Origin: Bacteroidota bacterium
GTDB taxonomy: Bacteria; Bacteroidota; Ignavibacteria; Kapaibacteriales; UBA961
Assembly (NCBI GenBank): GCA_020852855.1
Contig: JADZAA010000051.1
Location: 1 to 41,920, forward strand
DNA length: 41,920 bases
Reading direction: 5' to 3'
Both the position numbers and the translations under genes were made by a program. A model generated the notes under the pieces. That model was not told the DNA's origin, did not search any database, and saw only the letters and a program-made list of their open reading frames with translations. This document shows positions 1 to 41,920 of this stretch, piece by piece (the stretch's first letter is position 1; each line of letters opens with the position of its first letter).

Positions 1-84
1 GGTTAGGTGCTTATAGCTCCGTGACATTATGTGCTCCGGTTTGTGATAATCTTTGGTTGGGTTATTGCTCTATGACACCTAACC
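1..84. repeat. Inverted repeat bounding an 84-nt structured element
   Basis: GGTTAGGTG at 1-9 is perfectly complementary to CACCTAACC at 76-84, and the second arm is followed by the T-rich run CTACTTTTTATTT (85-97). Inside are two copies of GCTCCG-like text (16-21 and 33-38). The element could be a structured RNA or terminator belonging to a gene left of the window, or one end of a small mobile or repeated element. The left boundary is cut by the window edge, so the repeat may be longer. No coding frame is convincing here. Confidence 0.4.
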
Positions 85-238
85 CTACTTTTTATTTATC
101 TAGACCGTTGCACTTGACTGTTGAATTCAATGGTGTAATTATCTTGCAAAATTAACCTTACTTTTTTTGACTAAATTTTAGCAGAGTATTGGTTGAAATA
201 TCATATAGAATTATTTCCAACAATAAGTTTTACCGTAT

Positions 239-267
239 TTCAGAAAAAACACGCATTTTTGTATAAA
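239..267 (+). promoter_or_regulatory. Candidate promoter of tRNA-Ser
   Basis: TTCAGA (239-244), a 17-bp spacer and TATAAA (262-267) lie about 20 bp before the mature tRNA 5' end. An overlapping CATTTTTG (254-260 region) is one base off the Bacteroidota -7 element TAnnTTTG. Either could be used; neither match is strong. Confidence 0.3.
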
Positions 268-286
268 ATTTACCGTAGAATACTCC

Positions 287-368
287 GGAGGGTTCGCCTA
301 ATGGTATGGCAGCAGTCTTGAAAACTGCCGGGCTCGCGCCTGTGAGAGTTCGACTCTCTCACCCTCCG
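287..368 (+). tRNA. tRNA-Ser (anticodon UGA)
   Basis: The acceptor stem GGAGGGT (287-293) pairs with ACCCTCC (361-367), and G368 is the discriminator. The anticodon arm GCAGT-CTTGAAA-ACTGC places TGA in the anticodon position. A class II long variable arm (CGGGC-tcgc-GCCTG) follows, then a T arm GAGAG-TTCGACT-CTCTC. The long variable arm fits serine. CCA is not encoded (the DNA continues GCAAAC), so it must be added post-transcriptionally. A terminator follows within 25 nt, so this is probably a single-gene transcript. Confidence 0.95.
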
Positions 369-391
369 CAAACACCCCGCTTGCGATAAAG

Positions 392-432
392 CATCTCGCA
401 AATAGATACCGCTTCTATTTTCGAGATGTTTT
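392..432 (+). terminator. Rho-independent terminator after tRNA-Ser
   Basis: CATCTCG (392-398) pairs with CGAGATG (422-428) and AAATAGA (400-406) pairs with TCTATTT (414-420). A single mismatch separates the two 7-bp stems and the loop is 7 nt. TTTT follows at 429-432. Confidence 0.8.
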
Positions 433-689
433 CGTTTACAACCGCCCCGGCGTTTATGCCACGCACAGCAATCATTCCGCTCGCAAACTAAAATTGACAA
501 AAAGCAACGATAAAAACGGGAATTTTACGTAATTTGTGCCGTGGTATTGCACTAATGCGCCCCGACGGCGTTCATAGACGTAAAGCAAGTTTTTCCGCCG
601 TACGCGCTTTAACGCAAGCGAAATACCGAATCTGTTTCAGATCGGTAAAAATACAATTCATTTATTAACACAATTCAAAGGGCGCATCC
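433..689. other. Intergenic region upstream of the EF-G-like gene
   Basis: No coding frame stands out. A TTGACA occurs at 494-499 but no matching -10 element lies at the right distance. A TAATTTG near 530-536 is one base short of the TAnnTTTG consensus. The promoter of the downstream gene is probably here but I cannot place it. Confidence 0.5.
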
Positions 690-2822
690 ATGCAAGTATA
701 TGACGCGCATCACATTCGCAACGTCGCATTATTAGGCCACGCCGGTTCGGGCAAAACCACTCTTGCCGAGTGTATGCTGTTCGAATCCGGCGGAATCAAT
801 CGCAGGGGAACGATAGAAGAGCAAAACACCGTCAGCGATTATCACGACATCGAGCGCGAACGCGGCGCAAGTGTTTTCGGAACTGTATTGTTTGCCGAAT
901 GGAGAAATTACAAAATAAATATAATTGACTGCCCGGGCTACGACGATTTCGTGGGCGAAGTGGTTTCGGCTTTAAGAGTTGTCGACACGGGAATCCTGAC
1001 CATTAATTCGGTCAATGGCGTTGAAGTAGGCTCGGAAATCATTTGGAAATATGCCAAGCAATTCGATACGCCGATTATCCTTGCTATAAATAAAGTGGAT
1101 ATGGAGCAGTCAAAATTCGACCGTGCCGTCGAGCAGGCAAAAGAACGCTTCGGCCGCGAAGTTACTGTTGTACAATATCCTTACAACGAAGGCACAGGCT
1201 TCAACTCTATTATTGACGTTCTGAAAATGACTATGTACAGTTTTCCGGCAGGCGGCGGAAAACCGGAAAAGTTGCCGATACCGGCCGAAGAAAAAGAAAA
1301 AGCGGCGGTGCTTCACAACGAACTTATTGAAATTATCGCCGAAAGCGATGAAAGCCTGATGAATCTTTATTTTGAAAAAGGAGAACTCGACGAAGACGAA
1401 ATGCGCAAAGGCTTGCAAGGTGCTATGATTAGCAGGCAAATTTTTCCGGTTTTCTGCATTTCCGCCAAACAAAATATGGGCAGCGGCCGCCTGATGGGAT
1501 TTATTGACAATGTAGTTCCAGCACCTGTCGAAATGCCTCCCAAAATTACTGCAAACGGCACTTCTGTACCATGCGACCCTAACGGTAAAACTTGCGCATT
1601 TGTTTTCAAAGCCGTTAGTGAGGCGCATCTCGGCGAAATGTCGTTTTTCCGCGTATATTCGGGCAAAATTGCACCCGGCCAAGACCTGCATAACGAACAA
1701 ACGGGCGCAAACGAGCGCATGAGTCAGGTTTTTGCCGTAAACGGTAAAAAACGCAGCGAAGTAAACCCTCTCGTAGCCGGCGATATAGGGGCTACCGTAA
1801 AATTGAAAAATACTCGCGTCAATAATACGCTTCACGATAAAGGATATGACTTAACATTGCCACCGATTCAATTTCCCGAGCCAAAAGTTCGCGTAGCAAT
1901 ATCACCCGCGAAAAAAGGCGAGGAAGATAAACTCGGCATCGCTCTGCACCATTTGCACGAAGAAGACCCTACGATAATCATAGAACATTCGCAAGAGCTT
2001 AAGCAGATGATTATACACGCGCAAGGCGATATTCATCTCTCGTCAATTAAGTGGCGGCTGTCCAATCGTTTCAAAATAGATGCGGAATTTCACGACCCGA
2101 AAGTTCCTTACCGCGAAACGATTCAGAAAAGCATAAAAGGTATGTATCGCCATAAGAAACAAAGCGGCGGCGCGGGACAATTTGCCGAAGTTCACATGCT
2201 CGTGGAACCATATTACGAGGGTATGCCTGCACCCGCGGGCATTACGGTACGCGGAACCGAAGAACATTCTCTGCCTTGGGGAGGCAAACTCGTTTTTCTT
2301 AACTGCATTGTGGGCGGCGTAATAGACCAGCGATTTATGCCGGCGATACTCAAGGGCATAATGGAAAAAATGAGCGAAGGCCCTCTTACCGGAAGTCCGG
2401 CACGCGATATTCGGGTATCGGTATTTGACGGGAAAATGCACCCCGTTGACTCGAATGAAGCAGCCTTCAAAACAGCCGGAATGATGGCGTTCAAAGATTG
2501 TTTCGTTCAAGCCGACCCGAAAATTCTCGAACCTATGTATGATGTGGAGATTATTGTACCGGAGGACTTTGTGGGCGACGTTATGAGCGACCTGCCCTCG
2601 CGCCGCGGCATTATAATCGGAATTGAGTCGGAGGGACATTATCAATTCATCAAAGCGCGTATGCCTCTCGCCGAATTAGACAAATATTCATCTGCTTTGC
2701 GTGCAATGACGCAAGGACGCGCCACGTATTCAAAGCAATTCGCCGAGTATATGCCCACACCGCCATTGGTGCAGCAAAAGCTTGCAGCCGACTACCAGGC
2801 GCATCGGCACGACGAAGAATAA
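690..2822 (+). CDS. EF-G-like translational GTPase
   Basis: A 710-aa protein with the full EF-G architecture: an N-terminal GTPase domain, the beta-barrel domain II, and C-terminal domains III-V. GTPase motifs are visible: P-loop GHAGSGKT (16-23), DCPGY (80-84) and NKVD (134-137). Canonical EF-G has DTPGH in the second motif, and its His promotes GTP hydrolysis. Here it is Tyr (Y84), and switch I reads ERGASVFG instead of the usual RGITI. Both changes are typical of the second EF-G-like family (EF-G2/'elongation factor G-like'), which coexists with the housekeeping FusA. I therefore do not call it fusA. No rpsL, rpsG or tuf lies next to it, which also argues against the canonical gene. The start follows a weak AAAGGG ribosome binding site. 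It is a lone gene, convergent with fabG. Confidence 0.9.
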   Translation: MQVYDAHHIRNVALLGHAGSGKTTLAECMLFESGGINRRGTIEEQNTVSDYHDIERERGASVFGTVLFAEWRNYKINIIDCPGYDDFVGEVVSALRVVDTGILTINSVNGVEVGSEIIWKYAKQFDTPIILAINKVDMEQSKFDRAVEQAKERFGREVTVVQYPYNEGTGFNSIIDVLKMTMYSFPAGGGKPEKLPIPAEEKEKAAVLHNELIEIIAESDESLMNLYFEKGELDEDEMRKGLQGAMISRQIFPVFCISAKQNMGSGRLMGFIDNVVPAPVEMPPKITANGTSVPCDPNGKTCAFVFKAVSEAHLGEMSFFRVYSGKIAPGQDLHNEQTGANERMSQVFAVNGKKRSEVNPLVAGDIGATVKLKNTRVNNTLHDKGYDLTLPPIQFPEPKVRVAISPAKKGEEDKLGIALHHLHEEDPTIIIEHSQELKQMIIHAQGDIHLSSIKWRLSNRFKIDAEFHDPKVPYRETIQKSIKGMYRHKKQSGGAGQFAEVHMLVEPYYEGMPAPAGITVRGTEEHSLPWGGKLVFLNCIVGGVIDQRFMPAILKGIMEKMSEGPLTGSPARDIRVSVFDGKMHPVDSNEAAFKTAGMMAFKDCFVQADPKILEPMYDVEIIVPEDFVGDVMSDLPSRRGIIIGIESEGHYQFIKARMPLAELDKYSSALRAMTQGRATYSKQFAEYMPTPPLVQQKLAADYQAHRHDEE

Positions 2823-2843
2823 GGATTTTTACAAAGCAAAAGA

Positions 2844-2868
2844 GGCTGTTTCCATAATGGATTCAGCC
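2844..2868. terminator. Bidirectional terminator between the EF-G-like gene and fabG
   Basis: A near-perfect symmetric hairpin: GGCTG-TT-TCCAT-A-ATGGA-TT-CAGCC. On the + strand it is followed by CTTCTACTTTT, and on the - strand by TCTTTTG. It can therefore end both convergent transcripts. Confidence 0.7.
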
Positions 2869-2939
2869 CCTTCTACTTTTATACTGCATCTGAATAAGAA
2901 CCGCTTTTCACCGGATTTTAATGTAAGTTCCACCTGAAC

Positions 2940-3686
2940 TTACATTACCATTCCGCCATCTGCGCAAAGAACTTGTCCGGTTATATAAGCACTGTCGTCG
3001 GAAGCGAAAAAAGCGACTGCGGCCGCTATTTCATCAACTGTTCCCGCCCGTTTCAGCGGAATAACGTTTAGAAACCCTGCACGCTGTTCATCGCTAAGTT
3101 TCTGCGTCATATCGGTTTCCACATATCCGGGTGCAATGCAATTAACCAATATATTGCGCGAAGCAAATTCTTTTGCCAAAGATTTGGTAAGACCAATCAA
3201 TCCGGCTTTCGAGGCAGCGTAATTCGCCTGCCCCGCATTACCCGTAATGCCGACAACCGATGCTATATTTACAATGCGTCCCGAACGTTGCGACATCATA
3301 AGCCTGCACACCGCTTTTGCACAAAGAAACGCACCTTTCAAATTGGTATTCAGCGTATCGTCCCAATCTTTTTCACTCATTCGCATCACCAAACCGTCTT
3401 TGGTTATTCCGGCATTATTTACCAAAACGTCCACTCGCCCCGTTTCCTTGACCGCAGCATCAACAAGTTCTTTTACCGATTGCTCGGAAGCTACGTCGGT
3501 TTGAATAAATCGCACTTTCATTCCGACTGCGTTTAATTCGCCGGCAATAGAATCCGCACGATCCGCGCCTGAATTGTAAGTGCCGAAAACAGTGGCTCCT
3601 TCAGCGGCAAACCTGCGAACGATACCTTCGCCTATGCCGCGCGAGCCGCCCGTTACTATTACGGTTTTTCCTTCAAAACGCGCCAT
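2940..3686 (-). CDS. fabG: 3-oxoacyl-ACP reductase FabG
   Basis: A 248-aa short-chain dehydrogenase, the normal FabG length. It should reduce 3-oxoacyl-ACP to 3-hydroxyacyl-ACP with NADPH in the elongation cycle of fatty acid synthesis. Visible motifs: the nucleotide-binding TGGSRGIG near the N terminus, NNAG in the middle, the catalytic YxxxK (YAASK), and the C-terminal family end ITGQVLCADGGM. It is the last gene of a plsX-fabH-fabD-fabG run on this strand, 115 nt after fabD. The usual next genes acpP and fabF do not follow; the next gene is convergent. Confidence 0.95.
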   Translation of the reverse strand: MARFEGKTVIVTGGSRGIGEGIVRRFAAEGATVFGTYNSGADRADSIAGELNAVGMKVRFIQTDVASEQSVKELVDAAVKETGRVDVLVNNAGITKDGLVMRMSEKDWDDTLNTNLKGAFLCAKAVCRLMMSQRSGRIVNIASVVGITGNAGQANYAASKAGLIGLTKSLAKEFASRNILVNCIAPGYVETDMTQKLSDEQRAGFLNVIPLKRAGTVDEIAAAVAFFASDDSAYITGQVLCADGGMVM

Positions 3687-3801
3687 TTTTTTATCTTTTT
3701 AATGAGCAATAATTTAATTTTTATCTCTATTCACCGTTTTTTTTGCAAGACTTTAGGTTTGTTTTAACACTAATCGGCAACAAACTCCGTACCCGACAAA
3801 T

Positions 3802-4725
3802 TCAGCCCAACATTATAGATTTAACGTCATCGCCCGTGTCAATGCCTTTTATCGTCGCACCCTGCAACGAGCGTTTTACCAGACCTTGCAATACTTTTCC
3901 GGGGCCTATTTCTATAAAAGTTTCTGCGCCATCCTCGCGCATTTGCGCGAGCGTTTGCGTCCAAAGTACCGGCGACACAAGTTGTTCGACAAGTCGTTCG
4001 CGCAATGCAGCGCCGTTGCGTTCGGGCTTGGCGGTAGAATTGCAATACACATCTACTTTTGCATCGGCAAAATCAACATTTCGTAATGATTCGGCAAGTT
4101 TCCGTCGCGCCGGTTCCATCAGTGGAGAATGGAACGCGCCGCTTACGGGTAATTCTGTCACCATACGCGCACCGGCCTCTTTGAAGCGCGTTAAATTGTT
4201 GCGCAGAGTATCGGCCGAACCGGAAACGACTACTTGCCCGGGCGAGTTAAAGTTAGCCGCGACCACAATTCCGATGCCGCCGGAAATTTCCTTACAAATT
4301 TCCACGACTTTTTCATCATCAAGGCCAATAACCGCAGCCATTGCGCCGGGCTCGGTTTCGCCGGCGGCAAACATCAGTTTTCCGCGTAATGCCACAAGAT
4401 TCAGAGCATTTTCAAAAGAAAGAACACTTGCCGCATAGAGAGCCGAATATTCGCCGAGAGAATGTCCGGCAACGGCATCGAAATTTAATTTGCCGCCCAA
4501 TGCTTCCATTACGGCCGCTTCATGAATAAATAAAGCGGGTTGTGTATATCGTGTTTCTTTCAGTTTATCGGCCGGCCCGTCGAAGCACAATGAGCTTATC
4601 GAAAAGCCGAGTGCATCATCGGCGCGGCCGATAAGTTCGGCAGCCGCAGGAAACATTTCAAAAACGGATTTAGCCATTCCTACGTATTGCGAACCTTGTC
4701 CGGCAAAAATCAATGCGGTTTTCAT
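3802..4725 (-). CDS. fabD: Malonyl-CoA:ACP transacylase FabD
   Basis: A 307-aa malonyltransferase that loads malonyl groups from CoA onto acyl carrier protein. The N terminus has the family motif AGQGSQ. The nucleophile elbow GHSLGE (87-92) contains the active serine S89, and GAFHSPLM places the catalytic His at 199. The frame can be extended to a GTG at 4734 overlapping the fabH stop, but the ATG at 4725 gives the conserved MKTALIFAGQG start and has GGAG 8 nt upstream, so I use it. It is tightly coupled to fabH. Confidence 0.95.
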   Translation of the reverse strand: MKTALIFAGQGSQYVGMAKSVFEMFPAAAELIGRADDALGFSISSLCFDGPADKLKETRYTQPALFIHEAAVMEALGGKLNFDAVAGHSLGEYSALYAASVLSFENALNLVALRGKLMFAAGETEPGAMAAVIGLDDEKVVEICKEISGGIGIVVAANFNSPGQVVVSGSADTLRNNLTRFKEAGARMVTELPVSGAFHSPLMEPARRKLAESLRNVDFADAKVDVYCNSTAKPERNGAALRERLVEQLVSPVLWTQTLAQMREDGAETFIEIGPGKVLQGLVKRSLQGATIKGIDTGDDVKSIMLG

Positions 4726-4730
4726 AGATT

Positions 4731-5732
4731 TCACTCCGATTTAGGTGCGTCGAGAGCCCAGCGCAAGAGAATACTTCCCCAAGTAAATCCGGCTCCGAAA
4801 CTTGACAGCACGAGTGCGTCGCCTTTATGAAGTCGCCCGCTGTGATAAAGCTCGGAAATACAAATAGGTATGGTTCCTGCTGTTGTATTTCCGTATTTGT
4901 CTATATTGACGATTACTTTATCTTTCGACAACCCCATGCGATTAGCTGTAGCGTCAATTATGCGTAAGTTTGCCTGATGCGGCACAAGCCAAGCGATGTC
5001 ATCGGCCGTCAAATTGTTCCGCTCCATAATTTGAGCAGAAACCTCGGCCATACCGATAACTGCCGATTTAAAGACCGACTTACCGTCTTGTATTACGTAA
5101 TGCTCTTTATTTGCAACTGTTTCGGCAGTTGCAGGCTTTTGACTTCCGCCGGCTGTCATATACAAATAGTCTCCGCCGGCACCGTCCATGCATAGAATTG
5201 CGTCCTGCAAACCAAGCGAGTCATCTTCGGTTGCTTCTAACAGCATAACGCCCGCGCCGTCGCCGAACAGAACGTAAGTTGTACGGTCTTCAGGATTTAG
5301 AATCGAGCTCATTTTATCGCCGCCGCATACTAAAATTCGCTTTGCTCCTCCCGCTTCTATCATCTTTGCCGCCGTAAACAAGGCATATAAATAGCCCGAA
5401 CAAGCCGCAGACAAGTCGAATCCCCAAGCATTTTTAAGCCCTGCTTTCCGCTGAACAGTAGCCGCCGTAGAAGGGAAAAATTGGTCGGGCGTTACGGTTG
5501 CCACAATCACAACATCAATATCCTCGGGAGCAAGCCCGCGTTCTCGCAAACATTCTTTTACAGCCGGCGTGATTAGGTCGGAAGTTCCGCCCTGCTTCAG
5601 AAAACGCCGTTCGCTGATGCCTGTGCGCGTTCGTATCCATTCGTCGCTTGTGTCGAGAAATCTCTCGAAATAAGAATTGGATATTACGTCGGGCGGTAAA
5701 TAATGCGCCGTAGCTGTAACTGCTGCTTTCAT
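4731..5732 (-). CDS. fabH: 3-oxoacyl-ACP synthase III FabH
   Basis: A 333-aa condensing enzyme that starts fatty acid synthesis by joining an acyl-CoA primer to malonyl-ACP. The catalytic triad is visible: Cys111 in DLSAACSGYLYAL, His252 in VPHQAN, and Asn282 in YGNTTAGTIP. The C-terminal SFGAGFTWGS matches the family. An upstream in-frame extension of 15 codons is rejected because it overlaps plsX and lacks family similarity; the ATG at 5732 begins MKAAVTATAHYLP. The plsX stop is 4 nt upstream, so the two genes are probably translationally coupled. Confidence 0.95.
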   Translation of the reverse strand: MKAAVTATAHYLPPDVISNSYFERFLDTSDEWIRTRTGISERRFLKQGGTSDLITPAVKECLRERGLAPEDIDVVIVATVTPDQFFPSTAATVQRKAGLKNAWGFDLSAACSGYLYALFTAAKMIEAGGAKRILVCGGDKMSSILNPEDRTTYVLFGDGAGVMLLEATEDDSLGLQDAILCMDGAGGDYLYMTAGGSQKPATAETVANKEHYVIQDGKSVFKSAVIGMAEVSAQIMERNNLTADDIAWLVPHQANLRIIDATANRMGLSKDKVIVNIDKYGNTTAGTIPICISELYHSGRLHKGDALVLSSFGAGFTWGSILLRWALDAPKSE

Positions 5733-5736
5733 AATT

Positions 5737-6786
5737 TTAGTTTTTCGACTGTTCTGATGACGAAGACGCGGCAACAAATGCGCGCCCTATCGTTCCGTTA
5801 ACGTCTTTACGCACGGTTTCGACAGCACTGAGTATCATATTTTGCAAGGCTTTGGGAGTTGACTTTCCATGTCCTATAATCACGGCACCGTTCACGCCGA
5901 GCAAAGGAATGCCGCCGTATTCCTGATAATCCAATTCTTTGAACACGGCCTTCAGCGGAATGGCGGCCAGACCGATGGCTGTTTTATGCAAAAAACTTTG
6001 CCCGGCATAAGCGCGAAGTTTGGCTTTGAGCATAGACATAATGCTTTCGGCAAATTTAAGCAGAATATTGCCCGTAAAACCATCGCACACCACTATATCG
6101 GCAACACCGTGCAGAATATCGCGTCCTTCTATGTTCCCGATAAAATTCAGCGGGCCGTTTTCGAGCAATTCATAAGCCTGAACTACGGCTTCGGTTCCTT
6201 TAACGCGCTCTTCGCCTATGTTCAGAAGTCCTACGCGAGGATTTTCCACGCCAAAAATCTGCGTAACATAAGCACTTCCCATAACGGCGAACTCGTATAA
6301 GTGCCGTGGCTTTGACTCTATATTCGCTCCTGCGTCGAGTATAAGTGCCGGACGGCCTTTTTGCGTAGTTGGGAAAAAAGTTCCGATTGTAGGGCGATTT
6401 ACTCCCTTGATACGTCCCAATATCAAAGTAGCCGTAGCCATTACTGCGCCGGTATTGCCAGCCGAAACAAAAGCGTCCGCATAGCCGTCTGCGTGAAGTT
6501 CTATGCCGCGAAAAAGCGAAGAATTGCGTTTGCGTTTAATTACCGCCGAAGGTTCATCGTCCATCGTAACCGTTTCGTCGGCATTCACAATTGAATAGTG
6601 CAGTTCGGACGTATCAAATTGTGCGAGAGCCGACCGAATTTCTTTTTCTTTTCCGATAAAAATAATTTCGAGCGGTGTATATCGCGAAACTATTTTAGCG
6701 GCGGCTATCGCACCCTGAATTTCATTGAGAGGCGCGAAATCACCTCCCATTGCATCAAGTGCGACGCGTATGGGCTTGGCTGTCAT
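5737..6786 (-). CDS. plsX: Phosphate acyltransferase PlsX
   Basis: A 349-aa protein with the family hallmark VALDAMGGDFAP at the N terminus, and SAGNTGAVMA and GFTGNILLKFAE further on. PlsX converts acyl-ACP to acyl-phosphate, which PlsY uses to acylate glycerol-3-phosphate, so it links fatty acid synthesis to phospholipid assembly at the membrane. It heads the plsX-fabH-fabD-fabG block. A terminator-like hairpin separates it from rpmF, leaving a 220-nt leader that may hold its own promoter. The C-terminal SSSSEQSKN tail is low complexity. Confidence 0.95.
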   Translation of the reverse strand: MTAKPIRVALDAMGGDFAPLNEIQGAIAAAKIVSRYTPLEIIFIGKEKEIRSALAQFDTSELHYSIVNADETVTMDDEPSAVIKRKRNSSLFRGIELHADGYADAFVSAGNTGAVMATATLILGRIKGVNRPTIGTFFPTTQKGRPALILDAGANIESKPRHLYEFAVMGSAYVTQIFGVENPRVGLLNIGEERVKGTEAVVQAYELLENGPLNFIGNIEGRDILHGVADIVVCDGFTGNILLKFAESIMSMLKAKLRAYAGQSFLHKTAIGLAAIPLKAVFKELDYQEYGGIPLLGVNGAVIIGHGKSTPKALQNMILSAVETVRKDVNGTIGRAFVAASSSSEQSKN

Positions 6787-6943
6787 AATGACACAATCCT
6801 ATCAGAAAGTTGCGGGAGTTCCAGAAAGCATAATACGCAATTTATTACGGCTCGAAAGAAAAACGAGCTATGCATTACGCTTCTCCGGCCGTCGTCGGAG
6901 CGCGGCGACAGGCTATCGTATAAATCAACGAGAATGTCGCATG

Positions 6944-6985
6944 AAAAAACCCGGTACGGCGATATATACCTCTATCCGAACCGGG
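6944..6985 (-). terminator. Terminator or attenuator between rpmF and plsX
   Basis: On the minus strand, CCCGGT-T-CGG pairs with CCG-T-ACCGGG (two paired blocks of 6 and 3 bp separated by a mismatch), followed directly by TTTTTT (complement of 6944-6949). It lies 22 nt after the rpmF stop and about 160 nt before plsX. It has the form of an intrinsic terminator and could lower read-through from the ribosomal protein gene into the lipid genes. Confidence 0.75.
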
Positions 6986-7007
6986 CGCACAGAGCGTGTT
7001 TTGCGTT

Positions 7008-7187
7008 TTACGCGACTTTATCGAGTATTTTACGGCGATTGTAATAACCGCAAGAAGGACAAGCCGCATGAAGCAGTTTCATCTCGCCGCAATTATCGCA
7101 AGCGGCAATGCTCGGCGCGGTAGCCTTGTAATGTGTGCGACGCTTGTCGCGACGCGACTTAGAGTGTCGTCTTTTTGGATTTGGCAT
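7008..7187 (-). CDS. rpmF: 50S ribosomal protein L32
   Basis: A 59-aa basic protein beginning MPNPKRRHSKSRRDKRRTHY, the L32 signature. It has a zinc-ribbon pair, CDNC and CPSC. The length is normal for L32. It sits between a DUF177/YceD gene and plsX, the widely conserved yceD-rpmF-plsX order. ATG at 7187 is 12 nt after the yceD stop. Confidence 0.95.
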   Translation of the reverse strand: MPNPKRRHSKSRRDKRRTHYKATAPSIAACDNCGEMKLLHAACPSCGYYNRRKILDKVA

Positions 7188-7199
7188 GGTTGAACACCG

Positions 7200-7709
7200 T
7201 CAATTATGTGAATTAAACTTGATATTTCTTAAAGCAGCCCACGTGTCTTTCGCTTCATTTTCGGCTCTGTCGGCCGAGAATCCGGGACGCAATTCTTCAA
7301 ACGTCATTTCCCGATATTTCGGACTTATGGCTTTCATCGGCAGACGCACAGCCAATTCTTGACGAACTTCTTCCGTAAGGTCAATGTATTTATCGTCTTC
7401 GCGTATTGCTACGAACGCATCACCCGTTCCGGATTCCGCACCTGCAATTACAATTAAAGCTATCGGTGCTTCTATTTTTTCTATGAACTCCTCAAGCGAT
7501 AAATCGCATATCAGACAAGCGACGGACGAGGCTATGCCTTGTACAGCATAACGAGAGCCATTCTTGTTGATTACGCCTTTTACGCTTACTGTACCGCAAA
7601 ATTCCGATGCGATATTCTCAACGTCATGAACCGGCGATTCAATCTCAAACTCACTTTCGCCGTCCTCCAAATTCCGAACAGCTAATTTTAACACAGCAAA
7701 ATCGGGCAT
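7200..7709 (-). CDS. DUF177/YceD family protein
   Basis: A 169-aa acidic protein of the DUF177 (YceD) family. Features include a CLIC cysteine pair in the middle (SVACLICDLSLEEF) and the conserved acidic stretch ending in IDLTEEVRQELAVRLPMK. The family is known for its invariable position before rpmF and for links to 23S rRNA maturation or accumulation in some bacteria and plants; its exact activity is not shown here. The frame can be extended to a TTG at 7730, but the ATG at 7709 (MPDFAVLKL) is preferred. TATATTTG (7728-7735, minus strand) matches the TAnnTTTG -7 element but lacks a good upstream half. Confidence 0.85.
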   Translation of the reverse strand: MPDFAVLKLAVRNLEDGESEFEIESPVHDVENIASEFCGTVSVKGVINKNGSRYAVQGIASSVACLICDLSLEEFIEKIEAPIALIVIAGAESGTGDAFVAIREDDKYIDLTEEVRQELAVRLPMKAISPKYREMTFEELRPGFSADRAENEAKDTWAALRNIKFNSHN

Positions 7710-7819
7710 TTTATTGAAAACGAACAACAAATATACGGATAATAACGGTTTTTGCCATATTCTACGGAGTGCGATACCCTTATTTTTATACAGTTTTGCA
7801 CATTTCAGACAAATTTACA

Positions 7820-8854
7820 TCAGAGAGTCTGCAACATTTTTCGGGCGCGGGCAACGTATTCGCTTCGCGGAAAAACGTTTATTAAACGCTGAAATGCGGC
7901 TTTTGCAGAAACAACGTCGCCCTTTCGATAATAACTTTCGGCTATCATCAACTGCGCATCGTCAAGTTTAGTCGACGTTTTCAAAACCCCTACTTTTTGG
8001 AAGTTTTTGATTGCTTCATCGTATCTCCCGAGTCCGAAATTCGATTCGCCAAGCCAATAATAGCAACCGGATTGAGCAGACGCGCTCTTATCGGCCTGCA
8101 AAGCTTGTTGCAAAAATGGTATTGCATCGCTGTACTTTTTCTTGGAAATAAGATTCATTGCCTCGCTATATGAAGTTGCGGGCGGTGGAATTTGCTCTGC
8201 CGACTTAGTTTCGACATCGGATTCGGCTGACGGTACGGCACCCGGCCTTACAACCGGTGAAGACGGTTTTATATTCGAATTTGTTGGTGCCCTTGATACT
8301 TTCCTGTCGCCGCCATCGGGCAATATCACGTTATTATTCGACTTTTTTTTCAACTCCCGTGCGGAATGTGTTTCCGACGACGAATATTCGCTTTTGTGGG
8401 AACCGCTTCTATCCGCACCACTGTTTTTATCGGCGGATATATTCGACACTTCACGACGCAAATCAATGATACTGCGCTTGATGTCGGCTATTTCTTTTCG
8501 CAAATCTTCATTAGCATTATTCTGCTCATTTTGCTGATCTTCAACGATTTGCAGTTGCTCACGCAATGTGGGAAGTTTGCGTTTTGCCGGCTCGTCTTGC
8601 GGTAAATCCGCAGTGCCGGTAACGGGTAGTACGGACGACGATTGCTCGGCAGACTTTGGCAACGATTCGGTCAGTATTTCCAATGGTATCAGACCTTTTT
8701 TAGGTATAGACGGAGGCTCGGATTGGCGCGGCGGGCGATTCATCATCTCAAGAAGCGGCGGTAACGGTTTTTCTTGTGCCGCGGAAAGATACGTAATGGC
8801 ACACAGCGCGGCGATTGCAACCTGCAATAAACGATATTTCGGATATTTACGCAT
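7820..8854 (-). CDS. CpoB/YbgF-like periplasmic TPR protein
   Basis: A 344-aa protein with an N-terminal signal peptide (basic MRKYPKYR, then a hydrophobic stretch ending ITYLSAAQ). A proline-rich segment follows, then a coiled coil (LREQLQIVEDQQNEQ to LRREVSNIS), a Ser/Asn-rich linker and C-terminal tetratricopeptide repeats (SYSEAMNLISKKKYSDAIPF; YYWLGESNFGLGRYDEAI; AESYYRKGDVVSAKAAFQRL). The coiled coil plus TPR order is that of CpoB/YbgF, which coordinates Tol-Pal with peptidoglycan synthesis in proteobacteria. No tol or pal gene is adjacent, so the specific role is uncertain. ATG at 8854 is chosen over the adjacent TTG at 8857. Confidence 0.7.
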   Translation of the reverse strand: MRKYPKYRLLQVAIAALCAITYLSAAQEKPLPPLLEMMNRPPRQSEPPSIPKKGLIPLEILTESLPKSAEQSSSVLPVTGTADLPQDEPAKRKLPTLREQLQIVEDQQNEQNNANEDLRKEIADIKRSIIDLRREVSNISADKNSGADRSGSHKSEYSSSETHSARELKKKSNNNVILPDGGDRKVSRAPTNSNIKPSSPVVRPGAVPSAESDVETKSAEQIPPPATSYSEAMNLISKKKYSDAIPFLQQALQADKSASAQSGCYYWLGESNFGLGRYDEAIKNFQKVGVLKTSTKLDDAQLMIAESYYRKGDVVSAKAAFQRLINVFPRSEYVARARKMLQTL

Positions 8855-9031
8855 CAATTCTGTCCATTATTCCGCACTACGAAAGATTTGCCTGCCTGAT
8901 TTGGCGAAAAATCTGCCGTTTTATTGCATTTACAGTTGTTACGTCAATAATTACGCCAATATGCCCAATGAATACAAATTACCGCTTTTATGCACCTTTC
9001 GGGTTGTTTAATACACGGCAACGACTTGACG

Positions 9032-10126
9032 CTATGCCCGTATAAAGGTTTTTCCGGGCAGTTGGCGTGCCATACCTTTAAATTCGAGCATTAACAGATT
9101 AGACATAATATCTTGCGGCGGCATAGCAAGCGCGGCAGCAAGCTCGTCTATTTGACGCGGCTCTTGCGTAAGTGCTTCATATATCGTTTGTTCGGCATTG
9201 TGCGAGAAATTTAACGCAGGCATTTCTGTTTTAGATGTGATTTTTACGCCTGTTTCGCGCATTACATCTTCGGGGGTAAGTGCCGCTGTTGCCATGTTTT
9301 TTCTTATCAACATATTTGTTCCGGCACTTTTCTCCGAGTTGATATTACCCGGCACGGCAAATAAATCGCGATTTTGGTCAAAGCAAAACTGAGCCGTTAT
9401 CAAGGCACCGCCCGACATAGCGCTTTCCACCACGACTACAGCCCGCGAGAGCCCGCTGATAATTCGATTACGTTGCGGAAAATAAGCCGGCAGGGCGGCT
9501 GTTCCACAACGATATTCGCTGATTACAGCACCACTTTCGGCTATTTCATCGGCAAATTTTGCACTGTAATTGGGCGAAATCCTGTCTATTCCCGATGCTA
9601 TTACGGCGTAAGTTTTGCCGCCTGCTTTCAACGCGGCTTTATGTGCGCGCATATCAATTCCGTAGGCCAATCCACTGCACACAACCACACCCTCACGGGC
9701 AAAATCCGCAGCGAAACGTTCGGCTGTAAGTTGTCCGTAATGCGTGCATTTTCGTGTTCCCACCATACCTATTACCGGTACATAATTGGGTTCGAGCCGT
9801 CCGCGAACATACAGTAAGGCAGGCGGATAATGAATTTCGCGCAGAAGAAGCGGGTAACTATCGTCGCAGAACGAAATGACTTGCACTCCGGCCGCGACGC
9901 AAAGCTCGAGTTGCCGTGCAGCTAAATCACGCAACAACAAGGCATTATTTTTTTCAAAAAGATTTTCTGTTTTGATTTTGGATCGAGTAATCAAGTCTTG
10001 GCGGCCAAGAAAATCTTCGAGCGATACCGATGACTCTACGGCGAATCGCAACGACGCAGCCGTAATTGAGCGTATATGCGAAAGTGCAAGAATATCAAAC
10101 GTTGTCCAATTTGCAGATGGCGGCAT
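9032..10126 (-). CDS. dprA: DNA-processing protein DprA
   Basis: A 364-aa DprA/Smf protein. The Rossmann-like core contains the family motifs GTRKCTHYG, SGLAYGIDMRAHKAAL, SEY, FPQRNRIISGLS and VPGNINSEKSAGTN. An N-terminal SAM-like region precedes it, and a C-terminal winged-helix segment (IYEALTQEPRQIDELAAAL) follows. DprA loads RecA onto incoming single-stranded DNA during natural transformation. It is transcribed alone, with a TATTTTTG promoter-like element upstream. No other competence genes are in the window. Confidence 0.95.
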   Translation of the reverse strand: MPPSANWTTFDILALSHIRSITAASLRFAVESSVSLEDFLGRQDLITRSKIKTENLFEKNNALLLRDLAARQLELCVAAGVQVISFCDDSYPLLLREIHYPPALLYVRGRLEPNYVPVIGMVGTRKCTHYGQLTAERFAADFAREGVVVCSGLAYGIDMRAHKAALKAGGKTYAVIASGIDRISPNYSAKFADEIAESGAVISEYRCGTAALPAYFPQRNRIISGLSRAVVVVESAMSGGALITAQFCFDQNRDLFAVPGNINSEKSAGTNMLIRKNMATAALTPEDVMRETGVKITSKTEMPALNFSHNAEQTIYEALTQEPRQIDELAAALAMPPQDIMSNLLMLEFKGMARQLPGKTFIRA

Positions 10127-10164
10127 ATATCAAAAAAATATCACGATAACGAAAGTGATTTTTG

Positions 10165-10172
10165 CAAAAATA
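10165..10172 (-). promoter_or_regulatory. Candidate -7 element upstream of dprA
   Basis: The minus strand reads GCTATTTTTGC, an exact TAnnTTTG match, about 38 nt before the dprA ATG. The nearest TTTG upstream is 24 bp away, a little longer than the usual 19-21 bp. The context is almost identical to the tRNA-Gln promoter. Confidence 0.4.
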
Positions 10173-10234
10173 GCGTAATTTCCACGTCAGGGCTTGCAAA
10201 GTCGGCAGTTTTTAGATTGCAGTACGATAAACGC

Positions 10235-10264
10235 AAAAACCCCGAACGCCGATTCCGTTCAGGG
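10235..10264 (-). terminator. Rho-independent terminator after rplY
   Basis: On the minus strand CCCTGAACG pairs with CGTTCGGGG (9 bp including one G-T pair), with a 7-nt loop, followed by TTTTT. It lies about 30 nt after the rplY stop. Confidence 0.85.
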
Positions 10265-10293
10265 TTTGCAAATCTAAGAAGCCATCCGAATTA

Positions 10294-10905
10294 TTATTCT
10301 TCTTTTCTGCCTTTTTGAGCCACAAGTTCAGGCTCGCCTGCGGTGCCGGCTTCCGTTTCTTCCGAGCGTGGCGGAACGATGGAAACAATTACTGCTTCGG
10401 GACGCTCGAGCATACGAACATTCGGTACGGAAATATCGCTGACGTGCAAAGAAGAGTTAATGGCAAGATTAGAGATATCGACATCAATATGTTCCGGCAT
10501 TTTCGCAGGCAGGCAGGCTATGCGAATTTTATGCAGAACAAATTCGACTATGCCGCCGTCGCGGACACCGACTGCTTGTCCGCGAAGCGATACCGGCACT
10601 TCCACTTCTATTTCTTCGTTTGCGCTTACACCTTGCAAATCAAAATGCACGATACGGTCGGTTACCGGATCGAACGAAATATCTTTCAGAATGCAATCGT
10701 AGGAAGTGCCGTCTACATTGAGACGGACAATATTCGTGTCTTTTGTATAGACGATATGGCGCATTGCAAGCGGATGTGTTGCAATGGGAATAGGTTCTGT
10801 GCCGTGCAAATAATAATTGCCCGTCAACATTCCGCTACGGCGCGTAGCCTTAGCTGCTTTTTTGCCTGTTTCGCGCCGTTCGGCGTTTAGAATAATTTCA
10901 GCCAT
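10294..10905 (-). CDS. rplY: 50S ribosomal protein L25 (Ctc/TL5 long form)
   Basis: A 203-aa protein with two parts: an N-terminal L25 5S rRNA-binding domain (about 1-92; LNAERRETGKKAAKATRRSG, then the conserved DISFDPVTDRIVHFDLQ) and a C-terminal TL5-type beta domain (about 98-180). A charged tail ends GRKEE. It binds 5S rRNA in the central protuberance. It lies 51 nt after prs, the common prs-rplY pairing, and is closed by a terminator. Confidence 0.93.
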   Translation of the reverse strand: MAEIILNAERRETGKKAAKATRRSGMLTGNYYLHGTEPIPIATHPLAMRHIVYTKDTNIVRLNVDGTSYDCILKDISFDPVTDRIVHFDLQGVSANEEIEVEVPVSLRGQAVGVRDGGIVEFVLHKIRIACLPAKMPEHIDVDISNLAINSSLHVSDISVPNVRMLERPEAVIVSIVPPRSEETEAGTAGEPELVAQKGRKEE

Positions 10906-10956
10906 GATATTTTCTCCGTGTATAGCGGGTATGTAAAGAGTCGTAATATGCGAAAA

Positions 10957-11898
10957 TCAGCGGATAATTTCCTCGAAAAGCGAACTGATAGACTCGCTAT
11001 TATGCGTTCGCAGTATCGCTTCTCCGAGCAGTTCGGCAACGGAGTGCACGATAATTTTCGAAGAATCCCAATGACATGGAATAGTATCGGTTACGAACAC
11101 TTTATGGATAGCCGTACTGCACTCTATTTTTTCGATAGAATTACCCGAAAAAACGGGGTGCGTGCAAACACCTATTATCTTTTTTGCTCCGGCAGCTTTC
11201 AGAGCCTCGGCACATTTTACGAAAGTAGAGCCGGTATCAATCAAATCGTCGACTATCACCACATCTTTGCCGGCAACTTCGCCGATGATATTCATCACTT
11301 CGGCTACGTTATGCGCCGGGCGACGCTTATCAACAACTATCAAGTCTGCATTTATTCGCTTGCCATAAGAACGCGCTGTTTTGATGCTTCCGACATCGGG
11401 CGATGCCACGGCAACATTGCTCAATTCTTCATTTCGAAGAGCGGCCACAAATACCGGCGAAGCATAAAGGTGGTCAAGCGGTATATCAAAGAACCCTTGA
11501 ATTTGCGGCGTATGCAAATCCATGGTAATAATTCTGTCGGCACCGGCTTCCGTCAGCAAATTAGCCACAAGCTTTGCAGTAATAGAAACTCGGGGCTGGT
11601 CTTTGCGGTCTTGTCGTGCATAAGCAAAATACGGCACAACGGCTGTTATTCGCTTGGCAGAGGCACGTTTAGCAGCATCTATCAAAATTAATAACTCCAT
11701 CAGATTCTCTGATGGAGCATGAGTAGACTGCACGATGAATAAATCTACGCCGCGTACATTCTCTTCGTACTTAACCCAAATTTCGCCGTCGCTGAAATTG
11801 CGAATTGTTACGGGACTCAGCGATAATTGCGCAGAATCGGCTATCTTTTTTGCTAAATCCGGGTTGGACCGGCCGGAAACAATTTTAAGTTCGGACAT
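10957..11898 (-). CDS. prs: Ribose-phosphate pyrophosphokinase
   Basis: A 313-aa enzyme, the usual length, that makes PRPP from ribose-5-phosphate and ATP for nucleotide, His, Trp and NAD synthesis. Family motifs: SNPDLAKKIA and FSDGEIWV at the N terminus, YFAYARQDRK (ATP/flexible loop), MDLHTPQIQGFF, and the PRPP-binding VVIVDDLIDTGST. It follows tRNA-Gln by 57 nt and precedes rplY, so the three are probably one transcript. Confidence 0.96.
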   Translation of the reverse strand: MSELKIVSGRSNPDLAKKIADSAQLSLSPVTIRNFSDGEIWVKYEENVRGVDLFIVQSTHAPSENLMELLILIDAAKRASAKRITAVVPYFAYARQDRKDQPRVSITAKLVANLLTEAGADRIITMDLHTPQIQGFFDIPLDHLYASPVFVAALRNEELSNVAVASPDVGSIKTARSYGKRINADLIVVDKRRPAHNVAEVMNIIGEVAGKDVVIVDDLIDTGSTFVKCAEALKAAGAKKIIGVCTHPVFSGNSIEKIECSTAIHKVFVTDTIPCHWDSSKIIVHSVAELLGEAILRTHNSESISSLFEEIIR

Positions 11899-11955
11899 TG
11901 CCCTGACTATGTTGCTCTGAAACGTTTTATGTTCCGGCTTCCGTTAGAACATTTG

Positions 11956-12027
<72 letters not shown>

Positions 12028-12064
12028 ATAGCAGAATTTTAATTATTTCTGCATAGTAGGAACG

Positions 12065-12095
12065 CAAAAATAGCCGTTTTTTGCGAATTACACAA
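12065..12095 (-). promoter_or_regulatory. Bacteroidota-type promoter for tRNA-Gln-prs-rplY
   Basis: The minus strand reads TTG (12093-12095), a 20-bp spacer, then TATTTTTG (12065-12072). This fits the -33 TTTG / -7 TAnnTTTG promoter of Bacteroidota primary sigma factors. The predicted start of transcription is about 30 nt before the mature tRNA 5' end. Confidence 0.6.
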
Positions 12096-12126
12096 TATTT
12101 TTTATCGTATTTTGCCTTTTCTGTAT

Positions 12127-12169
12127 AAAAAAAGGATTTGCCAAGCCATTCAATATAGGCTTTGGCAAA
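12127..12169 (-). terminator. Rho-independent terminator after the argD-type gene
   Basis: On the minus strand TTTGCCA-A-AGCC pairs with GGCT-TGGCAAA (11 bp with one bulge and a 10-nt loop), followed by CCTTTTTTT. It begins 14 nt after the stop codon. Confidence 0.85.
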
Positions 12170-12182
12170 ATTATTTTCGCAT

Positions 12183-13397
12183 TTAGGCTGCCTTGTCTTT
12201 TTCGGTCAGAACATCGCGCAATGCTACTATAAATTCGTCAATTTCTTCTTTGCCGGCTATCAATGGCGGCAAAATCCGTATCACAGAACCGGCAGTAATA
12301 TTGGACACTACACCTCTTTTAAGCATAAGTTCTACAAAATCAGGCATTTCCGAGTTTAGAGCGATGCCCTGCATAAAGCCTTGTCCGCGAATTTCTTTGA
12401 TAAGTTGCGGAAATTCTGCGGCTTTCTCAAGAAGACGTTCACGCAAATAAAGCCCAAGTTTTCCGACATTTTCCATCAAACTGTTCGTTACTTCATCTAC
12501 GACTACTGCACCGGCCGCGCAAGCCACTGCGTTTCCGCCATAAGTTGTACCGTGCATTCCGCGTTGCAACAGCGAAGCTACGGTATCGTCCGTAAGAATC
12601 GCACCCAAAGGCAATCCTCCGCCAAGCCCTTTTGCCGTGGTGACAATATCGGGACGAATATCGAATTGCTCAAATCCGAAGAAAGTTCCCGTGCGCCCTA
12701 TTCCGGCTTGCACTTCATCGGCTATAATCAGAAAACCGTGTTCTTTGCGCAATGCTTTCAATGTTTCCACAAATTCCGTTGATGCAGGAATTATTCCGCC
12801 CTCGCCCTGCAAAAATTCCAATGCAACGCCGCAAACACGCTCCGTAACGGCAGCGCGAAGTGCAACGGTATCATTGAACGGAATTACACCCATATTAGGC
12901 AAAAACGGCCCCATGCCGTTTTTATACAATGGTTTATCCATAAGCGACAGGGATCCGTAAGTACGGCCGTGGAACCCTCCCGTAAATGCAAGCATATCGG
13001 TTTTACCGTGTGCCGCCCCCCATAAACGGGCAAGTTTTACGGATCCTTCAAAACTTTCCGCGCCCGAATTACTGAAAAAAACACGCTCATAACCGCTCGC
13101 TTTTTTTAGAAGTTCCGCAAGCCGTATTTGGGGCTCTTGGTAGAAAAAATTGGAAAGGTGCATGAATCTGTTCGTTTGCATATTCACTGCCGATATTATG
13201 CGCGGATGCCCATGACCGAGCGCATTAACCGCTATTCCGCTTAGGAAATCGAGATAACGCCGCCCTTCAACATCATATATGTAACATCTGTCCGCATGGC
13301 CGACAGCTATTGGTAAACGACGATAAGTCTGAAAGATAGCTTCGTTTTCACGGACTATTAATGCCGCAGAATTTTCGCTTTGCCCCGGATTTGTCAT
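12183..13397 (-). CDS. argD: Acetylornithine aminotransferase-type class III aminotransferase
   Basis: A 404-aa PLP enzyme of the class III (ornithine/acetylornithine) aminotransferase family. Visible: [16 protein letters not shown] (PLP phosphate site), FHGRTYGSL, the IIADEVQAG motif with the PLP-ring aspartate D227, and the Schiff-base lysine K256 in TTAKGLGGG. The most likely reaction is N-acetylornithine plus 2-oxoglutarate to the semialdehyde in arginine synthesis; succinyl-diaminopimelate or ornithine as substrate cannot be excluded from sequence alone. No other arg genes are nearby. It is a single-gene unit closed by a terminator. Confidence 0.82.
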
Positions 13398-13475
13398 AGC
13401 CTTTTGAATAAATAAACAATACAGACAATTTTATTTTGCAAACGCAAGCATATTATACACACTCACGGCAAAACG

Positions 13476-14186
13476 CTATTTTGGTAAATTCAGACGTTGG
13501 ACATCGGATTTGTATGAAATAGTATCTGAAATTCCGGCACGTGCAAAACCGCGTAACCGCAAAACGCAAGAGTCGCACTCGCCGCAGGCAAAGTCTTCGG
13601 ACTGATAGCAACTCCACGTAAGATGAAGCGGTGTCCCAAGTTCGGAACCGAGCCGTACAATATCCGCTTTGGTAAGGTTAATCAGCGGAGTACGTATGGA
13701 TATATGTGTATCAGGTTTTACGCCGACGGACACCATACGTTCGAAAGCATCGAAAAATATTTTTCGGCAATCCGGGTATCCGCTTGAGTCTTCCTCAACC
13801 GCACCTATATAGATAGCCGAAGCACGCAGAACTTCCGCCCAACTGACTGCTATGGAAAGTATGTTTGCATTGCGGAACGGAACGTAACTATTGGGAATTT
13901 CGCGACTGCTTAGGTTGGCTTTGGATACAGATACGGAAAAGTCTGTCAAGCTGCTTCCACCTATGGCCGCAAGATAACCTATATCCGTTGCAAGGCGTAA
14001 GTCAATTCCGTAAAAATCGGAAATTGCCTGAAAAGCGGCAAGCTCGCGCTGTTGCGTTCGCTGTCCGTAATTTACGTGCAACGCGGCTATCTCGAATCCG
14101 TCGGCTTGTGCAAGAGCGGTACAGACGGCCGAATCCATACCGCCGCTAATAAGAACAACGGCAATAGGTTTTGATGATTTGGGCAT
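13476..14186 (-). CDS. queC: 7-cyano-7-deazaguanine synthase QueC
   Basis: A 236-aa ATP-dependent enzyme that makes preQ0, the precursor of queuosine, from 7-carboxy-7-deazaguanine and ammonia. The PP-loop SGGMDS is at 14-19. Near the C terminus four cysteines ([15 protein letters not shown]) form the family zinc site. It is probably co-transcribed with panD, whose stop is 26 nt upstream. No queD, queE or queF is in the window. Confidence 0.95.
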
Positions 14187-14212
14187 AGAAAATATCTCTG
14201 GAACGAGAGCGT

Positions 14213-14602
14213 TCAGTTCTCGTAGAGAGTGTAAGCTTCTACCGAACGGGAAATGTCTTTTACGGCATTGCGTCTATCTACCATAACAGCCGTAGGGCGA
14301 TAATTTCGAGCTTCTTCGGGTGTCATTTGCGCAAAACTTATAATTATTACTTGGTCGCCGATTTGCCCTTTTCGTGCGGCCGCACCGTTCAAGCAAATGT
14401 CCCCGCTGCCGCGCTCGCCCGGAATAACGTAAGTTTCAAACCGGTCGCCGTTATTGTTATTGACCACCAATACCTTTTCATAGCGCAACAAATCGGCGGC
14501 TTCCATCAGGTCTTCGTCTATTGTAATGCTGCCTTCATATCGCAGATCTGTTTCCGTAAGCGTAGCGCGGTGGATCTTGGATTTGAATATGGTTAATTGC
14601 AT
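14213..14602 (-). CDS. panD: Aspartate 1-decarboxylase PanD
   Basis: A 129-aa pyruvoyl enzyme that converts aspartate to beta-alanine for pantothenate and CoA. The self-processing site is visible as Y22-E23-G24-S25; cleavage at G24-S25 creates the pyruvoyl group. [15 protein letters not shown] and [11 protein letters not shown] also match the family. The length is normal. It starts the panD-queC pair and lies 132 nt beyond the tssK stop. Confidence 0.95.
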
Positions 14603-14734
14603 AAAGAGCCTCTAAAAAAGGATTCAACCAAATTAACGCGCCGTTTGTCGCCGCACAAAATTTCAGGATAATTTGCACAGAGAGAAACGGCGGATAAATA
14701 AGACGCTAAAATGCTGATGATTAGTGCAAAATCG

Positions 14735-16087
14735 TCAGACCTCGTCGGGCTTCTTACGAATATAAAGAACTATTTCCGACGGACGCGGCGAGTCGGCACG
14801 GTCATTTGTGTTTAATATTTCTAAGATTTGGTCAACCTCAACCGTGGCAACATCCGGCTTGAGAGCGAACAATACTGTACCGAAGGGCGGAACCAATTCA
14901 TCGTCTTTTTCCACGCGGATTCTTTGCGCACCAAGTATACGCCGTTCGCGCAGTGAACGGATTTTGTCGCGTGAGCCGATGACGCTTGATTCAACCCAAG
15001 AAATAATATCGCGCTCAGACATTCCGACTTGTCCTCGAACTCCGATGCAAAGCGGCATATTCATCCATTCGCGTCGGAACATAATTGTATAGCTGCCGTT
15101 TTCGTAAGAAAAATGCAACATTTGATGCGATTCAAGTATTCCCTCGCGTATCATACGGAATATAAATTCTTGTAATTCAATGAAATTTGAAAGCGAATCG
15201 CTGTGATTATACGGTATAAATACAGGAGGCAACAACCCTTGTCCCAGCGATGCAACGCTTCCGGCTATGGCACACAGCCCAAGATACAGATGCAAAGGAT
15301 GTGCAGTACCGCTTGCGATTAAGCCTTCAAATTGCGGCAGAGCTTGCGTCAGCACTTGTACTTGCCGCCGCGTTGTATCAATAAAATTCGGTATGCTGTA
15401 AGCCGACGGCGAACGCAATTTGTCGGCCAACGACATAGCCTTTTCGCGCAGACGCACGGCAATTGTCCGGCAAATCCCGCCTATTTCCGAGCTTGGCGTA
15501 ACTATCAGCGCAGGCGGCACATAATCGTCATGTACTATACTGTCATTCTTGAATTTCAGCCGCGCTATCGGCATTGAAACGTATTTTTGCGGCGGCACTT
15601 CTCCCGCCATAAGAGTAACTTTGGGCGTAAGACGCGGAATTGTAATTTCATTCTGTCCCGTGCTGTCGTCAGATACCGGCGGCCCCTCTACCGAGTCGTA
15701 TCGCCGCAAGTCGCCCTGCGCCCATGATGCGCCGGATTTCAATGCAGGTGCTACGATATAGACGGTCAGCGTACCTTGTTTCAAAACTTCACGATACGGT
15801 TTCAGGTCAAGTTCTAATTTGGGGGCGCCTTGATACGGATACGAGTATACCAATCCGTCAGGCAAAATCATTTCCAATTCCGACACACGCAATACATCGC
15901 TATAAAGCATTGCTGTATCGAAAGACAGAAGGCGCGTACCCCAATGATGCGCCGACATTATCCCCAAATGATAATGCAAGAGCATTTCGCCCCGCAACGA
16001 ACTTTGTTGAAAATGTTGCGGTGCCAGCAACATTCCCTCGTACCATTGTATTCTTTCCGGCACTTCTCGCGCACTAAATACTGCCAT
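14735..16087 (-). CDS. tssK: Type VI secretion baseplate protein TssK
   Basis: A 450-aa protein with the TssK N-terminal signature ERIQWYEGMLLAPQHFQQ and the middle and C-terminal sections of the family (LPDGLVYSYP; SCWI-free region; ELIPIP-like SVIGSRDKI). TssK trimers connect the phage-like T6SS baseplate to the membrane complex. An open extension up to 16303 overlaps tssJ and has no family similarity, so the ATG at 16087 (MAVFSAREVPERIQW) is the start. It is the last gene of the operon, 38 nt after tssJ. Its usual partner tssL does not follow. Confidence 0.92.
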   Translation of the reverse strand: MAVFSAREVPERIQWYEGMLLAPQHFQQSSLRGEMLLHYHLGIMSAHHWGTRLLSFDTAMLYSDVLRVSELEMILPDGLVYSYPYQGAPKLELDLKPYREVLKQGTLTVYIVAPALKSGASWAQGDLRRYDSVEGPPVSDDSTGQNEITIPRLTPKVTLMAGEVPPQKYVSMPIARLKFKNDSIVHDDYVPPALIVTPSSEIGGICRTIAVRLREKAMSLADKLRSPSAYSIPNFIDTTRRQVQVLTQALPQFEGLIASGTAHPLHLYLGLCAIAGSVASLGQGLLPPVFIPYNHSDSLSNFIELQEFIFRMIREGILESHQMLHFSYENGSYTIMFRREWMNMPLCIGVRGQVGMSERDIISWVESSVIGSRDKIRSLRERRILGAQRIRVEKDDELVPPFGTVLFALKPDVATVEVDQILEILNTNDRADSPRPSEIVLYIRKKPDEV

Positions 16088-16125
16088 TGTCGCTGTTCCT
16101 TTGCTGTTTTCGGTAAGTTTACCGG

Positions 16126-16611
16126 TTATTTTACCGGCTCTATTGTAAAATCTTTTTCCTGAAAAATTATGCTTATGTCGGCATAAGGGTCTATCGGAAT
16201 GCGATGCGGCCCGGCGGTAAAGTAATTTGCAAAAACAATTCCGCCGACTGCCTTCACTTTCATGGGTAATTGCAACGGAGCAACGTTCTGACCGGGTGCC
16301 CATTCATATTGCCAAACGTCGTATCCCTCACCTTCAGGGTAATTCGCACGAATTTCCTCGCGTTTTTCGAACCAATCCTTGGCAGTCAAGGTCATCAGCT
16401 GCTTTTGCAATAATTCGTCGTATATCAGTAAAATATCTGTTTGTATCGGGCTCGATTGGTTCACTTTGGGGTTAATACTGACGTTTACCGTTACTTTGCC
16501 GCCGAACAATGCACTTACCCATGTTCCGAATCCGCACGAACTCAGCGTGCCGGCAAGAGTAAGTAGCGATATCGCAATTATTAGTTTTCGGGATATTACT
16601 TGCATAAGCAT
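16126..16611 (-). CDS. tssJ: Type VI secretion outer-membrane lipoprotein TssJ
   Basis: A 161-aa lipoprotein. The signal peptide ends with the lipobox LSSC, lipidated Cys26. The mature part has the TssJ pattern: VTVNVSINPKVNQ, DILLIYDELLQKQLM, and the C-terminal PADISIIFQEKDF-like end (DPYADISIIFQEKDF). TssJ anchors the TssJLM membrane complex in the outer membrane. ATG at 16611 is chosen because GGAG lies 9 nt upstream; an upstream TTG at 16632 has none. It is followed closely by tssK, the standard tssJ-tssK order of the proteobacterial-type (T6SS-i) system. Confidence 0.88.
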   Translation of the reverse strand: MLMQVISRKLIIAISLLTLAGTLSSCGFGTWVSALFGGKVTVNVSINPKVNQSSPIQTDILLIYDELLQKQLMTLTAKDWFEKREEIRANYPEGEGYDVWQYEWAPGQNVAPLQLPMKVKAVGGIVFANYFTAGPHRIPIDPYADISIIFQEKDFTIEPVK

Positions 16612-16671
16612 TAATTTATTCTCCTTCGGCAAAACATCAACAGCCGCTTTTTGTCACTTTTATATTTGGTT

Positions 16672-17274
16672 TTACAGTTTTCCTGTTTGTTTCACTGCCG
16701 ACTTTATTCGCATCTTTTTTTTCAATACAGCAACGTCGGAACGTGCATCTTTAATGTTATCGAAAAGTCCGATTCGGACAGCATACCATTGCCTGCTTTT
16801 ATCTTCAGCCGGATAGATATACGCAGCAAGCCCTTTCTTAAGTAATTCCTTGCAACGTCGTTCGCCACGTTCGCGGCTTGCAAATATTCCTACTTGTATT
16901 GCATAATAAGTAGTGTTTTGCAAAATACCGTGTTCTTTATCGCTACTGCGCAAGGTGTTTATCTCGTACATAAGCGACGAATCCGTTCCCGACTTAACGG
17001 TTGTATCCGTTGCCGGAACAGCCAACGATGTCAACAGTACCTGACTTACACGTTTTGTCGGACTGCTTGTTGATACTGCAGGATAGATATACAAGCCTAA
17101 CAATACTCCCGCGCTTAACAGCAGTATTGCCAAGACAGAGCCCATAAACGCCGCCAGCGCGATACTCCCACCGCTAAATGAAAATACGTATTTGCGCCGC
17201 ACTTGCAATTTCCTGACTAATGCGTAAAAATACAATCGTTTTATTACGTTTGTACAGAAATAATCAAGCTGCAT
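16672..17274 (-). CDS. SPOR-domain single-pass membrane protein
   Basis: A 200-aa protein with a basic N-terminal cytoplasmic segment, one transmembrane helix at about 38-62 (IALAAFMGSVLAILLLSAGVL region), a Ser/Thr-rich linker, and a C-terminal SPOR domain (about 122-195). The SPOR domain has the two repeats YAIQVGIFASRERGE and YAVRIGLFDNIKDA. SPOR domains bind denuded peptidoglycan glycans, usually at division sites. Its place between the DUF4280 gene and tssJ suggests a role in anchoring the T6SS through the cell wall, but that is inference. No strong ribosome binding site is seen before ATG 17274. Confidence 0.8.
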   Translation of the reverse strand: MQLDYFCTNVIKRLYFYALVRKLQVRRKYVFSFSGGSIALAAFMGSVLAILLLSAGVLLGLYIYPAVSTSSPTKRVSQVLLTSLAVPATDTTVKSGTDSSLMYEINTLRSSDKEHGILQNTTYYAIQVGIFASRERGERRCKELLKKGLAAYIYPAEDKSRQWYAVRIGLFDNIKDARSDVAVLKKKMRIKSAVKQTGKL

Positions 17275-17387
17275 TTAAAGCATGATTTCTCTTACGGCAA
17301 AGATACAGATTTTTTCATTCCAATGCGTAAAAAAATACATCGTAAATAGCGGTAAAACTATTGTAACGGCATACTTTCTCCGATACT

Positions 17388-17777
17388 TTAAGGTATCATT
17401 TCCGTGAATTGCCCCGGCAACATTATCGTTATTACGCCGCCCCACATACACATCAAAGTAGATGTATTGTTTAATGCGGGCACTGAGCCGAGCAAAACCG
17501 TCGGAGAGCCTACTATCCACGGTGCTGCCGTTACCGGTATGCATGGCATAGGAGTCAAAACGCCCAATGCCGCTGCCGTTGCTGCCGCTACCATTGGATT
17601 CGACGGCGTTATGCACATACCAAACGGCATGATATTCATAAACGGCACATGATCCATAATATTCGCCGCCGGAACTTTGCTTGTAAATGTACGATTTACA
17701 GGCAGTATATTCAGCGTGGATGGTGCTACGCCGAAGCTGCACATCATCATTGCGCCGGTAGCTGCGTGAAGTCCCAT
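17388..17777 (-). CDS. DUF4280 PAAR-like spike tip protein
   Basis: A 129-aa protein rich in Gly, Pro, Met and Ala with four cysteines at 13, 55, 79 and 110, in the spacing of the DUF4280 PAAR-like family (GAMMMCSFG at the start, MCMWGGVITI at the end). PAAR-like proteins cap the VgrG spike and can carry effectors. This one has no toxin extension. The ATG at 17777 follows the upstream stop by 1 nt and has a GGGGG site in front; the longer open frame overlaps the MORN gene and is rejected. It is presumably the tip for the VgrG encoded just upstream. Confidence 0.85.
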   Translation of the reverse strand: MGLHAATGAMMMCSFGVAPSTLNILPVNRTFTSKVPAANIMDHVPFMNIMPFGMCITPSNPMVAAATAAALGVLTPMPCIPVTAAPWIVGSPTVLLGSVPALNNTSTLMCMWGGVITIMLPGQFTEMIP

Positions 17778-17778
17778 T

Positions 17779-18630
17779 TTATCCCCCGGTAAGTCTTTGC
17801 ACAAAATCTGACAGGAACGGTTTTTTGGATTTCTTTTCACCTGAATCCGGCTCTTTCAAGTCGCCGTTTTCGTCAAATTCCAATGGTTCGCCGGCCAGTT
17901 TCCCGTTCTTAAAGACTTGCTTGCGGGCTATTGCGCCCGTAGTTTGATGATACGTCAGATATTCGCCTTCAATCTTATTTTGCTTGAAAAAACATTTTTC
18001 CCGAAGTTTCCCGTTTTCGTAATACTTCAGACATTCTCCTTCGAGTATATTGTTTTTATAGCGCGTCTTTTCACTGATTTTTCCGCTTAGGAAATACAAC
18101 AAGTTTTCTCCTTCAAGCATGTCGTTGACATAGAAGCACTTACGTATAAGAACGCCTGCTTTGTCATACCATTGCGACTCTCCGTTCAGTTTTCCGTCGG
18201 CATAAGTATTTTTTGTTGATATTTGGCCGTCTTCGCCGTAAGAAATTGCCAATCCGTGTTGCTTGCCGTTTTTATACTGAATACGAGTACGCGGCATACC
18301 TTTATCATACAGAACAGTTTCGCCGTCCGGTATTCCGGATTTATAGGAAACGCGCTGCAATAACTTCCCGTGCTCGTCGAATATTTGAGTTTCACCGTCA
18401 AGTTTCCCATCTACAAAGAAAGACTGCTGAACTTTAGCACCGCTTGTGGAAAACGTAATGGTTTCGCCGTTCAGAATACCATTGGCGAATACGCTTTTCT
18501 GCTGCAAATTTCCATCTTCGGCATAAAGCAACATTTCGCCGTCGAGTTGCCCCATACTGTTTACGTACATTACTCGCTGAAGCATTCCTGACGGGTATTT
18601 GTCTTCATGTTTTATTTTTTCTTCGGACAT
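17779..18630 (-). CDS. MORN/YwqK-type repeat protein
   Basis: A 283-aa protein made of about ten repeats of roughly 22 residues with the pattern Y-x-N-G-x-L-x-G-E (for example YADGKLNGESQWYDKAG, YKNNILEGECLKYYENG, FKNGKLAGEPLEFDENG). Databases often name such proteins 'YwqK family antitoxin'. There is no signal peptide; the C terminus is charged and ends in FVQRLTGG. It sits between vgrG-C and the DUF4280 gene, overlapping neither but only 1 nt from the latter. A chaperone/adaptor or immunity role in the T6SS unit is plausible, unproven. Confidence 0.75.
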   Translation of the reverse strand: MSEEKIKHEDKYPSGMLQRVMYVNSMGQLDGEMLLYAEDGNLQQKSVFANGILNGETITFSTSGAKVQQSFFVDGKLDGETQIFDEHGKLLQRVSYKSGIPDGETVLYDKGMPRTRIQYKNGKQHGLAISYGEDGQISTKNTYADGKLNGESQWYDKAGVLIRKCFYVNDMLEGENLLYFLSGKISEKTRYKNNILEGECLKYYENGKLREKCFFKQNKIEGEYLTYHQTTGAIARKQVFKNGKLAGEPLEFDENGDLKEPDSGEKKSKKPFLSDFVQRLTGG

Positions 18631-18658
18631 TATTTTGCCTCGTAAATAAGAGCAAGTG

Positions 18659-20470
18659 TCAATTTATCATAACCATTCCGCCCTTAAGTATCAGCATTCC
18701 GCCGCCGTCGACGGTCTGCATTGCACCGGCTTTATTGGTCATCATAGTGCCTGCATCATTTGTAAGCATAACTCCTGCCTTGTTATCAAGATTAACACCT
18801 GCTTCCGCTTTGAAATTAACGCCGGCTTTATTGTCAAAGTTAGCTTGTGCTTCATGCGCCATATTTAATCCGGCTTTGGTATTTACATTCATTTTGGCAT
18901 CAAGCGTAAAGTCCTTTGCGGATTTAACGGTAATATCGCCCAATGTGGATTCCAACGAAATCGTTTTGCCTTTTATTATAATATCGCCGCTGCCTTGTGC
19001 GCCAGTAGCCTCGATTGTAATGCTGTCGCCCTTGACTGTGAGCGTATATGTTTTTCCTACTATATGTTCGTAAGTTCCTTCGTTGATATGTGTTTCGGAT
19101 TTGTCGGGTCCGAAAACGGTCGTTTTTCGATTACCGCCCTTTACCACTAATGTGTCTATGGCTTCGCCGTCAAGTGCCGGTTTTTCGGCTTTATCGGCTT
19201 TGTCGCTGCTCGGGTCGGGTTTTTCCACAAATATCTGGTGATTATTATGGACAACCGTAACGGCATCATTTTTTACTACTTCTACACGGTCGTTTTCTAC
19301 GCGGATATTATAGTCTTTTTCGGCATGAAGAAAAATCTCTTCATCGCCTTTTTTATCCTCAAAACGCAGTTCATTATAGCCGTCATCAGAATCTTTGCTC
19401 GAATGAGTCTTGATAGTCGAGCGTGTTTGATTGGCGGGTAATTCGTATGGAACAACTTGTTGCGCATTATACACCATGCCCGTAATCAGAGGACGGTCCG
19501 GGTCGCCTTCGAGGAACGATACGACGACTTCCATACCGATACGCGGCGTAAAAATAATGCCCCAGCCTTTGCCTGTCCAGCCTTGTGCCACTCTTATCCA
19601 GCACGATGATTTTTCGTCATACTTCCCTTCTTGGTCCCAGTGGAACTGAACTTTGACGCGCCCGTAATTATCCGTGTATATTTCTTCGCCGGACGGCCCG
19701 ACCACCATAGCGGTTTGCGTGCCATGTATGCGCGGCGGCTGCGAGTTGCGCGGCGGACGGAAAGCAACCGATGCCGGCAGTGCCTCAAATTTATTGCTGT
19801 AACGCTCCGGTGTTGCTTCGATTTGCAATGAATGGATAATATAATCCTGATTAAGCGTTGCGCGCTGATGTTCGCTCATTGTAAATCTACCGCCGGCTAT
19901 GAATGCCTTTATCTGCGACTTTCCCGTCAGTGTTTTGCGGAATGCTTCGCGCTCGGCAATGCGAAGTGCAACACGAGCATCGGCTGTAGAACTATCCTTT
20001 ATACCGGCAGGATATTCGTACACTCGCATTTCGCCACTCGACGAGCCTGCGGTTTCCAACAGTAGGTCATTTTGCGAAGTCTCGAAGTTATAATCATCTA
20101 CGGCGAATTTACCCGTAACAATACGCTGTCCGTAGGAACACTCGTTGATGATTTCTTCTTCGTTCAGATACGGATCATCGGCACCGGCAAGCAAGGAATT
20201 TGCCAAAATGGCATCGGCAATTGGCGTAGCGGCCGGCAACATATCGTCAATCGAAGGAATAGCCTCCGCAAGACCGGTTACATCGAGCGCGGCAATGCGC
20301 ATCTCGTCAAGTCCGCTGCCTACGGCACCTACTGTTCCCGCTACTTGTTCCAAACGCGATTCAGCCTCGGCAATAGTATCGGATATGCCCTGCAACTTGG
20401 ACAAAATCGAGCTTACGCTGTCATTGGCCTCGCCTATTCTTTCTTCGGGGTCTTGCGCTTCGACTGCCAT
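18659..20470 (-). CDS. VgrG C-terminal half with N-terminal extension
   Basis: A 603-aa protein. Residues 5-88 are a helical extension shared with the other VgrG half (QDPEERI start, LDEMRIAALDVTGLA). From about residue 105 it matches VgrG only from the last part of the gp27-like region onward (RIVTGKFAVDDYNFET, YEYPAGI). The gp5-like OB domain follows (about 246-345: GEEIYTDNYGRVKVQFHWD, SCWIRVAQGW, PRIGMEVVVSFLEGDPDRPLITG), then a beta-helical needle. The needle ends in short repeats such as NKAGVN, NDAGTM and NKAGAM (about 525-588). The first gp27-like domain of a normal VgrG is absent and is encoded separately at 24432-25346. No effector domain follows the needle. It starts 58 nt after the coiled-coil gene. 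Confidence 0.9.
   Translation of the reverse strand: MAVEAQDPEERIGEANDSVSSILSKLQGISDTIAEAESRLEQVAGTVGAVGSGLDEMRIAALDVTGLAEAIPSIDDMLPAATPIADAILANSLLAGADDPYLNEEEIINECSYGQRIVTGKFAVDDYNFETSQNDLLLETAGSSSGEMRVYEYPAGIKDSSTADARVALRIAEREAFRKTLTGKSQIKAFIAGGRFTMSEHQRATLNQDYIIHSLQIEATPERYSNKFEALPASVAFRPPRNSQPPRIHGTQTAMVVGPSGEEIYTDNYGRVKVQFHWDQEGKYDEKSSCWIRVAQGWTGKGWGIIFTPRIGMEVVVSFLEGDPDRPLITGMVYNAQQVVPYELPANQTRSTIKTHSSKDSDDGYNELRFEDKKGDEEIFLHAEKDYNIRVENDRVEVVKNDAVTVVHNNHQIFVEKPDPSSDKADKAEKPALDGEAIDTLVVKGGNRKTTVFGPDKSETHINEGTYEHIVGKTYTLTVKGDSITIEATGAQGSGDIIIKGKTISLESTLGDITVKSAKDFTLDAKMNVNTKAGLNMAHEAQANFDNKAGVNFKAEAGVNLDNKAGVMLTNDAGTMMTNKAGAMQTVDGGGMLILKGGMVMIN
20207..20458 (-). repeat. Direct repeat copy A encoding the shared extension
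   Basis: Codons 5-88 of vgrG-C. At protein level about 61 of 84 positions are identical to copy B (25071-25322), counted by hand with no gaps. DNA similarity is also visible, for example in the stretch encoding GLDEMRIAALDVTGLA. The two copies are in the same orientation and flank the giant coiled-coil gene. Confidence 0.85.
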
Positions 20471-20528
20471 ATAAATTACTAAGTCTGATTAAACTGTTAT
20501 CTTATCTGGTTCTGCTTTGCAATTGTCT

Positions 20529-23500
20529 TCAGTTTATGCCGGCTTCGCGTCGGGCATCTTCAATTATTCTGTCCATACGTCGCTCCGCATCGGAAAGAAC
20601 ACGGTCGTAAGTATTGCCCATATTTTGCAAAATTTGCCCTATTTCTGACTCCGCTCGCGCAATGGCTGCGTCAATTTGTTGTATTGCACTCGCTATTGCG
20701 GCATCTAAACGCGATTCGGCTTGACCTATTCCTGCATCGCATTTTTGCTCAAGTCGTGCTATAAAATCGTCAATTTTAGACTTAGCGTTGGAAATAACTC
20801 TATCGACCTCGGCTTCGGCTTGCGCTACTTGATTTTTAACCGAGACTTCGGCATTTGCCCACACATTCATCAGATTATCAAATCCCGACGATATTCCGCC
20901 TTGTACACGCTGTTGCGCATCCGAAAAAGCAGCATCTATCTGAGATTTGCCTTCTTGGATTTTATCTCGGATTTCGGCTTCAACGCCGTCAACCTTTTGT
21001 TTCGCTTCCTCGACATATCCATTTGCCTTATCTTCGGCCTCTTTAATTTTAGCCTCTATTTCATCAATTTCGGCATGAATTTTCGCTTCTTCTTCATTTA
21101 TTTTTCCTTCGACTTCAGCCAAACGATCGCGCAGATATTGCACCGCGTCTTTTGCCTTTTGTATTCCCTCGTCTATGGCATCCTGTATAGGCTTGAGTTT
21201 TTCCCAAAATTCATCTATTTTCTTCTGCATTTCAGCACGAGCTTCAGCTATTTTATCAAGTACTGCCTGACCTTGTTCGGCTATATTCTGCACTTGCTCA
21301 TTGGCAGATTCCAGATATTGACGCGCTGCGGGAATAGGTGCTTTGGCCGCTTCTACGGCGGCATTGGCTCCGGCAGCTTGCGCGGCAAGTGCCTTGGCGG
21401 TAGGGTCAAGCATACCGTTGGAGTCGTTATTGCCGCTCGACATCATAGATGCCCACATTTGCTTCGCTTTTTCTATAAGCTTCTTTACGTCCTCGATTTT
21501 TGCCAAAGCCGTGGCAATAGCTTCTATTATCGGCCCGAATTTTTCCGTAAATCCGTCGACGACTTTCACTACGGTGTCTATAACGGACATAACGGTTTTT
21601 ATTACTTCGATTATTTGGTCTATTTTTTCGCCGATAAGCTCTTGGAACTTCCTGACTAAATCCTCGAATTGCCCTATTTTTTCATCTACCGTTTCAAATA
21701 CCGCGTTAATCGGAGTAAATACATTGTTAATTTCATTTTGCACATCAGACAAAAATTGTCTGACTTTTTGCAGTTGTTCGCGCAATGTTTGCGCCGCTTG
21801 GCGTATAGGATCGGTAGGAGGAATTGCGCTTAATACTTTTTGCTCAAATTGTTCGATTACATCATCGAGTTGCGTCAGTTTCCGCTGAATTTCGTCGCTT
21901 ACCGCGTGAACAGGTTGTTTAATCTGCTCGGCGGCCTGATTTACCTTTGCCTGAATATCGTCCAGAATTTTCTTTGCATCGTTAAGTGCTTGTTTTACGG
22001 GCTTTATTGCATCGTCTTTGGCTTTCATCAGCGTGTCGAATGCGCCGTTTATTGTTTGCTCTGCACGGCCTAACTCGGCGTTTGACTTGCTTAGAGCGTC
22101 GCTTTTGGCTGCCGAGGCTGTTCCTACCGATGAATTCAAGAACGATTTTATATCATTTACAGCCGATTTCACTGCATTCATCGAAGTATTTTTTGCACCG
22201 TCAAGATTTTGCAACGCTGTCTGTGTTTTCTGTTTAGCTTGTTTAAGTGCATCATTCAGTTCTGTTGCCGCTTGATTTTTAGCTTGGTTTATTCTATCAG
22301 TCAGATTCGGAACGCGATTTTTAATGCTACCCGGCACAGAGTTGATTTTATTCTGCGCCATCAAAGCAAGTCCGTCTATTCTGGTCTGTGCCGTTGCAAA
22401 TTCACTTTCAGTCTGCCGTCGCAACATAGCCGTTGCATCGTCCGATTTTCTTTTCAATTCGGCCGCAACCGTATCGGTGCGACTTTGAACAATGCCGTTT
22501 ATCTGATTTAACTTGGCATCGAAATAATCGCCCAAGCCGGATGCGCGGCTCTGCGAATATGCCCTAATGTCGCTGATTCGCGCCTTGAAACGTCCGGCTG
22601 TGTCATCGGCATATTTACGCAGTTCTTCAATTTTCTTTGAAATATCGTCTACTGCTCTTTGCAGTTGCTTTTTAATGTCGTCAATGGATTTTTCAAATTG
22701 GGCTATCAAATCGTCGGCGTATTTTTCTAAATCGGCTACTACTTTGCCCATATTTTCGATTTTCTTTTGCAGAAAATCAATAGTATCTTTGATTAATTTT
22801 TTAAATCGTTCTACAAGTCCTACCGTAAAATCTTCTATTTGCTTTATTTTATTTTCAGTATTCTGAATTTTAGCTTTCAGATAACCTATTGTTTCGTTTA
22901 CCGTAGCCTGAAAATCAAGAATTACTCCTTGCCCTTCTTGTATTCTTCCGCGCGCCCATTCCGCTTTTTGAATAATAGGTTCAAACAGACCTTTGAACGA
23001 ATTCAGCAAGTCATTGACTTTGTTTTGTGCTATCTGCGTTTGATTGCGCAATTCGCCTACGGCCTGCGATGCTTGTTGCGCAAGAGCGAATGCTTCCGGC
23101 ACTTGTTGTTGCGCATTTTGTAACAATTGCTCTAAAATCGGAAATTGCTCCAATGTATCGAGTGCATTGCTAAATGCGCCTTGCGGATCCGATTGGTCTT
23201 TTGCGTCTGTTAGGGAACGTATGGAGTTTTCGGCGGTATTTATCGCACTATTTACTGCACTTTGCGGTTCCGCCCCGGGTAATGCTGCAAGTTCTTCCTC
23301 AGTTTGTTTTAATTGCTCTTCGGCCGCTTGCCTTGCTTGTTGCGCCTGCTCGGTTGCTTCATGAACAGAGGCGGCCTCTTGCTCTGCCGCTTCCTGTGCC
23401 TGCGCCATTTCTTCTGCCGCTTGTTCTCGCGTTTCCTGCGCTTGTGCTTGGGCTTCTTCACGCGCTTGCTCTTGCTCGGGTGTCAACGGCTCATCCGGAA

Positions 23501-24371
23501 TTTGCTCGGCCGCTCCTTCGGCGACTCCTTCGGCCTGCTCGGCCGCTCCTTCGGCCGCTCCTTCGGCCTGCTCGGCCGCTCCTTCGGCGACTCCTTCGGC
23601 CTGCTCGGCCGCTCCTTCGGCCTGCTCGGCCGCTCCTTCGGCCTGCTCGGCCGCTCCTTCGGCGACTCCTTCGGCCTGCTCGGCCGCTCCTTCGGCGACT
23701 CCTTCGGCCTGCTCGGCCGCTCCTTCGGCCTGCTCGGCCGCTTCACTCGCGCCAATCTGCAAGTTTGTAACAATTTCTGCTTGCCCGTCACCCTGAAAAT
23801 CTCCGGTCGGCGGAATGTAATCGGCTGCTTCATTTGCACCGTCCTGCAAACCCGCAACTGCGTCGGCGGCATCGGCTGTAGTATTCTGCAAACCCGCAAC
23901 TGCGTCGGCGGCTTCATCTGCTGTATTCCGCAAACCCGAATCCGGAATTAAGTCTGCGACTTCACCTGCTTCGTCCAGATTTAATACAGCTATATCAGCT
24001 TTACCTTCACCTTCAAAATCACTGTCCGGCGGAATGTAATCGACCGCTTCACTCGCACCGTCCTGCGGAATTGAATCCGGAATTAAGTCTGCGGCTTGGC
24101 CTGCTTCGTCTTGTAAATCCGGAACGGCATCGGTTGCTTCGCTGTCTTGCAAACTTGTTATTACATCAGAAGCTGCGTCGTCGTTCAGCCTTACAGTCGA
24201 GGGCGGAATGCCTGTCAAAGGGCCGTCGTCAGGCAATGCGGAAGCATCTGTTACTCCGACAAGATTATCGTCGGCTTCCATTTGCGGAGCATTTTCTATA
24301 CCTTTAAGCGTTTCTTTTTTCACCGCTTGTTCGGCTTTCTGTTCATCGGGATTTATCGCATTTTTTGACAT
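20529..24371 (-). CDS. Giant coiled-coil protein encoded between the VgrG halves
   Basis: A 1280-aa protein I cannot assign to a named family. Residues 1-210 are acidic and low complexity, with imperfect repeats such as DGASEAVDYIPP and DGANEAADYIPP, and two ADLIPDS motifs. Residues 211-290 are the tandem repeat AAEQAEG/VAEG. From about 300 to the end it is a nearly continuous amphipathic alpha-helical coiled coil resembling apolipoprotein-like or spectrin-like helices, including a more hydrophobic stretch near 900-975 (IEVIKTVMSVIDTVVKVVDG). A short break has SSGNNDSNGML. There is a single cysteine near the C terminus. No signal peptide or toxin motif is seen. It lies between the two vgrG halves with 58-60 nt gaps, so it is probably co-transcribed. 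It may be a T6SS cargo, adaptor or structural part of the spike. Function unknown. Confidence 0.85.
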   Translation of the reverse strand: MSKNAINPDEQKAEQAVKKETLKGIENAPQMEADDNLVGVTDASALPDDGPLTGIPPSTVRLNDDAASDVITSLQDSEATDAVPDLQDEAGQAADLIPDSIPQDGASEAVDYIPPDSDFEGEGKADIAVLNLDEAGEVADLIPDSGLRNTADEAADAVAGLQNTTADAADAVAGLQDGANEAADYIPPTGDFQGDGQAEIVTNLQIGASEAAEQAEGAAEQAEGVAEGAAEQAEGVAEGAAEQAEGAAEQAEGAAEQAEGVAEGAAEQAEGAAEGAAEQAEGVAEGAAEQIPDEPLTPEQEQAREEAQAQAQETREQAAEEMAQAQEAAEQEAASVHEATEQAQQARQAAEEQLKQTEEELAALPGAEPQSAVNSAINTAENSIRSLTDAKDQSDPQGAFSNALDTLEQFPILEQLLQNAQQQVPEAFALAQQASQAVGELRNQTQIAQNKVNDLLNSFKGLFEPIIQKAEWARGRIQEGQGVILDFQATVNETIGYLKAKIQNTENKIKQIEDFTVGLVERFKKLIKDTIDFLQKKIENMGKVVADLEKYADDLIAQFEKSIDDIKKQLQRAVDDISKKIEELRKYADDTAGRFKARISDIRAYSQSRASGLGDYFDAKLNQINGIVQSRTDTVAAELKRKSDDATAMLRRQTESEFATAQTRIDGLALMAQNKINSVPGSIKNRVPNLTDRINQAKNQAATELNDALKQAKQKTQTALQNLDGAKNTSMNAVKSAVNDIKSFLNSSVGTASAAKSDALSKSNAELGRAEQTINGAFDTLMKAKDDAIKPVKQALNDAKKILDDIQAKVNQAAEQIKQPVHAVSDEIQRKLTQLDDVIEQFEQKVLSAIPPTDPIRQAAQTLREQLQKVRQFLSDVQNEINNVFTPINAVFETVDEKIGQFEDLVRKFQELIGEKIDQIIEVIKTVMSVIDTVVKVVDGFTEKFGPIIEAIATALAKIEDVKKLIEKAKQMWASMMSSGNNDSNGMLDPTAKALAAQAAGANAAVEAAKAPIPAARQYLESANEQVQNIAEQGQAVLDKIAEARAEMQKKIDEFWEKLKPIQDAIDEGIQKAKDAVQYLRDRLAEVEGKINEEEAKIHAEIDEIEAKIKEAEDKANGYVEEAKQKVDGVEAEIRDKIQEGKSQIDAAFSDAQQRVQGGISSGFDNLMNVWANAEVSVKNQVAQAEAEVDRVISNAKSKIDDFIARLEQKCDAGIGQAESRLDAAIASAIQQIDAAIARAESEIGQILQNMGNTYDRVLSDAERRMDRIIEDARREAGIN
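23502..23741 (-). repeat. Coding tandem repeat, 21-bp and 12-bp units
   Basis: This encodes residues 211-290 of the coiled-coil protein: eight full 7-codon units AAEQAEG, one partial unit, and five 4-codon units VAEG or AAEG interspersed. All units are multiples of 3, so copy-number change would alter length without a frameshift. The DNA is nearly identical between units, which suggests recent expansion. Confidence 0.9.
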
Positions 24372-24431
24372 TGCCGCAACCGTTCTGAGTTAAATAATCA
24401 CCTGATTTTTTAATTAGAGTTTTGATAGATT

Positions 24432-25346
24432 TTAATGACCTGACCTGCGAGAAGGTGCAAAACGCGCCTTATCCAGTCCGGCGCATGATTCATGCACGGA
24501 AACGTCATCGGCCAGCACAAGCGTATGTTTATCTTCGGTGTGCTCAAAGTAATAGAAAATTCCTTCCTCTTCCATGAGCCTCGATATAAAATTAAATGCC
24601 GTTTCCCGGTATTGCACGCAATATTCACGTGGCTGATACGTAGCTTTCGTAGCGTTCCTATATTCCGCAAAGTCAAATTCATCAAAGACCTGCGTAATAA
24701 TATCAACAACAGATTTCTCTTGAAAAATACGCGAATTTTGTGTTAGCGTCAAGATCCACAGCCAAGGCACTACTTCGGCAAAATAATAGGTATGGTCTAC
24801 GGTATTGCCTCCGTGTGCGAATCGCGATACATATCCGTTAATATAGCGTTTTGCGCCGTCGGCAAGCATAATCGAAACCGTAACTTGTTTTCCCACTATC
24901 GCATCAAAATCAAGGTCATCGTCCTCCGATATCGTTTCGAGCGTATATCGGAACAGAGCGGAAATATGCTCATCGCCCGTAATGCGTTGCAAATGAAGTG
25001 CTTTTGCGCCGAATGGCGTTTTAAATTGAAGATATACCGGTTCTTCGCCGTCGGAGTCCGCCGCCGCTGCTATAGCATCGCTGATCGGCGTTCCGGCCGG
25101 CAACATAGAATCTAATCCCGGTATTAAATCGGCAAGGCCGGTAACGTCAAGCGCGGCGATACGCATCTCGTCAAGTCCGTCGCCTATCGAGCCTACGGTT
25201 TGCGCCGTTTCTTCAAGTCGCCTTTCAGCCTCCGATATCATGCCGGATATGCCCTGCAAGCGCGATAGAATATCGTCTACGCTTTCATTTGCCGCCGAAA
25301 TTCTTTCTTCGGGGTCTTGAGCGGCATTGTTTTGTTCTTCAGCCAT
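24432..25346 (-). CDS. VgrG N-terminal half with N-terminal extension
   Basis: A 304-aa protein. Residues 9-92 are the helical extension shared with vgrG-C. Residues about 104-290 are the first gp27-like part of VgrG: LQRITGDEHISALFRYTL, SEDDDLDFDAIVGK, VVPWLWILT, SRIFQEKSVVDII, REYCVQYRETAFNFISRLMEEEGIFYYFEH and HTLVLADD. It then stops after RFAPSRRSGH, where a canonical VgrG would continue. The missing part is encoded at 18659-20470 without visible overlap or loss. The frame extends to a GTG at 25400, but the ATG at 25346 matches the start of vgrG-C. No clear ribosome binding site. It is the first gene of the T6SS-related operon. Confidence 0.9.
   Translation of the reverse strand: MAEEQNNAAQDPEERISAANESVDDILSRLQGISGMISEAERRLEETAQTVGSIGDGLDEMRIAALDVTGLADLIPGLDSMLPAGTPISDAIAAAADSDGEEPVYLQFKTPFGAKALHLQRITGDEHISALFRYTLETISEDDDLDFDAIVGKQVTVSIMLADGAKRYINGYVSRFAHGGNTVDHTYYFAEVVPWLWILTLTQNSRIFQEKSVVDIITQVFDEFDFAEYRNATKATYQPREYCVQYRETAFNFISRLMEEEGIFYYFEHTEDKHTLVLADDVSVHESCAGLDKARFAPSRRSGH
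25071..25322 (-). repeat. Direct repeat copy B encoding the shared extension
   Basis: Codons 9-92 of vgrG-N, paired with copy A at 20207-20458. Same orientation and no gaps in the protein alignment. Conserved blocks are AQDPEERI, LQGIS, EAE.RLE, GLDEMRIAALDVTGLA, MLPA and TPI.DAI. Confidence 0.85.
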
Positions 25347-25403
25347 AGAGCTATTTAATCGTTGATTGTCGAGTTCGCACTTTGTCGCTTTATCATTCAC
25401 AAT

Positions 25404-25432
25404 ACAATATTATGGATAAATTCGATATGCAA
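25404..25432 (-). promoter_or_regulatory. Weak candidate promoter of the T6SS-related operon
   Basis: The minus strand reads TTGCAT (25427-25432), 17 bp, TATTGT (25404-25409), about 58 nt before the vgrG-N ATG. Four of six bases match in each element. This is a guess; no TAnnTTTG element is present at a suitable place. Confidence 0.2.
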
Positions 25433-25766
25433 ACTATATTTTTTTTCTACTGAATCTAACCGAACTTTACCAACATATTACAGAAGATGCTATAAACGGC
25501 GGAATTACTTATTCTAATGGTTGCTCCGGTCGTTCGCTGGAATACTGCCGCCCGTCAATTTACAGAAGAAGCGGCAACCGAATGTCTCTTTTGTTTCCGT
25601 TCTCACGGCCTTGCATTACGGGAATTTGCTCTCAGTCAGGAATTGCTCCAAATTAAGGCATGGTTTGTCTTTATTTGTCGTTTTTCGCAAATACTGCGAA
25701 AAGATTTCAAGTCAGCCGATAATTTCGGCAATATCTTCTCGTATAATTTCAGAATAACACCTAATA
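25433..25766. other. Noncoding region between the T6SS unit and the beta-barrel gene
   Basis: No convincing gene in any frame. It contains a perfect 8-bp hairpin TTTTCGCA-aatac-TGCGAAAA (25682-25702) without a following T-run. Open frames on the + strand here run into the neighbouring terminator and coding region and look accidental. A decayed gene cannot be excluded. Confidence 0.5.
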
Positions 25767-25802
25767 TAAAAATCCCCTGTTTTCAAGAGATAAAAACAGG
25801 GG
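25767..25802 (-). terminator. Rho-independent terminator after the IgGFc-binding/beta-barrel gene
   Basis: On the minus strand CCCCTGTTTT (with one extra T) pairs with AAAACAGGGG, 10 bp with a 9-nt loop, followed by ATTTTTAT. It begins about 30 nt after the stop. Confidence 0.88.
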
Positions 25803-25831
25803 CAAAAATATTCACTCGCAGTATTTTTTAC

Positions 25832-28246
25832 TCAGAATCTAATACGTGCGCCCACATTAAAAGTAATTTTCTCCGTAGCCCAAACTCCATCGGATATAAA
25901 ATCAGTCAGATGGCGCGTGTAAAGTGTTTCGAGGAACAGCGATGTTGTAATAGTAACCGGATATGAAAATCCTATTCCGCCAAAAACGCCTATGTTCAAA
26001 TCATTTATTGTTTCAAGTGATGTAATCGGTTGCACGATTTCGCGCTCTCCGTTTTCTACATAGACTAAATCTCCGGGCGACAGAATTTCGCGTTTAAATT
26101 CTATGGATTTTGAAATCGGTACAGTAAATTTTACTCCGCCGAGCAAATAAACGTTTCTGTCTGCATACCATTCGGCGGCGAGCGAAAGTCCAAGTGTCAA
26201 GCCCGTAAATCGCAATGTTCTTCCTTCTTGAAACATTGTCAAATTGCCGTTTGCGTCGCGCACATTCGATATTACCGTATCGGGTGCATTTAGCGTTTCG
26301 GGCATATTTTCGCATAATATCCGCGCCGAAACACCAAGTTCCGGCAGAACCCGCTTGGCAATTACAGCACCGAAGAAGCCGCCGTTTCCGCTTGCATCGC
26401 CGAAAATACCTTTCGACACGGCCGCGCCGCTCATACCGAATGAGGCAGATTGATAATTCACGGAATATAAAGCAAAAGCTCCGAAACTCCACGATGAATG
26501 TTCTATGCAAAGCGGATTTTCACCGTCGGTAAAGGAATATCCGAAGTGGTCGGTTTGAGCATCCAAAGTATAGCAAACTGTAAATAACGAAGAATTTCCG
26601 GCCATATCGGTCGCCTGCACTACCATACGGCCCGGTACATCTTGCTGAACGGGCTTTGCAAAGAACGAAATTTGCGGAACGCCCTCTTCAATTGCAGGCA
26701 ATGCCGCTTGCAGTCCTTGGGCATAAACGACTTTAATTGTTTTTAAGCCGCTGTCGTATGTTCTGTCGTCGCGCAGTACAACATTGATGCGGTCGCTCAT
26801 TGCGCGGGATTCGCCCGATGGCGCAGTAGTGTCGGGGACATCTTCTATTTTGAAAAAAGTCTGTCCGCCCATTGTTCCATAAGCGTCGTATGCCTGCGAT
26901 TTATAGCCGAATCCGTAAGAATACAAGCCAAAAGGGTCGTTTGCCTTAATAATATGCGTACCATATTTCACTTGCAGTTGCGCTATGGAATAACGACTTA
27001 GCCCAAGTGTTTGAAACGTTGTGGAATCAACTCGGCGGCCGTCCAATCGAAGCGTAGGTATGGATTTTGTCGGGATAACCACATTAATATAGTGATTCCA
27101 TTCGCCGCTGATAGGTGTGGCGAAGCGATACTCTTTCATAAATTGTTGCGTTGGGCTGATAAGCAACATCATCGGGTCGCCTATGGAATCGCCATTGGAA
27201 AATCCCTGCGAGTATTGCGCCACGAGAACAGGCTTGTCGGCGGTAATTTGAATATGCCGACGCGCGGCTGAATTTTCGTAAAATTCACCGGCATTCAACA
27301 CTGCTACAAGTGCCGAATTTTCAAATACTTTCGTTTTTGGTTCGGCAGCCATGACGCGAATTGTATGGCGAGAGCGACCTTGCAGAAGCCCTACGTAATA
27401 ATGTTTGCCCCAAGCCGAAACTGGAGGCAACTGTTCCACAAGAAAATTGCAACCTATAATCGGATTTGGCACGTAGGCGCATTGATGCCCGCTGAAAACA
27501 GCAATTTTTTTATTTGCCTGAATAAGCGAACCGGTCAAATCGCCAAGATTCGGAGAATCCGGATTTGCGGTAACTTGATATACGTCACCCGCTTTCATAC
27601 GAACGGTATAAGGAATCCCTGACCGTCGGTATTTTGATGTTAGTGCGGTAGGCGTAATCGTAACTTCAGTTTCATCTTCGGTTGCAATAACGGCAAATTG
27701 AGACATCAGCCCTTCGGAATAACGATAGCCTATAGCGCGATATTCAAAGCCGAGCGCGGAAACGGGCAGCCCCAAATATGTATCGGTTGTTTGAAAGCGA
27801 TGATTAAGCCCATAGACCGAAACAGGTATATCCGAAACTATATGCACGGCAAGCCTTTGCAGAATTTCCTCGCCCGTAACTTGTGCGTTCGGGTCAATTT
27901 TCACTTGAACGACGGTGCCGCCCGGAACTTTTACCATGCGCTTATACCCCAAGCCGTCTATGGTAATTTCTGCATTCGCATCAGAGCCGGCTGTAAGAAA
28001 AAGCTCGAGCGCAAGGTTGTTTTTCAAATCACGCGATTGTCGCGAATCTTTGTAATTCCTCTGAAAACAAAGATAAAACTCCGTTCCCTCTGACGTAATC
28101 TCTTCGACTTTTGTGTTTTTCGGAAAAGCACGCGCGTCTTGTGCATAGACTTTATCGGCCGGCAATACAGCCGCCGCGCTTGCAATTATGACACAAACGA
28201 TTATTCTACGGAAAGTTGCGAATATTCTGCGAGTCATTTCAAACAT
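25832..28246 (-). CDS. IgGFc-binding-domain protein fused to an outer-membrane beta-barrel
   Basis: An 804-aa exported protein. The signal peptide ends near residue 36 (VLPADKVYAQ). The N-terminal two thirds match the IgGFc-binding N-terminal domain type found in many environmental Bacteroidota: FYLCFQRNYKD at the start, VSVYGLNHRF, LGLPVSALGFEYRAIGY, IATEDETEVTITPT, SGHQCAYVP and EQLPPVSAWGKHYYV. From about residue 580 the sequence becomes amphipathic beta strands rich in Gly and aromatics, ending in FNVGARIRF. A terminal Phe is typical of outer-membrane barrels. Its start overlaps the upstream gene by 13 nt; an alternative ATG at 28237 would give a 4-nt overlap. Probably a surface adhesin or structural protein; ligand unknown. 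Confidence 0.75.
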   Translation of the reverse strand: MFEMTRRIFATFRRIIVCVIIASAAAVLPADKVYAQDARAFPKNTKVEEITSEGTEFYLCFQRNYKDSRQSRDLKNNLALELFLTAGSDANAEITIDGLGYKRMVKVPGGTVVQVKIDPNAQVTGEEILQRLAVHIVSDIPVSVYGLNHRFQTTDTYLGLPVSALGFEYRAIGYRYSEGLMSQFAVIATEDETEVTITPTALTSKYRRSGIPYTVRMKAGDVYQVTANPDSPNLGDLTGSLIQANKKIAVFSGHQCAYVPNPIIGCNFLVEQLPPVSAWGKHYYVGLLQGRSRHTIRVMAAEPKTKVFENSALVAVLNAGEFYENSAARRHIQITADKPVLVAQYSQGFSNGDSIGDPMMLLISPTQQFMKEYRFATPISGEWNHYINVVIPTKSIPTLRLDGRRVDSTTFQTLGLSRYSIAQLQVKYGTHIIKANDPFGLYSYGFGYKSQAYDAYGTMGGQTFFKIEDVPDTTAPSGESRAMSDRINVVLRDDRTYDSGLKTIKVVYAQGLQAALPAIEEGVPQISFFAKPVQQDVPGRMVVQATDMAGNSSLFTVCYTLDAQTDHFGYSFTDGENPLCIEHSSWSFGAFALYSVNYQSASFGMSGAAVSKGIFGDASGNGGFFGAVIAKRVLPELGVSARILCENMPETLNAPDTVISNVRDANGNLTMFQEGRTLRFTGLTLGLSLAAEWYADRNVYLLGGVKFTVPISKSIEFKREILSPGDLVYVENGEREIVQPITSLETINDLNIGVFGGIGFSYPVTITTSLFLETLYTRHLTDFISDGVWATEKITFNVGARIRF

Positions 28247-29001
28247 AGAAGATAGGACATATACGCTCCTTTATTTGTCGTCATAGTCAGATAATATGCA
28301 CCGGCACCAAATTCACCCGGCCCGACATTAATAAAAAAGCGATGGCGACCTCGTGTCTGCTGAAACGGGGTATAATCACGCATCAATTGCCCGATAGCCG
28401 AATAAATGCGGAAATGCACCGGTGTTTCGTCCTCTATATTATAGTAAAAATTCGTGCTTAGATTGAACGGATTAGGTGCATTTTGCTCTATTCCCTCGGC
28501 GGCTATCCGCTTAACGCGCTTATCTCCTATGGAAATCGTTCCTTTTTTTGATTGGAATTCGTGTGCTGCGCCGTTAATAAACACGCTGTCGGGAATAATA
28601 TGCGCAATAGAGTCGGAACCGGCAAGAATTTCAACCGTCATATCGAATAATTTGCCCGTACCTGCACTTACAGAATCACATTGAATTTCAAATATTCCGT
28701 TAATTTCACCGGACATTTCCGAAAAAGCGGGTATAGAGCAACCAATAATTTTCCCAATTCCGCCGGTTACGTTTTTTATATGTATGCGCGAAGCATCAAA
28801 AGCAAATCGCAGGCGCACGTTGGCTGCTTCCGGCAGTTCGCCCGATACGCTTAATGCGACGCTTTCCGGCCTAATATCGCCCAATACAGTATCCGGTACG
28901 GAAACAGAAATCTGTGCCGAAACCCGGGACGGATTCGATAACGAAAGTGCCGCCCCGAAAATAGCGATGCAGAATATGTACAGCGCACTATGTCGGCACA
29001 T
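28234..29001 (-). CDS. Secreted cohesin-like protein with sorting-domain-like C terminus
   Basis: A 255-aa protein with a signal peptide (CRHSALYIFCIAIFGAALSL to SRVSAQ). A beta-sandwich of the cohesin-like type follows (VRLRFAFDASRIHIKNV, GKLFDMTVEIL). The roughly 85-residue C terminus resembles a type IX secretion sorting domain: QNAPNPFNLSTNFYYNI, VHFRIYSAIGQLMRDY, GAGAYYLTMTTNKGAY. ATG at 29001 is chosen because GGAG is 5 nt upstream; the longer frame overlaps secA. It overlaps the next gene, so the pair is likely co-expressed and may work together on the cell surface. Confidence 0.75.
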   Translation of the reverse strand: MCRHSALYIFCIAIFGAALSLSNPSRVSAQISVSVPDTVLGDIRPESVALSVSGELPEAANVRLRFAFDASRIHIKNVTGGIGKIIGCSIPAFSEMSGEINGIFEIQCDSVSAGTGKLFDMTVEILAGSDSIAHIIPDSVFINGAAHEFQSKKGTISIGDKRVKRIAAEGIEQNAPNPFNLSTNFYYNIEDETPVHFRIYSAIGQLMRDYTPFQQTRGRHRFFINVGPGEFGAGAYYLTMTTNKGAYMSYLLCLK

Positions 29002-29051
29002 TTTTCTCCGCCGTAAAATAGTTGGAACAATTATTCGGAACACCGAAGCGT

Positions 29052-32000
29052 TCAGATTCCGTGACAATTTTTGTATTTTTTACCGCTACCGCATGGACAA
29101 AGGTCGTTTCTGCCTATTGGTTTGCCGGAAGCATCTTCGGCAAGTGTCGCACCGTTATTTACGACAACCGCACTATCGTCAACAACTTTAGTGGAAATAC
29201 TGCCGCGGCGATAAGACGGCGTAGCCTGCGGCGTACTGAATCTTACGGAGGGCGTTTGCGTTACGGTAACATTATGCCCGGATTCATCTACTTGCTGGCG
29301 CGGCTGTTGCGCCGGACGTTGCGTACGGCGCGGCGGCTGTTGCATAGCTATATTAACTTGCGGAAAATATCTGAAAGCGAAATTGACGGCTTCTTTTTGA
29401 ATTTCCTGAATAAGTTGCCGATATAAGCTGACCGCTTCGCCTTTATATTCGAGCAACGGGTCTTTTTGACCGTAAGCGCGGAAATGAATACCCTCTTTAA
29501 GTTCATCCATAGCCTGTAGATGTTCGCGCCATTTATCGTCAATGGTAGCAAGTATGGCATAACGCTCGAGTTGTTTCATAAAATCTAAGCCGAGTTGCGA
29601 TTCTTTGCGCTCGTAGAACTCGCGTGCGGCTGTCATTACGCGCTCGGCGCAATCGTCTGCCTTAATCGAGCGGAACTCGCCGTCGGCTATTTCAACTTCG
29701 CATAGCAGTGCGGCGCGAACTGTGGCGCGGAACGCTTCAACTTCATTATTCGGCTGATACGCTTCCAACCACTCGTATATCAGAGATTCTGCAAATCCGA
29801 GCAAGACGCTTTTCATACGCTCATCGCCCAAAGCTTGGCGACGCATATCGTATATCGCTTCGCGTTGCTGATTCATCACGTTATCGTATTCAAGTAATCG
29901 CTTACGGGTGGCAAAATTATTTTCTTCAACTTTTTTCTGTGCATTTTCCACAGATTTGGTGATAATCCCATGCTGAATCGGCTCTCCCTCCGGCACTTTC
30001 ATGCGTTGCATAATCGCAGCGATGCGCGCACCGCCGAAAAGGCGCATCAAATCGTCTTCAAGAGATATAAAAAACTGCGACGTACCGGGGTCGCCCTGCC
30101 GTCCGGCACGCCCACGCAACTGACGGTCAATGCGCCGCGCTTCGTGCCGTTCCGTACCGATAATCGCCAATCCGCCTGCGGCTTTCACCGCCGAGGTCAG
30201 TTTAATGTCCGTACCGCGCCCCGCCATATTTGTAGCAATCGTAACCTTGCCCTCACGGCCGGCTTCGGCCACAATTTCGGCTTCGCGTTGATGCTGCTTT
30301 GCATTCAAAACGTTGTGCGGAACGTTTGCCCGTCGCAACATTTTGCTTAATATTTCGGATACTTCAACGCTTGTAGTTCCAACAAGTACGGCGCGATTCG
30401 CCTTTGCAAGACTTTGTATTTCATCTATAACGGCATTAAGTTTTTCGCGTTTGGTGCGAAATATCAGGTCGTCGCGGTCGTCGCGCTTTATCGGACGATT
30501 TGTGGGTATAACAACAACTTCCAATTTATAGATAGTTTCAAACTCGCCCGCTTCGGTTTCGGCTGTTCCCGTCATTCCGGCAAGTTTCTGATATAGCCGG
30601 AAGTAATTTTGCAAAGTGATTGTGGCGTAAGTTTGCGTATCTTTTTCTACCGCAACCGCTTCTTTGGCTTCTATCGCTTGATGTAAGCCGTCGGAATAGC
30701 GTCGCCCTTCGAGTATACGCCCGGTAAATTCATCAACGATTTTCACCTTGCCGTCTTCCACAACATATTCTACATCGCGCTCATAAAGCGAATATGCACG
30801 CAGAAGTTGCGAAATAGAGTGCAACAATTCGGAGCGCTCGGAATATACGCGCAACAATTCGTCTTTGCGCGAGCGCTTTTCGTCGGCCGGCATTTCCTCT
30901 TTTTGGTCGAGAACGGCAAACTCTGTGGCAATATCGGGAATAAGGAATAAATCTGGATCTTCGCCGGCGTTCGTAAGCAGTATGCGCCCTTTTTCGGTTA
31001 TATCAATCTGATGATTCTTTTCATCAATCGTGTAATAAAGCGTTTCGTCTATTTCCGACATTTTCATGCCGTGGTCGCGCAGATAAAAAAGCTCCGTTTC
31101 GCGCAGAAGTTTTTGATTATCCGGCTCTTGCAGCATTTTCATTAAACGCTTGTTCTTCGGGAAACCGCGTTGCGATTTCAGCAATGCCTCGCCGCCGGCG
31201 GTACGTTCTTCTTTTTTATCGGATTTCAGCAGGCGTTCCGCATCAGATGCGTATTGATTTACCAAACGTACCTGTGCCTCTACCAAACGCTTCACGCGCG
31301 GATTCATCGCATCGTATTTTTGGTCTGTGGCATGCCCCACGGGGCCGGAAATAATCAATGGTGTACGCGCCTCGTCCACCAGCACCGAGTCCACCTCGTC
31401 GACTACGGCGAAATGATGCGGTCGCTGCACCATGTCGGCGGCATCATTCACCATATTATCGCGCAGATAATCGAAGCCGAACTCGTTATTCGTTCCGTAG
31501 GTGATATCGGAATTGTACATTTCCAATCTTTGCTGCGGCTGCATCATAGATTGTATACAGCCTACAGAAATTCCAAGAAAGTCGAACACCGGCTTCATCC
31601 ACTCGCTATCGCGGCGGGCAAGATAATCGTTCACCGTAACAAGATGCACGCCCTTGCCGGACAAAGCATTAAGGTATAACGGCGCAACAGCCACAAGCGT
31701 TTTTCCTTCGCCCGTGGCCATTTCCGATATTTTTCCTTCGTGAAGAACTATTCCGCCGACAAGTTGCACGTCGTAAGGCATCATATCCCATGTAATCGTA
31801 TGACCTACAACGTCGTAAGCAAACTTGCGCTCGGATAATCTGCGGCATGTTTCCTTTACTACCGCGAATGCTTCCGGCAATATTTCGTTTAATGCAGACT
31901 GTATGGCATCAAATTCTTCCTTACGTATCGCTTTCAGCCGTTCGTGGATCTGCTCAAATTCGGCATGGTCGGTTTCGTCGCTTGCAAGTTTGGCGCGCAG

Positions 32001-32198
32001 TTCGCCCGACTCGGCCACGCACAAGGCTGTACGCTCGCGTATAAATTGCCGGAACGATTCGGTCTTGGCGCGTAATTCTTCGTCGCTTAGGCCTGAAAGT
32101 CCGCCGAATATCCGGTTGATTTCGTCAACTACGGGAAGAATGCGTCTAACATCTTTTTCGTGCTTGTTGCCAAAGATTTTTTTGATAATTCCAATCAT
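29052..32198 (-). CDS. secA: Preprotein translocase ATPase SecA
   Basis: A 1048-aa motor that pushes preproteins through SecYEG. Motor motifs: Walker A in MATGEGKTLVA (about 160-170), DEVDSVLVDEARTPLIISG, the second nucleotide-binding domain with MAGRGTDIKL, and RQLRGRAGRQGDPG. The C-terminal SEC-C zinc site CPCGSGKKYKNCHG is present. It is longer than the E. coli protein (901 aa) because of insertions in the N-terminal motor domain (about 72-105) and near 320-370, as is common in Bacteroidota and Chlorobi-group SecA. The Gln/Arg/Pro-rich linker precedes the zinc site. The secreted-protein genes downstream start only 50 nt later. Confidence 0.97.
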   Translation of the reverse strand: MIGIIKKIFGNKHEKDVRRILPVVDEINRIFGGLSGLSDEELRAKTESFRQFIRERTALCVAESGELRAKLASDETDHAEFEQIHERLKAIRKEEFDAIQSALNEILPEAFAVVKETCRRLSERKFAYDVVGHTITWDMMPYDVQLVGGIVLHEGKISEMATGEGKTLVAVAPLYLNALSGKGVHLVTVNDYLARRDSEWMKPVFDFLGISVGCIQSMMQPQQRLEMYNSDITYGTNNEFGFDYLRDNMVNDAADMVQRPHHFAVVDEVDSVLVDEARTPLIISGPVGHATDQKYDAMNPRVKRLVEAQVRLVNQYASDAERLLKSDKKEERTAGGEALLKSQRGFPKNKRLMKMLQEPDNQKLLRETELFYLRDHGMKMSEIDETLYYTIDEKNHQIDITEKGRILLTNAGEDPDLFLIPDIATEFAVLDQKEEMPADEKRSRKDELLRVYSERSELLHSISQLLRAYSLYERDVEYVVEDGKVKIVDEFTGRILEGRRYSDGLHQAIEAKEAVAVEKDTQTYATITLQNYFRLYQKLAGMTGTAETEAGEFETIYKLEVVVIPTNRPIKRDDRDDLIFRTKREKLNAVIDEIQSLAKANRAVLVGTTSVEVSEILSKMLRRANVPHNVLNAKQHQREAEIVAEAGREGKVTIATNMAGRGTDIKLTSAVKAAGGLAIIGTERHEARRIDRQLRGRAGRQGDPGTSQFFISLEDDLMRLFGGARIAAIMQRMKVPEGEPIQHGIITKSVENAQKKVEENNFATRKRLLEYDNVMNQQREAIYDMRRQALGDERMKSVLLGFAESLIYEWLEAYQPNNEVEAFRATVRAALLCEVEIADGEFRSIKADDCAERVMTAAREFYERKESQLGLDFMKQLERYAILATIDDKWREHLQAMDELKEGIHFRAYGQKDPLLEYKGEAVSLYRQLIQEIQKEAVNFAFRYFPQVNIAMQQPPRRTQRPAQQPRQQVDESGHNVTVTQTPSVRFSTPQATPSYRRGSISTKVVDDSAVVVNNGATLAEDASGKPIGRNDLCPCGSGKKYKNCHGI

Positions 32199-32333
32199 GA
32201 ATTTCGCATTTACATTAACATTCTGTCAATTTGAATAGCGGCCGTAGACGATAAGCGGCGTTTTGTCGTTTAGAAATACGCTATTTTCCCGAATTTTCAG
32301 GAAATCCGTTTCAAAATTTCAGCAAAGAGAGCT

Positions 32334-33800
32334 TTAACCTACATTCCGAATTTTGCTATGCTTGGCACCGTAAGAGAAATAAATTACAATACCTATTCCC
32401 ATCCAGACAATAAGCCGCAACCACGTATCGAGAGGGAGCCCTACCATCATGGCCAAACAAGTAATCACGCCGAGAATAGGCACGAGAGGCACAAGCGGCG
32501 TTCTGAATCCGCGAGGAATATCGGGCATTTTTTTGCGCATGATTATTACGCCTGCACAAACCAGAGCAAATGCAAATAATGTTCCGATACTTGTCATTTC
32601 GCCTACAATGCCACCGGGAACAAAACCGGCAAACAATCCTACGAAAAGCATAAACAAGAGATTTGATTTCCAAGGGGTTTGTAATTTCGGATGCACTTCC
32701 GAGAATACTTTCGGAAGCAACCCGTCGTGCGACATTGAATAGAACACTCTCGACTGCCCAAGCAACATAACAAGAATAACAGATGAATATCCGGCAAGAA
32801 TCGCAAGAATAATTGTGTTGTTCAGCCATGGAAACGACGGAATTATTTTACCGTCCAGCCCCGCAACGCCCATAAAATCTATAGCCACGGCAACGGGTGC
32901 TATACCGTCTTTACCTACAAAATCCTTATAATTTGCCACGCCGGTCATAACATAGGCGAACAGAATATAGAGAATTGTGCAAATTACAAGTGAAACCAAA
33001 ATTCCTATCGGCATATCGCGCTTGGGATTTTTGGCTTCTTGCGCAGCAGTCGAAACCGCGTCGAAACCTATGTAAGCAAAGAAAATTATTCCTGCGGCAC
33101 GAATAATTCCGCTCCAGCCGAATTCGCCAAAATTGCCGGTATTTTCCGGTATAAAAGGAATATGGTTTTCGGGACGTATAAAGCTCCAGCCCAAGCCGAT
33201 AAATACAAGTACCACTGCAACTTTCAGCAACACTATCAAAGCATTCACACGTGCAGATTCATGCGTTCCGCGTATCAACAGCAGCGACATGGCGACTACG
33301 ATAAACACCCCGGGCATATTGATTATTCCGCCATCGGCCGGACAGGAAGTTAATTCGTGCGGCAACGACAACCCTATATTACCCAAAAACTTAGAAAGAT
33401 ACATTGACCAACTGATAGCCACAGTTGCCGCACCGACGGCATATTCCAGCACCAAGTCCCAGCCTATTATCCAAGCCATAAATTCGCCCATTGTGGCAAA
33501 GGAGTATGTGTACGCACTACCTGCTACGGGAATAACAGAAGCAAATTCCGCATAGCACAGACCGGCGAACGCACAACCTACAGCGGCAATAATAAACGAA
33601 ATGGTAACAGCGGGGCCGGCATTATGGGCGGCCGCCAATCCGGTAATTGAAAATAATCCGGCACCGATAATCGCTCCGATACCGAGAGCCACCAAACTTG
33701 TTGCCCCAAGCGTCCGCTTAAGCGTATGTTCGCCTTCTTCATTCGCTTCTTTTAGAATATGCCCTACGGACTTGCGCGCCCAAAGTCCCAAATCTGCCAT
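32334..33800 (-). CDS. APC-family amino acid permease
   Basis: A 488-aa integral membrane protein with about 12-14 transmembrane helices. The consensus helix-1 motif LGIGAIIGAGLFSITG places it in the APC superfamily, cationic amino acid transporter type. The conserved IIFFAYIGFDAVSTAAQEAKNPKRDMPIGI segment, whose core is FFAYIGFDAVST, supports this. The substrate cannot be read from sequence. ATG at 33800 (MADLGLWARK) has AAAGGACGAG in front and replaces the longer frame to 33920, whose extra residues have no family similarity. It is a lone gene, divergent from the phosphatase gene. Confidence 0.88.
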   Translation of the reverse strand: MADLGLWARKSVGHILKEANEEGEHTLKRTLGATSLVALGIGAIIGAGLFSITGLAAAHNAGPAVTISFIIAAVGCAFAGLCYAEFASVIPVAGSAYTYSFATMGEFMAWIIGWDLVLEYAVGAATVAISWSMYLSKFLGNIGLSLPHELTSCPADGGIINMPGVFIVVAMSLLLIRGTHESARVNALIVLLKVAVVLVFIGLGWSFIRPENHIPFIPENTGNFGEFGWSGIIRAAGIIFFAYIGFDAVSTAAQEAKNPKRDMPIGILVSLVICTILYILFAYVMTGVANYKDFVGKDGIAPVAVAIDFMGVAGLDGKIIPSFPWLNNTIILAILAGYSSVILVMLLGQSRVFYSMSHDGLLPKVFSEVHPKLQTPWKSNLLFMLFVGLFAGFVPGGIVGEMTSIGTLFAFALVCAGVIIMRKKMPDIPRGFRTPLVPLVPILGVITCLAMMVGLPLDTWLRLIVWMGIGIVIYFSYGAKHSKIRNVG

Positions 33801-33861
33801 AAATCTCGTCCTTTTACTTTGATTGATAGAAAATGCGGCTATAAAATAATATCCGATAGAT

Positions 33862-33881
33862 TTGCGCAAAAATAAGCGCAA
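33862..33881. promoter_or_regulatory. Inverted repeat in the permease/phosphatase intergenic region
   Basis: TTGCGC-aaaaataa-GCGCAA is a perfect 6-bp dyad with an 8-bp spacer, 61 nt upstream of the permease ATG. It could be an operator or a short hairpin. Confidence 0.3.
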
Positions 33882-34013
33882 GATTGATATTCCCGCGATA
33901 ATTTCTCGGTTACGGCACACTTATTGGCACGAAATTGAACAATAAACTGCCGGACGGGGTTATTCCTTGCCGTAACTTACCCCGAAAATAGAAGCAATAT
34001 TCTCGGCAATCGG

Positions 34014-34021
34014 TATTTTTG
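34014..34021 (+). promoter_or_regulatory. Candidate -7 element of the phosphatase gene
   Basis: TATTTTTG is an exact TAnnTTTG match, 37 nt before the ATG at 34059, in the context GGTATTTTTGCC. No TTG lies 19-21 bp upstream, so only half of the promoter is supported. Confidence 0.35.
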
Positions 34022-34058
34022 CCGCTGTTTTTCAATATGCTTTCACGGTCAATTCAGT

Positions 34059-35741
34059 ATGTCTGCTCCGGTTTCCGCTTCCATTATCAACTTAGAGTCG
34101 CTGATTGAACTCGGCGCACGGCTTTCGGAAGCCGTAGCCGAAGAATTCATTCTTAACTCCGCAATACTATCACTGATGGGTAAAATGCGTATTCTGCGTG
34201 CCTGCGCATTACTGCCCGACGGCGATAATTACATTGCTTCTCTTGCGAAAGGCCGAGCCTTGCCAATCAAAATTCCCATATTTGAAATCAAGGATTTACG
34301 CGAGATTTCATCTGCCGCACCGGAGGAGTTGCCGCTTGCTGAGGCGGGCTATCGCTATATACTGCCCGTTCGCCAAAACGACGTTTTCTATGCTGCATTA
34401 TGCCTTGGCGAGCCGCCCGCTTCATTCTGCGGCGAAGAGTTGCGCTACATATCTCTTGTGGGAACAATAACGGCCAACGCCATACAAAATGCCCGTACAA
34501 AACAATCGCTCTTGCGGGCAGGCGAGCAAATTGCAGCAAGGAATCTTATTCTGACCTCCCTGTTCGAAACGGCTCGCGAGTTCAGCGTCGCTCTCAGGCG
34601 TGAGGATATTCTGCGAATGTTTTCCTATAGATTGATGGGACATCTTATGGTCAATAAATTTGCTCTGTTCGCGCAAAATTCCGCCGGTGAATACGAAGCC
34701 GAAGTCAATCGCTTAGGAACAAATGTTCCGCCCGAAATAGTAGAGGAATTTATATCTATGCGAGTTCCTTCAATTTCCGAATATACCACCCCAAATTCGA
34801 ACACAGCCGTATTCCTCGATAAGGCAAAAGTAGCTGTTGTTTCACAGATGAAAGTTCACGGCGAAATAAAAGGGCTGCTAATGGTAAGTTCCAAACTCGG
34901 CGGCGCAGAATTTTCTCCCGATGACTTGCATTTTATCGAATTGCTCGGAAATACGGCTATCGCTGCACTTGAAAACTCGCGTTTGTTCGACGAAGAAGTC
35001 GAAAAACGTCTAATAGAAAGCGACTTGCAAATTGCAAAAGACATTCAACGCCAACTTTTGCCGAAAACACTTCCCGATTTGCGTAATTTTGACTTTGCAG
35101 GCGAAAATATATCGTCGAAACATGTTGGCGGCGATTACTTCGACGTGATTAAACTCGATGATAACCGCCTGTTGCTTGCCATAGCCGACGTGTCGGGCAA
35201 AGGTATTCCGGCTGCATTGATTATGGCGAATACACAAGCGGCTTTGCGCGTTCTGGCACCGTTAAACCTTCCCCTGCCGGAATTTGTGGCACGGGTCAAT
35301 TCAGTAATTCACCAAAATACGCAAGACGACAAATTCATCACTTTTTTCTGCGGTATACTCGATGTCCGCTCAAACGAGCTGACTTATATTAACGCCGGGC
35401 ATAATCCTCCTTTACTGCACCGAAGCGACGGACTGCTCGAAGAACTTAATGTCGGCGGAATATTGCTTGGCATTTTCGACGAAGCGCCGCCTTACGACGA
35501 AGGTTGCGTTCACTTCGACGCGGGCGATTTGCTGATAATGTACACCGACGGCGTTTCGGAGGCTATGAATGAGCAATCGGAAGAGTTTGGCGAAGAACGA
35601 CTGAGAATGCTCGCGGGCACGATGAGCGATATTTCTGCCGACGAATGTGCGCGACGCATTATAGCCGCAGCAAGAAATCATGCTGGATCCGCGCCGCAAT
35701 CCGACGATATTACTTTGCTGATAGTTCGCCGCATTGAATAG
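34059..35741 (+). CDS. GAF-domain SpoIIE/RsbU-type PP2C phosphatase
   Basis: A 560-aa cytoplasmic signalling protein. Two GAF-like regions (about 15-150 and 165-310) are followed by a helical linker (EVEKRLIESDLQIAKDIQRQLLP) and a SpoIIE-type PP2C serine phosphatase domain (about 335-560). Metal-binding motifs are GGDYFDV and IADVSGKG; YINAGHNPP, YTDGVSEA and SDDITLL complete it. Such phosphatases usually act on anti-sigma-factor antagonists or similar phosphoproteins; no partner-switching gene is adjacent. The aspartokinase-like gene follows after 23 nt and may be co-transcribed. Confidence 0.9.
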   Translation: MSAPVSASIINLESLIELGARLSEAVAEEFILNSAILSLMGKMRILRACALLPDGDNYIASLAKGRALPIKIPIFEIKDLREISSAAPEELPLAEAGYRYILPVRQNDVFYAALCLGEPPASFCGEELRYISLVGTITANAIQNARTKQSLLRAGEQIAARNLILTSLFETAREFSVALRREDILRMFSYRLMGHLMVNKFALFAQNSAGEYEAEVNRLGTNVPPEIVEEFISMRVPSISEYTTPNSNTAVFLDKAKVAVVSQMKVHGEIKGLLMVSSKLGGAEFSPDDLHFIELLGNTAIAALENSRLFDEEVEKRLIESDLQIAKDIQRQLLPKTLPDLRNFDFAGENISSKHVGGDYFDVIKLDDNRLLLAIADVSGKGIPAALIMANTQAALRVLAPLNLPLPEFVARVNSVIHQNTQDDKFITFFCGILDVRSNELTYINAGHNPPLLHRSDGLLEELNVGGILLGIFDEAPPYDEGCVHFDAGDLLIMYTDGVSEAMNEQSEEFGEERLRMLAGTMSDISADECARRIIAAARNHAGSAPQSDDITLLIVRRIE

Positions 35742-35764
35742 AAACACGTAATTTCGGGAGAATA

Positions 35765-36934
35765 ATGAAAGTTATGAAATTTGGCGGTGCTGTGTTGCAC
35801 AACGCCGGCGGCTTCCGCCAAATGAGCGCGATATTGTCGTCGCTTGCCGTTCCCGCCGTCGTAGTGGTATCGGCATTTGCCGACTCTACACGGCTTCTCG
35901 AGGCAGCAGCCATTGCCGCACGCGACGGAAATCAGGAACAATCAATAGAAATTGCCCGCTCTGTTATAGAAAATAATCGCCGTATAGCATATTCGGTTTT
36001 AAGCGAAGAAATAGCTGCCGATACACTCGGCAAACTGATTGACGATTGCGCAAGGCAACTTGAAAACGTTCTTCGAGGCGTAGCGATAACACGCCAATTA
36101 ACCGACAGAACGCTTGACCTTATTCGTAGCTTCGGCGAATTTCTTGCACTGCACATAGTCCGACATTATCTCGAAAAGAGCGGCATATCAACAATAGCCG
36201 TCGATGCTGCCGACCTAATCGTAACCGATAATCGGCACGGTGCCGCCGAACCTTTAGTCGCACCTACGAAACGTCGCCTCGACCGTATTTTTCCCGAAAT
36301 TATCGCCAAATACCGCGTTGTGGTCATTCAGGGATATGTGGCACGCGGCGCGTCCGGCGAGATTACTACAATGGGCAAAGAAAGTTCCAATTTGACCGCT
36401 ACATTGCTTGCCGAGGCACTTTGCGCGGACGAATCGGTAATTTGGACAGATGTGCAGGGAATTTTCAGCGCGGACCCGCATATTGTTCCCGAGGCTGTTC
36501 CCATAGCCGTAATGAGCCTGCGCGATGCGGAGCTTGCCGCACGTAACGGTGCCAAGCCATTATACGCCACTATGATAGAGCCGGCGCAACGCTCCGGTAT
36601 TCCGATCGTGTTTCGCTCGGCACTTCGCCCCGACGGCTATTTCACTGTAATCGGCGGCGACCAAGATTTGCGCCCGAAAATGATTACAATCGCATCTTGC
36701 CCCGACGCGGAAGGAATGTCGGCGATAACGCTTCTGCATATTACGCCCATAGACGCACTCGCTGCTTTGCGCAATATACCGACGGAATTGCTTGGCGATT
36801 TATTTACTTTGGAAATCGGCGTAAAGCCCGATATTCAGCGCGTAATACTGCCTGCTGTCAGGGCAAACGACATCGTTCGATTTTTCCACCGAGAGATCAT
36901 AGAGCCGTCGTCTATAACGGCCGATAAACCGTAA
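35765..36934 (+). CDS. Divergent aspartokinase-type amino acid kinase
   Basis: A 389-aa protein of the aspartokinase family: MKVMKFGG at the N terminus, VVIQGYVARGASGEITTMGKESSNLTATLLAEAL (core GYVARGASGEITTMGK), WTDVQGIFSADPHIV, and AARNGAKPLYATMIEPA. The reaction would be ATP-dependent phosphorylation of aspartate for the Lys/Thr/Met/diaminopimelate branch. Two oddities stand out. The canonical KFGGTS is KFGGAV here, losing the Thr-Ser pair next to the ATP site. And only about 85 residues follow the kinase domain, enough for roughly one ACT domain instead of two. Feedback control may therefore differ. It could be the only aspartokinase or a specialised paralogue; the window cannot tell. Confidence 0.8.
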   Translation: MKVMKFGGAVLHNAGGFRQMSAILSSLAVPAVVVVSAFADSTRLLEAAAIAARDGNQEQSIEIARSVIENNRRIAYSVLSEEIAADTLGKLIDDCARQLENVLRGVAITRQLTDRTLDLIRSFGEFLALHIVRHYLEKSGISTIAVDAADLIVTDNRHGAAEPLVAPTKRRLDRIFPEIIAKYRVVVIQGYVARGASGEITTMGKESSNLTATLLAEALCADESVIWTDVQGIFSADPHIVPEAVPIAVMSLRDAELAARNGAKPLYATMIEPAQRSGIPIVFRSALRPDGYFTVIGGDQDLRPKMITIASCPDAEGMSAITLLHITPIDALAALRNIPTELLGDLFTLEIGVKPDIQRVILPAVRANDIVRFFHREIIEPSSITADKP

Positions 36935-36995
36935 AACAACAGTCGTATTATACTGCGCACTTTAGGTAAAACCGCCGTATTCATCACTTTCGCCG

Positions 36996-37003
36996 TAATT
37001 TTG
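36996..37003 (+). promoter_or_regulatory. Candidate -7 element of ychF
   Basis: TAATTTTG is an exact TAnnTTTG match, 31 nt before the ychF ATG. No clear -33 TTG is present. Confidence 0.3.
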
Positions 37004-37034
37004 CGGAAAAATTCTTTCATTTTTAAGAAAAAAC

Positions 37035-38132
37035 ATGGGAATAGCCTGCGGAATCGTCGGTTTGCCGAATGTTGGTAAATCTACGCTGTTTAACGCGCTT
37101 ACGTCGAATCAGGCGGAGGCTGCAAATTATCCTTTTTGTACAATTGACCCGAATGTAGGAATAGTAAACGTGCCGGACAAGCGATTGAAACGCCTGGTGC
37201 AAGGCTATCAAACCGACCGCGAAGTTCCGACTACGATGGAATTTGTGGACATTGCCGGCTTGGTTAAAGGAGCGTCGAAAGGCGAAGGTTTGGGCAATCA
37301 ATTTCTGGGGAATATTCGCGCCTGCGATGCTATTGCACACGTAGTCCGTTGCTTTGCCGACGACGATGTAATTCATGTTCACGGTGCTGTCAATCCTCTT
37401 TCCGATATAGAGATTATCGAAACGGAACTGATACTGAAAGATACAGAAACCGTTGATAAGAAAATGGAAAGTTTACAGAAACGTATTCGGGCAAACGACA
37501 AAGAAGCCGCAGCCGACACAGAAGTTTTGACTGCACTTGCGGCGCATCTGAACAGCGGCAAGCCCGCACGTTCCTTTGTGCGCGACGAGCGCGGTTCGCA
37601 AGTTGTACGCGAATGTTTTCTATTGACCGATAAACCCGTAATGTATATAGCCAATACCGATGAACGCGGCGTAAAAGACGGCAATGCCATGATTTCGGCC
37701 GTGCGGCATAAAGCGATTGAAGAAGGTGCTGTAGTAGTTCCGATATGCGCCAAAATAGAGGCCGAAATAGCGCAACTCGACCCCGAAGACCGAGAAATGT
37801 TTTTAGTGGATTTAGGCATGGAAGAACCGGGTTTGCACAGAGTTATACGCGAGGGATATGCTTTGCTCGGGCTTATCACTTTCCTTACCGCAGGCAAAAA
37901 AGAATGTCGCGCTTGGACAGTCAAAAAAAATTCGTTTGCACCGCAGGCTGCCGCTGCGATACATACGGATTTCGAAAAGGGATTTATTCGAGCCGAAGTT
38001 ATGAAATACGCCGATTGGGAGCGGCTCGGCGGTTCGGAACAAGCTGTTAAAGACGCGGGACTTTATCGTATCGAAGGCAAAGAATACGTCGTGCAAGACG
38101 GCGACATTATGTATTTTCGATTTAATGTGTGA
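37035..38132 (+). CDS. ychF: Ribosome-associated ATPase YchF (OLA1 family)
   Basis: A 365-aa Obg-type protein of standard length. P-loop GLPNVGKST near residue 9, the YPFCTIDPNVG switch region, DIAGLVKGASKGEGLGNQFL, and ANTDE in place of the GTP-selecting NKxD. The loss of NKxD is typical of YchF, which prefers ATP. A C-terminal TGS domain (LITFLTAGKKECRAWTV to the end) matches. YchF binds ribosomes and affects stress responses. A single gene with its own promoter candidate. Confidence 0.95.
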   Translation: MGIACGIVGLPNVGKSTLFNALTSNQAEAANYPFCTIDPNVGIVNVPDKRLKRLVQGYQTDREVPTTMEFVDIAGLVKGASKGEGLGNQFLGNIRACDAIAHVVRCFADDDVIHVHGAVNPLSDIEIIETELILKDTETVDKKMESLQKRIRANDKEAAADTEVLTALAAHLNSGKPARSFVRDERGSQVVRECFLLTDKPVMYIANTDERGVKDGNAMISAVRHKAIEEGAVVVPICAKIEAEIAQLDPEDREMFLVDLGMEEPGLHRVIREGYALLGLITFLTAGKKECRAWTVKKNSFAPQAAAAIHTDFEKGFIRAEVMKYADWERLGGSEQAVKDAGLYRIEGKEYVVQDGDIMYFRFNV

Positions 38133-38204
38133 TTTCTATCCGCTTGTTTATGTCGAAAATCAATTTTGGGCTTGTAGATTATTCACATTTTACCTTACAT
38201 AGCC

Positions 38205-39077
38205 ATGAAATTCATCATACTTGCAACCTTTACTGCTGTTTTCTCATTAGGTGCGGCAACATTGCGCGAATTGCCGCAAAAACCCGTTAGTTTCGGCGCA
38301 CCTGTTTCTAGTACCGGCGCACCCGGCGAGCGTACTTGTGCCGCTTCGGGCTGTCACAACACAAATCCGGTTAATTCCGGTGTGGGTGAGTTAACGATAA
38401 GTATCGACAGTACGGAAAAAGGTTATATTCCCGGGAAATCCTATAACGTTACTGTCAGTGTAAAAGAGAAAGAACATAAGCGTTTCGGCTTTCAAATTGT
38501 CGCATTGAACGACGCGGGGTTAAATTCCGGCGAACTGACGATTATTGACGATAAACGCACACAAATCATCAGGAACGACTTGCGGCTCCAGGATAGAATA
38601 TACGGTACATACACTTATGCAGGAACTGCAGAATTTGCGCCGGGTGAAGGCAAGTGGACTTTACGTTGGACTGCGCCTCAAGCCGGCGAGCGAGTTACAC
38701 TTTATGCGGCGGCAGTCATAGCCAACGACGATGATACGGACGCGGGCGATTTTGTTTTGACAAATTCTCTTTCTGTTGAAGCGGCCTCGCCCGGTTCGGT
38801 TTCAGAACAAACTCTAAAGCCGGCCGGGCAGCCTTTCACGGAACAAAACGGCAACTTACTATGCTCGTTTTATTTCGAAAACAGAGGCGATATTTCGGTA
38901 GAACTTTTCGATATGACCGGACGCGAAGTGCGGCACGGACGGCATATTGCGGAGGCCGGCGAACAAAACTGTGAATTTCCGCTTACAGGAATATTACCGG
39001 GCATTTATATGGCACGTGTTACAGCCGGCAACAAAAGTTTTTCCCGAACGGTGTTAATTACACAAAAAGGCAGATAA
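38205..39077 (+). CDS. Secreted choice-of-anchor-V-like protein with CX4CH motif (copy 1)
   Basis: A 290-aa exported protein. Signal peptide MKFIILATFTAVFSLGAA, then PVSSTGAPGERTC, giving the motif C45-AASG-C50-H51. A Reeler-like beta-sandwich follows (KGYIPGKSYNVTVSVKE, RFGFQIVALND, GKWTLRWTAPQAGERVTLYAAAVIANDD). The C-terminal part from about residue 208 looks like a type IX sorting domain (ISVELFDMTGREV, GILPGIYMARVTAGNKS). The stop overlaps the start of copy 2 (TAATG), so the two are translationally coupled. Function unknown; a covalent haem at CX4CH or a disulfide are the options. Confidence 0.78.
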   Translation: MKFIILATFTAVFSLGAATLRELPQKPVSFGAPVSSTGAPGERTCAASGCHNTNPVNSGVGELTISIDSTEKGYIPGKSYNVTVSVKEKEHKRFGFQIVALNDAGLNSGELTIIDDKRTQIIRNDLRLQDRIYGTYTYAGTAEFAPGEGKWTLRWTAPQAGERVTLYAAAVIANDDDTDAGDFVLTNSLSVEAASPGSVSEQTLKPAGQPFTEQNGNLLCSFYFENRGDISVELFDMTGREVRHGRHIAEAGEQNCEFPLTGILPGIYMARVTAGNKSFSRTVLITQKGR

Positions 39078-39964
39078 TGAAACAAAAAATACTTGTATCC
39101 ATAGTTGCGCTCGGGCTTTTGGGATTACTGACTGCGGGTAAGCACAATGAAACTATACTGAAATCTTCCGGTGCGCACGTTTCGAGTACGGGCGCACCGG
39201 GCGAAAAAACCTGTGCCCAATCGGGTTGCCATGCCGACGCGAAGGTCGACAGCGACGATAATTTCACCGTTACTTCTATTATTCTTGGCGATGGAGAAAA
39301 GTATTATACACCAGCAAGCCAATATCAAATAACGCTTCGTGCCGTTAATCCGGGCGGTAAAAGATTCGGTTTTCAGGTTGTTGCTTTAGATACAAACAAT
39401 CGTACCGCCGGTGCATTTTCTGTTCCCGACACACCAATTCCTTCTCTTGTACAGTTACAATCCGGTTTTATTGGTAAATTCGAGCGTCAATATTTAACTC
39501 ATACTTCATCCGGCAATAAACCGGCTACGGAAGGAGAAATCGAATGGAGTTTCCTTTGGACTACATCATTCGATTATCAAGGCAAAATAACGTTTTATTA
39601 TTGTGTAAATGCCGCCAATAATGACGGAGAAAACACAGGCGACCACATTTATGTGGCATCGAAATCTTATACAGTGAAAAATTCAAATCTTGTAGAAAAC
39701 GATAAAATCAAAAGCGACTGCGACTTTTCGATATATCCTTCGGTTACAACCGATATTTTAACCTTATATTCCGCCGATGGATTCAGCGATAATTTTGTTT
39801 ATGAGATTGCCTCGCCCGCCGGAATAATTATGCGAAAAGATCATCTGGAAAATAAAGACGAGAGTGCTGTTATTTCTGTTGGCGACTTACCGGGCGGCTG
39901 TTATTTTCTTACCGTAATATCAGGCGATAGAAGAGTTACCAGACAATTCTCCGTGCGGCGATAA
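39077..39964 (+). CDS. Secreted choice-of-anchor-V-like protein with CX4CH motif (copy 2)
   Basis: A 295-aa paralogue of the preceding gene. Signal peptide MKQKILVSIVALGLLGLLTAG, then HVSSTGAPGEKTC with C46-AQSG-C51-H52. The same fold markers follow (YYTPASQYQITLRAV, KRFGFQVVALDTNN, EIEWSFLWTTSFDYQGKITFYYCVNAANND), then a sorting-domain-like tail ending GDRRVTRQFSVRR. The start codon overlaps the stop of copy 1 by one base. A strong bidirectional terminator follows. Probably secreted through the same route as copy 1. Confidence 0.78.
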   Translation: MKQKILVSIVALGLLGLLTAGKHNETILKSSGAHVSSTGAPGEKTCAQSGCHADAKVDSDDNFTVTSIILGDGEKYYTPASQYQITLRAVNPGGKRFGFQVVALDTNNRTAGAFSVPDTPIPSLVQLQSGFIGKFERQYLTHTSSGNKPATEGEIEWSFLWTTSFDYQGKITFYYCVNAANNDGENTGDHIYVASKSYTVKNSNLVENDKIKSDCDFSIYPSVTTDILTLYSADGFSDNFVYEIASPAGIIMRKDHLENKDESAVISVGDLPGGCYFLTVISGDRRVTRQFSVRR

Positions 39965-39984
39965 CTCGCACGTTTAATAAAAAA

Positions 39985-40028
39985 AACAAAAGCCGCCTTC
40001 TCTCTGCCGGAGTAAAGCGGCTTTTGTT
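39985..40028. terminator. Bidirectional terminator between convergent genes
   Basis: AACAAAAGCCGC (39985-39996) pairs with GCGGCTTTTGTT (40017-40028), a 12-bp perfect stem. T-rich flanks are present on both strands: TTTTGTTGTTTG on the + strand and TTTTGTTTTTTTT on the - strand. Confidence 0.9.
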
Positions 40029-40052
40029 GTTTGAGTGTAATTAATTTCATTT

Positions 40053-40829
40053 TTATTGAAATTTTTCATTTTTGTTTTTGGTGCGGCGCGGTGAATAATT
40101 CGACTTGTCTACTTTCAGGTTTTTTGCGTATTCACTTTGATTTTGCAGCGCCTCGAGCTGGTCTAGGGCATCGCTTATGCAGCCTTGCGCCACAGTTCCT
40201 ATTCTAACCTCCCAATTGCCGTTCATCAATGGTGTCCAAACAATTTGCTCCCGTTTGACAGATTCGTCGTAAGTAATTGATACATAAGACGGGTCAGGAA
40301 CTATAAACTTCTGGCATCGTGCTGTGAAATGAAGTGATTTAACTTCGTAAATACCGGTAAGCTGTACGCAATAGCCTTCGGCGTTAAGTTCGTATGTCAT
40401 ATAGTATTTTTGCAAATCCGGCATGGCAAACGAAAAGTTCACTTTCTTACCGAAGGGAACGCATTGTTTTTGCCCGGCATAATGCCAATAAAGCATTGTG
40501 TCCGGCTCTGTCCATTCTACATCTTTAACAAGCGATTTTTTACTGTCTCTTTCTGTGTAAATCGCTCTTGCTATTTTGACGATTTTATTTGTAATCGGCG
40601 CTGCCGTTACTTCAAGAACATATTTTTCGGCCGATGGAATCGGAATGTAGCGAATAATACAATTATCCGGGTCTGCGCCACGCCATAAAAATTCGTAACG
40701 CTCGCCGTAAGTGATTGTAACTCTTTGCCCTACGCTATCCCAAAATATGAAGCGCGTACCGTCCGGCTGTGCCGAACAAATGGCAACGGCGGCAATTAGG
40801 CCGACTATAAAAAAAATGGATATTTTCAT
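40053..40829 (-). CDS. Unrecognised secreted protein
   Basis: A 258-aa protein I do not recognise. The N terminus is a signal peptide (KISIFFIVGLIAAVAICSAQ). The body appears mostly beta-stranded, with five cysteines in the mature part and many aromatic residues (FIFWDSVGQRVTITYGERYEFLWRG). The C terminus is helical then strongly basic (NYSPRRTKNKNEKFQ). It is encoded 35 nt after the cysteine-rich gene, so the two are probably one operon and possibly partners in the envelope. It ends before a shared bidirectional terminator. Confidence 0.65.
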   Translation of the reverse strand: MKISIFFIVGLIAAVAICSAQPDGTRFIFWDSVGQRVTITYGERYEFLWRGADPDNCIIRYIPIPSAEKYVLEVTAAPITNKIVKIARAIYTERDSKKSLVKDVEWTEPDTMLYWHYAGQKQCVPFGKKVNFSFAMPDLQKYYMTYELNAEGYCVQLTGIYEVKSLHFTARCQKFIVPDPSYVSITYDESVKREQIVWTPLMNGNWEVRIGTVAQGCISDALDQLEALQNQSEYAKNLKVDKSNYSPRRTKNKNEKFQ

Positions 40830-40864
40830 AGAATATTCGCAGGGATATACCGCAATGGCGGAAA

Positions 40865-41920
40865 TTATTTTTTTATTGGAACAATTTGGGGCACGGGAAT
40901 ATATCGCATACCCTTAATCAGAAAATATTTTTTCTCATACAAAGCGTCAAGCCCGGATTGAATTTTTTGCAAAAGTGCAGTCACTTCATCAAAACGGTCA
41001 AAACGTAGCTCGTATTTGAGATTTCCCTCGCCGTCATCATGATGCTTAAACTTGGCTTTATCGAATTTCTCAATGCCTAAAGCATTTTCGAGCAAAGGTT
41101 CTATTTCTTCTTCGAAATCATTGAATTTTGTCACGTTTTCGGTCTTGGCTTCTATTTGGTATAATTTAATAAAAGCGTATTCGTAATCTTTCGGAATACA
41201 ATTATATTTTCCGTCCTTATCTCGAATAGTCGAACGAACATAGCCTTCTTCGCAACCTCTGTTTGTAGGAACACAAGTATCGCGCCCTTGTATTGTTTTG
41301 CTTCCCGTCATTCCTTCGGCACATACGGAACAATTTGTTAAAGACCATGGCGGCGGACAATTACAATTTCCTGCACTATCTCGAATTTGCCGCTTATCAT
41401 CACAAGATTTTGGTACACAATTTCCACTTGCAGGGTCTCGTTTCATCCAAGGCTTATCACAAGTTAACGGCTCGCATTGACCGTTTTTGGGATTATATAC
41501 GAGATTCGTATTGCATTTGGGAACGCAGTTACCGGCGGCATCTCTATGCTGTCCGGGCGGACAGTTTAGTTCTTCACAATCACCTGCAACATTCCTACGT
41601 CGGCCGGGCGGGCATTCGAGAACGCAATCAAGTGCCGCATTAAACTCGTAACCCGGAGGGCACTGTTTAGGAAGGCAATCTCCTTTTGCGTTTTTTTCAA
41701 ATCCGGGCAAACATTCACAGTCTATTCCATTTTGGGCAAGACGTTGATTTGCACCGCAATTCCGAATACATTCGCCATTTGATACAATGAAGCCGGGCGG
41801 ACAATCTACGCAGTCACCTTCTGAATTTTTAACTTGGTTAGGCGGGCACGGCAAACTGCGAATAGAATCACGTGCTTGCTGTTTGCGCAATTCGTCGGCT
41901 TTGCGGGCTTCCTCCGCCAA
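40865..41920 (-). CDS. Cysteine-rich repeat protein, 5' end missing
   Basis: At least 351 aa; the frame is open at the right edge (the first codon in the window is TTG within ALAEEARK-like coiled sequence), so the N terminus is outside. After a charged helical segment it has about nine tandem modules of roughly 20-25 residues with the pattern CPPG-x-x-x-N-x-x-G-D/N-C (CPPGFIVSNGEC, CPPGYEFNAALDC, CPPGRRRNVAGDC, CPPGQHRDAAGNC), resembling EGF-like or keratin/furin-type cysteine-rich modules. The last 110 residues lack cysteines, are alpha/beta, and end VPQIVPIKK. Probably an extracellular structural or binding protein. Confidence 0.7.
   Translation of the reverse strand: MAEEARKADELRKQQARDSIRSLPCPPNQVKNSEGDCVDCPPGFIVSNGECIRNCGANQRLAQNGIDCECLPGFEKNAKGDCLPKQCPPGYEFNAALDCVLECPPGRRRNVAGDCEELNCPPGQHRDAAGNCVPKCNTNLVYNPKNGQCEPLTCDKPWMKRDPASGNCVPKSCDDKRQIRDSAGNCNCPPPWSLTNCSVCAEGMTGSKTIQGRDTCVPTNRGCEEGYVRSTIRDKDGKYNCIPKDYEYAFIKLYQIEAKTENVTKFNDFEEEIEPLLENALGIEKFDKAKFKHHDDGEGNLKYELRFDRFDEVTALLQKIQSGLDALYEKKYFLIKGMRYIPVPQIVPIKK

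Follow-up and report, generated by a model that had tools for sequence, protein, structure and literature searches.

The IgGFc-binding domain (PF17517, here the IgGFc domain) takes its name from a human mucus protein. In the open-licence literature we found no bacterial function for it, a search for PF17517 giving only work on mussels, and no description of an architecture in which it is joined to an outer-membrane barrel. The closest described systems are found among outer-membrane barrels and among the cargo of type IX secretion. In OmpA, the OmpA domain is periplasmic, and the lumen of an eight-stranded barrel is filled with side chains. The barrels of PorP/SprF and PorV are larger than eight strands, and a classical autotransporter (type Va) has a 12-stranded barrel with a pore-threading helix. 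As a general rule, the strand number of Gram-negative outer-membrane barrels is even, and the barrel domain starts and ends in the periplasm (PMC9329534). Genes for Type B cargo have been linked to PorP/SprF outer-membrane barrels (PMC12618676). PorA of Porphyromonas gingivalis comprises 246 residues, a signal sequence being followed by a single N-terminal domain and then a sorting domain; it is reported to arrive at the surface independently of the type IX translocation machinery (PMC7712824).

We analysed a 41,920-nucleotide stretch of DNA from a Bacteroidota bacterium (the window), in which an open reading frame of 804 residues, P1, lies at 25832–28246 by the list of frames and their translations. 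An earlier note on this DNA had described P1, giving no strand, as an IgGFc domain continuing into an outer-membrane barrel that could expose the domain at the cell surface independently of type IX sorting, and had suggested the overlapping upstream gene, P2, as a partner. P1 lies on the minus strand. The features of the two genes are as follows, with the evidence for each in brackets.

25832..28246, minus strand: P1, whole gene, with signal peptide, IgGFc domain, Ig-like domain and predicted eight-stranded barrel (open reading frame, Pfam, AlphaFold)
28142..28246, minus strand: P1 putative signal peptide, residues 1–35, with Gln36 as the would-be mature N-terminus (sequence and model helix 3–27; cleavage site by eye)
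26912..27784, minus strand: P1 IgGFc domain, PF17517, residues 155–445 (Pfam, AlphaFold)
26525..26818, minus strand: P1 predicted Ig-like beta domain, residues 477–574, with Cys558 (AlphaFold)
26492..26524, minus strand: P1 linker, residues 575–585, with Cys580 (cysteine counts over 60 aligned proteins)
25835..26491, minus strand: P1 predicted eight-stranded OmpA-type barrel, residues 586–804 (AlphaFold, Foldseek, VIA-align)
28234..29001, minus strand: P2, 255 residues from the likelier ATG at 29001, or 277 from a TTG at 29067 (open reading frame and translation)
28531..28911, minus strand: P2 cohesin-like domain, residues 53–179 of the 277-residue reading (model, profile, fold)
28237..28476, minus strand: P2 type IX (type A) C-terminal sorting domain, residues 198–277 (TIGR04183)
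28234..28246, minus strand: overlap of P2 and P1, 13 bases (list of frames)

The AlphaFold model of P1 was built on an alignment (A1) of 60 of the 63 loci with a P1 hit, leaving out L094, L095 and L103; L009, a duplicate of L048, was dropped, and the truncated L010 was not used. With a mean pLDDT of 89.3 and a pTM of 0.73, the model runs from a signal helix through a large beta-rich lobe (about residues 54–447) and a beta domain (477–574) to the long strands of residues 586–803, with no helix between residues 448 and 586 except 449–451. Residues 586–804 are modelled as an eight-stranded barrel, the DSSP segments having been grouped by hand into strands 586–606, 618–632, 637–663, 669–694, 699–723, 751–763, 768–779 and 788–803. 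Short turns of 4 residues each occur at 633–636, 695–698 and 764–767; on the opposite side, where the strands have long extensions, loops of 11, 5, 27 and 8 residues lie at 607–617, 664–668, 724–750 and 780–787. Strands 3, 4 and 5, at 25–27 residues, look longer than a membrane crossing requires, as in OmpX-like barrels.

Comparison of folds places this barrel close to OmpA. OmpA was the top Foldseek match of P1 (E 2.3e-6), and by VIA-align the barrel scored Z 18.3 against the OprF barrel 4rlc (rmsd 2.0 over 128 residues), 18.4 against OmpW 8qxp and 17.3 against OmpA 1qjp. Residue 583 pairs with residues 3–4 of OmpA and OprF, and residue 804 with the barrel end. Hydrophobic and polar columns alternate in the last strand, positions 794, 796, 798, 800, 802 and 804 being hydrophobic in 89–98% of 46 rows, and the C-terminal residue is F, L or W in 44 of the 60 aligned proteins. 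By Pfam, PF17517 was the one domain found in P1 at E ≤ 1, and none of the barrel profiles matched; across the aligned proteins, at E ≤ 0.1, OMP_b-brl_2 matched 9/60 and OmpA_membrane 3/60. From these models we consider the C-terminal barrel very probably real, as the earlier note had proposed for the last 220 or so residues; the stretch it named, 560–804, also includes the end of the Ig-like domain and the linker, the barrel itself beginning at 586. That this region is instead a soluble beta sandwich, a fold for which we found no supporting point, is next to impossible in view of the high-confidence eight-strand prediction and the Z scores of 17–18 to OmpA-type barrels.

The P1 barrel is thus like OmpA, OprF and OmpW in fold, strand number, register and C-terminal strand. 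Unlike in OmpA-type barrels, large domains precede it and no OmpA peptidoglycan-binding domain follows: P1 has no PF00691 match and the protein stops with strand 8. The autotransporter domain PF03797 is absent from P1 and was matched weakly by one of the 60 aligned proteins (E 0.0087). Compared with the classical type Va autotransporter, P1 has eight strands and no pore-threading helix, and we rejected an autotransporter-like threading for a barrel of this size whose tether, described below, spans 5–6 residues.

Barrel relatives occur at four places in the same genome among the matches listed. One that we inspected, L044 (G000:C42:38500-43000; 661-4474, minus strand), contains an OmpA-family gene at 661-2664 whose product has its barrel first and its OmpA domain last; 13 bases away, the gene upstream of it (2678-4474) encodes a protein with a type IX-like tail at its end, matched by the P2 profile, and the order, tail then barrel, is that of P2 and P1. 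At another place, G000:C82:13364-20922, the gene for SprA (13364-19942) is followed on the same strand by a barrel match at 20263-20922 within a 689-residue frame.

PF17517 matched P1 over its full profile (1–297) with 251.7 bits against a cut-off of 25.6 (E 1.2e-74). The match covers residues 155–445, while the predicted folded lobe is wider (about 54–447), and all 60 aligned proteins matched the profile at E ≤ 0.1. Mean identity to P1 among the 59 aligned relatives is 59% in the IgGFc domain, 35% in the Ig-like domain and 31% in the barrel. NCBIfam gave no match to P1 at E ≤ 1. Searched against solved structures, the whole-P1 profile found at E ≤ 1 only a weak match of the Ig-like stretch to 8cxj (Surface protein R28; E 0.096), and no solved relative of the IgGFc part.

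The genome encodes nine PF17517 proteins, of which P1 is the only one that ends in a barrel. By reading of their sequences, the other eight, of 1032–1419 residues, end in type IX-like tails, and the C-termini of seven of these match the P2 profile (L109 gave no match). P1 shares PF17517 with them and differs in its end, a barrel in place of the tail; neither TIGR04183 nor PF18962 matched it at E ≤ 1, and it carries no recognisable sorting domain of a type IX substrate. In this respect, and in its IgGFc domain and outer-membrane barrel, the architecture of P1 is as the earlier note described it.

Across the loci the IgGFc domain occurs in proteins that carry a sorting tail, that end in a barrel or that lack any anchor, and these forms sometimes lie next to one another. 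L012 and L138 each have, directly upstream of P1, a gene for a second, barrel-less IgGFc protein; these genes, at 1587-2963 and 3667-5295, respectively, also lack a tail and stop soon after the IgGFc domain. L072 (G256) has tandem barrel-ended IgGFc genes at 3387-5918 and 6615-9146. At L136 and L137, genes for a tail protein, a tail-ended IgGFc protein (664 or 705 residues) and a barrel-ended IgGFc protein follow one another. Of the two tails there, the first scored 19.1 bits with NCBIfam, below the cut-off, and the second was unmatched by NCBIfam, yet both match the P2 profile.

On which side of the membrane does the IgGFc domain of P1 lie? With eight strands and an alignment in register with OmpA, everything before residue 583 is expected to be periplasmic. 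The even-strand rule and the homology make a periplasmic IgGFc domain the most likely arrangement. The L044 relative, with its OmpA domain after the barrel, supports this topology. In residues 545–592, two or three cysteines occur in 57 of the 60 aligned proteins, none in three, and never one; the tail-ended IgGFc paralogues of L136 and L137 have a single cysteine in this region. By alignment column, both Cys558 and Cys580 are present in 54 proteins, neither in three and only Cys580 in three, the first cysteine being shifted in three rows. Ten of the 57 proteins have three cysteines, which leaves the pairing there ambiguous. From this co-occurrence we suggest a Cys558–Cys580 bond, which, if formed, would tie the Ig-like domain to the periplasmic rim, since the linker cysteine precedes strand 1 by only 5–6 residues in all 57 cysteine-bearing proteins. 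Threading of the IgGFc domain through the pore would be unlikely given the filled lumen of an eight-stranded barrel and the Cys558/Cys580 tether. Loop variability is a weak argument for orientation, as lengths across relatives overlap (turn 2, 4–12 residues; turn 3, 4–7; loop 2, 5–6).

The self-display put forward in the earlier note, with the barrel carrying the IgGFc domain to the cell surface without type IX secretion, is the part of its reading that was not supported, and we consider it improbable. The domain family is otherwise exported, as judged by the type IX-like tails on eight paralogues (seven by profile), and the tandem paralogue of L136 and L137 has a tail where P1 has a barrel, which would fit two routes to one place. 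Set against this are the rule that an eight-stranded barrel has both ends in the periplasm (PMC9329534), the register with OmpA and OprF, and the tether of 5–6 residues after the linker cysteine.

P2, the gene upstream, overlaps P1 by 13 bases. The TTG start at 29067 is doubtful, and the ATG at 29001, which is followed by a putative signal peptide, is likelier. The P2 model (pLDDT 89.3) has two beta domains. The N-terminal one matched the cohesin 6kg8 by profile (E 2.7e-4), and by fold cohesins are among its many beta-sandwich matches; the Pfam Cohesin profile was found in 6 of the 53 proteins of the P2 alignment (A2, which excludes L100 and L105), the P2 of the window not being one of the six. 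At the C-terminus, TIGR04183 narrowly passed in the window's P2 (23.2 bits against a cut-off of 23, a marginal match), and PF18962 stayed below its cut-off (13.7 against 27). At E ≤ 0.1 they matched 43/53 and 37/53 of the aligned P2 proteins, respectively. The sorting-like tail that the earlier note had seen on the overlapping gene is thereby confirmed, if narrowly.

Type IX secretion is present in the genome, as PorU (797 bits), SprA (875 bits) and PorQ (223 bits, cut-off 220) are all over their cut-offs. The P2–P1 pair resembles Type B cargo with PorP/SprF in that a cargo gene with a sorting domain is linked to an outer-membrane barrel gene, which gives such a pairing a precedent (PMC12618676); the pair differs in that the tail of P2 is of type A, that the P1 barrel has eight strands and that P1 carries IgGFc and Ig-like domains. 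PorA is like P2 in size and plan, with an N-terminal domain that is FimH-like in PorA and cohesin-like in P2. As PorA is reported to arrive at the surface independently of the translocation machinery (PMC7712824), the route of P2 cannot be read from its sorting domain alone. A further reading builds on this likeness: P1 and P2 could form a sensor, with P2 on the surface like PorA, a 246-residue protein of the same plan that acts upstream of PorXY-SigP (PMC7712824), and with P1 relaying the signal to the periplasm. The FimH-like N-terminal domain of PorA, where P2 has a cohesin-like one, speaks against this, and we think it very improbable. We know of no IgGFc-barrel neighbour of PorA.

Elsewhere in the window, at 18659–25400 on the minus strand, a VgrG gene occurs in two halves, 24432–25400 matching positions 2–193 of TIGR03361 and 18659–20470 positions 197–511. 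Between them lies a 1280-residue coiled-coil frame (20529–24371), and, by eye, the opening 85 or so residues of the two halves are similar.

To place the architecture in its class, a profile of the Ig-like domain and barrel, built on alignment A3 (46 of the 60 rows of A1), was run against 294 class genomes at E ≤ 1e-30, a threshold at which weaker relatives are missed. The architecture was found in 79 of the 294: all 62 genomes sampled from the order, which is probably Kapabacteriales; 5/5 of family f13; and 12/13 of family f19. The P1 gene is split over two contigs in G179 and G285 and cut by a contig end in G107; of these, the P1 of G107 and the N-terminal part of the G285 gene, on C17, were left out. 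At a looser threshold, none of the other matches listed starts before profile position 86, these covering the barrel without the Ig-like domain. Among 395 sampled genomes of the phylum, the near-full-profile matches, of those listed, lie in the order, f13 and f19; six other class genomes gave E values of 1.5e-16 to 4.5e-4, and outside the class values were 4.9e-7 or worse. PF17517 is present in all 63 order genomes of a separate sample. We conclude that the joining of IgGFc domain and barrel is a real, conserved and apparently undescribed architecture that occurs in a single order and in two other families of the class. P1 as a general component of type IX secretion was considered and rejected: SprA occurs in 292 of the 294 class genomes (290 over the cut-off) and P1 in 79.

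P2 adjoins P1 in 53 of the 62 order genomes. Five genomes, all of family f5, lack it; three loci are cut by contig ends and one (G285) was not judged. These five are five of the six f5 genomes, with no verdict on the sixth. The 53 P2–P1 gaps, measured in 50 fetched genomes, the window and loci L011 and L012, fall within −35 to +24 bases in 47 cases, −4 being commonest (16). The six others comprise five longer overlaps, which look as if the start codon had been placed too far upstream, and L012, where the second IgGFc gene lies between. A cysteine pair within the IgGFc domain, Cys256 and Cys266, is present in full in 55 of the 60 aligned proteins and absent in full from five, all of family f5. 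The joint loss of this pair and of P2 is suggestive, and as f5 is one lineage it counts as one event.

In the sister family f19, the partner is smaller. A protein of 132–180 residues, consisting of a signal peptide, a short linker and the tail, is encoded upstream in 11 of the 11 loci examined, one gene further up in L136 and L137 and directly upstream elsewhere. None of these proteins matched the cohesin profile, and the three of the 11 scanned with NCBIfam gave TIGR04183 scores of 26.0, 22.9 and 22.4 bits (cut-off 23). Apart from the signal peptide, what these upstream proteins retain of the partner is the sorting domain, and this suggests it as the element with which P1 or its barrel deals. 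In family f13, a tail-bearing gene lies directly upstream in one of five loci (L135) and is absent from there in four, L131 having one only farther away on the opposite strand. P1 can therefore exist without an adjacent partner, given the five f5 genomes and these four f13 loci.

On the other flank, 30 of the 63 loci, L011 and L084 among them, have a CcmB-like gene immediately after P1; the window does not. PF03379 was matched in the two examined, and the gene gave no usable lead.

This distribution bears on whether P1 acts by itself. P1 might be an envelope protein of the OmpA kind that acts alone and uses its periplasmic IgGFc domain to bind a component of the envelope, its link to P2 being co-regulation only. 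Its persistence without adjacent P2 in five f5 genomes, and without a directly upstream tail gene in 4/5 f13 loci, is consistent with such a role, and the identity of 59% in the IgGFc domain against 31% in the barrel suggests that this domain has its own, conserved role in binding. Nevertheless, adjacency to P2 in 53/62 genomes and a tail-only protein in 11/11 f19 loci are much to ask of mere co-regulation, and we regard the solitary role as possible but doubtful. The earlier note's suggestion of the upstream gene as a partner is probably right; what stands is that this gene, with its type IX tail, is conserved beside P1, and physical partnership is a guess.

We favour the reading, at a probability of roughly 0.5, that P1 is a periplasm-facing outer-membrane partner of P2, a type IX cargo protein. 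The eight-stranded OmpA-type barrel of P1 would anchor the Ig-like and IgGFc domains on the periplasmic face of the outer membrane. P1 would work with the overlapping and probably co-transcribed P2, a putative type IX cargo made of a cohesin-like and a sorting domain. As a dedicated outer-membrane partner, P1 would bind P2, probably through the P2 sorting domain or the long extracellular hairpins of the barrel, and would hold P2 or hand it over at the outer membrane. Both the contact and its purpose are guesses on our part. If the domains of P1 are periplasmic and P2 is at the surface, the two would meet only in transit or through the barrel loops. To our knowledge, the known type IX shuttles belong to a different barrel family from P1.

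A more specific form of this partnership, which we offer tentatively and regard as rather unlikely as it stands, is that the two proteins form an accessory pair of type IX secretion peculiar to this lineage. In it, a barrel of the OmpA type, in place of a PorV or PorP-like one, would recognise a protein with a sorting domain and link it to a periplasmic IgGFc module. Were this so, the IgGFc fold would be at work on either side of the outer membrane in a single cell. If the barrel-ended form is periplasmic, both the name of the IgGFc domain and its assumed role as a surface adhesin would mislead. The pairing of P1 with a sorting-domain protein that can be reduced to the tail alone would offer a clean test of small barrels as type IX partners.
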